Below are positions 1 through 64,000 of a stretch of DNA of 64,000 bases, piece by piece. This DNA is from Cymbomonas tetramitiformis. Its lineage: Eukaryota; Chlorophyta; Pyramimonadophyceae; Pyramimonadales; Pyramimonadaceae. Position 1 is the stretch's first letter; every line of letters starts with the position of its first letter. The notes under the pieces were generated by a model that had not been told where the DNA came from, made no database searches, and was given only the letters and a program-made list of their open reading frames with translations. The DNA lies in the NCBI GenBank assembly GCA_001247695.2, contig LGRX02033488.1, forward strand, positions 1 to 64,000, in the 5' to 3' direction. Both the position numbers and the translations under genes were made by a program.

Positions 1-95
1 CCCACCTGTGCGCACCCTTCAGCTCAACCCACCCCCTATGCGTGTGCGCGCCCTCGAGCTCAACCCACCCCCTATGCGTGTGCGCACACCCCACC
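1..95. repeat. 36-bp minisatellite at the window edge
   Basis: Two units beginning AGCTCAACCCACCCCCTATG start at 21 and 57, exactly 36 bp apart. A degenerate partial unit precedes them and the array runs off the left edge. No gene is visible in it. Confidence 0.7.
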
Positions 96-141
96 GCTCA
101 TTCTTTGGTTGAGCTGGAGGGTGCAGATGAGCAAGGGGGGC

Positions 142-644
142 CATTCTTTGGTAAAAAGAAACATACCTTTGTAGAAGAGACAAATGATGGAAACTCGAAA
201 CGTAATTTTTCTACATGGACCACACAAGAACGAAAAGGTTAGAACTCCAAGCCTAAAGAAAAGGAAAGATCGGACGTCCAAACAAAGAGGGTGAAAAGAA
301 GATAGAAAGCACACCTTTATTGTGTGGCATCCCGGGTTTTCACCGAGACCTCACTTGAGCTTTTTCTTCAGGCCTGAATAAAAGTGCAATGCCTTAACAA
401 GTTGTTGAGGGCCTTAACAAACAGTTCAAGGATCATTCTTTGGTAAAAAGAAACATACCTTTGTAGAAGAGATAGATGATGGAAACTCGAAACGTAATTT
501 TCCTACATGGAGCACGCAAGAACGAAAAGGTTAGAACTCCAAGCCTAAAGAAAAGGAAAGATCGGACGTCCAAACAAAGAGGGTGAAAAGAAGATAGAAA
601 GCACACCTTTAGTGTGTGGCATCCCGGGTTTTAACCGAGACCTC
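142..644. repeat. Direct repeat pair A, 211 bp at a 292-bp spacing
   Basis: The segments 142-352 and 434-644 are nearly identical. Both start CATTCTTTGGTAAAAAG and end in ACCGAGACCTC. The second copy ends in the start of repeat pair B, so the two families overlap. The short ORFs here show no recognisable domain and repeat with the DNA, so I do not call genes. Confidence 0.8.
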
Positions 645-1191
645 CAAACCGCAGTTTGGCGCTCTGTTTGAGCGAATGCCACGTTCGCAATGCAAACTGA
701 AAAAAACTGTCGTCAAAAAGATAGGGTTGCGAAGAGATCACCCATCTCTTCGAAAAGTTAACCAAAGGAAGTGATGAAAATACTTACATGGGGTAGTTTT
801 CCGCGAGGGAAACGCTCGTGAAGTCAAAATAGTCGTGAAAATAGCGGTTTTCCCGCTATCGAAGGGTCTGAAAACCTGCGAATCTTTCAAAAAGGAGAAG
901 GTAAGTAAACGAGTGTCGTTGAACACTCTTCTATTGTGTGGCATCCCGGGTTTTAACCGAGACCTCCAAACAGCAGTTTGGCGCTCTGTTTGAGCTAATG
1001 CCACGTTCGCAATGCAAACTGAAAAAAACTGTCGTAAAAAAGATAGGGTTGCCAAGAGATCACCCATCTCCTCGAAAGTTCAACCAAATGAAGTGATGAA
1101 AATACTTAAATGGGGTAGTTTTCCGCGAGGAAGACGCCGGTAAAGTCCAAACCGCCGTCAGAATAGCAGTTTTACCGCTATCGAAGGGTCT
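613..1191. repeat. Direct repeat pair B, about 258 bp at a 322-bp spacing
   Basis: The segments 613-870 and 935-1191 are near copies. Both open with TGTGTGGCATCCCGGGTTTT and close with CGCTATCGAAGGGTCTG. The opening 32-bp block occurs a third time at 321-352. Whether this is a subtelomeric repeat or a worn mobile element cannot be decided here. Confidence 0.75.
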
Positions 1192-1703
1192 GCCGATCTG
1201 TGAATTTGTGAACAAGAGAAACTTCGAGTGCAAACGCGTATGATTAAGCGTAGCTAGAAAATTGTCATGTTACCATACAATGTAACGGAAATAAAATACA
1301 AATCAACTGTTAGAAGATCGTAGTGCACCATCTCGTCGAAACTTCCCAAAGCCAAAGAGCGTTCCAAGCGCTAGCGTAAAACTCTTCTAGAGTGGCCCAC
1401 AACAAGGCGTGGACATTCTGAAACAAAATATTGTTACCAAATAAAATAAAATACTGCGCTAGAGCTGCTTTAAAATGCCCCAAAGGGGTTATTTCACCGC
1501 TTACTTGAAGCGCGGTCAAGTCCGAAGTGTTTCGAAAATTCAGGGGGCGCTCCACTATAAAGTTAATTTATATATTTTCAAGAGAAAATCTTGTGATAGT
1601 TGTATAATTTCAGCACACTGCCTCTGCCCCCTGAACTTTTCATCGTAAGTCTCCCACCAACTGCCGGAACTACTGGGCAGTCGCAAACGCTGAATGTCAC
1701 AGT
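1192..1703. other. No recognisable feature
   Basis: This AT-rich stretch holds only short ORFs without recognisable domains. I see no repeats, RNA gene or element ends. Confidence 0.5.
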
Positions 1704-1852
1704 CAACAGTGCCGTTCGTTAGTTATTGAATATGGAAATATATATAATCGCTTGCCCGCCCCAACTTTGTTGCGCTACTGCAGGAACGCCCCCTCGTGAT
1801 TTTAATCACATTACCTGAAGTACATTTTTTCAACGTTCGTAAGTAATATAAA
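1704..1852 (+). repeat. Dispersed ~150-bp repeat, copy 1 (inverted copy at 60315-60464)
   Basis: The block from CAACAGTGCCGTTCGTTAG to the AACGTTCGTAAG region matches the reverse complement of 60315-60464 with scattered differences. Shared landmarks are CCCCAACTTTGTTGCGCT and TGATTTTAATCACATTA, the latter containing the palindrome TGATTTTAATCA. It has no coding content. It abuts but is not part of the foldback element that starts at 1857. Confidence 0.8.
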
Positions 1853-1856
1853 CGTA

Positions 1857-3287
1857 TTCACAAGGCGAATACCTGTTTTTTGGAGCTCTTGAACGACACT
1901 ATCCGCAACCGCATCAGCTTCGTTTGCAGTCGCGACTGCAAGCTAAGTTGATGCGGTTCAAGATAGGGTCGACTAATTCACGGCAGCCGAGGGGTGTTCA
2001 TGCGTTCTAGCGCAAGAAACTTGGCAGATATATGCGTATCAATAATATGAATATATCTTGGAAGTTGCAGGTCATACCTTGAAGCATAAATCAAACAGTC
2101 GCATCTTGACATGAAGCGTTTTCGGTTTGGGCTTTGATTTACCAAAACCCAAAACTGCCTTGCAGAATTGGAGTTGTCGTGCCTTCCAGATCACGAAACC
2201 TGGCAGATATATTCATAACAGTATTATGAATATATCCTGGAAGTTGCAGGTCATACCTTGAAGCATACTTCAAACAGTCACATCTTGACATGAGGCGTTT
2301 TCGGTTTGGGCTTTGATCTACCCAAACCCAAAACTGCTTTGCAGAATAGGAGTTGTCGTGCCTTCCAACTCACGAAACCTGGCAGATATATTCATAACAG
2401 TATTATGAAAATATCCTGGAAGTTGCAGGGCCTGCCGTCAAGTATGCTTCAAACAGTCACATCTTGACATGAAGTGTTTTCGGTTTGGGTTTTGATTACC
2501 CAAACCCAAAACTGCCGTGCAGAATTGGAGTTGTCGTGCACTCCAACTCACGAAACCTGGCAGATATATTCATAACAGTATTATGAATATATCTTTGAAG
2601 TTGCAGGTCATACCTTGAAGCATACTTCAAACAGCCACATCTTGACATGAAGCGTTTTCGGTTTGGGCTTTGATTTACCCAAACCCAAAACTGCTTTTGC
2701 AGAATAGGAGTTGTCGTGCCTTCCAACTCACGAAACCTGGCAGATATATTCATAACAGTATTATGAATATATCCTGGAAGTTGCAGGGCCTGCCGTCAAG
2801 TATGCTTCAAACAGTCGCATCTTGACATGAGGCGTTTTCGGTTTGGGTTTTGATTACCCAAACCCAAAACTGCCTTACAGAATTGGAGTTGTCGTGCACT
2901 CCAACTCACGAAACCTGACAGATATATTCATAACATTATTGTGAATATATCTTTGAAGTTGCAGGGCCTGCCGTCAAGTATGCTTCAAACAGTCGCAACT
3001 TGACAAGAGGCGCGTTGGGTTTGGATTTATCCTCTTGTCAAGATGTGACCGTTTCGAGCGTACTCGACGGCATGCCCTGAAACTTACGGGATATATTCAT
3101 ATTATTGATACGAATATATCTGCCAAGTTTCTTGGGCTAGAACGCATGAACACCCCTCGGCTGCCGTGAATTAGTCGACCCTATCTTGAACCGCATTAAC
3201 TTAGCTTGCTGTCGCAACTGCAAACGAAGCCGATGCGGTTGCGGATGGGGTCGATCAATAGCTAAAAAAAGGTATTCGCCTTGTGAA
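1857..3287. mobile_element. Foldback element with ~215-bp terminal inverted repeats
   Basis: The left end 1857-2070 is nearly the exact reverse complement of the right end 3066-3287. Both outer tips read TTCACAAGGCGAATACCT, and both contain the CGGCAGCCGAGGGGTGTTCA and ATGCGGTTCAAGATAGGG blocks. The interior is a ~180-bp tandem array. A short pivot near 3000-3040 (CTTGACAAGAGG facing CCTCTTGTCAAG) marks the fold point. Long inverted repeats around satellite DNA are the hallmark of foldback transposons, which are non-autonomous and mobilised in trans. I found no clear target duplication, so the exact tips are provisional. Confidence 0.85.
2015..3010. repeat. ~180-bp satellite array inside the foldback element, about 5.5 units
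   Basis: The anchor GGAAGTTGCAGG or TGAAGTTGCAGG recurs at about 2059, 2239, 2418, 2596, 2776 and 2953, giving a 177-180-bp period. Units carry a palindrome of the form GATATATTCATAA-x-TTATGAATATATC and a second hairpin built from GTTTGGG and CCCAAAC. Two variants are mixed: one continues GTCATACCTTGAAG, the other GGCCTGCCGTCAAG. The ORFs across it only mirror the repeat. Confidence 0.85.
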
Positions 3288-3329
3288 CACATATATGTGA
3301 AAAAATATAAATGAAGGGGCGCTAGGCGA

Positions 3330-3800
3330 CTGTGTGTATCGGGGGTTGGTTTAAGCGAGGGCTGCATATTGTGACGAGGGATGCAATGCAGCGTGGATAT
3401 ATGCGGCACGAGAGCTTTCGCCGAAATGCGTTGTGCAAGGAGGGTCGCTTACACGCGCGAGGTTCGAGGCTGTACGAATGGATGTCGGACTCTAGGTCGC
3501 GGGTGGATGTCCGGCGCGAGGACGCAAGTGGGTGGCAGGCGCGAGCTCGTGAATGGGTGTGAGAGGTGAGGTCGCGACTTGGCGATGTTACGTGCACGAT
3601 CGTGCGCGGTCGCAAGTGGGCGGTGTCAGACGCATGGACGCGAGCGAGTGGGAGTCAGAAGCGAGTTCGTGAGTGGGTCTCATACGCGAGTACGCGAATG
3701 GGTGTAAGAGTTGATCACATGATATCTACGGTGGTTCGGCGTATTGGACGGATCACGGTACGCGGCTGGTCGCTCTTTCTCAGGTAGCGTGTATATCGGC
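3330..3800. repeat. Degenerate GC-rich repeat tract
   Basis: Short imperfect elements of the GCGAGT...GTGGGTG type (GAGTGGGTGTGAGA, GAGTGGGTCTCATACGCGAG and similar) recur throughout. Several overlapping ORFs exist on both strands with Arg, Ser and Gly-rich translations, which is typical of non-coding GC-rich repeats. I do not call a gene. Confidence 0.5.
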
Positions 3801-3839
3801 GGACGATACGGGCGGGGTATATCGGCGATAGAGGTGAGT

Positions 3840-4480
3840 GGCATGTACTGGTGCTTACTGGCAAGTACCGTGACATACAGGTATGTACTGGCACCTACCG
3901 GGAACTACCGGGATTACCGGAACATACTGTACATTACTGGCGAGTACCGTGGACATACAGGTATACCGCAACCTACCGGGAACTACCGGGATTACCGGAA
4001 CATACCGGCATCACCGGGGCTTCATCGGGTAAGTACCGTGACATACGTATGTACTGGCACCTACCGGGAACTACCGGGATTAATCGGAACATAATGCATG
4101 TACTGGGGCTTCTACATCGGCAAGCGTACCGTGACATGCTGTGTATGTACCTGGCACCTACCGAACCACCGACTACCGGAACATACCGGCATGCAATCGG
4201 GCTTACCGGCAACTACCGTGGCATACAGTGTGTGACCGGCACCTACTGGAACTACTGACATCGAAACATACCGGCATGTAATCGGGCTTTCATCGGGCAA
4301 CTACCGTGACATACAAAGGCTGCACGGCACCTAACAATACCGGGAACTACTCGGGATTACTCGGAACATAATCGGGCATGTACTGGGGCTTACTGACAAG
4401 TACCGTGACATACAGGTATGTACTGGCACCTACCGGGAACTACCGGGATTACTGGAACATACCGGGACTGCAGGCATGCC
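3840..4480. repeat. Minisatellite built on ACCGGGAACTACCGGGATTA
   Basis: The string GGCACCTACCGGGAACTACC, followed by GGGATTACCGGAACATAC and an AAGTACCGTGACATACA segment, recurs about six times with substitutions and indels. The unit is roughly 100-120 bp and has a shorter internal TACCGG rhythm. Apparent ORFs on both strands are translations of the repeat. Confidence 0.8.
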
Positions 4481-4548
4481 TATAAATGTAATAGAGGGGG
4501 GGTACAAGGCCCCCTTGATGTACTCCATACGTACGCGATACCCCAACC

Positions 4549-6321
4549 TCAACTAAATTCATACAACGTATACCATCTGGCCTGTCTTCTGCTCAGCTTT
4601 CTACCGGGCTCCATTAGCCACTCCAGCGGTCGATGATCTCCTTGTAGGCGAAAGTTGGTGAAGGTCAAGTAGTGGCGCCAGGTGACTGTAGTACAATAAT
4701 GCAATGCGCAAAACTCCCGCTCACCCGTATGGTAGTTCTGCTCCGCCGCACTGAATTGCCTGCTCTCGTACGCGATCACTCGCAGGCCATCGCCGTTGTC
4801 TTGCATGAGCACCCCCCCAGTGCGATGCCACTGGCGTCTGTCTGCACAACAAAAGGGGCGGACCCATCTGCAGCTCCTTTGGTGTTGGGGAGCGCTAGTA
4901 CCGGAGCAAAAATCAGAGCAGCCTTCAGCTCCTCAAAGCCCACTGCTGTAGCGGACCCTATTCCCATGCAACATCCGACTTCGTAAGACGAGTCAGCGGC
5001 TGTGCGATCTCGGAAAAGCAATGGATAAACCGACGGTATGTCCTAATACCCCGCCAGGCCCAGAAATCGCCGAACATGTGTCACCGACTCCAGTTCAGGC
5101 CAGTCGCGCGCACTGCAACCACCTTGTCGTGCTGGCCGGGCGACACCCATCTGCCGAGATAGTGTGGTCAAGGAAGCGCAGGGACTTCTTCAACAGCTGC
5201 ACTTTCGAGCGCTTCAGGAAAACACCCTTCTCGCGACAAATGAGGAGCAATTGTTCGGCATGCCGGTGGTGTTCTTCTAAGGTATTGCTGAACACAACCA
5301 CGTCGTCAATGAAGATTCGAACAAATGAAAGGTGTCCCAGATCCCTCTGCATGCGCCGCTGATATTGTGACGGGGAGTTCTGCAAGCCTTGCGGCATAAA
5401 CAACCACTCGTAGGAACCCATATGAGTCGTGAACGCTGTCTTCTCCACATCCCCTGGTGCCATGGGCACCTGCCAGAACCCATCCACCGCGTCGAAGGAG
5501 GAGAAAAACTTCACGCCGTGCATCTCGTCGAACATCACTTGAATGTCGGGCAGCGGGTACTTGTCCTTGACAGTCTGCTTATTCAGCATACGATGATCAA
5601 TGACAAGACGAAGTTCTTTGGGGTTACCGGGCTTGGGGATCATTAGACAGGGGGCGGCGTAAGGGTTGGCCGAAGGACGTATGTGATCCTTGGCCATCAA
5701 GATCTCTATGCGGTCCCTCAACTGGCGGAGCTCCTCTGCCGACTTCTTATAGGCGCGTTGACTGGGGGGACCTTTCTTGCTCAACTAAGCGTCCAGTGGG
5801 ATGTAAGCTTCGTCTTAAGCATCATGCCTCGGATGTTCCAGATTAGGGAGTGCATCGTACACCTCCGTCTCAGGGAAGAAGGCTTACCGTGAGGGGCCGG
5901 CCCGGGGCCGTTTGAAGTCAGCCCGGGCCGGTTGCGGGCCGCTCGATTGTTGGATGCGGGCCGTCTCTCAAGGGTCCCGATTATGAAAATTTTCGTGAAA
6001 TTTGTGCGATTTTTATGATCTTGCCATACTTAAAATTAAAATTTTGCGCCTGCGGCGGGCAAATTTGAAGATTGGCCGGGCTGGCCGAAACTGGGCCAAT
6101 AAAACTTCCAAATGCGGGCCGCTTCAAAAAAAAGAAAGCCTTCTTCTCTGCTCCGTCTTGTACTTCTCGCCCAGAAACGCTTGGAACTTGAGGGTCCACT
6201 CCGGGCTGATATCAGCGTCCTGATTGTCGGAAGGCGGTTGTGAGGGGTCGCTCTTAGGGAGGTCCGTTGCTGTGGTAGCGAAAGCAGACTCCTCACTGTC
6301 CGGGTCCCTCTTTGCCATCAT
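4549..6321 (-). pseudogene. Broken Ty3/gypsy pol (reverse transcriptase and RNase H), interrupted by a MITE
   Basis: The minus strand reads through part of a Ty3/gypsy polyprotein. About 5784-5095 encodes the reverse transcriptase, with RLVIDHRMLNKQT, KYPLPDIQ, the palm motif FIDDVVVF (F-x-D-D, as in the intact element further right) and LRFLDHTISADGCRP. RNase H follows in pieces: QTDASGIALGG near 4860 and, in another frame, ESRQFSAAEQNYH and GDHRPLEWL. Upstream of the RT the frame contains a TAA and a TAG. It continues beyond the 280-bp MITE (5871-6150) into 6151-6321. Removing the MITE and one target copy rejoins the frame as KYKTE-VYDALPNLEHP. Protease and integrase are absent. It is a dead, older relative of the Ty3 element at 37-52 kb. 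Confidence 0.88.
5871..6150. mobile_element. hAT-type MITE, copy 1 (280 bp)
   Basis: The ends are inverted: CAGGGAAGAAGGCTT on the left faces AAGCCTTCTTCTCTG on the right. They are flanked by an 8-bp duplication CTCCGTCT at 5863-5870 and 6151-6158. CAG...CTG termini and 8-bp duplications are typical of hAT transposons. The inside is non-coding and very GC-rich at its left (GGGGCCGGCCCGGGGCC), with repeated GCGGGCCG words. A second copy in the same orientation lies at 35023-35291. Both copies sit inside coding sequence of other mobile elements. The MITE must depend on a transposase elsewhere. Confidence 0.9.
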
Positions 6322-6894
6322 GATCCAGGCAGGTTGGAGGTCGGGGTCGACGTCGCCCTTCAGTTTTCGCGTGTCCGCATAAACCAGATGCTTCCAAAAA
6401 CACCCATACTACGTGAACCGGCGCTGTCATTAAAAACTCACTTTTGGATGCAAGGGCCCTTATGCGCGCATGGCTCATATGTCACCAGTATGCAATATCA
6501 CCCAAACGACATGTCGAACAGGAGTCTTTTGGGGGACCCGATGTATAAAACAGGGGATATTTCAATATACGGGATGCCTCCGCGATGCAAATTCGAAATA
6601 CCAAGGTTGCCGTGATAAACAAACAATGAGGAATCCGCATCGATAATCGATACATTATTGCACTGCGTGTATGTGTTTTCTGCGTGGGTTTTAAAAGATT
6701 CAGGCGTTACCCGTCGTATCGATTGGGTTTAAGGAGCCTTATACCAAGCTCTCAATTCGAAAGTTATTAAGTTATTAAGTGATCAAATTGATGATTTTTT
6801 TCAAAAAAATCGGCATGAATGCTCCACAAGTGATAGAACGTTGATAAAATAGCGCGTGCGCTGGTCAGGTTCGCCCAAACGCGGTGTGGGAGAG

Positions 6895-7276
6895 ATGAGG
6901 GGATTGCGCCTGCTTCTAGCACATGACCCGAATGAATGTGATAGGTGCGATTACACGGACGCGGAGCTGTGTCGCCATCTGCCTCTGGCGGACTACCAGA
7001 GCTACCTCACCAGCCGGCAGCGCCGCATGGAGGAGATGGTGGCTCAGGAGATGGAGGCGCGGATAGTGAAGGGCATGAGGCGCGAGGTGCAGCAGTTGCG
7101 GGTCTGCAAACGAAGTGTGCTTGGATAGGGAGATCGACCGGGTGGTAATGGACTGTGAGCATGCGTGCCTGTGCAGCACATGCCTAGACGGGATAATGAG
7201 GATGCGGCAGCAATATCGGAAATGCCCGGTTTGCCGCGGAGATATTAGGCAATGCCACCAAGTGTTCATTGGATGA
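6895..7276 (+). pseudogene. RING-finger protein gene with a frameshift
   Basis: From an ATG at 6895 the frame encodes NECDRCDYTDAELC, then LPLADYQSYLTSRQRR and a charged helix rich in Glu and Arg, typical of the region before a RING domain in ubiquitin ligases. Near 7110 the frame must shift to read a C-terminal RING: EVCLDREIDRVVMDCEHACL, then CSTCLDGI and KCPVCRGDI, ending at the TGA at 7274-7276. The second half of the C3HC4 pattern is clear; the first Cys pair falls at the shift. It could be a small gene with an unseen intron or a one-base lesion. Known RINGs of this type bind E2 enzymes; the substrate is unknown. Confidence 0.65.
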
Positions 7277-7304
7277 GTGTTCGTTGCAGTGACACCATCC
7301 ATCG

Positions 7305-7675
7305 ATCATCCTGCTATTTTTTTGAGTCGATTATTCTGGACACTGTGTTGATGAATGGTCATCGTTATGCATGTTCTATTTGTATTTTGTGTATCTGATA
7401 CACAACAGGCTGGATATTTAGTATTTGAATATATGTTAGTAACTATGTCGAGAAAAGCCACGGGATACGTGTACATTTGATGAAGCGTGGATCATCCTGC
7501 TATTTTTTGAGTCGATTATTCTTGACATTGTGTTGATGAATGGTTCATCGTTATGCATGTTCTACCTGTCGTTTGTGTATCTGATAAACGAGAGGCTGGA
7601 TATTTGGTATTTAAATGAATGTTATTAGCTATGTCCGAGAACAGCCACGGAATATGTGTACATTTTATGAAGCAT
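7305..7675. repeat. 186-bp tandem duplication
   Basis: The segment 7305-7490 is repeated at 7491-7675. Both start ATCATCCTGCTATTTTTT and share CATCGTTATGCATGTTCTA, CAGG/GAGG CTGGATATTT and the ending ACATTT(T/G)ATGAAGC. The first copy begins 29 bp after the RING-frame stop, so this is probably a duplicated 3' flank. Confidence 0.85.
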
Positions 7676-7676
7676 G

Positions 7677-8141
7677 TTGGTGGAAAACAATTGGATTGTT
7701 TCTCTTTTCTAAAAAATTGGGAGGTGCACACACGCCACGCCTTGACATACGCTGGATGGGCAGCATATACATAAATGGGTGCAAACGTATGCTAACTGTG
7801 CCAACCTAGACACCTGGTATACACGGACGCAATATTATTAAAGCGCAGCTTACCCGAATAGTAGTTGTCATAGTGGTTGTCACATTGTTGACTGATCATC
7901 GTGTAGCATCTTAAGTATGAATTTCAAATTCATTCAATCCCGACAATGTAAATATATCAATAGCACATATATGTGTAGACTCCCCATATAATTCAGATAT
8001 TTACAACATGCTTCTGATACATTTTCAACAAAGATTTTCGGGCTAAGTACATCACATTGTCCGGTATTTGTTGATAAGTGCTGCATTAGTGTGCATCAAC
8101 CGACTGCAAATGAGCGAGCATGCTCAGTCGCGTTTGCTTAT
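7677..8141. other. No recognisable feature
   Basis: AT-rich sequence with one 64-codon ORF that has no recognisable motif. It separates the RING fragment from the 3' end of the large helicase gene and may include that gene's 3' untranslated region. Confidence 0.4.
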
Positions 8142-11100
8142 TCAAGCCCGCCCTACATGCAACACATAGCACGGCAGAATTTGATCAGGATTGTTAATCA
8201 CCAGCTGGCTAGCATGGCCTCGTTCGTTATGATTCACCCGGTGGCTATCATAGCCTGACATTATCTCACCTTTGGTGTCGAGAGGATTCTGGTTATTAAT
8301 ATCGAATGCGCACCCAGGCAGTACCCGGCACAACAGAAGATTCTGGCCATACTGAAGTGATGTCTCAGGGAACTCAGAAAAGTAAAAACCTCGGCCAAAC
8401 GCAGTGCGGCGGATGCGGGCTGGATCAAAGTTATTTCGTACAATATTTTCAATATTTGCGGGATCCCCCGTCCCGTGGAAGGCCAGGACTTCATTCACAC
8501 TTCTATCAGCAGATCTTAGCTCGGTCTTTTTCTTCTCAAACCGGGACACCAGTTCCACATTGATGATCAGTTCCACTTTCTTCAGCATTAGTGTTGATGG
8601 GGAACTCCGGCGATTGTGATGAAGCAACCGTAAGAACTGTGACTCGACCACTCGGAAGTGGCTAATGTCGAGAGCATCCGCCTTGTCGTACTCGCGTTTG
8701 GGCAGCAATGTATGCCGAGTAAGGGCATCACCGCCTGTTGCCAGCTGCTTGCTAACGCTCACAACGTCAACGCTCCTTGGCTCGAAGTGAACCACATATT
8801 TAACCAACACTTGGCAAGCATCATGCACCACATACTGATCAAAGGCCGTGGCGCCCTTCTCTGCGGCCTCGGCATCTCGCTGGACAAAGAGCGAATCGAA
8901 GCCTCGAGTGTTGAGCATCTCCATATCGGTGCACTCTCTCGCCTCATCAGCACAGCTGACCGACATGCATCGACCCAGCAACACCTCGCACACCAATAGT
9001 ACACTGGCCCCTTCTGCATGGAGCTCTTGCGCTGATTTGGCCAGGCCCGAGACAAAGTAGACCCCACAACCATACGGCATACTCGTCGTCGTCTTTCTGG
9101 TGAGACGCTTGGGGACCTCAAATCCTTGCCGTAGGATCCTCTGAGCGTCGATTTCCGTGCAGCAGTGCAACTTGACGGCTTTGATTGTGGGATCCGCGCA
9201 TCCTAAGGCAGCCTGGTAATACCTCCTCTGCTGCCCGAGGTGGGTGACGCGGTCCACACGTGTCACCTCAGGAAACGTATTGTCCCGAGCGCCCAAAAAC
9301 TGCACCACTTTGTCGCGCACCTCGAAATAGTCCGCCGCAGTCTCCCCTGTTCCAAGGATTTTCGTCCTACATGGCATCTGCGTCACGTCCTTGGTGTTTA
9401 GCTCCACCAGCTCACGCTTCAGTCTGACAATCTCGTCCTTGTACGCCATCGCCGCGGCCTCTTTGGCGCGCTCCTCCTCGACGCGGCCCCTCTCAACGCA
9501 CACCGCGCACTCACTTGCGGACAGGCACGGCTCCCCGCATTGCTTCGGGCACGGGTGCCCACACGGTAATTTTCGTTTGCACGAGGCTCTGCAGGCTGGC
9601 GCCTCAACCTCATGCTCGCAGCGCAGCTTCCAGCACTCCACCGACGCTTGCGGGTGACCGAAGTCGCACATATGGGAGACGAGCACCTTGCACCGCACCT
9701 CTGACTCGGCTTGGCTGCACAAGCGCTCTAACGCGTGGCGCTCGGGGTGCGCGCACTCGAACCGCACTCGCTCATTGCACACAGCCTCCGGGTCGCAGCA
9801 GCGGCGTTTATGTGCGTGGGCAGGCTCCTGCGGACACGTGTATGGTACCCAGCGCCGGCACTTGGACGCAGCGTGCAGCCGATTCCAGTCGCCGCCGTGG
9901 CACCCGCGTGGACAGCGGTGTCCGTCAATGTTGCATCCCATCACTTCGGGGCAGGCTTGTCCGCAGAGCGCCTTTTCAATGGGGATCTCCTTCGCCTCGA
10001 ATGCTGCTAGCGTGCAATCTGGGTGGCGCGGGCAGATCAAGGGTAGCCCATCTTCGAGTGCGCTGCGCTTTGCGAGGCTCTGCACCAGAAAACTCCACTC
10101 CGGGCACGGCGCAAAGCTCCGGGGATCAGCGACGAAGTAGAGCCCTCGACGGGCACGAGACTGCGCGACGCAGCGCCGCTGTTTCCCTTGCGCGCCCGCC
10201 AGGAAGCCCCGCAGCGCCCCGGTCCGCACCAGGGAGACCACCACGAAGTCATTCTCGTTGCCCTGAAACTCGTCGATCGTGCGGACGGCAATTTCTTCGT
10301 CCTCCTCGAAATCGGGTCGCCGCCGCAGATGCCGCCGCAGCTCGCGCACCTGCGAATGCCATGCGGGAACGTGCGTGAGATGGGAACAGGCGTGCACATC
10401 CGCACGATTGACGATCTTATGGCGCGCCTGCGCGCGCATACGCTCAGCACGGGCGCCTTCAAGGCATCCGCTTAAGAGGTGATGCATGCCATCTGTTTGA
10501 AGTCCGCGCTCCTCAGAGCAACCTGATGTGTAAAAATAATTATAGATGCCACAGTCTAAGTGACTGTGTAAGAGCGTGATTCACACGTCTCTGAGCGATG
10601 GAGAGCACACTTGTACACGTGGTGGGTGCCAGGCCACATCAAGGGTGTGACACACTCTCCGAGATGACAGAGGCGCCGATGAGCTGGACTCCTCGGCAGG
10701 CAGCACGGGCATGATACGGCATACCAGGCAAATGACCATGGCTCTGCAGTGTTGGCAGCGGCACACTGCACAGCACTGCGCACAGCGAGAGGCACGAAGC
10801 TCCGGTAATGCGAGCCAGAATGGGCAGCAGGGCACATAATGGCGCATTGTGAGCGCCGCACCTCTGCGAGCGCAGCCAGGCGCAAGCCACCACTTTTACA
10901 GCTGAGGTTTTGCACCATGGATAAGGTTCTGGATTCGGAACAAATCCTAGACGCCAGCGGAAGCTCTGTGGCTAGGTGGTGTTGCAATGCAAAGCAGGCC
11001 TGACGTTGCACCCGCGAAGAGCAGTTGGGGAGTTCGTCTGTCGCGGCGTGAAGCGTGCGCGCCAGCATGCGGCATGGCAATGCGAAAGTAAATAAGCAGC

Positions 11101-14100
11101 CTGCGATTCTAGAGATAAAACAATACTGGGGTGGTAGCTGCTTGTTCTGTTCTACTACCGACGGCGGCACTAGAGATTAACACTCCCCGATGGCATTATC
11201 AGGGCCACAATCAGTATAGCGAGTGCCTGCAGCGCGATCCAAAAGGCAGGTTAACGTCATACACACGACACTGCGCCAATAGAATAAGACGCTTAGTATG
11301 CTGAAGTGCGAAAAAGAAGATTTCACCTCCTGCTGACTGTTCCGATAGATGAAAACAAAAGAGATGGTAGAACAACGGGCACCGCTTTCACACAGCTGCC
11401 ACACCCACAAGCCGGCAGGAGCTTCAAATCACGACGTGGTACTGGAGGCGTTGAAGCTCAGAGGCGCCTAGCAGTGTGAGCTGATTCCAGACTTGAGCCG
11501 TGAGAGGCGAGGTTGGGACATCGTGGACGGGGGGAGCCTGCGCGAGGGCGCGATGTGGGGTGCACCTGCCCGCTGTACGCAGCCAACACGGTAATTTGCG
11601 AAGCGCTTATCCCCTGCGCAAGTAGATACAGCGCCAGCGCGGCCGCCATGCGCGCCTCCATGCGGTTCACGTAGGTGGAGCCCAAGTTCTCCTGTGCACA
11701 TCACGCAGCAGCATCTCCCACCGTTCAATCAAGGTCTGATCGCACCGTGCACATTTCTTCTCTGTACTGCTTTAGATCCCAGATGTCTGCACCTGCTTTA
11801 TGGATGCTCAATCAACTGATGCGATAACAAACGCCTGGCATACGCATGAACGCAATGGCGGCAACAGAACGAAAGGGGGCCCACCTGCGGGTGTCGATGT
11901 GTCCACCAGAAGACCGCCTTCTGCAGGCAGTCAGGGGGTTGCAAGCGAGCGGTGACCTCCGCGTTGTCCTGGAGCTCAGGGTAGATGTCCGCCATGAGCG
12001 AGCGCATCTCCGGGAGCATCCGGCTTTGCCGTTGCAGCGTTTGGCACGGCAGCCCACTGTTCATGAGGCGCTCCATCACCGAGACTGACAGGTTATGTGC
12101 TGTGGAGTGGTGGGAGTTCACCAGCGGTGGCAGCTGCTTAGGGTCTCCGATCTGGATCAGGTGCATCAGTGAGGGCCGCAAGCACGCTATCACTTTGGAC
12201 ACCGGGCACTCTGCGCTCTCCTCGACGAGCACCACCTGCACGGCCACGATCGACTTGCCCGCTGCGTCTGTACATAGCTCGTCCGAGTACATAGGTCCGT
12301 GATGCGTGCACGACAGCTGCGGCGTTCTTTGGTGCTCACGGTGACGATTCGATCGGAGTGATGACCGTAACGACTCGGTTTCATAAATATGATTTCTACG
12401 GCATTCGATGTGGCACATCACAACGTTGCAATCAGGATCAACTTGCGGTCCACACAAGCTGAGCCGCAACACCCTTCATTGGCAGATTGTAAACCAGCAT
12501 CCAACGGTGAGAAAAATAAAAATCCAACAGTACACAGACAAAGAGACCAAAATAGGCCTAAAAACGATGCGATTAGCGCGAAGCTGCAGTGCCATGTGTG
12601 TAACATCGAGATAAGAGCGTTGTGGCATAGTTCCCAGCATCCCTCCCGCCTGGCATACTGGCGCATCTCATCCCTCCGTGACTGTCCTTGTCGTGACTAC
12701 GCTTCCTCAGTGTTGTCACAGCAAGCACGGCGCGAAGAGGCGAGCCAGCGGTGATGACGAGCTCACCTGGGGCTTCCAGCGGTCCACCAGCTCGGCGTTG
12801 ATGCTGTGACCATCCAAGGTCATCCCAACCACCTTGCAGCGGTTCAGCACCTGCAGGGCAATGTAATGCGCGCGCTCGCATTGCATCCATCAGCAAAGCC
12901 ATTGAGCCGTGATACAACAAATGATTCATTAGCACAAACAAACTCCTCGGTTCTACTCACAGATCGAATCCGCTTCCTTCGGAACCACTCATATCCGGCC
13001 ACATCGGAGACAGAGTCGTTGCCTTGTCCATCAGTTAGATGTATCCTAAGCGTGCGCCACACCTTCGCTGAAGACAAAATGCGGCGCGGGACACTGCGCA
13101 TGCGGTGGGCAGCCAGACGGATATGAGAGTAATTCGATCAAGACGGTCGATATGACATAATTTATTTTAATCGGAGATAGAGCCTGAACAACAAAATGCG
13201 GACCCTGTTTCCCTGGAGGCAGTTGATTGTGGATCCGATTTACAGGCACCGCCCTAATCACCGTGAAGAGAGTAAAGGGCAGCAACTGAGCTGCTCACCT
13301 GCAGGTGCACCGCCTCCCGCACGCGCTGCTTCTCTTGCATGGCGGTCTGATAGCTTGCATGCGCCTCCACTAGCGCCCTATGAGCGCGGCGGCACTGTAC
13401 GCCAAGCATGGCGTACACGAGCAGCGCCCGGTCCTCAAGGCTGAGGCCCCACACGTCTTGCTGAGTCAGCAGCGCGGCGGCGCTCTGCTCGTCCACCTGC
13501 TCCAGAGCCGCCTGCGTACCGGTCCAGCCATCCTTCACCGTCTGCCTCCTCGGGCATCTCAGCGCCTCCTTCAGCTCCTTGCACTCCTCGGGCGTTGCCT
13601 CGCATTGCCTCCCCTCCCCTGGAGCGTCCGCCTCCTTCTGATCCCCCTCGAGGCACGCGTCTTCCCCATCCGCCTCAAGCCCGCGCGCCATGCTGGACAG
13701 CCTCTCCCTCGCACTGTTGCCCAGCAACCTCCGGGTCCTCTCCACTGCCTCTTCCAACAAATCCAGCACCCGCCGAGGGAACCAATACTTCAAGGCGCTT
13801 GTCACTTCCCGCCTGGCCGCGTCGCGGAGATCCGCCAGATGCTTCTGCTCCGTGTCCTCCGCCCTGCCCTCGCCACAGAGAAACTCCGCAGTGCCCACAC
13901 CGTTGGCGTGCCAGCACAGCATGTCAAGAAGATCGCGGCGGTCACGGGTCCCTGGCGGTGGGCCGAGGAGGAATCCCTCCAGCTGCCCGCGGCCGCTGCA
14001 GCGCACCACCGTATCTGTAGTGAACGTCAAGGGGCTTAGCGCCTCGTCCGCCGCCTGCCGCAGCTGCTTCACGGCGGCGCGTACTTGCGCGTCCACTTGC

Positions 14101-16292
14101 CTCTCCCTCGCGACCAGCGCCTCATCCCGCCCCATGCCGCCGCTCCTCACCAGCGCCTGCAGGTGCCTCCGCCCCAGCGCCTCGTTCTCCAAGTTCCGGC
14201 TTCCGCCAACCCGCACCACCGCGTGCTCGTCGCCCAGCAGCGCCGAGAGCACCTCGTTCAGGATGCGGTTCTTGTAGGTCACCACGAGCACGCGCTGCGC
14301 CCCGAGCGCGAGCAGCAGCTTCGCCAGGACAGTCCCAATCAGGGACTTGCCCGTGCCGGGGGGGCCCTGGATCAGCGCAACGCGATGCTCGAGCGCGTGG
14401 AGCACCGCCCGCCGCTGGCTTGGATCCAGCTCCAGATCCCCAAGCCGAGGCGCCTGTGCCTCATCAAGCAGCGCGTCGCGCAGCCCCGTCAATGTGGCGC
14501 CGGGCGCACATGCCAGCCCGAGCACCGCATGCGCGCTCTCTGCCGGGGGGTCCACGCCGAGGTACTCCAAAGCCGCCCGGCTTCCCGGCGGAGGGCCGGC
14601 GCAGCGGACCACCTCCTCCGTGAACGCCAGCTCCTCCATGCGCTGCAGCGCGCGCATCACGGGGTCGTAGGCGCGGAAGTACACCGGGGACTCGACCGCG
14701 ATGAGCTCCTTCGCGGCACACATCGCCGCGAGGGACTCCGCGACGTTGCCCCCTCGTGCCTCTCGCGGCTCCCCGCACAGCTCCACCACCAGGGTGGCTC
14801 CGCGGCAGCACACGGCTGTGGCGAGGACGGGGGCAGCAGCGCGCCCGTCCAAGAGGAAGCACAGCAGGCTACCCCGCATCGGCATTCGGGAGGGCTGCTG
14901 ATGATCGGTTTGGGTGTGCCGATGGGGCGGGCGCGCGTCCGGGGATGGCTCGGCGCAGCAGAACGGCCCGAAGCGCACCGCGATGCAGGCTCCGCCGAAG
15001 CCGAGCGCGCCGCTGACTACCACGCCTTCGAAGTGCGCGTGGTGGATGGTGGCGTCCATCGAGGCGGGTGATTGGCCGGAGAGGAAGGCGCGCACCGCGT
15101 CGCGCAACGGGCGTGTGCAGTCCTCGCGTTCTAGGGCGAAGATCCTGTCCAGGAGATCCTCCGTGCTGTCGTAGGCGCCCGTACGCCTGGCGACGGGCAG
15201 ACTTGGAGGCGGCGAGTGTTGTGGGGAGAGCAGCTCGCGCGTGGTGGGCAGCAGCGGGAACTGCTGCCAGCTGAGGTGGTGGAGATGGACCTCTCGGGGA
15301 GCGCAAGCCACGGACGCTGAGTGGACGAGCTCGAGCAGCAGGCTGACACTTTCGGAGTCTGCAGCAAAGGCAGCACGGTGGCGGTGGAGAAGGCGAGCGA
15401 GCCGTGCAGGCGCGGCCGCGGCAATCCCCCGGAGGATAGGGATGAGATGCGCGCGGAGCTGGATGCGGTCTATGAGTTCCGCGGCAGAGTCCAAGAGCTC
15501 CAGTAGAGCGTTGCGTGAGTGCGTTCCGCTCACGAAGGCGCAGCAAAGCTGACTCAGCAGTGCGCCTCCTGGCTCCACCCCGCAAGGCCGGCGCGCAAGA
15601 AGCGTCCAGAACGGGGGGGAGGACGCTAAGGTGAGCGCCGTGGCGCCCTTGTTCAAATCCACGGCTGCTAGGAATTGCTCCCATGACGAGTCGCTGCGGT
15701 CTTTGAGATGGACGGCAGCGACGCGGTCGGCGCGGAGGCGATCTCGCCTTTCGGAGATATGCAGCTCCACAGTGTCTCCCTGCGCAAGGGGCAGGCCGCC
15801 GGCACGCACCACTCGCGAGAAGTGAAAGTGCACATCCGTGGCTCCGTGGCCCCCCAAGATCTTTGCAAAGCCGTACTCCTTCTCGGCGCATACATTGATC
15901 ACTGTTCCGGACGTCGGTGGGAGAGGCGCTCCGTGCCTTCGTGCCGCTGCAGTCTGGTGTGCCGGTTGGTCTGACGGTGAAGAATTGATTGGCTGCGCTG
16001 GAGCCGTCTGCGAGCGGGCAAGCGTACCACAACCACTGAAGCTTGGAGTGACCTGTAGTGACGCGCTCCTATGGGTTGATGCATACCCTGGGATCGAGCT
16101 CGTGTCCCGAGCGCGCTTTGTGCGGTGCCCAATATCATCGTGGGACGGAGGATCTGGAAGAGCTCGTTTGCGGTTGATCTCATGGCGGAGGTCATCTACC
16201 GCGGAGGAGATTGTGCTCTCAACGGGGACTGAGAGCCGCTTGCCACCCGAGACAGACACTTTACCTTTACGTTTTTTGGACTGTCGCCCCAT
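8142..16292 (-). CDS. Cold-shock domain / ZNFX1-like SF1 helicase / NFX1 zinc finger / PARP fusion protein, five exons
   Basis: Proposed exons on the minus strand are 16292-13299, 12850-12767, 12235-11885, 11691-11566 and 10349-8142. All four introns are GT-AG and phase 0, and the model gives about 1,920 residues. Residues ~129-196 form a cold-shock-like domain (YGFAKI, DVHFHFSRV). The Walker A motif GPPGTGKS is at 643-650. Small exons supply KVVGMTLDGHS, VLVEESAE, GDPKQLPPLV and the conserved YVNRMEA...AAYSGQ block. Exon 5 starts with TIDEFQGNENDFVVVSLVRT and a QSRARRGLYFV motif VI. NFX1-type cysteine clusters follow (~1312-1470, e.g. LPCGHPCPKQCGEPC), then a short coiled coil. Two PARP-like catalytic domains (~1517-1712 and ~1742-1920) close the protein. 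The helicase resembles animal ZNFX1, an RNA-surveillance helicase; the combination is unusual. In both PARP domains the usual catalytic Glu aligns with Gln, so mono-ADP-ribosylation or loss of activity is more likely than polymer synthesis. The lysine/arginine-rich N terminus could be a nuclear signal. Confidence 0.85.
10350..11565 (-). other. Intron 4 of the helicase-PARP gene (1,216 bp)
   Basis: The intron runs from the donor after the codons for AAYSGQ to the acceptor before VRELRRHL. It contains a 204-codon minus-strand ORF (11170-10556) and an overlapping cysteine-rich frame (10847-10581, CAQCCAVCRCQHC). I recognise no family in either. They could be an alternative exon or chance ORFs in GC-rich sequence. 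Confidence 0.6.
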
Positions 16293-16375
16293 AACACCTA
16301 AGAAAATATGGTGCAGCCCTTTGCACTATCGTTTGAGAGTTTTCTTGTGGTTGCTGCACGTTCTTCTAGAATTCT

Positions 16376-16485
16376 CAGTGCGGCACCCTGCGTGAGAAGC
16401 GTTTCATTAGTGCGAAGTACGCAGATTGCATTCACAGTGCGGCACCCTGAGTGAGGAGCGTTTCTTAGTGAAGTACGCAGATTGG
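16376..16485. repeat. ~59-bp tandem duplication upstream of the helicase gene
   Basis: CAGTGCGGCACCCTG begins at about 16376 and again at about 16435. Each copy ends in AAGTACGCAGATTG. It lies 80-190 bp upstream of the proposed start codon, in the probable promoter or 5' untranslated region. Confidence 0.7.
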
Positions 16486-17225
16486 TCATCCAATTGAACA
16501 GAAAAGAAGCTTGAGCTTAGGAGGCGTGTGGCTTTTCGGGGTGAGGTGCATGCGTCTTTTCGTAGTATCTGACGCATGTGCATGAGAGGGCGCAGGCGCA
16601 GGCACAGGCGCACCGGCGTTTGTATTCCCAGTATAGAATTAGGCAAGGGTTGCCGCTTGCTCCGAAGTGAGTTAAGTTCAAGTGTTGCTGTACAGTATTT
16701 CGCCGTCACCCATCGCATGTGATCCCACGCCAGACAGGCGAGTTGCTCCCAGACAGGCGAGTTGGATGGGGATTGCTGATTCAGTCAGATTCTTGAGACG
16801 CGAAAGGACACTTCTGACCTGATGTGAGCGCATTGTTTACGTATGTATGATTGGACCTCCTGACGACGAGAACCCTCGCCTGACGTGAGTGCCGGTTGCA
16901 CGCCGTGATTTGATGGTGATGCCGACTTGCCGAGTTCGACCGACAAATAAACTCGCATCCGATGGCGGTGGACGCGTCCATCGCACGAGACGGTGAGCAT
17001 CGGCAATTCGGCATCCAGCAAGAGCACCTGTGTAACTTTATTGAATTGCAGTGTGTAAACATCCGCTGGTCGTTTGCGAGCGAGATGTATATTTAATTAC
17101 ACTATAGCTTGCTACAAAGTGACTGGCATGCACCAGATACAATTCTATTTAGGTGAGTGACGGATTAAACGTGCTCGATACATGTTGTGCTGGCATTCAT
17201 GATCGTGTCCACAGCATCTTGCAGG
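16486..17225. other. No recognisable feature
   Basis: The sequence between the helicase gene and the 15-kb LTR element holds ORFs under 105 codons on the minus strand, with no known motif. No TATA-like or other promoter element could be assigned with confidence. Confidence 0.4.
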
Positions 17226-17230
17226 GTGCG

Positions 17231-17803
17231 TGTCAGGGTTATGACCGATGACACATGTGTCATACATGTCATACCTGTCAGACATGTCATACCATATCAT
17301 GTCATGTCATGTCATGTCGCTGTCGAGTCATGTCATATATTATAATGACAGACAGTCGTCAGTACGGTCGACTATGACATGTACAATCATATCATCTGTC
17401 ATTTACTCAAGGTGAGACTTGAGTGACACGCTGACACCTGTCATCGAGAGGCCAGTATTTTGGACTCGAGATGGCAAGGCAAGATTGAACCTTGAAGAAC
17501 CAAATGGTTCGGAGAGCTCATCTTCGCTTCAAGCATGTTCTGAACAAGCATGTGAGTATCATATGGCTTATTCGTTCAGCCGATACTGATTGTTCAACCA
17601 ATGCCTTGGGTTCACAACCCGATTGCGGTAGCATCTATGAGATGCAGGGCATTGCGTATATATGAGGTAGCGTTGGGCTACAGCAGTGACTTCGGACGAA
17701 GCACTGCACTCATCACCCGCACATACGTTGCACGAGTTGTTACTGTTCAATAACATCCGTGCTATCATATCATAGGGCTTCGCTTGCTAGCGAGACCTTA
17801 ACA
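17231..17803 (+). repeat. 5' LTR of the 15.2-kb element (573 bp)
   Basis: It is bounded by TG and CA. Its U3 begins with a run of CATGTCATAC and CATGT repeats, where most of the length difference from the other LTR lies. The 66-codon minus ORF in each LTR is a shadow repeated with the DNA. Confidence 0.92.
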
Positions 17804-17825
17804 GTTGGTATTCTGCTCGTCAAGG
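17804..17825 (+). promoter_or_regulatory. Probable primer-binding site
   Basis: Directly after the 5' LTR, GTTGGTATTCTGCTCG starts with the TGG expected to pair with a tRNA 3' CCA end. The first six bases TGGTAT agree with the common initiator-Met type, but the rest diverges, so the priming tRNA is uncertain. Confidence 0.6.
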
Positions 17826-19341
17826 CGAGAACGAGGACAATCTAGTGTGAGTGCAGCAGTAGATATCAAATATTGTGTGCGCAGGTTGCGGAGCGCGAAT
17901 AATAACAGGCGTCGCAATCGCATACATACTGATATATCTGCATATTGACCGCTGCATAAGCGAATATTGTGCGCGAGGATATATCGTCATATTCGCAGTC
18001 ACAGATCGTACATCGCAGCTGATCGTCACCTATACATCGCGAGAAGGTGTGCATGCCGCATATATATGCGCAGCGATCACATATACGCGCAGATACGATT
18101 CGCAGTTGTACGAAATTCGCAATATGAGACGCGGACACAAAAATCATCATCGGAATCATGATCCGCGCGAAAAATAGCACTTGTATCATGTGTTGTTCAT
18201 ATGCGACAAGATGTACTCATTATCAGCAACGCGCACCATCGCGATTTCGATGATCGCAATAAATCGCTTACTGTACACAACGATTACTTTGCAGTTTTTG
18301 ATGACAATATCAGTGTGCAAAATGTCATCAAAATACCGTCATTATCAATAGTTGCAATAATCATCTGCGCGCGTCATGATATCTTGACAGAAATGTGTAT
18401 ACTTACTGGGATTATCATGAATGATGACGAACGATGACAGCATATTGCAGCATGCCGTACAAATCTCTGATGCTTGCCGAGTTATTATAATTCATTCACT
18501 GTCAGATTCGTATACACACCTGCAATCATGAGTGTGTACTGCATACATGCTGTGTGAGTAGCTTGCACACACATATACGCTCAACATGACAGATAATTGA
18601 ATACTCTGCACTCTGCAGCAACATCATATTGTGCATTATTGAGTGTGTGGAGATTATAATGCTTGCAGCACCACATACACACACATATACTTGCAGTATA
18701 CACCATCATTGAGTATATACTGGGTGCATGCATCAGATGTACATTACATCACATGTACATTATTATACTGAGCAACTGCATCACTGTGACATGTGCATGC
18801 ATTATTCATACAGCTTGATCACGATAACAGCTGTAACGTACAAACCAGTTTGATCACGATAGCAACTGGGACATATGGCATCACATCACAATGCATCATA
18901 CATTGCACAAAGCATACTGCTGTGCATGTAAGCTATATTGGAACCCATGTAGTGTAAGGTGCCTGAAGGTGGTCTTAACACCATAATTAGCTCGACATAC
19001 TCTGACGAAGGATTTGGGATGAGTATGTTCGTTCTATGGTGGATCACTGAATGGAATGCTCACCGGAACTATATGTGAAATAAACCAAGCAACTCATCAC
19101 TGTAAGATGAGAATATGCAGGATCACAATCACCACTAAGCTGATATATATCATGTTAGATTTATTCAATACTTGGTATACAGATCATCCTACATGATAAA
19201 TCATCTTCGTATAGTGTAATACCAATAATCACCTGTATACAAGTGTGTATAGTGAACAATTCCACACACACTCACATGTACTCAATCAGCAAGTACATGA
19301 ACATAAGTCACTGCTTAAACAAGTCACTACACTTATGCATC
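17826..19341 (+). other. Non-coding leader of the 15.2-kb element
   Basis: The sequence is AT-rich and full of short alternating words (ATATATC, GCGCG, CACACA). The longest ORF is about 107 codons without a recognisable domain. It contains the two adjacent hairpins at 18811-18868. Confidence 0.5.
18811..18868 (+). other. Two tandem 23-nt hairpins with a compensatory change
   Basis: The segments 18811-18833 and 18846-18868 share a TTGATCACGATA core framed by inverted pentamers. In the first the arms are CAGCT and AGCTG; in the second they are CAGTT and AACTG. The arm substitutions preserve pairing. A third copy with the first arm type is at 22862-22884, on the other side of the nested insertion, in the same element. 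Confidence 0.65.
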
Positions 19342-19346
19342 ACTTA

Positions 19347-19556
19347 TGTCAGATATATAGTCGGGTGTATATATCGGATAACGGAGAATAAACCCTGAGT
19401 TAAGGGTTTCGATATCAGAACGGTAAAAGTCTCAGATTGATAAAAGAGATACACATAAATACTAACGGGTGTTTCCCGTCTACTGGTGACGGTCACCCAG
19501 CCTACTATAGGAAGTGACAGGTGACAGTCTTTACTGTCGGTGTGTCACATCCAGCA
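19347..19556 (-). repeat. 3' LTR of the nested gag-only element
   Basis: 210-bp LTR at the left end, which is 3' with respect to gag. It contains TATATAGTCGGGTGTATATA and an ACTGGTGACGGTCACC palindromic segment. Confidence 0.9.
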
Positions 19557-19808
19557 CACCACCTAGGGTGGTGACCGGAGCTAGTAGTGAACGAAGCAAA
19601 CAAACTCCCTACTCAACTTCAGGAGGAAACTGTAGCACAACTGGGGGCCTGTACTCTTGGTCAGGGCGGTCCCAGGTCACAGCAAGATTGTCAGATACTG
19701 CTGTTACTTTGCTAAAACCCTAAACACAGCTCAAACTCAGAGAGCCCTTCTGCACATCTAGGAGGCTACACTACAGCTAACTCCCAGGCAGGCACGGCGT
19801 GACTAATT

Positions 19809-22117
19809 CTAGCCACTAGTGGTCTTCGGAGCTGTCTGCCCGGCTCGGAGCAGCGTGACTGTGAAGCAGTTGCCGGCCCCCGGGGCCGGTGATGAATCAT
19901 TCGTAGAAGGAATTGACGGATTCTCGATCACGGGAGGCTGCACCGTACCAGGGTGCTGCCAAGTGCCGCCCGACGGTGGAGCCTCGTCATCTGAAGATGA
20001 AGCCGGCGACAGCGGAGGGCCGTCCACAAACAACTCGGCAGGCGGCGGCGGCCCGGGATGCCACGGCATCGGAGCCATGTAGAGTCCCTGCCGTCTCTGC
20101 TCCCGCCGTTGGCGACGAGGCGGAATGGCACATGGCACGTCTGGAATCATGTCAGCTGGCGAATCCTCCGCAGCCGGGACTGCCGAGCCAGTGGACGTAG
20201 CACCACCGACCGGTGGACCCGTGCATGTGCGCTCACCGGCACCACCGACACCGGCAACGGCGTGCGGCGCGGCGGTGGCACAAATCATAAAGAGCGCGCA
20301 CACCAAGGAGGAAGTGAGGAGAGACCTCGCGAACCTCGGAATGCCGTTCCCGCAGCCGTACCGTGGCCGCGGCGGTGCCACCGAGGCACCCTTGTCGTCA
20401 TCGCCGCACGCGGCGCAAGCCGCGGGCTTGTAGTCGATCACGCGCTCCGGCGTTTCAACCGAGGAGAGCAAGTTCATGCTCGCGGCCGGCTCGTCGGGCG
20501 CCCCCAACGCAATTCCCGTACTCTCAATGAAATCGGCAAACGTGCGGGTGACGGGAGGGCAGAAGGGGTTCGGCGGACCGGTCCATTCCTCTCCGGACTC
20601 AACCGACGCGGGTGGGGAGTGCGCGGCCGGCTCCGACACCACCGGCAAGTCGGCAGTGAAGGTGTTGACGTTGAACGTGGAAGCTCCAGCCGCGTGTGCC
20701 ATCTCAGAGAATTCGGCGACAGCGGACACGAGGACCTCACCGTCCTCCTCGCAGAACGAGCACGCCGAAAGATCGGTGAAGACCTCCGGCTTCCCGCCCG
20801 CAAGCATGCAGAGGGCGTCGAATTCCACGGGGTCGCCGTGGTCGATGGCGTGCTGGAACTTCGCGGCCAGCACGGAGTTCTCGGCCTCCTCGGCGAAGGC
20901 GAACGCCGAGAGCCCGGCCCTGCCCCCGTTCGGGCAGTCCCGGTGCCAATGCCTCGCTTTGAATTCCCCTTAGCACACACCTGATTTTGGCAGTACGTGA
21001 TTGTCGCACCGCTCTCGCGGTGGAAGGCCACCTTCCGTGAGACGGACTGAGACCAATTCCCCCTTTTGGGGAGGGGCGAGGCTGCGAAACGGGTCTTGAC
21101 CCGGCGGTCCGGTTTGTCCGCGCGAGGGGTAAACCCCCGCGGAGACGGTTCGGACTCGGCGGCGACGAGGAAGGTGGCCAATTGTCTCTTCAAGTCGAGT
21201 ACCATTGTCCGTAAGTCCTCGATCTCACCCGCCGCACCCGACCCATCAACGCCCTTCTCCATGAAGTGCGTGCCGTGGGAGTACCGGTGTGCGGATGCGG
21301 TGGCGGTGCCCGCCCGCACGTGCTCGCCGTAGCACTCCCGCACCCACTGCTGAATGGTGAGTAGGTCGTGGGCGGCTCGCTGGTCGTGAAGGAGCAAACG
21401 GGACACCACCGGTTGGTAGAAGGTGGCGTCGAGGGCCTTGATGAAAAGGGACTTCACGTCCTCGTCCTGGAGCGTCGATCTCGCCCTCGCTGCCTTGAGC
21501 GCGGCGTTGAAGTCCTCAATGGGTCCATGAGGGTCCACGCCCGCAGCGATGCGGACGGCAAACATGTCCGCTTGCCCCTGGAAGGGGTCCCCAACCGGGA
21601 TCATCCGACGGGCGAACTCGAGCAGGACACGCTTACCGTCTGCTGGGAAGCTGGCGTGGGAGGAGTCCAACCAGTCCGCTGCGGGCGACGAGGGGTCGAT
21701 CAGCAGCTCGATCGTGGAGAACAACAAATTGTTGGCCTCCACGCGGACGGCCAAAGTAGCGTCGTCCAGCGTGAAGAGCGGGAGGAAACCGGTGTCCTCA
21801 GTGACGAATGCCGCCTGCAGGGCAGAGACCATCCTCGTGAAGATGGCCGCCGCGTGGGGCTCCGCACCGGAAAATCTACCCTCCTTGCCGTCGAACAACT
21901 TTCGTTGGACGTGCTTCGCCACCTTCATGTCGAAGTGCTCCCGCTGTAGTGTGCGTACCGATGCCAAAAATGCGGCCCCCGCCGAATTAGCGGCCGGCTG
22001 TGCCGCTGGCGGGGTCGCGGGCGTGTTGGCATGCCTGGCAGCAACGGAGTCAAAAATTGTGCTTAACTTGCGGCGGCGATGCGCCATGCTAGCCGTCGAT
22101 CTAGTAGAAGCAACCAT
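19809..22117 (-). pseudogene. Gag-like polyprotein with a frameshift in the zinc knuckle
   Basis: The best start is the ATG at 22117 (MVASTRSTASMAHRRR). The N-terminal half, about 390 residues, has a helical capsid-like region (HFDMKVAKHVQRKLFDGKEG, then FAVRIAAGVDP and LLTIQQWVRECYGEH). It leads to TYCQNQVCAKG near 20970. There the frame must slip by -1 to continue EFKARHWHRDCPNGG, which together give a Cys-x4-Cys-x8-His-x4-Cys zinc-binding pattern. The second half (to the stop at 19809) is acidic and Pro/Ser-rich and includes a short hydrophobic stretch (SLVCALFMICATAAPHAVAG). No protease or RT follows. The slip could be a lesion or programmed; the run AAGGGGAATTC is at 20961-20972. Confidence 0.75.
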
Positions 22118-22506
22118 GATGAAGAAGACTACAGGGGTGGAGTGAGGCAAGAAGACGTGGAAAAAAAAATGCGGTAGTCTTGGGCGGCCAAGAAATGTGG
22201 TGGGTCGTCGATACGGCTGCCGTGAGAGAGCAGAAATTCTGAGAAGTCGTGTGGTAGATGGCGGCCGATACGAAACGGTGTGGTGACCAACCAGGATGCG
22301 TAAACCAACCCAACGTTAAATCCCGTAGAAAAGATGTCCTCAAAGGCCTACAGCTAGCCGTAAATCAACCCACAAAACTTAGGCCATACCCGCGACTGCC
22401 GGCACTTCCACGCGCGGAGCGCCTCACTCCATCCCAAGCGTCCGGCCTTAGCCAATCATCCTCGCGGTGTCGCAGTGGCTAAATAAAGCGCAAGTGGGGC
22501 CAAACC

Positions 22507-22716
22507 TGTCAGATATATAGTCGGGTGTATATATCGGATAACGGAGAATAAACCCTGTGTTAAGGGTTTCGATATCAGAACGGTAAAAGTCTCAGATTGA
22601 TAAAAGAGATACACATAAATACTAACGGGTGTTTCCCGTCTACTGGTGACGGTCACCCAGCCTACTATAGGAAGTGACAGGTGACAGTCTTTACTGTCGG
22701 TGTGTCACATCCAGCA
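22507..22716 (-). repeat. 5' LTR of the nested gag-only element
   Basis: 210-bp LTR at the right end, identical to the left copy except for one base. The flanking ACTTA at 22717-22721 completes the target duplication. Confidence 0.9.
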
Positions 22717-22721
22717 ACTTA

Positions 22722-25700
22722 TGTATCATTAAATATATGACCTTACATTGATTCACAAGTGTAATAAATAATCACTGACACTACTATGTAAAGTTGACAA
22801 TGCACTGAAACGAAAGTGCAATGATCAATAATCATATCAACACATGATACATAGTACCATCCAGCTTGATCACGATAGCAGCTGGATGTCAAGTGATGGC
22901 GATAGATGGGGACAGAATCAACCAACATGCTGTAGGGCTGGATGGAGAAATCTCCAGACCCGAAGGCATCATACAATGCTCAGATAGCAGCTGGTCACTG
23001 CTGAGCATTGTCCACACGTCTCACATATCATCGCTGGAGCAAGAACAACAACCACACTGCATTGTGACAATTGATTCAGAAATGATCAGCACAATAAGCA
23101 TGTACATTCTCAGATCAGTACCTACATATTGAACTGACAGAGGTTGTTGAGGACACACACACACACACATTGTGTTGTGTGGAACTGCTTAGATTATTAT
23201 CAAGCTATGTCCTGATATATTTGGAATCTAGAGATATCACTTTGATATGCTCTCAGTGCACAGCCATATGCCCAAATATATCATAGGTTCTGATAAGTTA
23301 TCACTTAAGTGGTTAACCCGCTTACAGTTGATACACCTAATAAATCATTGGGAAGTGGACCAACTTCCATGGGTTTCAAATCAGCAAAACCCATATATAT
23401 GCTCAACCATAGATGTTGACCATCAGAAATATTCACTATATTGCCATGAAAAATATCATGTGCAAAAGTGAGATAAGTTGCATTAGTTCTGTAACTTGCA
23501 ACTTCCACACACACACCGAGATATATTACTGAGGTAAATATTTAATTGCCAAAAAAGATGGAAAATGGGTAAAAATCGTTGGCGATAAATTTCAAAACTG
23601 AAATTCCGACCCCATTTTATTTCGAATTATGATTTTATACCTATTAAGGTATCTGAAAAACATAATGAGCCTGGTCATATCTCGTGTAACACCCTAAACA
23701 TCAGGTGTGTAACATCTAGGGGTATACAAAGTTGTTGTACTAAAATGCGTGAAAAACTCACACGTTAGATTTGAAAATGATGTTATGGTCATCATTTTTT
23801 TTAGTTACTCTATTTTATTAGCTATTGAAAAATATGCTCAAAATAGTACAGCACCTGTAACGCCCTAATATTACCTATATTCACGTGTACAGTTACAGGG
23901 GTGTAACATACCTCTACGTGATACACCGTGAAAAATTGAATGCAGTTTTGCTTAAATTTCTTTGCAAAATGTTCATACTGCTTTAATTTAACATATTTTA
24001 GGGTTATTGATGACAAGTAACACCCTAATGTCACTGTGGGAGATAAGGGTCACTGTAACGCTATATACCCTGAAATGCCACCTATATAATAGGAAACACT
24101 TTGTGTTTGGCATTATGTCATGCTGAAATCAGCACAGACATGCCAATATATCGGGCAACAACCCAAGAACTGTCGGACAACAACCCTAAAACTGTATAAG
24201 CTGCTTCCTACAAGGACTGCAAGCTATAAGCTGTAAGCTATACGCTATAAGCTATACGCTATAAGCTAAGAGGTATAAAAACAACTAACAACTGCCTATG
24301 TTCACACTTTCTTGAGGAGGGAAGAAGGTGGATAGGATTACACACATACCCATTTTATATTCCGATCTGGTGATTTCTGATAGATTGCTTTTTGGATAAA
24401 ACCACTGCATCCACAAGTAACGTTGAAATCTGTACAACGTTAAACCCACCATCACTAATAAAGTGTAAACTCGGATTGTGAAATTACATCCCAATGACTA
24501 TAAGTTGACTATTGCTCAGCATTTACATCCTCGAGTAAGTTCGGAATGCTGAACTATATACATAACATATAACCTGATACCATGCTTAATTGCATATCCT
24601 GGATCAGAAGATGGTAGTTATATAATGTATATATATATCCCACCTGATACACTTTGGCACTATAGCCGTACATAAGAGTGGGAAGGACAGGTGCATCGCT
24701 GTAGGACTGGTTGATATAGTCCCAGTACTGAAGGCAGAATTTGGCACCCGAATAACAGCTGATAACTGTTGGGAGACCACCATGCAAAACCTTCCAAGCG
24801 TAATTCCTTTGTCCTAAGATGCAAGTGAATTGTTCATAATATGTTGACATCACATAAAGGCATTCTGAGGAAACCCTTATATATTCATATGAGTTGTCAT
24901 CACTACAAATGACATGGGTTTCGAATCATCGAAATGAGTATAACTCCGATGAATTCATTAGTACAGAACAGCTGCTGAGATTATTCCTCCGGCTGGATTG
25001 CAATCATTCACAATCCCTGTACATTCCGGTGACAAAATTTTGCACTGGACTGATCACCACATTTGGTATAATCTGTGATATATAAGTCATCAGAGAAAGC
25101 ACAATGCTGTCTAGACTCACAAAGATGAGTAACAGATATTCTCAGATGTAATAAATTGAGGCACAATGTGACCTACGCTAAAATCGCGTATGCTCGGGCA
25201 CTGTATTGTGACCTGCGCTGAGATCGCGTATGCATGGACACAATATGACTCGTGCCGATGACGTGGACACAATTCATACAACCTCCGGTACAAACGGACA
25301 AGGTTGACTGCCACGACATCACATTTGAAATCAATAAATCACTCAGAGAGAAGGTGTTGACATCAGTACAACACCATTATACATACAGTCATGAGGATTT
25401 TAAAGAAGACACAGTCTCTCCGATATTGACAAGCATGGTATATATATTACCATGCTCTCTGATCATATATCTGATATCCCACAGCATACGATGATGGTAA
25501 TGGCAAACCACTTCGCCGCTGGAGGGTAGTGTTGTATTTTGTACAACACATGCATGGGCACTATATGACCCACGCTGATGACGTGAATTCGGGCTGCATC
25601 CCAACGACTGCAATGCACCTTCGGTGCAATGGGCTGCATCCCGAGAACTGCTATCCAGCTTCATAGAAAGCTTCCACGTCATCACATAGAGGTTGGACCT

Positions 25701-27028
25701 CTGTTGTATTTAAACGGCGCTTGACAACCGCCTAGCAATACACTTCCTTGAGGGGGGAAGATGATAAGCTAAAAATACAACTAAAAACCAAATAAATAAT
25801 AAAGACAAATACTATAACAAGTAAGTTGCATCATCGTTTTTGTTTTGGTAATCGTGACTATATACAGTCAAACCATGCAGAACTCCATGAAGTTGACACA
25901 TATATGTATCAAACATTTCTAAGGTCATCAGCCATGACATACATATGAGCTTGATTTTGAAGACTTAGACATTGTATACATCTGGTCTAGCATGTATCCA
26001 GACTAGAATTGTATATTGACACGGTGCAAGCACTATAGCCTCTGTCACCGATGATCATTGAAAAAGGGCAACCATTCTTGATATTTCATACATATCATCT
26101 GATTGGATCATTAAAGGTGTCAAGATTACTCAATGCAATATGCAGGCTACGGCCTGAGTACAACACCTATATAGGTCAAAGCCATTGAGCTGACCAATGC
26201 AGCATAAATGCTAGCTGCCTTTGAAGACTACATAATAAGTCTATTGCCCTTATGTCTTGAAATGTATCCGTGTATTGGCATCTCTTTAAGGTAATCATGC
26301 CTGCTGAATGAGCCATACCAACCATCTTGTCTTCATTGATCATTACATATCTGATCATACCGCCATTGAACAATGCCTATTCAGTGAGATTATTATATCA
26401 CGAGGCATTTCAGTAGTGCACATTAAACAATTGCAGTGCAGCAAAGATCATCAGCTCTTCATCATACCTAAAGGTTGAGTTGTTGTCAAAAGTATTGATT
26501 TATCAGACACCATATCCCAGAGGTCTATTCATCATGGAAGACAGAATCTGTACAATCATGGCTATTCAGCCTCCAACATAGCTAACATAGCTATCCAGCC
26601 TATGACCCAACCGTTGGTAAGCAGCCTCTACGCCGTATGGCAAAAGATGGCAAATAATCTCTCGGTCATTCTTGGGCATAGTCGGCCAATTCAGGATATT
26701 TATCCCGAAATTCTCCAAGATTGTTGAGCCACTCATGTTTTCCATGTCATATGAAAACAGCCAACATACCGCCCTATGACAGGAATCATCTCCTTCAACA
26801 AGGGGAAGTGGTTATGCTGTAAAATTGACCAATATGATCATCATAAAAGTGACAGATTTGAGAAAATCGATTGAAACTTGTATTGAAAATGACCATTCCT
26901 TAAGATAAGGTATTGCACCTAAGGGAATAAAGGTTTCATCGTCTGAAATAGGATTATATTGATGATTGAGACGAATAATTGTATGTGTTGCTAGAAGAGT
27001 GTTTTGATAGTGTGCGTGTCTTACATAG
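22722..27028 (+). other. Non-coding interior of the 15.2-kb element, with short repeats
   Basis: I see no gene. Notable items are the third CAGCT hairpin at 22862-22884, an (AC)n run near 23153-23168, a short AGCTATA-CGCTATA array at about 24224-24268, and a duplicated GTGACCTNCGCTNANATCGCG motif near 25167 and 25208. Two related modules at about 24284-24330 and 25715-25765 share ACAACYGCCT and a CTTGAGGRGGGAAGA purine stretch. Short ORFs lack recognisable domains. Confidence 0.5.
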
Positions 27029-28063
27029 GAAGCGGTTCAGCTTTACGATGTGGAGCACCCCAAAAGGGCGGCGACATCGGTGGATAATCCGGACGGAAGT
27101 CGTTACCGCGACCATAACATGGACCTGTATGAATGTGACATAGTCAAAGAGTCCTTGTACATATTGGACCTGACTACCAAGGCAGTGGACCTTTTGCAGA
27201 CCACTTCTTCGCCAACTTCGGGTTTTGTTTTGCCGGTGGTGGGGGATTTGATCCACAAGCTCAAGGCCGAGAGCAAAGTGAAGTACAATAAGGTAGTCAG
27301 GAAAATCGAGAACATAAGTGTGCAAGAGGCAAGACAAAACCTGCTTGAGGCCATTGAACAAAGGTGTGCACTCCGATAAATTGTCGTTTTTGTAGCTATT
27401 CACGCGGTGCATAAACCTGGTGTTGGGCAGAACGGCAGATATCTTTGTGTGATTAAATTTGGTGTTGCAATTGTGATGGGTGCCAGGTTCTTCAAGGATC
27501 TCCTAGCTTGCAAGCTGGAAGATTTTGCTGTCTCCACCTTCCTCGATCCGCGGTACAAAAACTTGGAGTTCAAAATGTTGGAGGGCTGGCGGTCAGGTAC
27601 TTTGACCAGATCTCACATCATTCACTTGGCACGCTCTGCGTACGAGGCTGACTGGATGCCTAAAGAGTCTGACACCCCTCTTGCGGTCCCTTCGCCAGCC
27701 CTTGAGCATATTGAGCAGAAGAGCAACCTAGTTAGCTTTTTAGAAGATAGTGATGACGATGAGGACCATCTTGTTTCATCAGCATCCGCCGCGCCTTCCA
27801 CTGAAGTTGAAGATGAATTCAAGAAGTACTTGAGCCTTCCTGCTTGTGATGGGAACTTAGATATCTTGGAGTGGTGGCGAGGGAACTCCACTGAGCTGCC
27901 GAACATGGCGCGCATGGCGAGGCAGTTCCTTGCGGCACCTGCTAGCACTGCAGGCGTGGAGAGAACATTTAGCGCCTGCGGGCAGATGCACTCAGATCTG
28001 CGTAAGTCAGTGAAGGAAGGGACTCTTCAGCATTCTCTTATGGCATCCATCAACACTAAGTAA
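27029..28063 (+). pseudogene. hAT transposase, C-terminal part, two exons
   Basis: Exon 27029-27363 and exon 27487-28063 join across a 123-bp GT-AG intron (AAAG|GTGTGC...TGCCAG|GTTC) to give about 303 residues. The first exon begins after an acceptor-like ACATAG and contains LYILDLTTKAVDLLQTTSSP, a typical hAT mid-region. The second has VSTFLDPRYKNLEF and an acidic linker. It then has the C-terminal dimerisation domain: LDILEWWRGNSTELPNMARM, AAPASTAGVERTFSACGQ and DLRKSVKEGTLQHSLM. The BED zinc finger and first catalytic part are missing upstream, so it is a fragment. The inverted-repeat-like CAAGGGTCGGTATCGCGA near 28437, read on the minus strand, may be the element's 3' terminus. It has the same orientation as the surrounding LTR element. 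Confidence 0.85.
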
Positions 28064-28251
28064 GTGATATTATGCATGTGTATGCTTGTTGTGCCTGCCA
28101 CCTATTTTTGTGTCTGTCAATTGCATTGGCAGTTATTGTGCTCTTGGGTCTTGGCAGTGTGGTATCGAACTATCGATAGTTATCACGATATTTAGGAGGC
28201 AAATCTGTTATTCATATCGCTCGATTAGTTCGTTTCGCTTGTCATTATCGA

Positions 28252-28372
28252 TCGATAGGTTCACAAAACTATCGCCATCGTCCGATAAGTTCACAAAATT
28301 GTCGTTGTCGTTCGATAAGTTCACAAAATTGTCGGTGTCGTCCGATAAGTTAGAAAAGTTATCGTTGTCGTT
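28252..28372. repeat. 30-bp minisatellite, four units
   Basis: Units of the form CGATAAGTTCACAAAATTGT plus TCGTTGTCGT start at about 28252, 28283, 28313 and 28343. They lie between the hAT stop codon and its presumed terminus, which is usual for subterminal repeats of DNA transposons. Confidence 0.8.
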
Positions 28373-29236
28373 CGATGATAAAAACAGAGTTATTCATTGT
28401 TATTTGATAAGTTTAAAAAATCGCGATACCGACCCTTGAATAGGAAAGGAGTTTTTCATTGACTCTAGTTCCTGAATCCAGAATCACATAGAAGAAATAT
28501 TATATCCTGTGCATATAGAAAGTACATTGGAGTCAGATTCTGAGGATACAAGTGGACTTGAATGCACTCGGGTTTGTATTGAGTTGCAAATGTCCAAAGT
28601 TTTATTCTGACATCACTATCTATTTGTGGAATAGCATACAATGGTATAAACCATCCACATATAGATTGACATCATACTGGTGGTTTCATATCATTTTGGC
28701 ACATAAGACACGCATGCTTCATTGAGGAATTATGACTCTTTGAAAGCTCATTCTGGAATGTTTAGAAATTTATCGCCTCGTCCATAAGGCCACGAAGTCT
28801 TGGGAAAAGCCATGGCGGAACTCGAATCCGCAATCTGCAGATGGTTTCCAAGCGCAGTTCATCCTCATTCTGGAAAGTGACAGAAATTTTATAGTCATCA
28901 ACAAGTCACAATTCTATCGGATTGGAATGACACATTCATCATTCATACTTCTTTACCATGACAAGTCTCTGAATAGTGTTTGCCCAAAAATAAAATGGGC
29001 ACCATTGAGATAAGTGATCGTGTACTGAAGAAGATACACATATCACTAGGCAATGCCATGTTCTAGTCATAATGAAATGACATATCAGCCATTCATCAAG
29101 TACGAAAATACAGCTTGTACTAAGTTGTTGTCATTACAGACACTTCTTGATTGATTCTCCATTAGCTTCGATACCAAAGTCAACTTCGGTACCATCACTG
29201 ATTTCATTGTTCATTATGACAACCATTATCCAGAAA

Positions 29237-29320
29237 CATTGTCTAAGTTGGACACACCATTGTCTAAGTTGGACACACCATTTTCTAAATTGGACACACC
29301 ATTGTCTAAGTTGGGCACAC
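29237..29320. repeat. 21-bp minisatellite, four units
   Basis: Four exact-length units of the type CATTGTCTAAGTTGGACACA plus C run without gaps. The third and fourth carry substitutions. Confidence 0.9.
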
Positions 29321-30746
29321 TATAGTGACCCTGAACTGACAATGTATGTGGGCTGCAACCCAAAAACTGCATATTGAATCATAGTGAATTGACATTGGCA
29401 TTTGACATCATCTGGCATTTGCCACATTCAAAAACGTCAGGCATATTGCCGGTATGACGTAGAGAGAATCGGTGTTCATATTGACATTGTTACCTCGAAA
29501 GCATTCGATGAGTAATCTCAGTCTGATTTTCTATCAAACCATTTTCACATAACATAATGATCGAATAGCATTCTCCATCACCATCTGATTAATTTGATAC
29601 ACCTCTCTTTAAAGGGGAAGGAAGAAGTATAGATTCATTCATTCTTCATACAGCTGCCACAAATTGATTTACATCATTTTGATTTTACATCATTGTGATT
29701 TTGCTTGGAAGATTAAAAATCTTATGAAAAGTCTCAGCATCTGTGTATAGCAGTCATAAAGTTGATGACACGGTACATCATGCCGATTGAAGCATCAGAT
29801 GAAGTCTTTATTTGACTTACTGACAGATGAAGTTCATTATGAAGAAATCATAAATGCACATTTCTCCGGCTCTATCATATTATATGAAGGGCACTGACAT
29901 AGGAGAATGATGTTTTTTTTTTTTAATGAGAATAAGCTATATTGTAAGCTTACGACCATCACTTTGACGTCAACAGCCTGAGATGCTGATTGTTGAATTT
30001 CAAGAGCTAAAGGATTCGTTGAATCAGCCTTGGTAACATGTGTTTTGATTGATGAATTGCTGATCCATGGTTTTCCCCCAAATCTAAGAGAAGCTGGCAC
30101 ACAAGTTGTTGCCAATGTCTTGAGGAAAGCATCTGAGCAAAGGATTGCCAGTTATGCCATCAGGCATCGAATTCCATAACAGCAAAGCCGAGTGAGTGAG
30201 ATCCGCCACTCTAGCTATTTGCCCGTCATTCCTTCCAGGTTCATGACAAGAGACAATTCATCAAAGTCATACACCAATGCATAAGTCACATGTATGGTTG
30301 CACAGTTTGTATCCGAATGCAATCCCATAGAGGTTAAGCATCTAGATAGCAACTCTGGCCAACAAAAAGCCTTCCTGTCTTCGGATATCTTGAGCATTCT
30401 CATTTCCAGCTCCATCATGGTCAAGGAAGCATCATGCATGTGCCTCGCCGAGACGCTGCTCCTCAAAGCCGCACACTTGAGGCGAGCCTTATGAGACAAT
30501 GACCTTTGGCCTGTGGGGCGTCAACCCCTTATCAAATCCTGAACACTTGTTAACACCTGGATAAATTTATCATGATGCAACTTAAGTGGGATTATAAGTT
30601 CCACATAATCATATTGTCTACGTATGCTGAAGGCATAACTGCCGCATATGGTCACGATAGGTCGCAGCTTCTATAACATTGTGGCTTCTGAGTCAAAAGC
30701 TGATAGCCGATGACTTTTGCCAATAATTGCCGACCGAATAATAATC

Positions 30747-30852
30747 AGGGCCGCATCCCAATAACTGCAGGGCTGCATCCCAATAACTGCAGGGCTGCAT
30801 CCCAAGAACTGCAGGGCTGCGTCCCGAGAACTGCAGGGTTACATCCCTAACA
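30747..30852. repeat. 22-bp minisatellite, 4.5 units
   Basis: Units of the type CAGGGCTGCATCCCAATAAC plus TG repeat four times and end in a partial fifth (CAGGGTTACATCCC). Single relatives of the unit are scattered at about 25590, 25633, 29351 and 31650 in the same element. Confidence 0.85.
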
Positions 30853-31853
30853 TTTTTACCCTGCATAAAATTGATATGACAGGAGCAGGAATTGATCCTT
30901 CCTTGCTGAGGTGTAGTGAGCCTTGTACAAAATCATACCCTTGCACAGATACGCACACATGCGAGATATCATATCTGTGGATAAATAAAAACTGCTAAAT
31001 GCTACCTTTGCCATACCGTGGTTTGTCATTCGGATTATGGTCAGTCATCCGAAGTTACCGGCGACATCGACTGAGGTAGACGGAGTTGTGATCCTAAGTT
31101 ATGCCTGACACACATAACTAAAATAAATTTCACATTAGTACGTGGCGAATCCACTCTGAATCGACAGATGTTCGTCAAAGCGTGCGTACTGGACAAACAA
31201 ATTGAGGAGTTAAAGCAGACCGGTTATGGATTATAAGTCCAATTCCGTTAAGCAGGGCCACTTCGTTTGCATTAAAACAAGCCCCCGGTGAAATAACTCC
31301 GGAAACATCGGGCTCCCCGTGACCGCCTGTGAACCTCCAAAGTAGCTTCAGGAGGGGAGGAAGGGTTGGGTGCACTATATATAATAACTGTGGAAACATG
31401 TACCTAAAGGTTTTCGTCGATCAGTTGTATATATAAGGTCGAGAATCGTTCGATTATAAATTGTTAAATCGTCCGATCATCGTTCGCAAAGGCGTCGACG
31501 GCTAGCGCAAATAATCCGTAACGTAAACCTCGGATACCTTGAATCGTCACTCTGAATCACGATACGCCTTGAAGCGTCGTCAATCTAAATCACGATATGC
31601 AATTCATGGAACCTTGAATCGTCACTCTGCAATACGATACGCAATTCAAAGGGGGCTACATCCTAAGAACTGTAAGGCTAAATGCCTAAGGTGAGGGTTT
31701 AAAGTGGACTCAGTTCCCCCCAATATCCTAACAACACCATGAGGGACGCCTCAAATCGGTGTAAGAAGACTGGTACCAGCAGCAGCAGCAGCAGCAACAA
31801 AGACATCAAAGACATATACAAAGGTATGCCCGTTGTGAGGTCACAACTCTCTT

Positions 31854-31865
31854 AAGAGGGGAGAT
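31854..31865 (+). promoter_or_regulatory. Polypurine tract of the 15.2-kb element
   Basis: AAGAGGGGAGAT lies directly upstream of the 3' LTR, the usual site for second-strand priming in LTR retrotransposons. Confidence 0.8.
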
Positions 31866-31866
31866 C

Positions 31867-32428
31867 TGTCAGGGTTATGACCGATGACACATGTGTCATA
31901 CATGTCATACGTGTCATACCTGTCAGACATGTCATACCATGTCATGTCATGTCATGTCATCATGTCATATATTATATGACAGACAGTCGTCAGTACGGTC
32001 GACTATGACATGTACAGTCATATCATCTGTCATTTACTCAAGGTGAGACTTGAGTGACACCTGTCATCGAGAGGCCAGTATTCTGGACTCGAGATGGCAA
32101 AGCAAGATTGAACCTTGAAGAACCGAATGGTTCGGAGAGAACTCATCTTCGCTTCAAGCATGTTCTGAACAAGCATGTGAGTATCATATGGCTTATTCGT
32201 TCAGCCGATACTGATTGTTCAACCAATGCCTTGGGTTCACAACCCGATTGCGGTAGCATCTATGAGATGCAGGGCATTGCGTATATATGAGGTAGCGTTG
32301 GGCTACAGCAGTGACTTCGGACGAAGCACTGCACTCGTCACCCGCACATACGTTGCACGAGTTGTTACTGTTCAATAACATCCGTGCTATCATATCATAG
32401 GGCTTCGCTTGCTAGCGAGACCTTAACA
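31867..32428 (+). repeat. 3' LTR of the 15.2-kb element (562 bp)
   Basis: It matches the left LTR over its whole length, with indels in the CATGTCAT repeats and a short deletion near the GAGTGACAC region. It is followed by the GTGCG target duplication. Confidence 0.92.
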
Positions 32429-32433
32429 GTGCG

Positions 32434-32813
32434 CGTGTTTGTGTTTATCAAGCGACTTAAGCCGGTGTTGGCGGAATTTCTTTCATGCAGATTGGACTTG
32501 TTTTCGTTTGCTTATAGATGTTGTGTACATATATGTGATACGTAATTGTATATACAAAAACGGCAAGATATACTGTAACGTGAACACTGCTATGTCTGGA
32601 ACTAATCAAGCTATGGCAAGGCATGCGAGGTCCTACAGCGATTTGCACTATAGCGTCATTGTTTCCGCCCGGTGAGACGTATACCTGCGCGTGCCTGCTT
32701 GCAAAGAGGTGTGGTGCATGAATGTAAGCAGAACACGGTCAGTGGGATAAATACAGATGGTTTCACACCCGAGCGTCAGCAACGCCGAGATGAATGCTCG
32801 GACAGATCATATG
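32434..32813. other. No recognisable feature
   Basis: AT-balanced sequence right of the LTR element with ORFs under 80 codons and no known motif. It continues the sequence that lay to the left of 17226 before insertion. Confidence 0.4.
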
Positions 32814-32821
32814 ATACATAT

Positions 32822-32991
32822 GTTATGTTATGAGCGCGCTTTGGCATGAGCGCGCCAGGCGCGCTCATGATCATCACAAGCGCGCGGATTAGCGCGCTTG
32901 TGCTAAACTGTTTCTGGCACAAGCGTGCCAGGCGCGCTCATGCTAAAAATCGGCGCTCATATGCGCGCGGCGCGCTCATAACGTAACACAT
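32822..32991. mobile_element. Small GC-rich palindromic (foldback or MITE-like) element
   Basis: The outer arms GTTATGAGCGCGC (left) and GCGCGCTCATAAC (right) are inverted. Inside are a perfect 11-bp-arm palindrome at 32846-32868 (ATGAGCGCGCC facing GGCGCGCTCAT) and another at 32875-32902 (CACAAGCGCGC facing GCGCGCTTGTG). ATACATAT flanks both sides (32814-32821, 32992-32999), a candidate 8-bp target duplication, although the flanks themselves are partly palindromic. It has no coding capacity. Confidence 0.65.
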
Positions 32992-32999
32992 ATACATAT

Positions 33000-33406
33000 A
33001 AGTCTTGAGGTGAGGAAGATTATCCTCAAACCTGAAAGTTAGTAAGTACATAAACCTACATAATAAATGATGAATATCCGAGTCATCTGTGATGTAGTTC
33101 TATATTTTTTCCGTGTATAAAAGCTAAAAAAGAAAGTCACCCCAATAATGATATATCCAAACCGGAGGTTGGAGCCCCCCTCGCGAGGGCCCACGCATGG
33201 AATGGTGGGTTTACTTATTGAAATGCGCACAGATGTATGAAGTTGAATACCCCACAATACGCAATGCTCAGATTTACAAGTAGAAATGTTCTATTACAAG
33301 GTGTTACAACCAAGAATATTCTAGAATTATTGGGGGCTTGCACCGATATTCTCAGGACGGCTATCCAAATTATATTCTATAATATACGAATCGTGTCGCA
33401 TTGCTA
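33000..33406. other. No recognisable feature
   Basis: AT-rich sequence beyond the 3' end of the OTU exon. No helicase motifs of a Helitron are found here, so the gene is truncated at this side. Confidence 0.45.
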
Positions 33407-34165
33407 CTATCTAGAAATATACGAGCTGCTGTAATGGGCGCCCCTATCAATCCTGCCATTGTGAGAAATCAATATCGGCTTCGAGGAATCCATGCGATCG
33501 GCCGTTATAGTTGACAATGTCTGCCTGGCAATGTCGAAAGGAATAAGTGCGTACGCATTATGATGCGGTATTTGTCTCCCATCTCGTGTGGTGTGCATGG
33601 AGAAAACGGGAAGATGATTCGGATCGGCATAAAAAAGTTTGGTATCTGAGCGCTGTTGGACGGTGCCATCCGGGGCATAAGTGGTTGGTTGCAAGCAATA
33701 TATATCCCGTTTGAAATGAACGGCCAAAGCCTTTATGGCGAAGTCCCCTGCGATCGGCACAAAAAAATCAAACACGGAGTGGTGCTAGCAAAAAGAGAGA
33801 TGCATATATAGACTCGAAATACAAGGAAGGCGTATAGTAGTATAATCACCGCCGTAAGTGTAAACCCCTGTGGCATTGGGTTGGTCATTTTGAACTCGGG
33901 CCACAAGAGCACTCCACTCTTCCATAGTATCCTGCATTCCCGGCGCGATTCGCCAAACTTGGCCAATGGCGGACGATAAGATGCCTGCGGCGGCACGCCG
34001 CAAAAAGCTTGCTTTCTGGACATCGTCTCCTCTATCGGTCAAGCCCGCCGCAAAAGCCACCGCGTAGAATAAACAGTTACCATCACCCAATATATTTTTG
34101 AAGGTGTGGTGCAAAACATGTAATTGACCATCAATGCCCGTAAGATCGGGTGGCGGCCGCGTCAT
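33407..34165 (-). CDS. OTU-family cysteine protease domain of a Helitron protein, two exons
   Basis: Exons 34165-33850 and 33747-33407 join across a 102-bp GT-AG intron to give 218 residues in one frame. Exon 1 holds the OTU catalytic block ILGDGNCLFYAVA (Asp, Cys). The splice restores the expected Gly-Gly-Asp-Phe-x-Ile-x-Ala-Leu-Ala segment. Exon 2 continues VHFKRDIYCLQ and ends with HHNAYALIPF, whose His fits the catalytic position. OTU enzymes cut ubiquitin linkages, and such domains occur in some Helitron-class transposon proteins. The upstream KIFFDTMTRPPPD reads as a continuation of the Rep domain in a shifted frame. This was therefore probably part of one large protein rather than a separate gene, even though it is intact as spliced. 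Confidence 0.75.
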
Positions 34166-37100
34166 CGTGTCAAAGAAGATTTTGTGTTAAGGATGTCGGC
34201 GATCTCTTCCATTTGTGCTTCACTCAAATCAACTTGTGTATTTCCATACTTTTCAAAGACGATATCATGCACCATCTTATCCAAGAACTCCAGATCTGGG
34301 GCACCCTCCAGCCATAAGAAGTAGTGCGCGTGCGTAGATCCACGGCTTTGCCACTCATATCGAACCCAATACGCCTGCACACCGAGTGTGCCCCGGCAAA
34401 TATGCTCGATGAATAGCTCGGTTTTGTAGTGAAAGAATTGGGCGACCAAGTGAGGGAAATGCTTCACGTTCTCGACACGCCGAGAGTGCCGCTGACTCTC
34501 ACTTAAATCCGGCGCTTCGGGGTCCCGCTCGGAGCCATCTTCAATGCCCACATGACGCTTGATGAAGCGGTGTAGATATGGGCAAAATGTGTCCGCGTGC
34601 CAGTTGGTGGCGAACACGTTCATATCACCCACTTGATCCGCCATCGCCATTAACTCTTTGCGCCGCTTACCATAGAAGCCAGGTGTGTTGCGTAGGGAAG
34701 CGCCAAATTTTGTGAGATTCGAAAATACAACTTCATTATTCTTCTTTGACATCGCACGTAATTGCCCCACGGTCATATCGCATTCTGTCCTGCGAAAAGC
34801 CCAGCTTTCTTGTTCGCCACCTCCCTCTCGTGGGTGTTCAAAGTGAAATAAGGAAATCGGGAATGCTGTGCAAATCTGCCATCGTAGAAGTGTTGCAAAT
34901 GTCGCGACCACTGAGACCGCATGTCAATGATGACTTACGAGCCTCGTGGAAATCACCTTTTCCAAGAGGAAACAACGTCGGGAATGCTAGTGTGATATAT
35001 CCGGGGGAGCGCTGCTCTGCAACAGAGTATATTGCTTACCGTGGCGGGCCGGCCCGGGGCCGTAGCTCACCACTCCGGGCCGCATGCGGGTCGATGGAAT
35101 ATATGGATGCGGGCCGTGACGTTTGATATGAAAATACCAAAATTTATGCAAAATTATGCGATTTTTACAATATCACCATGCTTAAAATTAAATTTTCGGG
35201 CAATTTGGGAGACTGGCCGTATTGGCCGAAAGCGGGCCAGTGGATTTGCTGATTGCGGGCCGTAAAAGAAAAAAATAAACAATACACACTGCTCTGCAAA
35301 TCGGTTGTTTGCCATGCGTGGGCATCGTCAAAGGGATTATTTTTCGTTCCTCGGCCCAATGATGGTTCCTCCCCAACGCGATCATCTCCTAGCAGCTCGT
35401 TCAAGTCATCCACAGCCTCTTGCATAGGCTCGACGATGCTAGAGGTGATGTTGTGCGGAAGCCCACTATCATGAAACTCGACGTCGAATGTCTTGACGAT
35501 ATCGACGAGCTCCTCCATCAACATAATCTGTCAAACATGGCATGTTTCATTCGCAACCACGACCGAAAAAAATAGCAAGAAAAATGACTTTGAGTCGCAC
35601 CTTGTTGATTTCTGCCTCTCCGATATTTAAGGGCTCCGAACTTAGGTGCTTGCCAAGCTCCCCCACCGTGATAGAGTCATAACGACTCTGTGCAGCATTC
35701 TCCTTGCCGTGCAACATACCGATGACTCGCTCAACGTCCATGTCCAAATCAATATCAATACCGATAATATCAATAGAAAATGCTCTTACCGCCCGTGCGA
35801 GCACTCCGATCCCATCCCGAAGCCATGCTCGCATCACTCTTGAATTGACGTTCGTGTCCCGCTCTTTTTCCACATTCGCGTCACCTTCAAGATCATCGGA
35901 TGTTTCATGGTCCTCGACAACTTGCTCCTCCTCGTAAGCATCACTACCGCCCCCGACGTATTCACGTACATCAAGTCCTTCAGGAACCCCGTCCTCGGGG
36001 AATGCACTCCACGTCTCCTCGTCGAAATCCTCTAAACGAAATGGGGGGACGAGATATTCTCCAGGACGCCATGGATCAAGGATGCCAGATTCGAAGTATG
36101 AGTGGTAAGTACGTAAGAACGCATGCTACTCTCGTACCGCATTTCACCGCACCCTCATCAACTTGAAGGTGTCATTCTTCCCTTGGACTTTATACACAAC
36201 GATTTCCGTGTCTTTTGGCGCTCGGGGCAATTGCTTTGCCACGTGTGAAATGTCGTTCACAAAGTTTATGCACGAGCCAGAATATCCCAACTGCCCGCCA
36301 GATAGTTGGAACACCGAGGTGATGGTTATAATAGGGCTTATCAAAGCTTCTTCAATCGGAGTCAAGGTCCCCCATGTGGTCCGTAAACGATGCCACTCGA
36401 TTTGCCAGGCAGTTGCATTATGCGCGGGCATCCTCATATCCAAATCCAACCCGTTCTCCGGGCACATGAAAGAAGGGTATTGTTGACAAGACTCGCAGAA
36501 GTTGGTCACCGGATGAGGGAGTCCATGCTTACAACCTCGTTCCAAACAGTTCGGACAGGTATGTATCAAATTAGGAATTGATTCCAGACCCTCAAAATAG
36601 CGGTCGACATGCTCAGTTTTCTCAGCCGAACTCATTTCCGAGTGATACTCCCCAACGCGTACGCCACCCGGCAAACCGGCCTTTCGTAAGGCTTTCACTA
36701 CATCCAAGTCGCTTAGTTCCAATCCTTCACTCGCGATACCCGAGGCTGCCCGTTCTTTTTCTTGATCGCGCGACTTGCCGGTGTTGGAAGTCTTACATTT
36801 TCCAGGACGGTCACCCGCGTCTGGAGGTCGTAAAAAGCGTAAATAGGATCGGTTTTTCGGCTCGATGTTGCCCTCGCTAGCCTTGTCCACAGATTCATAC
36901 AGCTTATCACTGACAACATGCGGCAGATCTTCGTCATCCGTGTCGTTAAGATTCATGGCGGTCGCTTTCGCGTCTCCAAAGGCTTGAAACAAATTGACGG
37001 GAGAAACCCCGGTGTGGGGTTGAGGATCAAGTGCTCCCGTCGAGTGCCTCCCATAGTGGGTCGCGTCTTTTAAACGCCGGCGGGTACGTGGCGTGGTTTT

Positions 37101-37206
37101 CGACGGCGGCCTACCCCGTCTCTTCACGCCTTGCATTCCGGACCCTAAGGCGGGGCTTCGCTTAGAAGGCGTAGTTGGCGATAGAGCAAAAGGGATGGGG
37201 GACGTG
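34166..37206 (-). pseudogene. Helitron replication protein (DUF6570-like region and Rep domain), decayed
   Basis: Reading on the minus strand, 37206-36144 holds a basic N-terminal region, a cysteine cluster (CPNCLERGCKHGLPHP) and a DUF6570-like segment (LTPIEEALISPIITITSVFQ, QLGYSGSCINF). In-frame TGA and TAG follow just after LMRVR, then the frame runs on (HAFLRTYHSYFESG). A 73-bp GT-AG intron (35600-35528) joins to LMEELVDIVKTF. After the MITE at 35023-35291 come GYITLAFPTLFPLGKGDFHE, WSRHLQHFYDGRFAQHSRF and the Rep core RGSTHAHYFLWLEGAPD, with its HxH motif, in at least three different frames. The helicase half is missing. The N terminus lies beyond the 14.6-kb Ty3 insertion at 51800-51918; removing the insertion rejoins the frame exactly. 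Confidence 0.87.
35023..35291. mobile_element. hAT-type MITE, copy 2 (269 bp)
   Basis: Same family and orientation as 5871-6150, sharing GCTTACCGTG, GGGCCGGCCCGGGGCCGT, the TTAAAATTAAA stretch and GCGGGCCG words. The ends are CAGAGTATATTGCTTA and, inverted, CAGTGTGTATTGTTTA. The 8-bp target duplication is CTCTGCAA at 35015-35022 and 35292-35299. It disrupts the Helitron gene between the codons for TDLQS and the conserved FPTLFP block. Confidence 0.9.
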
Positions 37207-37211
37207 ATAGC

Positions 37212-37638
37212 TGTAGGAGTCTACACTTGACTTCTTCTCTTCTTTACGGTTTCGGACTTATACTATTCTACACTTATTAAACGACCGCACGAGGTATGCT
37301 TACGATTGGTCAACTATAAGACTTCGGTTTCGTAAATCTTAATAGTTATGCTTATGCTTTCAAGTGTATGCTTTCAATACACAATATACAGCGGATACGG
37401 CTCTTACTTTTTATGTTACAATTCTCAGTTCAGTTCATCTCTCCGAAACGGGTTACTCTTAGAGTTCTTATACATTCAGGAACTCTTTCCATAACTCAAC
37501 TGTACTGAGTACTCCGTACAACAGTCTAGGCACCTCACATCAACATCATTCTGATCGGTCCTACTGTACTCCGTACTGAGTACTCCTGCGTTTTATACTT
37601 AGCCGTTTTTCTTGCTCTTGTGCTTGCCTCCTAGCACA
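37212..37638 (-). repeat. 3' LTR of the methyltransferase Ty3 element
   Basis: 427 bp, TG...CA on either strand. It contains repeated ACTGTACTGAGTACTCCGTAC words, likely part of U3 on the minus strand. Confidence 0.95.
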
Positions 37639-37652
37639 ACTCCCCCCCCCTT
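37639..37652 (-). promoter_or_regulatory. Polypurine tract of the methyltransferase Ty3 element
   Basis: On the minus strand AAGGGGGGGGGAGT abuts the 3' LTR, the expected plus-strand priming site of reverse transcription. Confidence 0.88.
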
Positions 37653-38029
37653 AGGGAAGGTCACGTCCACGCTGACCACGTCGGACCAGTAAAGTTTTTA
37701 TACAGATCTTCTACTGTTGCTCTGAATGATTATACAGGTCTCAGCCGCCTGTTGTCTGGGATGACATTACACTTCCCAAGACACACCGCAATAAGGAGAT
37801 CGACCTCTTAAGCACAAGGGTCGGCCTCTCACCGGTCTGCCATCTGCACTACCAGGCTCCCCCAAGGCTCAAGGTTTCACATCCATTACCACGCTCAAGG
37901 TTTTAAACCTCCCAACACGGTACACTTACAGGGGATGACAATAGGTTTGCCAATTACCTGACAGTTCTCGGGATGCCGGCCCGGAGGAAAGGTTTTAAAC
38001 CTTCACCGCCTCCTCGGAGTGCTAGAGCT

Positions 38030-38345
38030 TTTACCCAGATCTCCAACTGCTGCCCGGTCGTGCCAGGTCCGGAGCCAATGCTCTCGTGAAATGGATTATA
38101 CAGATTTCCACCTGTTGCCTGGTCGCGCCGAGGCTAGAGCCACTGCTCACTTGGATAGATTACCCAGGTTCTCACCTGCCGCTTGGTCATACCAAGGCTT
38201 AGAGCCACTGCTCAAATGGATTATACAGATTTCCACCTGTTGCCTGGCTGTGCCGAGGCTAGAGCCACTGCTCTCTCGGATGGATTACCCAGGTTCTCAC
38301 CTGCCGCCTGGTCTCGCCAAGGCTGGAGCCACCGCTCTTCCCGAC
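38030..38345. repeat. ~62-bp tandem repeats in the 3' region of the Ty3 element, five units
   Basis: Units of the form GATTATACAGATTTCCACCT, then GTTGCCTGG, GCCGAGGCTAGAGCCA and CTGCTC repeat five times just beyond the pol stop codon, with alternation between CAGATTTCCACCTGTTGCC and CAGGTTCTCACCTGCCGC types. They lie between pol and the polypurine tract. Confidence 0.8.
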
Positions 38346-38359
38346 GCTCCCCAACGCTC

Positions 38360-41300
38360 TCAATCGCTAAGACCACTCGCGTCAGATTCCCATCCGCCCT
38401 CAGGTATGATCGTCACCTCCGCTCGCACTCCCGCTAACGCTATCGGTTCCGGCTCAAACTCGGGCGGGTCACTCTCAACAACAGCTGACTGGACTAAAAC
38501 GCTCATCTCGCTCAGATCCTCCCTGACAAGCAGTTCAGACAGGAACGCATGCACCTCTTCATGTAGGGTCAGGTTGTGGAAAAGCTGTTTTAACAGTGCT
38601 GACGGAATCCCATACAAATTCTCTCGCGCTCCCATGCCCTTCGCGAACACACCTCCGGCTCTCATCGCGCGCCCTCCTTGCGCTACTTTCTCGTGCCTAC
38701 CGTGCTGCCGGAAGAACTCGCAAGGCGTATCGGAATCGCATACTCGCAAGGGTGTGCGCAACGGAACGTTGGTCCAGATGTGCGTGGGCTTCCTGTATGC
38801 GGTCCCGTATTTGCAGTACGTGACGAGGTGCGGAGCTGGTAGATTGCTCATGCAGCGACGCGTGTGCAACCCGTGGGGCTCTCTTCCCCTCGGGTTCTCA
38901 ATGAAGTATGCTTCGGGCCTCAAGTACCGGATGATCTCCAATGTCCTACGAACTCGCCTGTCCGCAGCACGCAAATCTCGGATGCCTACCGTCTTCGCTT
39001 GGCTGTACTCTGTGCAAGGTGGGCTAGCCCAGACTACGTCGAAGTGTCCTGGTCTGAACTGTCGATAGTCCCATCGCATGATATCCTCGCAATGTGTGGG
39101 GCCCCACTTGGGCTGAATGTCTACAGCAACTACTTCGCTGTTGGGAAATTGCTTAGTGAACTGCCTCTCGACTGACCCGGTCCCACAAAACAATACAAGA
39201 ATCCTAGACTGGCCGACTGGCTCCTTCTCAAGTGCTGCGGCTCCGTTGACTGGCGGCAGGGTGCTCTGAGCAGATACTCTCGCGAAAGTTCCTACTTCCT
39301 CATCAAACCTCTCCTCTGGCACCCATGGCATTGCTCCGTCTACCTTGAGCTCCTCCGATAGCGTGGTCCATACCGCTCCTGCGGACTCGTCGCGTCTCTT
39401 ACGGACCCTAAGCTTCTCTCGCTCCACTCTCTTAGCCTCGATCCTCTCAAACTCCAACAACGCTCGGTTGGGAACACCGGGCCTGCCGGCTCCGTCCCAC
39501 TCCAGATCCTCTCGGGTCTTCCACTCGTTCTCACTGCGGGGCATTCCTGTCCACTTGACCAGGTACTCTGTCCACCTCCTGCCCTGGCGCTGGCGCGTGC
39601 GCGAACGCTCCACCCTCTCGACGTGGGTTTCCTTGCGCCCGCTGACGTCCAACGGAGGAGGGGGAATCTCCTTAGCTCTCTCAACGAAGCGGCTGCCCGA
39701 CTCTACTGGCGAAAGCCGGTCCACGGTAAACACATCGTGCACTTTCCACTGCTTAGGCGTCTGCAACCTATAGGCCGACGGTGCGCCTCTATCGCTCGCG
39801 GGAAGGGCCATCTGCCTGTCGCTGTGAAAGACTTCCAGCACCCGAAGGGGCCCAAGGCGCTTCTTAAGCAACTTCTTGTGCAACCCGCGGTCGCCCGGCT
39901 GAGTGAGGTGCGTGGCATCCACCCAAACCTCATCGCCTACTGCGTAACTCCTGGACCTGTGACGCGCGTCGTACTGGGCGATCTGTTGCTGCTGAGCTAA
40001 GAGCAGCTTCTCCCTAGCGAGCTGCAACTGGCGAACAAACTGGCGGGCTGTCTCGTGGGCTGTACCCTTTTTTACTGCTGCGCCCCTCCCCCCCTTAGCT
40101 CGGCCTCTCCGTGATGCAAGTGCTGCCTCCACGAAGAAGTCCAGCTGAGAGGCCGGAGCGTGACCATACGTCAGTTCAAAAGGGGTGAATCCCGTGACGG
40201 CGGAACGAGAGTCATTAATGGCGTACTCGACCGGGGTACACCATAAATCCCAATCGTGCTGGTTGGCGTCGACGTACGCGCGCAACATGCGTTCGACCGT
40301 GTGGTTTGTGTGCTCTGCCTGCCCATCACCTTGAGGGTGGTACGGCGTGGTAGAGGCAACCTGGACTCCCATCAACCGATGTAGCTCGAGATGCATCTCA
40401 TCCCTGAAGCGGGAGTCCCGATCACAGACGATCTTCATGGGAGCGCCGTGCAAACGCCACACTTGGTCGAAATACATGCGCGCGATCTGTGCAGCTGAGC
40501 TGTCAGCGTAAAGCATGGGAACTACGTGCACCATCTTGGACAACTTGTCCGTGAAGGTAGCAAACGCGTCGTACCCTCGCTCTGTGCGGGGCAGCCCAGT
40601 GACGAAGTCGATACTAACCACTTGCCACAGTCTTACTGGGACTTGCAGGGGGTTAAGCTGACCGTCTGGATACCCGTTGCGTGGCCGGGTCTGTTGGCAC
40701 ACAACGCAGGATTTGCACCAGTCGGTGACATCCTTGCTCATGCGTGGCCACCAAAAGCGACGGGATACCCTGTCCAGTGTCTTATCCCTTCCTGTGTGCC
40801 CTGCTGCTGGGGACTCGTGTGCTTCGCGCATCACCAGCTCTCTGAGGGGGGAATCCTGAGCTAGCACTAGCTGATACCGCCCTTCTGCCACTCGCCATAT
40901 CATGTCGTCTACCATGCGAAATGTGTCTGTCCTCTGATGTGGGGCTGCGATCAGTTCCTCCTTCAACGAGCCGAGGTACTGGCTGCGTTCGTATTCCGCT
41001 TGCAAGGCGCGGACGAACTCATCAGCCTTCAGTGGGCCTGATGCCGCCCTGGCCCTTGCTGCAACCCCTGTAGTGACTAAAGGCTCGTCGGGTTCTGCCT
41101 CACTGTCCTTTCGCGCAGGCGGCGCTCGGGGCTTTGCCCTGCTGGCTGCTGGGGCCCACACCAGAAGGACCGGCCAGCGCAGCGGGGGTCGACCTCCATC
41201 AGGGGACTCGAAGAGGTGGTTGGGACGACCTTTTTCGTCCTTCGTGTCAAAGACTTTGACCGGATGAAGCCCATACTTGGGGTGAATCAACCGCCTCCAG

Positions 41301-44300
41301 GGGGCGTCATAGTCTGGCAGAAGGAACATCGCCGAGGTGTTTTCCGGATCGGCGCGCCACTCAGCAAGGAAATGCCGAAGAATTCTTTCTATCAAGTCTG
41401 AATCCTTCGTGTAAGGGGGGTTGCACCAAACGTGTTTCCCGCGCCACTTTTCCTTCAAGCAATCGGTCCAATAGGTGTCAACCTGCCGGTTAACGCCCAT
41501 GGAGTCGCAACACGCGTCAACGTCAAACACCCCGTACTGGGCTGCTATCTCCTCAAAGCGCTCCCTGATCAGCTTCCAGTCCTGGCGATCTACGACCTGG
41601 TCGTAGTGGGAGCTACTTTCTGGGGGCTTAACGGGCTCAGGTACCTTTCCGGCTGCCTTTGGATGACTCTGGGCCTCAGGGTGGGGGAACTTCGGGTGAC
41701 TCTGGACTTCTGCTGTGGCCTGTTCCCTAGCTCGGTCTGCTCTGGTCATGACTGCTAGCGATTCGGCATCCCTCAAGGATTTCTCGCCTACTGCTAGGGT
41801 GGCAGCTGCGTCCAGCCAAAGGGCCGGCGACTCTACCCACGTGAGCCCATTCAGATGGGTGAGCTCACCAATGACCGGTGCTGGACTGGTGGGAGGGAAG
41901 GACTCGTCCTCGGAATCACTATACTCGAAGGTGGCGCCTAAGACAGATGTGGGATCCTCGTCCCCTTCGCATCTCTTGCCTTTCGGCTCAGAGTACTCGG
42001 GTCCATCAGATCCATCGGTGGTGCAATCCACTGCCCCGAGGACAGAGGTAGGATCCTCGTCCTCTTCGGACCCCTTGCCTGCCGGTGCGGAGTCTCTGGG
42101 CCCATCCGTGGCGCGATCCACAATCCCTTTTTCCTTCAACCCTTCTCTGGCTGACATTTCCTGATAGTCTGGTCGCCGGGACTGCGCGTCTGGTACTACT
42201 AAACAGCGCCCTGGCACGTGCTCCATCTGATGGACTCCTACCTCTACCAGGTCCTCGTACCAGCGAGCCTGACGTCGGCTGAGCTCCCTAGCTGGGGCGA
42301 AGAGCCACTGAAGGGGTTTATGGTCTCCCATGAGCTTAAATGATGTGAAAATCAGATAATGTCTCCAGGTGACCGTGGTGCAGTGATGGATGGCACAAAG
42401 CTCCCGTTCCCCAGCGTGATAGTTCTGCTCTGCGCTGGAGAACTGCCGGCTTTCAAAGGCCAAGGGCTGTAAGCCTCGTCCCTGATCCTGCATGAGTACA
42501 CCCCCTAGTGCTACTCCACTGGCATCTGTCTGCACAAAGAAGGGTCTGGAACCGTCTGCTGCACCCTTTTGATCGGGTAGGGCCAAGGCTGGGGAGGAGA
42601 TCAAGGCAGTTTTTAGCTGTTTAAATGCTGCCTTTTCATTCTCGCCCCAGGTCCAGTCCACGCCGGATTTGGTGAGGCGGGTCAACGGGTACGCGATATC
42701 TGCGAAGTTCTCGATGTACCTCCGGTAGAAGCCACACATGCCCAGAAACTGTCGCACGTGTGTGACAGTTTCTAGGTCTGGCCAATCGCGTACCGACGCA
42801 ACCTTATCCTGCTGTGGACGACATCCATCCCGATCCACCACATGCCCTAGGAACCGGACTGATCGCTTGCACAATTTGACTTTCGACTTTTTGAGGTAGA
42901 CTGAATTCTTTCGGCATGCCTCCAGGACCTGGCGGAGGTGGTCGAGGTGTACCTCATGGGCGCTCTTACCCGGAACCTCAGCCGAGAAAATCATGATGTC
43001 ATCTACAAATACTCTGCAAAAGGGTAGGTGCCCGAGGTACTGTTGCATCATCCTTTGCCAGGTACTTGGGGAGTTTGACAATCCCATAGGCATGACCAAC
43101 CACTCGTACGCTCCAAAGTGCGTAGTCATTGCGGTTTTCTCCACGTCCTCTGCTTTCATAGGGACCTGCCAAAATCCCCAAAGGGCATCCATCGTAGAGA
43201 AGACGGTAGCCCCTTGTAGATCATCTAGGAGACTCTGGACATCCGGGAGGGGGTACTTGTCCTTGACTGTGATCTCATTGATCTGTCTGTAGTCAATGAC
43301 TAGACGCAACTCCTTGGGATTACTCGGCTTGGGGACCATCAGCACAGGGCAGCCCCACGGAGAGGCCGAGGGTCGTATGTACCCTTTGGCTAAGAGCTCA
43401 TCTAGCTGTTGCCGGAGTTGCCGCAACTCCTCCTGCGACAGCTTGTACCCTCGCCGGTGCAAGGCGTTCCCATTCCAATCTGGCCTGAGCCGGACGCCGG
43501 ACTTGAATTCCCTTGACTGGACTGATTCCGGCAGCTCTGTGCAAATGACATCTGCGAACTCCTTTTCCAGGTCCCTAAGCTGCTGCCAGATTTCCGGCGA
43601 CACCGTCTCGTCTATCTCGTCCTCCGGCGGTTCCGGGGAGGCCTGAGCAGTCTGTGGGGCTGGCGGCGAGGTAGTACCTGGCGGGGCGGCCGGTACCGGC
43701 GGGTCTGTGGTCTGCGGAGCTGGCGGCGGGACTGGTGCCGAGGCTCGCGACTTCTGACTCTGAGGACTCGGGACAGTGGGGACTTTTGGTCCCGGTGGCT
43801 GCTCGGTGGAGGGGCCACTTTCAGCACCAGGCTGACCGACTGCTGCGACCTGGTCACGCCAACGCACTCGCTTACGCCGTGCTCGGGGTCGTCGCTCCGC
43901 GACCAGACCCCGGCCCTGCTGGAGCGCCGCGGCTGCCTGCGCGTGCCAGGTGGGTGGCTTCCCGGCCGCGTGATCCTCTATCGCCTGCCTACGCACCGCT
44001 GGCGGAAGCAACGCAAATGCTCCGTTCGCCTCCTGTTTGCTAGCGAAAAAGCTGAGAGGGTCAGGGTGATCCCCGGCCTCGTCGACCGTACTCGCAAATC
44101 CCTGTGGCCTAATATCCTCGACCACCGCCCCTACTCTCTGCAAATGACACGCTCCTTCCACGTCACTATAGCCGGACTCGGAACTGTCCGAGACCAACCC
44201 TCCCGGCCCCTCAGACTCCTCAGCTCCGTCCGGCACCGCTGCGCTGGGACGCACGCTGACTTCACCATCCTCGGACCCGGAGGAGGGTTCTGACGCTAGG

Positions 44301-46489
44301 CCTGCTACAACATCGTTGGGGGAATCTTCGTCGGAGTCTCCCCCCCCCTTGTTGCAGGCCAACGCGCCAAAAGTCCCATCGGGGCCGAGGTAGACGACGA
44401 AAGCCTGCTCCTCTCTGTTTCGGAGGGTCCGCAGGTCCCGGCGAGCCCGACGTTGGCTCAAAAGGACTCCCTGTACCAGTGCCATTGCCGTGTCCTTGGA
44501 CCGACTGGGGTCCGGTGACCCCGGCGAACAGCCGGTGATGACGACCTCTTCCCTGCCCTTGGTGAACCGGACCGAACCCCAGTTCTTATAATCCAGCGTA
44601 ACCGGGGAAAGGTTCGCCAGCCAAGGACCCCCCAGGATGACATCCACCTTGAGGTCGAGTGGCATTACCCGAAGCTCAACCTGCTGGCCGTAAGACCCCT
44701 TCGACGTCTCAGCAAGGAGCTTGGGCCTGATGCAGGAATTAGCATCATATGTGGTGCCGTCAGCCACTCGAACCCGCATGGCTTGCTCGTGGCGCACCGG
44801 CTTGACGCCGGAGAGCCTCTGCAGTGTACTCTTTGCGATGATATTGGTGGATGCTCCCGAATCCACTAACACCTTGACTCTGACGCCCGCAATCCAGGCC
44901 CAAAACAGCAACAACGTCGGTGTGCGACTGTGCCTGTCGAAACTCCTCGGGCGCGCTCCCATCGAGGACACCGCTGCCAGGGACTCACACCAGCTCGGAC
45001 TGATATCGCCGTCCTGCATTATGCAGTCCAGGCGGGTGACTGACGTTTCTGCGTCGGAGTCACAGTCCGGGAGGCAGTAAGTACACGCGTCCGCTAGCAG
45101 GCCGATGGCGACTGCTTTCTGAACTGCGCTGCGCTCTGGGAAGTCTGGGGGGGACACCGCGACTTGGACTGACGCTGCAGCCAGTTTAGCCGCTATGTGC
45201 TTTCTGACTTGCTCGTCCCGGTGCATCAGCTCATTGTCTTGCTGAAGTTCCCTATTCTCCCTTTCCAACTCCTCCTTTACGAAGGCGTGGAAGTCCGCAT
45301 GGCGTTCTGTTGAGGTAGAAGCCGGGTCCCTACCCTCCAACTCGTACCTGCGCTGCAATCGAGAGGTTCGAAGCGCCTTGTCTTCAGGAGTCAGCCATGG
45401 TCTGCGTTTCGGGCCCAAAGCCTGGCGAGCCCTGCTTCGGGTCAACCACGGCCGACTGGGCTTTGAAGTTCTCTCTGGTGGTGAGAGTTCTTCTCCTTCG
45501 GCAGGCTTGGGTTTGGCAACGCGAACAAACCGTCCGAACTCCTGATCCAAGATGGCTTTGCGTCGGCGATTGAACTCGCGCACCCTGACGAGCCGCTTCA
45601 AGCGCTTATCTAACTCTTCTCGATTCAACTGGGGCTTACTAGTCGTGGGTCCAAGCTTCTGGCTCATCCGCCTTTGCCCTGCCCTCCAAAGCGCAAGGGA
45701 CTTGACCGGCCGGACCTCCGACTCTTCCAGCTTTAGATACCTTTCTAGCGCCCTGATGGCGGAACGCAGGCGAGCACTTGGCTGCTGGGCCTGAAAGGCT
45801 TTCCTAACTCTGGGGGGTAAACGCTGAGCTCTGAACTTCCAGTGCCCGCGAACTCTCGCAACATCCGACCCCTGGTTCTCCAGGTGCTGTTGGTAGACTG
45901 CCCGTGGCTCAACTGTGTGGCTCGACCGGTTTTTACCCCGGGTGTCCGCACCGGTGATCCAACAGAGCAGCTCCCACGGCTCCTCGGGACGCGGAACTGA
46001 GGCGGTCGCTGGGGTTCTGGCGGACTTCCAGAAGTTTGCCTGCTCTCTTTGGACGCGCTGCTCGACCTGTTCCCGCTCAGGAGGCTCTGGGCTTTCCGTG
46101 CGGGTGGCGGCTAGCATGTCTAAACCTTCCTGCTCATACCTCTCGACTCGACTCTGGCTCTTGAGGTGGCGCCTGGCGCTGCCACTAAGGTGTCTCCCAC
46201 ACCTTCTCCACCTATCATGCAGCACCTGCATCGCTGTGGACGCCGGCGCGGGGCCCTTTTGTCCCCCTGACCCCGCAGTGACGGGGCCCGCGCCCTTTAC
46301 TGCGGGGAGGACGCCCCGGGCTGGGGAGCGTCCTCCTGGACAAAATCCAAACCGATGGCAGCCAAAGCTTCCTCCACCGACTCGTCCCCTATTAACGCCA
46401 GGGTGTCCTCCAGGAGGCACTTGGCCCACTCCTTCGGGCGCTGGCTCGCCTGCGGACAGTCGCGGGCATAATGGTCCATGCTCTTGCAC
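38360..46489 (-). CDS. Ty3/gypsy Pol polyprotein with N6-adenine and C5-cytosine methyltransferase domains
   Basis: The frame is open for about 2,709 codons and lacks an ATG where it emerges from gag (residue 1 here is a GTG codon), so it is probably made as Gag-Pol. It lies -1 relative to gag and overlaps it by about 190 bp. Approximate domains: retropepsin with DSGAS at 543; RT at 1015-1190 with FVDD at 1161-1164; RNase H with QTDASG at 1320-1325. A Dam-like N6-adenine methyltransferase follows at about 1630-1780 (FDVDACCD, NPPY at 1690-1693). The integrase has an HHCC finger and a DD35E triad D1961, D2023, E2059. The chromodomain is at about 2287-2350 (EYLVKWTGMPRSENEWK). A C5-methyltransferase-like domain is at about 2425-2600 (LFCGTGSVERQF, PPC at 2490-2492, ENPRG, KPTHIWTN). 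Catalytic residues look intact throughout. A Pro-rich linker separates protease from RT. The methyltransferases may modify element or target DNA; that role is inferred. Confidence 0.93.
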   Translation of the reverse strand: MQEHGPLCPRLSAGEPAPEGVGQVPPGGHPGVNRGRVGGGSFGCHRFGFCPGGRSPARGVLPAVKGAGPVTAGSGGQKGPAPASTAMQVLHDRWRRCGRHLSGSARRHLKSQSRVERYEQEGLDMLAATRTESPEPPEREQVEQRVQREQANFWKSARTPATASVPRPEEPWELLCWITGADTRGKNRSSHTVEPRAVYQQHLENQGSDVARVRGHWKFRAQRLPPRVRKAFQAQQPSARLRSAIRALERYLKLEESEVRPVKSLALWRAGQRRMSQKLGPTTSKPQLNREELDKRLKRLVRVREFNRRRKAILDQEFGRFVRVAKPKPAEGEELSPPERTSKPSRPWLTRSRARQALGPKRRPWLTPEDKALRTSRLQRRYELEGRDPASTSTERHADFHAFVKEELERENRELQQDNELMHRDEQVRKHIAAKLAAASVQVAVSPPDFPERSAVQKAVAIGLLADACTYCLPDCDSDAETSVTRLDCIMQDGDISPSWCESLAAVSSMGARPRSFDRHSRTPTLLLFWAWIAGVRVKVLVDSGASTNIIAKSTLQRLSGVKPVRHEQAMRVRVADGTTYDANSCIRPKLLAETSKGSYGQQVELRVMPLDLKVDVILGGPWLANLSPVTLDYKNWGSVRFTKGREEVVITGCSPGSPDPSRSKDTAMALVQGVLLSQRRARRDLRTLRNREEQAFVVYLGPDGTFGALACNKGGGDSDEDSPNDVVAGLASEPSSGSEDGEVSVRPSAAVPDGAEESEGPGGLVSDSSESGYSDVEGACHLQRVGAVVEDIRPQGFASTVDEAGDHPDPLSFFASKQEANGAFALLPPAVRRQAIEDHAAGKPPTWHAQAAAALQQGRGLVAERRPRARRKRVRWRDQVAAVGQPGAESGPSTEQPPGPKVPTVPSPQSQKSRASAPVPPPAPQTTDPPVPAAPPGTTSPPAPQTAQASPEPPEDEIDETVSPEIWQQLRDLEKEFADVICTELPESVQSREFKSGVRLRPDWNGNALHRRGYKLSQEELRQLRQQLDELLAKGYIRPSASPWGCPVLMVPKPSNPKELRLVIDYRQINEITVKDKYPLPDVQSLLDDLQGATVFSTMDALWGFWQVPMKAEDVEKTAMTTHFGAYEWLVMPMGLSNSPSTWQRMMQQYLGHLPFCRVFVDDIMIFSAEVPGKSAHEVHLDHLRQVLEACRKNSVYLKKSKVKLCKRSVRFLGHVVDRDGCRPQQDKVASVRDWPDLETVTHVRQFLGMCGFYRRYIENFADIAYPLTRLTKSGVDWTWGENEKAAFKQLKTALISSPALALPDQKGAADGSRPFFVQTDASGVALGGVLMQDQGRGLQPLAFESRQFSSAEQNYHAGERELCAIHHCTTVTWRHYLIFTSFKLMGDHKPLQWLFAPARELSRRQARWYEDLVEVGVHQMEHVPGRCLVVPDAQSRRPDYQEMSAREGLKEKGIVDRATDGPRDSAPAGKGSEEDEDPTSVLGAVDCTTDGSDGPEYSEPKGKRCEGDEDPTSVLGATFEYSDSEDESFPPTSPAPVIGELTHLNGLTWVESPALWLDAAATLAVGEKSLRDAESLAVMTRADRAREQATAEVQSHPKFPHPEAQSHPKAAGKVPEPVKPPESSSHYDQVVDRQDWKLIRERFEEIAAQYGVFDVDACCDSMGVNRQVDTYWTDCLKEKWRGKHVWCNPPYTKDSDLIERILRHFLAEWRADPENTSAMFLLPDYDAPWRRLIHPKYGLHPVKVFDTKDEKGRPNHLFESPDGGRPPLRWPVLLVWAPAASRAKPRAPPARKDSEAEPDEPLVTTGVAARARAASGPLKADEFVRALQAEYERSQYLGSLKEELIAAPHQRTDTFRMVDDMIWRVAEGRYQLVLAQDSPLRELVMREAHESPAAGHTGRDKTLDRVSRRFWWPRMSKDVTDWCKSCVVCQQTRPRNGYPDGQLNPLQVPVRLWQVVSIDFVTGLPRTERGYDAFATFTDKLSKMVHVVPMLYADSSAAQIARMYFDQVWRLHGAPMKIVCDRDSRFRDEMHLELHRLMGVQVASTTPYHPQGDGQAEHTNHTVERMLRAYVDANQHDWDLWCTPVEYAINDSRSAVTGFTPFELTYGHAPASQLDFFVEAALASRRGRAKGGRGAAVKKGTAHETARQFVRQLQLAREKLLLAQQQQIAQYDARHRSRSYAVGDEVWVDATHLTQPGDRGLHKKLLKKRLGPLRVLEVFHSDRQMALPASDRGAPSAYRLQTPKQWKVHDVFTVDRLSPVESGSRFVERAKEIPPPPLDVSGRKETHVERVERSRTRQRQGRRWTEYLVKWTGMPRSENEWKTREDLEWDGAGRPGVPNRALLEFERIEAKRVEREKLRVRKRRDESAGAVWTTLSEELKVDGAMPWVPEERFDEEVGTFARVSAQSTLPPVNGAAALEKEPVGQSRILVLFCGTGSVERQFTKQFPNSEVVAVDIQPKWGPTHCEDIMRWDYRQFRPGHFDVVWASPPCTEYSQAKTVGIRDLRAADRRVRRTLEIIRYLRPEAYFIENPRGREPHGLHTRRCMSNLPAPHLVTYCKYGTAYRKPTHIWTNVPLRTPLRVCDSDTPCEFFRQHGRHEKVAQGGRAMRAGGVFAKGMGARENLYGIPSALLKQLFHNLTLHEEVHAFLSELLVREDLSEMSVLVQSAVVESDPPEFEPEPIALAGVRAEVTIIPEGGWESDASGLSD

Positions 46490-49400
46490 AGACGGCAGCC
46501 CTCGTACTCTGGGGAGCCGAGTCGTTGCCCTGTGGGTGTCGGAGCGCCAGCGGATGTCGCCATGGCTAGCAGCTCCTCCGTGACATCTACGTGGGCCAGC
46601 AGCTGGACCGAGCGGCTCGTCTTATCCTGGCTCTGCCGCAACTCCCGCTCAGCCTCTATGGCCCAAGTCAGGAGTTCGTGGCGGCCTTTACTGGCCGTCC
46701 GGCTCAGAGTCAGAACCGAAGCGCCTTTCCTCTCGGCTATAAGGAAGACCTTCCTCCTTATCTCCGGTATCAATCCCGTAAGGAATATCTCCAGCAGCTC
46801 CTCTTCCGGCACCGGAGAGGTGAGCTCGTGGGCAGCCAGCATGCTCACGATGTCGTGAGCAAGGTGCACCCCGTCCCAGAACTCGCGGACCGTGCGAGTC
46901 TGTCTGTCCTGACTTTGACGCACGCGACGCAGGAACGGACCGATCGACGCCATTTCCCCCTTGTCGGGCATCACCAGTTGCGCCAAGGGAACCACTATGA
47001 CGTCCAAGGTGAGGTTCTTACCTTCCCGAGCCTCCGTCAACACCGAGGAAAGCTCGCGGTACTCGGAGCTGAGTTTGCCGAAGCAGTGTCTGGCCACTTC
47101 TGACAGCAGGGAGTGGTCCGACAACACCTTCTCCTCACCCCCGCTCTCTAGTGGTCCCAGACGCGCCATCTCCATGGCGTAGCGCACCGGCTCCAGTTCC
47201 CGAACCTCCCTGACTTGCCGAACAAATCGGAGGAGCCGACCAAAGACGTGGGACGACCCCTCCACCTCTGTGTGGTATTTGTCCACTGCCTTCTCCATGG
47301 CTCTGGTGGCCTCCTTGAGAGCGTGCTGCTCGTCCTTACGACTGTAATGGCTCCGGGGCTCCCTGTAACGAGAGGAAGACGAGAAGGTGAACTGGCTGTC
47401 GCCATCCCCGTCTTCGCCATCGCCGCCAGGGTCCTCGTCCGGACTCCCCGGGCCTCCCGGCCCTCCAGGGTCACCGCCCCCCGAGCCACCAGGACCACCA
47501 TGACTGCCGGCACCGGGCATCTCCGAAAGCTCGTTTGGCTCCGAGTGCTCCAGTTGAGGGACCATCCCCCCCCCGTCTCCCGGTGTGTCTGCCGCCTTAG
47601 GAATCGGAGGTGGCATCACAGCCGGAAAGTGGTCGAAAGCACCGGGCCACACGTCCGCGGCGCAAAACCCACACACCGGCAGGTACACCTTTTTCATGAA
47701 CGCCACCACACTTCTCTTAGCGCTCGCCTGACACGCCCACATACGCACCGGGCTCTCCTCGTGCCCGCACCCACAGCGAGCGCAGCTCTCTGCGACGGAC
47801 GCCAAGGCCGTCGTGAGACTGTGAATCACCTGGGCCCCGAGGACCCTGTCCTCGTCCGAGAACTTTGTCTTCAGGCACTGCCTGATCTGGTTGGAAGGGT
47901 GTAAGCACCCGGCGACCTGACCAAGGGTGCGATACCTACGAGCAGCGTCGTAAAACAGGCGCTGGGCATCGATCCCCGAGGTGGCATACCCGACCACGTG
48001 CTTCCGGAGGGCGTCGCAGACCTGTATAGGAAGGGAAATAAAGTCCCATGAGTGCGGTGGAGACGCTGTCACGTCCGCGCGCGACTCCTCCGGAGGGCTT
48101 TGAACGTCCCGGTTCTCGACGTCACAGGTGACGACGGAAGCCGGCTCTACCAGCTCATGTCCCTCTCGGGAGATGGGCGTCTCCTGAACCGGACTCGACG
48201 CTGCCGCTGAGGGCCCCCGAGCGTCTGACTCCACGGGCCCTGGGGGCGAGGCCTGAACCAGGGCGAGCCTTTGGACTTGTGACTCTATGACCGCCTGCAG
48301 CCTCTCCTCCAGCTGGGCCTCGGCTGCCGCTCGCCGCTCCTCGGCGGCTACCTGCTGAGCGACGCTCTCGTCGACAGCCAACTGCCGGGCAGTCTCCCGG
48401 GCTTCTGCGGCCAGCCGGTCTGCAGCCCAGCGCTCTTCGACAGCGCGTCGCTCGGAGACCCTGCGTTCCTCGGCAGCGCGCTGATCGGAGATCCTGCGCT
48501 CCTCGGCAGCTCTTTGACTCTCTTGGAGTTGCCGAGACAGCTGTTCCAGGCGAGCCTCGGCAGCTGCCTCCCGAGCTTGCGACTCCTTCTGCCAGGCTTC
48601 CTTCAGCTCTTGCAGGTCCTGACTGTTCCTGCTCGAAGTGGACTCCGGGGACGACGACGTGTTCCCTGAGGAAGTCGGACCGGGGTGCGGGACCGATGGT
48701 GCTCGACTGGGCTTCCGGGTGCGAGGCACCGGGCGACTGGGGCCGCTCGGCTTAGGCGCCTGAGTCCTGGGCCTCGGACGTTCCGCGGGATGCTCTTCCT
48801 CCGATGAGGACGAGAGGGGAGCAAACCGGTTCGACCAGTTCCCACCGGGGGCTGCGGAACTCGGAGGTGCTGCACCTGACTTCCTAAGACCCCTGTGTGA
48901 CTTCCGGGTGCGGCCGCTCATTCTGACGGCCGCGACGACCGCTCTCCTTACCTCCTGGAGGTCCGCCCCTTGGCGTACCAGCTCCCCTGGTCTGCCGGCG
49001 TTGATGGCAAAGACAGAGAATCTACACCTCTCAAGGGAGTTGTGAGGGTCCTCGCGCTTTTGCTGCATCAACACCCTGGACTCGGAGACTGACTGCTGGT
49101 GGATCTCCAGGCGATAAGCGCCGTCCTCGGAGAGCCCATAGTCCTTGAGCTGGAACCACATTAGCCCTGACAGCGGGTGGTCTTTCCCCAGGCGCTTTAG
49201 GCCTCGACGGATGTCCTGCCACATAGACTCCTGGTCGGAATCCGAGCAAGAGCTGACACCGGATGAGGTTCCCGCCTTCCTTACCGGACGGCGGGCACTC
49301 GTTCCCTGGGACGAGTCCGAGCTGACTGGGGTCGTCCTGGGGAGCCGGCGCCACTCGCGAAGACACCTCCTGCCCATCTGGGTCATCCGGTGTCTCCGGG

Positions 49401-50589
49401 CTCCAACCCACCAGGTGCTCCTCTCCTTGGCGAGCATCGTCTGCTGGTGCCATGCCATGAAGACAGCTCCAGCTTGACGTCTGCCTCTGCGCCACAGACC
49501 CTGTGTCTGGACGACATGCTGGCGCCATGCTGCGAAAGAGGACTCGACCCGGCGCCGACTGCCTTTGTCAAACAGGCCTTGAAGTTGGGCGACCTGTTGG
49601 GTGACGTCATTCCACGCTTGGAATGCCAGGCGCTGGAGCTCGCGCTGATGCGCTGACTGGTCCGTCCTGGCCCTCCATGCGACCCACGCAAGCCGCGCTG
49701 TTGCGCGCTGACGAGATGGCAGGGAGACTCTCGCACGTCGTTGCGCTGAATTCAGCGCCCAGGTGCTCCATTGACGGAGGGCCAATGCGAGCATGGACTG
49801 ACGTCGCTCTCCTCGCCAAGCCGGATTGGGCTGGATGCGAGACTCGCGCCCCCGTGACTGGACGACGTCTAGCTGCTCTGGGCGCCGGACATCATCAGAC
49901 TCCCCTTCTGCCGGGGGACTCCAGTCACTGGCTCGGTAAACCTCAAAGCGCCCTGGGGCACTGATGAGATTCCCTTGCTCGCTCCCCACGAGGGAAGAGA
50001 GGGAGGATGCTGCCGGTCCCGACGTCGGTTCCTGACGGACGACCCTACTACTCGCACTCCTGCTGGACGCAGGGAGTGGGGAGAAGGGAGCTGCCGAGGG
50101 GTTCAACCCCTTAGCAGAGCGGTCCGAGTCCGACCCGGAGCCGGCGCCTGCCGCCGGCGGTGCCGGAGCCTCGGGCGACGCACGCTTCCGGCGCGCCGGC
50201 TGCCGTAGCGCCGAGCTCAATGCGAGCTCGGACACTGGCTCAACCTCACTGACCCTCGCTGGTGAAGGGGTGTTTGGTGGCGAGGCCCTGGGGGGCCCAC
50301 CAGACAACCCTGGAGGGGCTCTCAGGGGCGTGCGCGCCGGTGTAACCTCGAGGGTTTCACCGACGTATTGGCGCGCAAGCGCGCGCCGCACTCCCCCCCC
50401 CCTCTCACGGGAGCGCCAATCCCGGCTGTCTGACCCGCCTGCTGCGCCCCAGAACTCCCCAGAGCCTGGGCCGGCTGGCAGGTTCGCAGCGCGAGACCCC
50501 GACCGACCGGACCCCACGGCCGAGCCGGGGGCGGCGCCGGCCCGACCCCCCCCCACGCCGGCCCGACCGACCGAGGCATTCCTCCTCAT
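46297..50589 (-). CDS. Gag polyprotein with Sfi1-like helical repeats, coiled coil and zinc knuckle
   Basis: A clean ATG at 50589 opens a 1,430-residue frame, very long for a Ty3 Gag. The N terminus is Pro, Arg and Ser-rich. Residues ~263-416 contain six spaced motifs of the type LAFQAWNDV, SSFAAWRQH, AVFMAWHQQ and RCLREWRRL, at about 27-36-residue intervals, resembling Sfi1/centrin-binding helices. Residues ~660-775 form a charged coiled coil (repeated AAEERR). A Gly/Asp/Pro linker leads to a capsid-like helical region (~1090-1340). A CCHC zinc knuckle CRLCKSMDHYARDC follows near 1365 and the frame ends at 46297. Gag assembles the virus-like particle and packages RNA. The extra N-terminal modules have no established function. 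Confidence 0.9.
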   Translation of the reverse strand: MRRNASVGRAGVGGGRAGAAPGSAVGSGRSGSRAANLPAGPGSGEFWGAAGGSDSRDWRSRERGGGVRRALARQYVGETLEVTPARTPLRAPPGLSGGPPRASPPNTPSPARVSEVEPVSELALSSALRQPARRKRASPEAPAPPAAGAGSGSDSDRSAKGLNPSAAPFSPLPASSRSASSRVVRQEPTSGPAASSLSSLVGSEQGNLISAPGRFEVYRASDWSPPAEGESDDVRRPEQLDVVQSRGRESRIQPNPAWRGERRQSMLALALRQWSTWALNSAQRRARVSLPSRQRATARLAWVAWRARTDQSAHQRELQRLAFQAWNDVTQQVAQLQGLFDKGSRRRVESSFAAWRQHVVQTQGLWRRGRRQAGAVFMAWHQQTMLAKERSTWWVGARRHRMTQMGRRCLREWRRLPRTTPVSSDSSQGTSARRPVRKAGTSSGVSSCSDSDQESMWQDIRRGLKRLGKDHPLSGLMWFQLKDYGLSEDGAYRLEIHQQSVSESRVLMQQKREDPHNSLERCRFSVFAINAGRPGELVRQGADLQEVRRAVVAAVRMSGRTRKSHRGLRKSGAAPPSSAAPGGNWSNRFAPLSSSSEEEHPAERPRPRTQAPKPSGPSRPVPRTRKPSRAPSVPHPGPTSSGNTSSSPESTSSRNSQDLQELKEAWQKESQAREAAAEARLEQLSRQLQESQRAAEERRISDQRAAEERRVSERRAVEERWAADRLAAEARETARQLAVDESVAQQVAAEERRAAAEAQLEERLQAVIESQVQRLALVQASPPGPVESDARGPSAAASSPVQETPISREGHELVEPASVVTCDVENRDVQSPPEESRADVTASPPHSWDFISLPIQVCDALRKHVVGYATSGIDAQRLFYDAARRYRTLGQVAGCLHPSNQIRQCLKTKFSDEDRVLGAQVIHSLTTALASVAESCARCGCGHEESPVRMWACQASAKRSVVAFMKKVYLPVCGFCAADVWPGAFDHFPAVMPPPIPKAADTPGDGGGMVPQLEHSEPNELSEMPGAGSHGGPGGSGGGDPGGPGGPGSPDEDPGGDGEDGDGDSQFTFSSSSRYREPRSHYSRKDEQHALKEATRAMEKAVDKYHTEVEGSSHVFGRLLRFVRQVREVRELEPVRYAMEMARLGPLESGGEEKVLSDHSLLSEVARHCFGKLSSEYRELSSVLTEAREGKNLTLDVIVVPLAQLVMPDKGEMASIGPFLRRVRQSQDRQTRTVREFWDGVHLAHDIVSMLAAHELTSPVPEEELLEIFLTGLIPEIRRKVFLIAERKGASVLTLSRTASKGRHELLTWAIEAERELRQSQDKTSRSVQLLAHVDVTEELLAMATSAGAPTPTGQRLGSPEYEGCRLCKSMDHYARDCPQASQRPKEWAKCLLEDTLALIGDESVEEALAAIGLDFVQEDAPQPGASSPQ

Positions 50590-51372
50590 CTGAATACATG
50601 GGCATAGTATGCGTGCTATGCGTGAGATTCAATCTAGCTAAAGCCGAAAGTGTACACGACACACGTGGCAACTAGCAACCGCCGATCTAGAAATTTACCA
50701 CTTGCGCCCGAGCACAAGTGGCTACACCGGCCGAAGCGCGGAGATTTCTGGAAAGGAAGATCCTAGAAAGCTAAAGCCCCATGGGGGACATCAAACGTTG
50801 CACGCCCGCAAATTAACCAATTGAAAAGCGGTTGGTATGGCAACTAGCACCCGATCCCAGGAATACGCCACTTGCGCGCGAGCACAAGTAAGCACACCGG
50901 CCGAAGCGCGGAGATTCCCGAATAGGGGGGACTAGAAGGCTAAATTAAAGGTAGGGGAATTCCCGAACCAACCCCGAATTTCAGCAAAGGCTTACGCAAA
51001 ATTGAAAAATTTGCGCAGCGCTTCCGCCGCGAAGGGTCGAAATTGCCGAAAAACGGAGGCGATTCGGATTTCCCGCACCTGCGAGTCCAAAAAGCACGTA
51101 TGCGTGCTATGCGTGTATGCGTGCTAGGACTAAGGCAACGCTCGCACCTTAAAAGATTGTCGTCGAGCTAGATTTCTCCACACCGACGCGGCTCCAAGCA
51201 ACCTGGAACCCTCAATCCCACACACCACCGCGCAACAAGAACGAGAGCACAGGCATTCTCGATTTCGTAGTGCAAGTACTCGCTAACTAATCGCACAAGG
51301 CGGGGCGGGTTGATCAGAATTTGCGCAAGAAGGACAAGGAAGCTACGTGAAAACACGAACTAATTACCATTT
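50590..51372 (-). other. 5' leader of the methyltransferase Ty3 element with a 172-bp-spaced duplication and possible primer-binding site
   Basis: Segments starting at 50667 and 50839 both contain GGCAACTAGCA, CCACTTGCG and ACACCGGCCGAAGCGCGGAG, so about 110 bp is duplicated. Next to the 5' LTR, read on the minus strand, AATGGTAATTAGTTCG begins two bases after the LTR with TGG, a plausible but unassigned primer-binding site. No gene is seen. Confidence 0.7.
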
Positions 51373-51799
51373 TGTAGGAGTCTACACTTGACTTCTTCTC
51401 TTCTTTACGGTTTCGGACTTATACTATTCTACACTTATTAAACGACCGCACGAGGTATGCTTACGATTGGTCAACTATAAGACTTCGGTTTCGTAAATCT
51501 TAATAGTTATGCTTATGCTTTCAAGTGTATGCTTTCAATACACAATATACAGCGGATACGGCTCTTACTTTTTATGTTACAATTCTCAGTTCAGTTCATC
51601 TCTCCGAAACGGGTTACTCTTAGAGTTCTTATACATTCAGGAACTCTTTCCATAACTCAACTGTACTGAGTACTCCGTACAACAGTCTAGGCACCTCACA
51701 TCAACATCATTCTGATCGGTCCTACTGTACTCCGTACTGAGTACTTCTGCGTTTTATACTTAGCCGTTTTTCTTGCTCTTGTGCTTGCCTCCTAGCACA
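51373..51799 (-). repeat. 5' LTR of the methyltransferase Ty3 element
   Basis: 427 bp, identical to the 3' LTR except for one base at 51746. It should carry the promoter for minus-strand transcription. Confidence 0.95.
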
Positions 51800-51918
51800 A
51801 TAGCATTACGGCGAGGGGCATAGCCAGGGGATGGCGACATCGAGGCGTCGGATAAGGCAGCGTTGAGATCCGGAAGTAAGGGTTGTGCGAAACGATCGGG
51901 CGGAGATTGATCGCCCAT
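51800..51918 (-). pseudogene. N-terminal fragment of the Helitron gene, severed by the Ty3 insertion
   Basis: From the ATG at 51918 the minus frame reads MGDQSPPDRFAQPLLPDLNA and continues to PRRNA at the insertion point. Joined at the single ATAGC target, the frame runs on into TSPIPFALSPTTPSKRS and the basic region at 37136. An acceptor-like TATCTAG immediately precedes the ATG, so an upstream exon is also possible. Confidence 0.8.
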
Positions 51919-52013
51919 TCTAGATATCACAAACGCCACCAAGAAGATAAAGGGGAACATATATCTTGCAGATTCGGATATCAATACACCTGAAAGTCGA
52001 AATAATTATAAGG

Positions 52014-52883
52014 TTACAAACAAAATTGATCTAGAGGATGCACATAATAGTATGGAGTATGTGCCTCGAAACTATCTCGAGTGATTCGAGTAAACACATG
52101 ATCCCGATAAACGAATAACATCTCTCTTTCACCAAAGCTCCCCCCATAGGTGCGAAATCCTTTGCCACTATGATAGTATTTGCGAATAATATCTTCTCTC
52201 TCTGCTAACAATAAATAGGATGGCGTATCCCCGAAGCCATGCCGGCACGGTCCAAACACACGAAGGTATCTTCGAATATCTCTAACCCGATGCTCATCCT
52301 TAGTCCAAAGGATGAAGTCACGTCCACATCTAATGGGATAATGACTTGGGCGGTATGCCTCAGAACCAGATTGGGTGTAATGTTGTTTGTGGGTTTCCCC
52401 CACGAACATGAAAACCGGTGCATGGATGTGGCACCGTTCATATGGAAAAGGAACCGGAACACCAACATATCGTACAGGATACTTGAATTTCTTATACTCC
52501 AGCAATGCCAAAAGCTCTATTGAGAAATCAGGCAAACCAGTTATGTAGGACCTTCCATACAACTCCCACCTCAACCATGGCAAATCAAGTATATCTTCCA
52601 ATAGTGTCTTCATCGCTTCGAACGGGTTTCGACGTATGGCAGATACAACAAATATTCCGAACCTTGTGCCCCGAACTACAACCCATTCTGGGCCAAAGGG
52701 GTTGGTACTGACCGCGCTCGAATAAATCGCGAACAGGCGCTCGTCGAAATAGGCAACTCTTGCAGAGCCAGGTTCACATTGCCCCTCCGCGTTGTATTTG
52801 CAAGCGTTTACTCGGTATCGCCGGGACTCTACTGCGAAAATTAAACTATCGAGTAAGTTACTAATTTCGACACCAATATCAAA
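52014..52883 (-). CDS. Hypothetical protein, unrecognised
   Basis: An open frame of 289 codons ends at 52014. The first ATG is at 52613 (MKTLLEDILDLPWLRWELYG), but the frame stays open for 270 bases upstream, back to a TAG at 52884-52886. The TAG could itself be the end of an intron (GAAATAG). The upstream part encodes NLLDSLIFAVESRRYR and WVVVRGTRFGIFVVSAIRRN, the rest is rich in Tyr, Phe and Arg (FPYERCHIHAPVFMF, DHVFTRITRDSF). I recognise no domain. It ends 96 bp before the Helitron start codon and in the same direction, so it may be cargo or another part of that element. Confidence 0.5.
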   Translation of the reverse strand, partial: FDIGVEISNLLDSLIFAVESRRYRVNACKYNAEGQCEPGSARVAYFDERLFAIYSSAVSTNPFGPEWVVVRGTRFGIFVVSAIRRNPFEAMKTLLEDILDLPWLRWELYGRSYITGLPDFSIELLALLEYKKFKYPVRYVGVPVPFPYERCHIHAPVFMFVGETHKQHYTQSGSEAYRPSHYPIRCGRDFILWTKDEHRVRDIRRYLRVFGPCRHGFGDTPSYLLLAEREDIIRKYYHSGKGFRTYGGSFGEREMLFVYRDHVFTRITRDSFEAHTPYYYVHPLDQFCL

Positions 52884-52886
52884 CTA

Positions 52887-53319
52887 TTTCAAACAACAAT
52901 CTATTTCTGAAGATGCATATTTGTGTCAACTGGCTGTCGCTCAACCTCGCACATAGACTCCCAAAAGAGACCAGCGGTCTGGCATCGGAACAGTTCGGAT
53001 TAGTATCACACAAATATGCACTATGCAGTGTGCGAAGGCAGTGAAATGCTTATTTCAACTGAGGTAAAAAGTCAGTCTCACAAAACACACCATAACTATG
53101 CTTATGTCTATCCGCCCTAAGGAAACTCAAGAAGTATAATACATTATTAATACATTTTAATACAACTACACTACCTACCACTTCAAGATTCTATGGGCTG
53201 CCTACAACTAGAGGATTCGAGGGGCTTACTATCACTAAGACTACTATTGCACGACTCTATCGCCACCTGAAACCAACACATGCAAAGGTTTCTAGTCAGT
53301 CATATGCAAACGCACCAGA
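52887..53319. other. No recognisable feature
   Basis: AT-rich sequence between the orphan ORF and the next tandem array, with no gene or repeat that I can support. Confidence 0.4.
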
Positions 53320-53870
53320 TCATGCTAGGGATATACAGCAGCAGCACGAGTTGGGCATTCACAGCAGAGTTCCGGGCAATCAAGCAGAGTTCCGCATTCA
53401 CAGCAGCAACACGAGTTGGGCAATCACAGCAGCAACGCTTTTCCAGAAATAAAAGATGCGCACAAAAGGGCATTCACAGCAGCAACACGAGTTGGGCATT
53501 CTCAGCAGCATTGGGCGCACAGTTGGGCAGTCACAGCAGCAGCGCTTTTCCAGAAATAAAAGATGCGCACAGGGCATGCACAGAAGAACACGAGTTGGAC
53601 ATTCTCAAAAAGATTGGGCGCACAATTAAAAATACAAAGCGGGCTGCATTTCCAGAAATAAACAGATGCGCACAAGGGCATTCACAGAAGCAACACGAGT
53701 TGGGCATTCTCAGCAGCATTGGGCGCACAGTTGGGCAGTCATAGCAGCAGCGCATTTCCAGAAATAAACAGATGCGCACAAAAGGGCATTCACAGCAGCG
53801 ACACGAGTTGGGCATTCACAGCAGCAGCGCTATTCCAGAAACAAACAGATGCGAACAGTTGGGCAACAAT
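53320..53870. repeat. ~105-bp minisatellite, about five units
   Basis: The blocks CACGAGTTGGGCATTC, GGGCGCACAGTTGGGCAGTC and CCAGAAATAAAAGATGCGCA recur in order with a 103-113-bp period. Internal CAGCAG runs add length variation. ORFs on both strands are translations of the repeat. Confidence 0.85.
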
Positions 53871-54766
53871 AAAATATTCGCATGCGAAAGGTCGTATACC
53901 TGACCAAATATAAACGGTGCTACGTATAAACGGTGCTCGCGTGTGCGTTAGCTCGCAGCTGACGCACCGAAGGTGCCGACAATCGGAAATGAAAATCATA
54001 TTCAGATACATATGAGAGATCTTTCTGCTATTGAGATCGACCAGTTATGACCATATATGTTTCCAATTTTGATGTTGGCGCTGGCTCGGCTTCGCTCGTT
54101 CTTGATTGGTTCGGTGTACATATCGTATCAAATTGTTTCCATGAACAACCCTAGATTCGTTTGGCTTCTTAGCTGAGTCGGTTGTTGTTTGTTGTCTGTT
54201 TCCGAATTTCCGATGCGGGATGTACTTGAGTTCCGATTGTGAAGTCGGTTGTCCATGTTTCATTCTATTTCGGGTGGTGACGTATAACGGGGCTGACGAT
54301 TTTCATTGATCGACCTAGGCGCGTTCTGCGGTTATGGCATCGATATTTTCGATATGGATATACGCATGGTTTCGGTTCGTTTGATATACGTTGGGTTTCA
54401 GGTATACGAAAATGAAAAATAGAAAATACGCACCGACGGTGCACGAAAGTACATGCATGTAGGTGACTATATTCTACATAATTATCGGGCGTTGCGTTGT
54501 TTTTCATAATCAGGCGACGTGGCTGACTATGCCTCCCGAATGACGATTATTCAATTTATATATATATCGGATATTCCGATGTACATTCATGAACGTGTCC
54601 GTAGCGTAGAATCTGATGTTATCACACAGGTGTATAAATTGGTAATGCCACTTGTCAGCGAAGCATCCCATCTGAGGGATTTCTAATTATTGATTAAATT
54701 GTATCTTAGCACAAGTAATCACTGCTATTCATATAGATATACCCCATTCGCACAAGCACACGCTCA
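53871..54766. other. No recognisable feature
   Basis: AT-rich sequence with short ORFs only. A short CGTATAAACGGTGCT duplication is seen near 53910-53935. Confidence 0.4.
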
Positions 54767-55000
54767 CAACTCGCTTCCTGTATCGCAAATGCCACACTTG
54801 CATATCGTGATGCCATCTGCGCATTTGCTTGAATATATGTGCTTGATTGTCATGATTGACATTTTATACTCGCATGGTAGTGCCAATGGCTGAATTTAAA
54901 TGCGTATCGTCTCCATTCGCATGGCGTCTTGGCAGATATCCCGTTGGATGCATCCCAACCGACACGCAGGCTCGACAGTTGCGATACAGGAAGCGAGTTG
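54767..55000. repeat. Perfect 22-bp inverted repeat
   Basis: The 22-bp segment 54767-54788 (starting CAACTCGCTTCC) has its exact reverse complement at 54979-55000. The ~190-bp loop is AT-rich and non-coding. It may be the stem of a small foldback element; no target duplication was found. Confidence 0.7.
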
Positions 55001-55212
55001 TAGGCAGATATATTTCATAATTGCACCATGCGTGTTTGACATGCAGACGATGTAGAAAGGAGCCCGCTAGATCTCATCGCGACATGTGAGCACGCCGTCT
55101 GCAAATATAAATGTCTATTGCGTGTTTTTATAATTGTAGCATGCATGCGCGTCCACACAATGCATATACTGAATACTCAGAATAAATGTCTGCATGAATT
55201 GCCACTGCGTTT

Positions 55213-55545
55213 ATGCATCATCGATCATCGCAAATATCAGCGCAACGACGCTTCAGGTGCAGGCGCATCCGCAGGCGCATCCGCAGGCGCAGGCGCATAA
55301 TACCAGGTACATACCCAAATAATTCCCTTGAAGATCTGAAGCAAATGGCTTTTGAACTGAGATCCGCACAAAACGACGCTTCAGGTGCAGGCACATCCGC
55401 AGGCGCAGGCGCATCCGCAAGCGTGTCTGCAAGCATTCACGATATCGGTCGTTTCATACATGTCACCCATCAGCAACTAGATTTCTCAGATATGGTTCTT
55501 AGTGAAGCAGAGATGAATGCACTCAATTCAGTAGACAATTCCTGA
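55213..55545 (+). CDS. Possible small protein with Ala/Gly/Ser repeat tracts
   Basis: A 110-codon frame contains two tracts derived from GCAGGCGCATCC repeats (55258-55300 and 55388-55420). They flank NNSLEDLKQMAFELRSAQND and end in HQQLDFSDMVLSEAEMNALN. A GGCGCATCCGCA repeat could drive the ORF, but the non-repeat parts look peptide-like. No family is recognised and no upstream exon is evident, so this is a weak call. Confidence 0.3.
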   Translation: MHHRSSQISAQRRFRCRRIRRRIRRRRRIIPGTYPNNSLEDLKQMAFELRSAQNDASGAGTSAGAGASASVSASIHDIGRFIHVTHQQLDFSDMVLSEAEMNALNSVDNS

Positions 55546-56150
55546 TCTACATACGCATGTATAGAATAATTGTGTGAACGCATATTATAATTTTTATAGC
55601 GTCTGGCACGCGTGTGCGAGCATATATGATTATGCATATGTTGTACATATCATGCATGTCTGCATGCATGCATCTCGCAACTATTACGTGATTATATTAT
55701 CATTTCTCAATCTCTGTAATTTTTACCTACGATATACGTTCCTCCTACGTTATACGATTATTTTTATTTTTATTACTACTATTATTATTATTAATATTAT
55801 TATTATTATTATTATTATTATAATATATATATATATATATATATTGTTGCAGCACTGGTTAAATGCACCTATGCGGGACATATTAGCACGATCGAGTATC
55901 TATCGACCATATTTGCTCCCGGCATACATTTGGCATCCAAACGATAGTTCGAGGAAACGTCACAATGAGCGTGCGACCTTCCTCTAAGCGCGCTGAAATA
56001 CGATTGTTTACGCGTTGGGAGCCATAGCGATCGCGATATTTCTTGCATTTTTATGCACGTCATCCCTTGCTCGCTGGACTTAGTGGCTAGCGAAATATCA
56101 TATGGGCGATATTCTCTCCGAGTTGTGTTCGCTGGACGGCGGGGTGGGCG
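55546..56150. repeat. AT-rich region with a (TTA)n-(AT)n microsatellite
   Basis: From about 55765 to 55852 the sequence is an ATT/ATA run followed by a 26-base AT alternation. The rest of the interval has no supported gene. Confidence 0.85.
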
Positions 56151-57110
56151 ATGGCGGGTGCTGGACTTACTGCATGCATCTTGCCGAACTTAGATGCGTC
56201 CGCCGATCGTCAATCCTTGCGACAGACGTGTCGTAGCATGCGTACGGCACTCGCCGACTCAGCTAAAATACCAATACAAATCAGCAGTGTACTCATAAGC
56301 GTGTCCCTCACAAAATGGGCGTTCAAGGCAATCGAATGTTCGAATGACCTGCAGGCATATCGCGTCTTGAGAAAAACGGCGTGTAATGTGCGGCGAGAGG
56401 TGGGCATCTGGAGGTGCTGCAGTGGGCGCGCGAGCATGGCTGCCCGTGGGACGCCAGCACATGTCATGGTGCGGCGGGAGGTGGGCATCTGGAGGTGCTG
56501 CAGTGGGCGCGCGAGCATGGCTGCCCGCGGGACGCCCGCACATGTGCGTTTGCGGCGGGAGGTGGGCATCTGGAGGTGCTGCAGTGGGCGCGCGAGCATG
56601 GCTGCCCGTGGGACGCCAGCACATGTCATGGTGCGGCGGGAGGTGGGCATCTGGAGGTGCTGCAGTGGGCGCGCGAGCATGGCTGCCCGCGGGACGCCCG
56701 CACATGTGAGTAGGCGGCGGAAGGTGGGCATCTGGAGGTGCTGCAGTGGGCGCGCGAGCATGCATGGCTGCCCGTGACACGCCCGCACATGTCAATATGC
56801 GGCGGGAGGTGGGCATCTGGAGGTGCTGCAGTGGGCGCGCGAGCATGGCTGCGGACGCCGATACGCATGTCGCGGTGCAGCGGAAGGTGGGCATCTGGAG
56901 GTGCTGCAGTGGGCGCGCGAGCATGGCTGCCTGTGGCCGGGACCGCGACGATACATGTAGCAGTGCGGCGCTGGGTGGACATCTGGAGGTGCCGCAGTAG
57001 CCGCGCGAGCATGGCTACCAGTGAGACGCCTGCGTATACATGTCACAGTGCGGCGTAAGGTGGGCATTTGGAGGTGCTGCAGTGGGCGCGCGAGCACAGC
57101 TGCGGCATGC
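56151..57110 (+). pseudogene. F-box-like / ankyrin-repeat protein gene, decayed
   Basis: From the ATG at 56151 the N terminus has an F-box-like helix pair (ILPNLDASADRQSLRQTCRS). Near 56395 the frame must shift by one base to enter the ankyrin frame (GGHLEVLQWAREHGCPWDAS, then TCHGAAG). Nine repeats start at 56402, 56483, 56564, 56645, 56726, 56811, 56889, 56977 and 57062. The first five keep an exact 81-bp (27-residue) period. A TAG interrupts after the fourth repeat, and later repeats shift frame through small duplications (a doubled GCAT near 56760). Ankyrin proteins of this kind mediate protein binding, and with an F-box they would act as ubiquitin-ligase adaptors. This copy cannot make a full protein as it stands. 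Confidence 0.75.
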
Positions 57111-59909
57111 CATGGCATGCGATGACACACGACTGGGCCTAACCTGCTAATCTGGGTCTAACCCCTGGGCAAAGCAACCGCCAAGTAACCGCCGGAAGAG
57201 CCCCTGGTTTGGGCCAGCCACCGCCACACCTTTATAAAAATATCGTGGACGGAACCGAGACACCCTGGAAAAGGGGTTGTGAACAGATGGGGCAAGTAGT
57301 AGGCGTAGAGAGTTTAAAAATGTCCGAGGAGCGAACGGTTAGGGAAACAAGTGAGTGAATAATTATGATAATCTGATGGCAGCGTTTCACCAATCGATCG
57401 ACACCAAAATCCAGCGAAAACTTGCCTTAAACAGTCACTACTGTACTCTTTTGACCTGAAACTTACCCAAACGAAAGTTAACACCATCATCTGTAACAAA
57501 TATAGCCGAAAGAATATGGACACCGACATGGCAAGCGCGCTGAACGAACAGCCTCAACCGCCCACCCTTCGTGCGTTTCTAGCCTATTTACACAGAAGCA
57601 TTCATATCGAGCATTTTGTAATGTACAATATAGTAAGTACCAAGACGAAATAACAATCTTAGCAAGGTGGAAAGGCAAAATTTATTACAAGGTGTTTTGG
57701 CAAGGTCATGGACAGCCGTCACTGCAGCTGTATCAAGAAATTCCTGCCGGATGGCGTATATGTATATATGGATATATATATGTGGAATGTATATATGCGT
57801 TGGCGCGAAAACGTTGGCATGTATATTGGGGGATTTCGAAATATTTTTGTAGTTTATTGACACACCAGCTCAACATATTGTTATTATTTGTTGATAGGGA
57901 ACGAGTGCATATCGAAAACTTATCAATACCTGGAAAAAAATCGATGCCATACCTTGCACGCCACACACAAACCTGAAATTTGGCCTGGGGTTCCGCGACC
58001 AATGCTCAACCCAGTTCGATTCCACGACCGCCATCATCTCACTCTAGTTCATATATATGTTGTAGCAACAACTCGCACCACCTAAAACTCGCACATCGGA
58101 AATTCCATACTGTACAGTTTGTATAAACGTAACCTTTTATACATTTGCATTTATACTCGACGTTAGCGACACACCGTCGCCAGCCAAAACTGAATCATGA
58201 GATCCTAGAGATCGTAGAGAAAGAGATCTTGATCTAGATACTCGCTGCGAGTCTGTGACTGTGTCACTTGGACTACTACTGTCTGTCACAGAGCACCCCT
58301 CAGCCCTCACTACAGTTCAACAGTAGAGCCCTGACGCTGAGACTGTGGGACACTGTAGAAGTCTATCCGAGCATATCGAACGTCACAGAATACTAATCGA
58401 CCGTGCGCGCCCCACCTCACCAACGCAAGTCACCATACCATGCCATCGTATGGATACCATCCGATCACATGTTATAAACCGTAAATAGAACTATATAGAG
58501 GGCAGAACGGCAGGTCGATAGAATAATGAGAATCGAGATTCGAGAATGACGATTGAGAAAATGAAAGGGCGAGCAGCGAAAGCGAAGGAGCTGAACAGTC
58601 CTTCGCTTCCCATTTTTCACGAGGCCAAACGAAAGACTGTAAACTCTGACCTCTCGACAAACATTCACTCTCTCCAGAACGTTTCTCAGCGATGCAGCAG
58701 CTTGCCCGGTGCATTTTTTTGTTTGTGCTGCGGATAACTGACTCTTGTTTTGAAATTGAAATGCACTGAGCTAATAAGTTTCCGAACTGTGATACCCAGC
58801 TTTCTGTGCAAGTGGGAATTGCCGTTTGACATCTTGCCCCACTTTTTGTTATTCAGCGTTTGTTTTTAAGGCTTTCTTTTCTGAGCATTTCTTGGTTCTG
58901 CATTGAAACGCAAAGGCCGGGAATTTGCAGATTGGACTACGTACGCATGATACGTAGATATTACGTAACTCGTCCTTGACTTCGTTGGTGCGCTCTGCAG
59001 GACAATGCCTTTGCTGCTGTACATTGGCTGTCGGCGTTTGGCTTGGCAACGATGCCCCCGTTTACTGGCCTATGATGGTAGCCATTTTATCAATCGCCAC
59101 TTTTGAACTTTATCCGGTTGCTATTTCATTCATTGGCCATCATAGCTTCAACCTCTAATTTCTTTGGGCCGTTGTAACACTGCCATTTTTAAAGAGGCAG
59201 GGCGTGCGTTCGCCAGCGGCGCGCTTCGGGATTAAACCCGACCCTGCCGTCGCAAGGTGCGTGCATACTGCTCTCTGTCTTTTGTGCGATCGATATTTCT
59301 CCCGAGGGGAATTCCTATAGCCAAATCTACAAATTGACTGTGTGTGCCTTTCTTGCTAATGCCAGCGCAGGTGACCCGCGGTCGACACATTAAAGAGCGT
59401 AAGCACGACGTCCGTGTAAGCCCGTGGCCTCAGTATGTTTTAACCCAAGGTGCGGGTTTTGACCCTTTATCTAATGCATAAACGGCTTTCATCTCCTTGC
59501 GTACAGGTGTGGTTCATGAGTGCGATATCTGTGACGGTTTGTTCACACTCTGCTAGGATCGGCATAGTGTGAAATCGGCACAACTATTAGTTCCCCTATG
59601 CGTATTTCCTATGTGCATGAGTTTAATTGCATCAGGCTTGTCGTTTTTGGACGTTCAGTTTCGTTTCCTGTTGAGATGACATAGTGAGCCAACGGCTGTG
59701 CAGTTTAGGTACGGGCTGCTGGTGTGTAGATGCCGGGGCAGAATGGCCGACATTGTTATGGCTTGTGAAGTGCCGATATGTGCAGGAGGCGGGGACAGGG
59801 CAGCGGTGTCCAACGTGGATCTTGCCAGATTCTGCGAAGGGAATTTCCAGGTGTGATCCTTAATTTTAAGCTGAGAGCATCAAGCATATCGTTAGTGGCC
59901 ACTGCCCGA
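57111..59909. other. No recognisable gene
   Basis: A 2.8-kb stretch with only short ORFs (up to 94 codons) lacking recognisable domains. A hairpin-prone GGCAGGG...CCCTGCC segment lies at about 59192-59248, with an internal CGGGATTAAACCCG. No tRNA or rRNA gene is recognised. Confidence 0.45.
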
Positions 59910-59961
59910 CGGTCCTTGTCATAGGACCGGAAATCGCGTCCGGTCCTATCACAAGGACCGG
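59910..59961. repeat. Nested palindrome CCGGTCCT...AGGACCGG
   Basis: Two arms, 59910-59930 and 59940-59961, are inverted copies with one mismatch, separated by nine bases. Each arm is itself close to palindromic (CGGTCCTTGT-CATAGGACCG), so the sequence can form several alternative hairpins. Confidence 0.75.
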
Positions 59962-60314
59962 AGCTTCGGGATTTTTTTTTGGGCGTTCTCTTGACGGTCG
60001 GAGACCCTATCTTCCGTATCGTAGTACCCTTAGGACATACATATATATATATCGATTTGGTAACCAGCGGCATCGATCGATTCCGTGTCTTATTATAAAC
60101 GCGTCATCGATTGATACTCACAAGCATAAATCGTTATCGATCGCGATGTTCTTGGCTTCAACACCCGCCCCATCGTTCGATCGAACATTCATAATTGGCA
60201 CATATCGATGTCATAATTTGCATATGGATCCACCAGTTTGATAAATTTCCGTTCGGACATCATTGATCCCGTGAATGCAGACACCAAAACTGCCATTGCA
60301 TCAAAGCGGAAGGT
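59962..60314. other. No recognisable feature
   Basis: AT-rich sequence with several ATCGAT-containing words. Nothing else is supported. Confidence 0.4.
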
Positions 60315-60464
60315 ATATATTCTTTACCAACGTTAAAAAATTTGTACTTCAGTTAATGTGATTAAAATCACAAGGGGATGTGCCTGCAGCAGCGCAACAA
60401 AGTTGGGGCGCGCAAGCGATAACTTGCATTTGCATACTTAATAACTAACAAACGGCACTGTTTC
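60315..60464 (-). repeat. Dispersed ~150-bp repeat, copy 2 (inverted relative to 1704-1852)
   Basis: Read on the minus strand this matches 1704-1852, including GCCCCAACTTTGTTGCGCT and TGATTTTAATCACATTA. Neither copy has coding sequence. Boundaries are set by where similarity fades. Confidence 0.8.
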
Positions 60465-63052
60465 CCCTCGACAGCGGTTCGTTCACACCCTTTAACAGCG
60501 TCCGGTCAGAGTTGACGAGTCCGTGAGAGGCTACTTCGATTTACTTGTGGATGTCGGATTCCGACTCCCACCATCACTTGTACAGAGTGTCATAACTCTT
60601 CGTGCACGGTATGTATTACGCAATGTCGTAATCACTATTCCCCCAAAATCAATGAACGATTTTATTCCCGAATCTCGTTTTTTTATTCCCCCGGAAATAC
60701 CATGCCGGCATATAGGTCTTGTGGCCTTCACATCGAGGAAATAGTGCCTTGGTTTATTCATCCACGCCATGCATGATATGTCGCTCAGCACTCCTCATAT
60801 GGATCTATTCGTGATGTCATGCTCATGGGGCATGTCCACAATTGCCCCTTGACGACAACTGTTCAGCAAACGTTCTTATCATGAACCACGCATATATGGG
60901 GGCGGTCACGTAGACGAATGTGAGAGGTTGTGAAGTATCATTGCACCCCCCTAGTTTCAAAATGTACGATGAGCGAAATCGTAGCAACGGGATGCATGGA
61001 ACTCGAGTTATCAACGAAAACGCGAACACCCATACATCTGTAACGACATGAGCAGTACGATGAGCAGTACATTATGGCAATTCGGCAGTTAGGTGTCAAG
61101 CCCATCATTCAGCAGGAGGCCACCAACGCCAAGCAAAATGCGGTGAGGCTTGGTGGCATCGATCTCTGGACACTCCTTACTACTCATACCGTATCTGAGA
61201 GAATGCCCAGAAAGGTACAGCGGAGAGTGTGACACCTTGCTCGCGAAACAGTGATTATTCCTAGAGTTAGATTGTGCGTTGCACAATTGCTCATTGACTA
61301 GCCTGCCTGTATCTAGAATAGGCAACCTAGTTGAACTCCCGGTTGGGAACATGTTTTCGACCTTGCTCCATTAGCCGCGGGGGCTCTTGCATCCACCGTC
61401 TTTGCTAGGTGCATGTTAAGCTAGGCACATTTTTGACCCGCTGCAGCAGGTCCCATCCGTCATGCAGCCTCCCCTTATGAGGCATGGCTACAGATAGGAT
61501 GCTGCTAGATTAGGCAATAGCCGGCTAGTAGAGCAGTGGATAAACACTCTAGTGCATTGGACTTGGTGATAGCAGATAGGAGACCCGTAAATCGGCAGGC
61601 CTGACCGCCGTGCACCTAATAATATAACGCCTCCACTAGGAGGAGTCACATAGTTTCTTTTCAGTGGAGAGGGGATTGCGGTTAAGGCAAAGAACGCTGC
61701 GTACGGTGCCCCGTCCACGCCGGAGAATCAGAAGCGGGTGACCCAGGACAACGTTGCCAAAGCTTCTGAGAAACAGGGGGTGCGGTGTGGAAACATAACC
61801 AGCCCAACCAGGGACGTGGGAAGCGACATAGATATACAAAGGTGGCATAAAACTATTCGTCTTTCCTATACTCGTCCCAAAGCTGGACAGGATAAGGTGA
61901 TGGGGCGTGACTCCGAACTTCGTCAATCTGGGTCTGCACAACCCTTTGCTGTGAAACTGATAAGCTCACGCAGAAATGGGAGAATGACGGATCAGGTGGT
62001 AGCTACGCACTTCATAACAAACTTACAAAAGCAATACTCCCCATCCTTAACCCACGCCCCTCTCACCCAAACCCTCAGATGTATTTTTCTAGATTCGATA
62101 CACTTGCATACTGTTGTATGTATTTCTTCGATGACAAAATTCAGGTCTCTTTTAGTCTTTTCCTTGAGCAACAACCATTACTATTGGGCACTTTCGATCG
62201 GGCTCAAATTCTGCAACAGTCCGCAAGACATGGTAAAAGATAGAAACTGTTCAGGATTTATGAACATCCAAATATCGTTGTGTGCCTTGTCATAAATAAT
62301 GGATTACATTCATTTAATAAAATACATCTATACTCAAAAGTAGAGTTTCCCAAATCACAAATAAGGGTAAATGGCATTAATAATGGTGTTCGTCAACCCA
62401 CGACCCACCGGGTACAACCTCTTTTAGCGCCGTGCATGAACAAGCTCAGAGATTTCATCCTGCTAGCATGTTTCCATCTATAATATAAAGCACGCGCAAT
62501 TGAGGTATTCTGGCAGTAAACGTAAACTATGGGAATACTGCAGCAGCACAAATAAAGAAATCCAATGGCACAAAGGGCAGCATCGCTAGCTACGACAATT
62601 TCACATCCCGCCAACATTTAGTTCCGTATTGCATTTCAATTTGAAAGTTGGATATACCACCAGAAGTTCGGATTTCTGTGCTGTCAGATCTTGCCCTCCT
62701 GTGCTGTCACAGCTTGCTCTCCTTCTGTAGCTGCAAGACACGCTGCGTGCGAAACAAGTGAAATCTCAGGTGGGCGCAGTGGACACCAAATCAGCACAAG
62801 GCAGGAGCTCCCTAATCACCCATTCTCCATGAGAGACAAGCGAGGGCTCCAAAGTGATCTCACGTCAAGCTGCATTCACATGTCGCGACAGCAAGTGTGC
62901 GGGTGAGGAGGGACGCACGATAGAGCACGCTTTTCAAGGTTCCACTACCAATGACCACATCCGAATTCCGCATGTCTCGGAGATTAGGATCCGAACAATC
63001 TTTCGCCTCTTTAAGGATCTCACGGCGCATCTGTATACCAATCAGCGAATGA
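60465..63052. other. No recognisable gene
   Basis: Short ORFs only, the largest 185 codons at 61738-62295, with no recognisable domain or convincing codon pattern. Nothing identifies a mobile element until the LINE fragment begins. Confidence 0.45.
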
Positions 63053-63475
63053 GTCAGCAGCATCTCTACGAAGTGCTCCTTAAAGTCAGCAGTGCTTGGT
63101 AAATTCAGGTACGGCCTCCACCTCGGAATATATACCCATGGTGAGATTCAGAAAATTGAAAACCAGTTGGGAGCAGCACTGAAACGGATTGACGGACTCC
63201 CGGCAAACGGCACCCCAAATGAACTCGCCACAGAAGAAAAGGAGGAGTATGGACTGGGGCTACAGTCCCTACAAGCAATATATGCACAAGAGGTCTATTC
63301 GGGGCTGGCGGAAGCGATTCAAAGCGAAGAGGACAAAGGGGTGCAGATGGGATATGGCAAAAGAGAAAGAAACCTGCAAACCAGGCAAAGAATGTCGCAA
63401 GTCAGCAGGTCCACGGCAGGGCTGCTGGAAGACACTTCCAGCAAAGAGGCCACAGCGAAAACAGGGACAAGCTAA
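63053..63475 (+). pseudogene. LINE-type reverse transcriptase, C-terminal fragment
   Basis: The frame is open from 63053. It encodes KFRYGLHLGIYTHGEIQKIE, LGAALKRIDGLPANGTPNEL and EYGLGLQSLQAIYAQEV, ending at 63475. The order (helix, Arg/Lys-x-x-x-GLP-x-x-TP-x-E, then GLGL-x-SL) is the typical region after the RT catalytic core in non-LTR retrotransposons. The palm and endonuclease domains are not upstream, so the element is 5'-truncated, as LINE copies usually are. The following frame at 63478 may continue it after a lesion. Confidence 0.65.
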
Positions 63476-63477
63476 AA

Positions 63478-64000
63478 ATGGGACTGCAGACACAAACGAA
63501 CACCCTGAGGAAGATGAAAGCTCTGAACGAATACAGAGTACACGTACAGGGGGTGGGAAACCACATGCAGGAACTGGCCAAGAAAACCATACCCATAATG
63601 AAACAGTTAGAGAAAGCCAGAAGAGTGTACACGGACGCAGAAATGGAGGGCACCACCATGAGAACCAAGTACCAGAGGGGAATGGACGAAGCGTACAGGG
63701 ACCCACAGGAACAGCCCATGACGACGGGGTCTGAGAAATTGGGGTCAGTGAGCGTTATAAAAGAAACGAAAACCGAGCAGGCAGTCAAAGAGATAAACTT
63801 CACCAAGATGGTCACACTGTTCAGAAACTACCCGGACCTAAAGTACCTCACCACGGCGGATGGAAAAAAGGCAGTACCACTAAAGGCACTGAAAGCAACT
63901 GGGGGAAGAGCACACGACAATAACACAATGCAAAAAATAACCCAAGGCATGCTACACCTGTACCCGTACATTTGTGAGGCACAGCCCAACAATGTCAAAG
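63478..64000 (+). CDS. ORF open at the window edge, probable continuation of the LINE protein
   Basis: An ATG at 63478, three bases after the preceding stop codon, opens a frame of 174 codons that continues past the window. The protein is hydrophilic and helical (TLRKMKALNEYRVHVQ, KKTIPIMKQLEKARRVYTDA) and later reads MVTLFRNYPDLKYLTTADGK. No domain is recognised. Given its adjacency and matching orientation it is probably the C-terminal part of the LINE polyprotein separated by a frameshift, but an independent gene is possible. Confidence 0.5.
   Translation, partial: MGLQTQTNTLRKMKALNEYRVHVQGVGNHMQELAKKTIPIMKQLEKARRVYTDAEMEGTTMRTKYQRGMDEAYRDPQEQPMTTGSEKLGSVSVIKETKTEQAVKEINFTKMVTLFRNYPDLKYLTTADGKKAVPLKALKATGGRAHDNNTMQKITQGMLHLYPYICEAQPNNVK

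Follow-up and report, generated by a model that had tools for sequence, protein, structure and literature searches.

KnitGypsy-Dnmt3 of Klebsormidium nitens is, like the element described here, a Gypsy retrotransposon with a C5 methyltransferase (MTase) in its Pol frame and under purifying selection (PMC5890265). However, its enzyme is of the host Dnmt3 type, it has DIRS-like repeats, and no adenine MTase is named where PMC5890265 describes it, whereas the element from Cymbomonas tetramitiformis has one together with a short C5 enzyme. SymbioDIRS-Dnmt3 and SymbioLINE-Dnmt of Symbiodinium are also retrotransposon-encoded C5 MTases, but they belong to other retrotransposon classes, and no adenine MTase is named alongside them in those passages (PMC5890265). 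The same source tested a DNMT3 carried by a DIRS element, reports that it methylated CG, and argues that it acts on cDNA. DIRS1-like elements carry an MT domain that shares with our element both its family (PF05869) and its place, in the order reverse transcriptase (RT)-RNase H-MT (PMC3266345, PMC3783388); its function was called unknown in the relevant section of PMC3266345. DIRS elements have a tyrosine recombinase, and their terminal repeats are unusual (PMC3266345, PMC3783388), in contrast to the long terminal repeats (LTRs), 5-bp target site duplication (TSD), retroviral-type integrase, chromodomain, and second MTase of the Cymbomonas element.

Among Cymbomonas scaffolds with >10,000x coverage, three of four were reported to have a chromodomain, an RNase H, and a cytosine MTase (PMC5741210). 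These are probably fragments of the family described here or of its sister families, but they were not assembled into an element, and the adenine MTase goes unmentioned in the part of the paper that presents them. Chlamyvir-related chromoviruses are likewise Ty3/gypsy elements with a chromodomain and also occur in Cymbomonas, but the word “methyltransferase” is absent from the main text of PMC10675990. Thus, each capture is already known singly (DIRS-Dam and KnitGypsy-Dnmt3), and the pair in one element appears to be new: the open-access literature searched describes no element with both an adenine and a C5 MTase, in agreement with the earlier note on this DNA.

We analyzed a stretch of 64,000 nucleotides (nt) of C. 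tetramitiformis DNA (the window); matches of 100% to two CYMTET proteins identify this alga as the host. It contains an intact, recently mobile chromovirus with both MTase domains in one Pol. Its features, all on the minus strand, are as follows.

37212..51799, minus strand: complete Ty3/gypsy chromovirus-type LTR retrotransposon (LTRs, TSD, coding frames)
51800..51804, minus strand: TSD GCTAT, 5' side (flank sequence)
51373..51799, minus strand: 5' LTR, 427 bp, TG...CA, one mismatch to the 3' LTR
46297..50628, minus strand: Gag-like open reading frame, 1443 amino acids (aa) stop to stop
38360..46621, minus strand: Pol, a single open frame, 2753 aa stop to stop
44624..44896, minus strand: aspartic protease, Pol 576-666 (PF13650, 9.6e-07, above the cutoff)
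42245..43336, minus strand: RT and RNase H, Pol 1096-1459 (PF00078, PF17917, PF17919)
41252..41608, minus strand: N6-adenine-type MTase domain, Pol about 1672-1790 (NPPY at Pol 1734-1737)
40334..40852, minus strand: integrase zinc-binding domain and core, Pol 1924-2096 (PF17921; PF00665 below the cutoff)
39491..39661, minus strand: chromodomain, Pol 2321-2377 (PF00385; W45 kept, Y24 and Y48 positions replaced)
38564..39211, minus strand: C5-cytosine-type MTase domain, Pol about 2471-2686 (Cys2536 in PPC, Glu2575 in ENP)
37639..37652 (approximate bounds), minus strand: polypurine tract AAGGGGGGGGGAGT, directly before the 3' LTR (sequence read)
37212..37638, minus strand: 3' LTR, 427 bp (LTR alignment)
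37207..37211, minus strand: TSD GCTAT, 3' side (flank sequence)

The boundaries proposed in the earlier note proved exact to the base, and its near-identical LTRs differ at one base (a 428-base alignment with a single mismatch, 427 bp each after trimming to TG...CA), with GCTAT on both flanks. The TG...CA LTRs, the short TSD, and the order protease-RT-RNase H-integrase are those of Ty3/gypsy elements, and the chromodomain C-terminal to the integrase is that of chromoviruses. As the earlier note had read it, one intact Pol frame holds an adenine MTase (NPPY), a chromodomain, and a C5 MTase (PPC, ENPRG); the full order is protease-RT-RNase H-adenine MTase-integrase-chromodomain-C5 MTase. Pfam matches in Pol included RVT_1 (3.5e-30), RT_RNaseH (1.3e-27), and Integrase_H2C2 (1.5e-23), as well as two below their cutoffs, the integrase core rve (4.6e-04, 20.8 bits versus a curated cutoff of 32.6) and SH3_Tf2-1 (1.1e-04). 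A DIRS identity was ruled out by the H2C2 and rve integrase found instead of a tyrosine recombinase; Pfam's Phage_integrase was not matched in Pol or Gag. The Gag-like frame has a CCHC zinc knuckle at residues 1377-1393 (Pfam zf-CCHC, E value of 1.1e-3, slightly under the cutoff). Pol lies in the −1 frame relative to gag and overlaps it by ∼325 nt, and no gag-pol slippery heptamer was found (pattern X XXY YYZ, read in the frame of gag). Rfam at gathering thresholds matched nothing in the window.

Profile searches of Pol recovered both MTase families. The adenine domain, between RNase H and integrase, matched the Pfam family Dam (PF05869) at Pol residues 1678-1746 (3.1e-08, above the cutoff); the profile scored 40.1 bits versus a cutoff of 28.1 (16/16), while TIGR01712 was far under its cutoff. 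The C5 domain, placed after the chromodomain, is a short form of ∼215 aa with PPC at Pol 2534-2536 and ENPRG starting at 2575. In the whole-Pol scan PF00145 fell below its cutoff of 22 (9.8e-04, 19.1 bits), but the domain scanned alone passed it (23.8 bits), and 38 of the 39 members of the C5-domain alignment matched PF00145 at an E value of ≤0.01. The domain also matched PHROG 757, “DNA methyltransferase” (E value of 9.6e-16), and its confident fold model matched DNMT3A/B and M.HhaI; a search of solved structures by sequence gave no meaningful match. Motif VIII of canonical C5 enzymes is QxRxR. The stretch aligned to it here is YGTAYRKPTHIW, which is a distinct variant but a conserved one.

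The chromodomain stood up as a domain but is doubtful as the “histone reader” of the earlier note. Chromo (PF00385) matched Pol 2333-2374 above its cutoff (1.9e-07, 31.3 bits versus 25.1). The classical (group I) chromodomain that reads methyl-lysine has an aromatic cage of Y24, W45, and Y48, as described in the section of PMC3350952 on these domains. Mapped by eye on an alignment of 22 sequences, the window chromodomain keeps one of the three (W45 only) and so falls outside classical group I.

The element is present in many copies, with at least 40 scored places at 99 to 100% identity among 874 first-look candidates. The 2753-aa Pol frame was open in 13 of 19 scored copies of the same family, and in all 19 own-family copies that were compared (the window copy and 18 fetched ones) the C5 region was open and contained PPC and ENP; these were the best-scoring copies, a choice that favors intact frames. 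Both MTase domains were present in 24 of the 35 relatives found, 23 of them in the order RT-Dam-H2C2-chromo-DNMT. Within this genome the pair occurs in four families (the window family, P0001, P0031, and a family at 74%), and Pols with both domains also appear in other public assemblies. The scope is wider than the single element first noticed and takes in a whole diverged clade, some of whose members lie in other public assemblies.

We compared 22 diverged Pols belonging to one clade. Their C5 domains were invariant in the catalytic Cys, the catalytic Glu, and the GTGS loop (22/22). The adenine motif NPP[YF] was kept in 17; it was lost in 4, and the domain went undetected in 1, so the adenine enzyme is dispensable in some lineages. 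Distances of both MTases correlated with those of RT and integrase (ρ of 0.65 to 0.76) about as closely as those of RT did with those of integrase (0.68). Of 24 C5 domains borne by transposable elements (TEs), 22 formed one clade (support of 100/96). Those of P0020 and P0021 fell outside it on long branches, and separate C5 captures are therefore possible. Because diverged relatives carry the same pair, the MTases look like functional components of the elements and not an accident.

Between families, pairwise dN/dS gave no value for most pairs because dS was saturated, and within-family pN/pS was used instead. Across 16 copies of a sister family, pN/pS was 0.062 for Dam and 0.083 for the DNMT versus 0.46 for the RNase H-Dam linker (Fisher P values of 1.2e-4 and 5e-5, respectively). 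Two other Pol linkers gave 0.13 and 0.11, and the constraint on the MTases was not significantly stronger than on these. By this measure, both domains are under purifying selection in the sister family. Neither of the outcomes that the earlier note named as refuting it, namely, no profile hit for either domain or decayed passengers in related copies, was observed. A reading of the domains as decayed passengers was rejected by the intact frames, the conserved motifs, and the pN/pS values.

We give a probability of about 0.5 to the reading that the two MTases are parts of the replication machinery, kept across the clade, that act in cis on the element's own nucleic acid; their function would be to modify its cDNA or RNA. 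Because they are made as parts of Pol, both would be packaged together with RT and integrase, and they would modify the element's nucleic acid inside the particle or the preintegration complex. The C5 enzyme would methylate new cDNA, or else the DNA where the element inserts; cDNA or genomic RNA would be the substrate of the adenine enzyme. Such marks might make the incoming copy resemble host DNA or RNA, or shield it from nucleases, and they need not persist at CpG after integration.

The substrate of the adenine enzyme may be RNA, because the nearest fold to its confident model was the RNA-cap enzyme PCIF1/CAPAM, which also has an NPP[F/Y] motif (the relevant part of PMC8868631). This weakens the earlier note's view of an enzyme acting on DNA. 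It is possible, if doubtful, that the enzyme is a PCIF1-like writer of m6Am or m6A on the cap or body of the element's transcript and that only the C5 enzyme acts on DNA. However, the best Foldseek E value was 0.024, the profiles matched by the domain are those of phage-type DNA adenine MTases (phage proteins are ∼32% identical to it), and a Pfam scan found no WW domain in Pol. The C5 domain comes after the chromodomain within one frame; tethered to it and to integrase, it could methylate chromatin around the insertion and recruit silencing, by which the copy would be hidden or preserved. We consider such target-site marking unlikely, given the incomplete cage in the window subfamily and the lack of a consistent excess of C>T at CpG among copies, which also counts against the earlier note's proposal that genomic copies are marked. 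In the coding part of the sister family, third-position C>T was higher at CpG than elsewhere (0.187 versus 0.120, P = 0.013), but the comparison over all positions gave a P value of 0.149, and the P0031 family showed the opposite (0.015 versus 0.024, P = 0.159). Own-family singletons numbered 1 at 746 CpG sites versus 14 at 2279 others in the RT region (8 loci), and 2 at 110 versus 5 at 315 in the C5 region (18 loci); two further singleton sets were left aside because they included fetched flanks possibly outside the element. CpG observed/expected, which also speaks against target-site marking, was 0.86 in the element body, 1.04 in the LTR, and 0.98 to 0.99 in the window flanks.

That the domains are idle scaffolds, kept for binding nucleic acid or S-adenosylmethionine (SAM) or for Pol folding and not for methyl transfer, strikes us as quite improbable: the degraded adenine motifs in otherwise recognizable domains and the atypical motif VIII stretch would fit it, but the invariant C5 residues and loop and the prevalence of NPP[YF] argue against it. 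Fusion by chance or misassembly is barely credible. Nothing beyond a draft assembly of 25,745 contigs speaks for it, and it is refuted by independent copies, namely, the four families and the Pols of other assemblies, the intact Pol of identical length in most scored copies, and the purifying selection.

A more specific form of the cis-acting reading, which we advance tentatively and think rather unlikely in full, is that a diverged chromovirus clade, with this marine alga as one of its hosts, labels its own nucleic acid with two different marks within one replication cycle. These would be 5mC on cDNA and N6-methyladenosine on RNA (PCIF1-like) or cDNA, written by a captured stand-alone, possibly viral, C5 enzyme and a DIRS-type MT domain. 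If true, the element would encode its own dual “self” label, evading host surveillance and enabling high copy number. Retrotransposons with a single MTase are known yet unexplained; here, an LTR element keeps both chemistries under selection. With many near-identical copies, and with the Cymbomonas nanopore reads made for PMC10675990, the question is directly testable.

The source of the C5 enzyme may be a stand-alone family of virus- or phage-like kind and not the host. Among proteins of similar length, its nearest relatives were stand-alone enzymes encoded in public assemblies, and distant relatives occurred in phages; the search was length-limited, with longer host DNMTs outside its limits. 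Prokaryote genomes gave only 8 loci from 23 pattern matches. The best of these, L130, is filed as a Verrucomicrobiaceae metagenome-assembled genome (MAG) but itself encodes RNase H-Dam-H2C2-integrase-chromo-C5 (domains identified by eye), and it is therefore probably a misbinned eukaryotic element. Phage records gave 11 C5 matches among 50,697, and the best 80 viral contigs were 29 to 39% identical to the domain. In the tree, 11 of 12 viral C5 sequences fell outside the group of TE-borne and stand-alone enzymes. When viral sequences were scanned a second time, using the sister stand-alone enzymes as queries, relatives at 29 to 42% were found.

The window contains the element and three further features:
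37212-51799, minus strand: complete LTR retrotransposon, recognized by its LTRs, flanking repeat, and reading frames
34162-37220 and 52014-52883, minus strand: Helitron-like gene cluster beside the element (Pfam matches at 34162-37220)
17231-17805 and 31867-32430: second direct-repeat pair, 95% identical and 14.6 kb apart
8142-10580 and 13254-16325, minus strand: two frames on the same strand (Pfam matches)

The two 427-bp LTRs differ at a single position, which agrees with the earlier note's description of them as near-identical. GCTAT is present at both flanks, and a G-rich purine tract lies directly 5' of the 3' LTR. A gag-like frame of 1443 aa, with a weak CCHC knuckle, is overlapped by ~325 nt by a 2753-aa Pol in the -1 frame. 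The order within Pol is protease, RT, RNase H, Dam-type (adenine) methyltransferase (MTase), H2C2 zinc domain, integrase, SH3-like domain, chromodomain, and C5-type (cytosine) MTase. Both MTase types and a chromodomain are thus in a single Pol frame, as had been claimed.

The genome analyzed (851.7 Mb, 25,745 contigs) differs from the published long-read Cymbomonas assembly (914.3 Mb, 35,945 scaffolds; PMC10675990). A 2-kb probe found at least 40 scored places at 99-100%, counting the window (first-look candidates, n = 874). Among 19 same-family copies scored with the related protein P0001, the window included, the open frame was exactly 2753 aa long in 13; these 19 were the best-scoring copies, and the 13/19 share does not apply genome-wide. 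The other six had open frames of 2515 to 2750 aa, and none of the 19 had a stop within the match. In a comparison of 18 fetched copies plus the window, the C5 region was open, with PPC and ENP intact, in 19 of 19. Two C. tetramitiformis proteins were found in the genome at 100% identity, CYMTET_43851 over its whole length and CYMTET_39547 over a matched part of 1294 residues; CYMTET_32376 is 98% identical to the element's C5 domain.

The earlier note had proposed looking in related elements for both domains and for purifying selection, and both were found: 24 of 35 relatives carry both MTases, and among 16 score-selected copies of a sister family, whose aligned Pol residues match the window's at about 50-53% identity, pN/pS from single-nucleotide variants was 0.062 for Dam and 0.083 for C5. 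Therefore, purifying selection acts on both MTases, less strongly than on integrase (0.023; RNase H, 0.041). In the same copies, the chromodomain had a pN/pS of 0 (5 synonymous variants, 0 other) and the RNase H-Dam linker one of 0.46. Both MTases differed from that linker (Fisher P = 1.2e-4 for Dam and 5e-5 for C5); they did not differ significantly from two further linkers (0.13 and 0.11). All three catalytic motifs were intact in these 16 copies.

The domain order is identical in 23 of the 24 two-MTase relatives, the exception being P0012, whose full C5 domain is N-terminal. In P0020, too, the C5 domain opens the frame rather than closing it, and P0012 has an additional weak match at its C-terminal end. 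Another of the 24, P0017, has a weak, degraded adenine domain. The C5 domain alone was found in 5/35 relatives and the adenine domain alone in 6/35, but P0022, one of these, is no Pol, and several others are prematurely ending gene models; such cases do not demonstrate absence of the second domain. Across the C5 clade (22 Pols), the catalytic Cys and Glu of C5 are invariant; NPP[YF] is intact in 17 and degraded in 4 (P0009, P0011, P0017, and P0035), and the Dam domain was undetected in 1 (P0019). Among these Pols the C5 domains have a median identity of 49%; for Dam the median is 41% (minimum, 14%). Distances between pairs of Dam or C5 domains track those of RT and integrase (ρ = 0.65 to 0.76), which correlate with each other at ρ = 0.68; chromodomain distances track less well (ρ = 0.29 to 0.44).

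The earlier note's "histone reader" is unproven for this element because, of the aromatic cage, the window copy retains only W45, the Y24 and Y48 positions being nonaromatic (mapped by eye). Aromatic residues occupy all three positions in the relatives P0009, P0015, and P0017. In its cage residues the element's chromodomain resembles group II chromodomains, whose ligand is described as unknown. The precomputed domains of P0010 list a PHD finger (PF00628) but not a chromodomain, of which a weak match is still there.

Being made inside Pol, the MTases should accompany RT and integrase into the particle. The likeliest and most economical role appears to be that they modify cDNA or RNA of the element itself, either ahead of integration or as it takes place; the adenine enzyme may act on DNA or on RNA. 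A cDNA-modifying role has also been argued for a DNMT3 carried by a DIRS element, an enzyme that methylated CG when tested (PMC5890265). Within the scope of CpG context and young copies, the signatures speak against lasting, heavy CpG methylation. CpG observed/expected came to 0.86 for the element body, against 1.04 for the LTR and 0.98-0.99 for the flanking sequence, and there was no consistent rise in C>T at CpG among the element and related-family copies compared. The sole raised test was at sister-family third positions (1.55-fold at CpG, P = 0.013).

As to precedent, published work describes DIRS elements with a PF05869 domain (PMC3266345, PMC3783388), C5 enzymes in gypsy, DIRS, and LINE elements (PMC5890265), and a ParB-MTase protein in algal DNA transposons (PMC12477816). 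In Cymbomonas itself, scaffolds of high copy number have been reported to carry a chromodomain, RNase H, and a cytosine MTase (PMC5741210); the accessible part of a 2025 eukaryotic DNMT survey does not mention Cymbomonas (PMC12344493). The earlier note knew of no described element with both MTases and a histone reader, and no element with both MTases was among the matches listed from the open-access literature.

A prokaryote-genome locus filed under a Verrucomicrobiaceae MAG (L130; contig NHEN01000032.1, 1-3822) reads by eye as RNase H-Dam-H2C2-integrase-chromo-C5 MTase and probably represents a eukaryotic element that was assigned to a bacterial genome by mis-binning; a same-strand frame downstream looks OTU-protease-like by eye. 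The Symbiodinium natans protein P0022 has a split C5-domain relative beside viral-helicase-type (PF01443) and HNH (PF01844) domains.

In the window, the element adjoins the DUF6570 end of the Helitron-like cluster (Helitron_like_N, E = 4.6e-19; DUF6570, E = 1.6e-07), and the DUF6570 open frame (36144-37220) begins just within the 3' LTR; the frame on the element's other side had no Pfam match. The second repeat pair, which encloses a 613-aa frame with no Pfam match, is possibly an older LTR element. The frames at 8142-10580 and 13254-16325, one with AAA helicase parts and a weak cold-shock match and the other with AAA_12 and a PARP catalytic domain, are perhaps a single gene.
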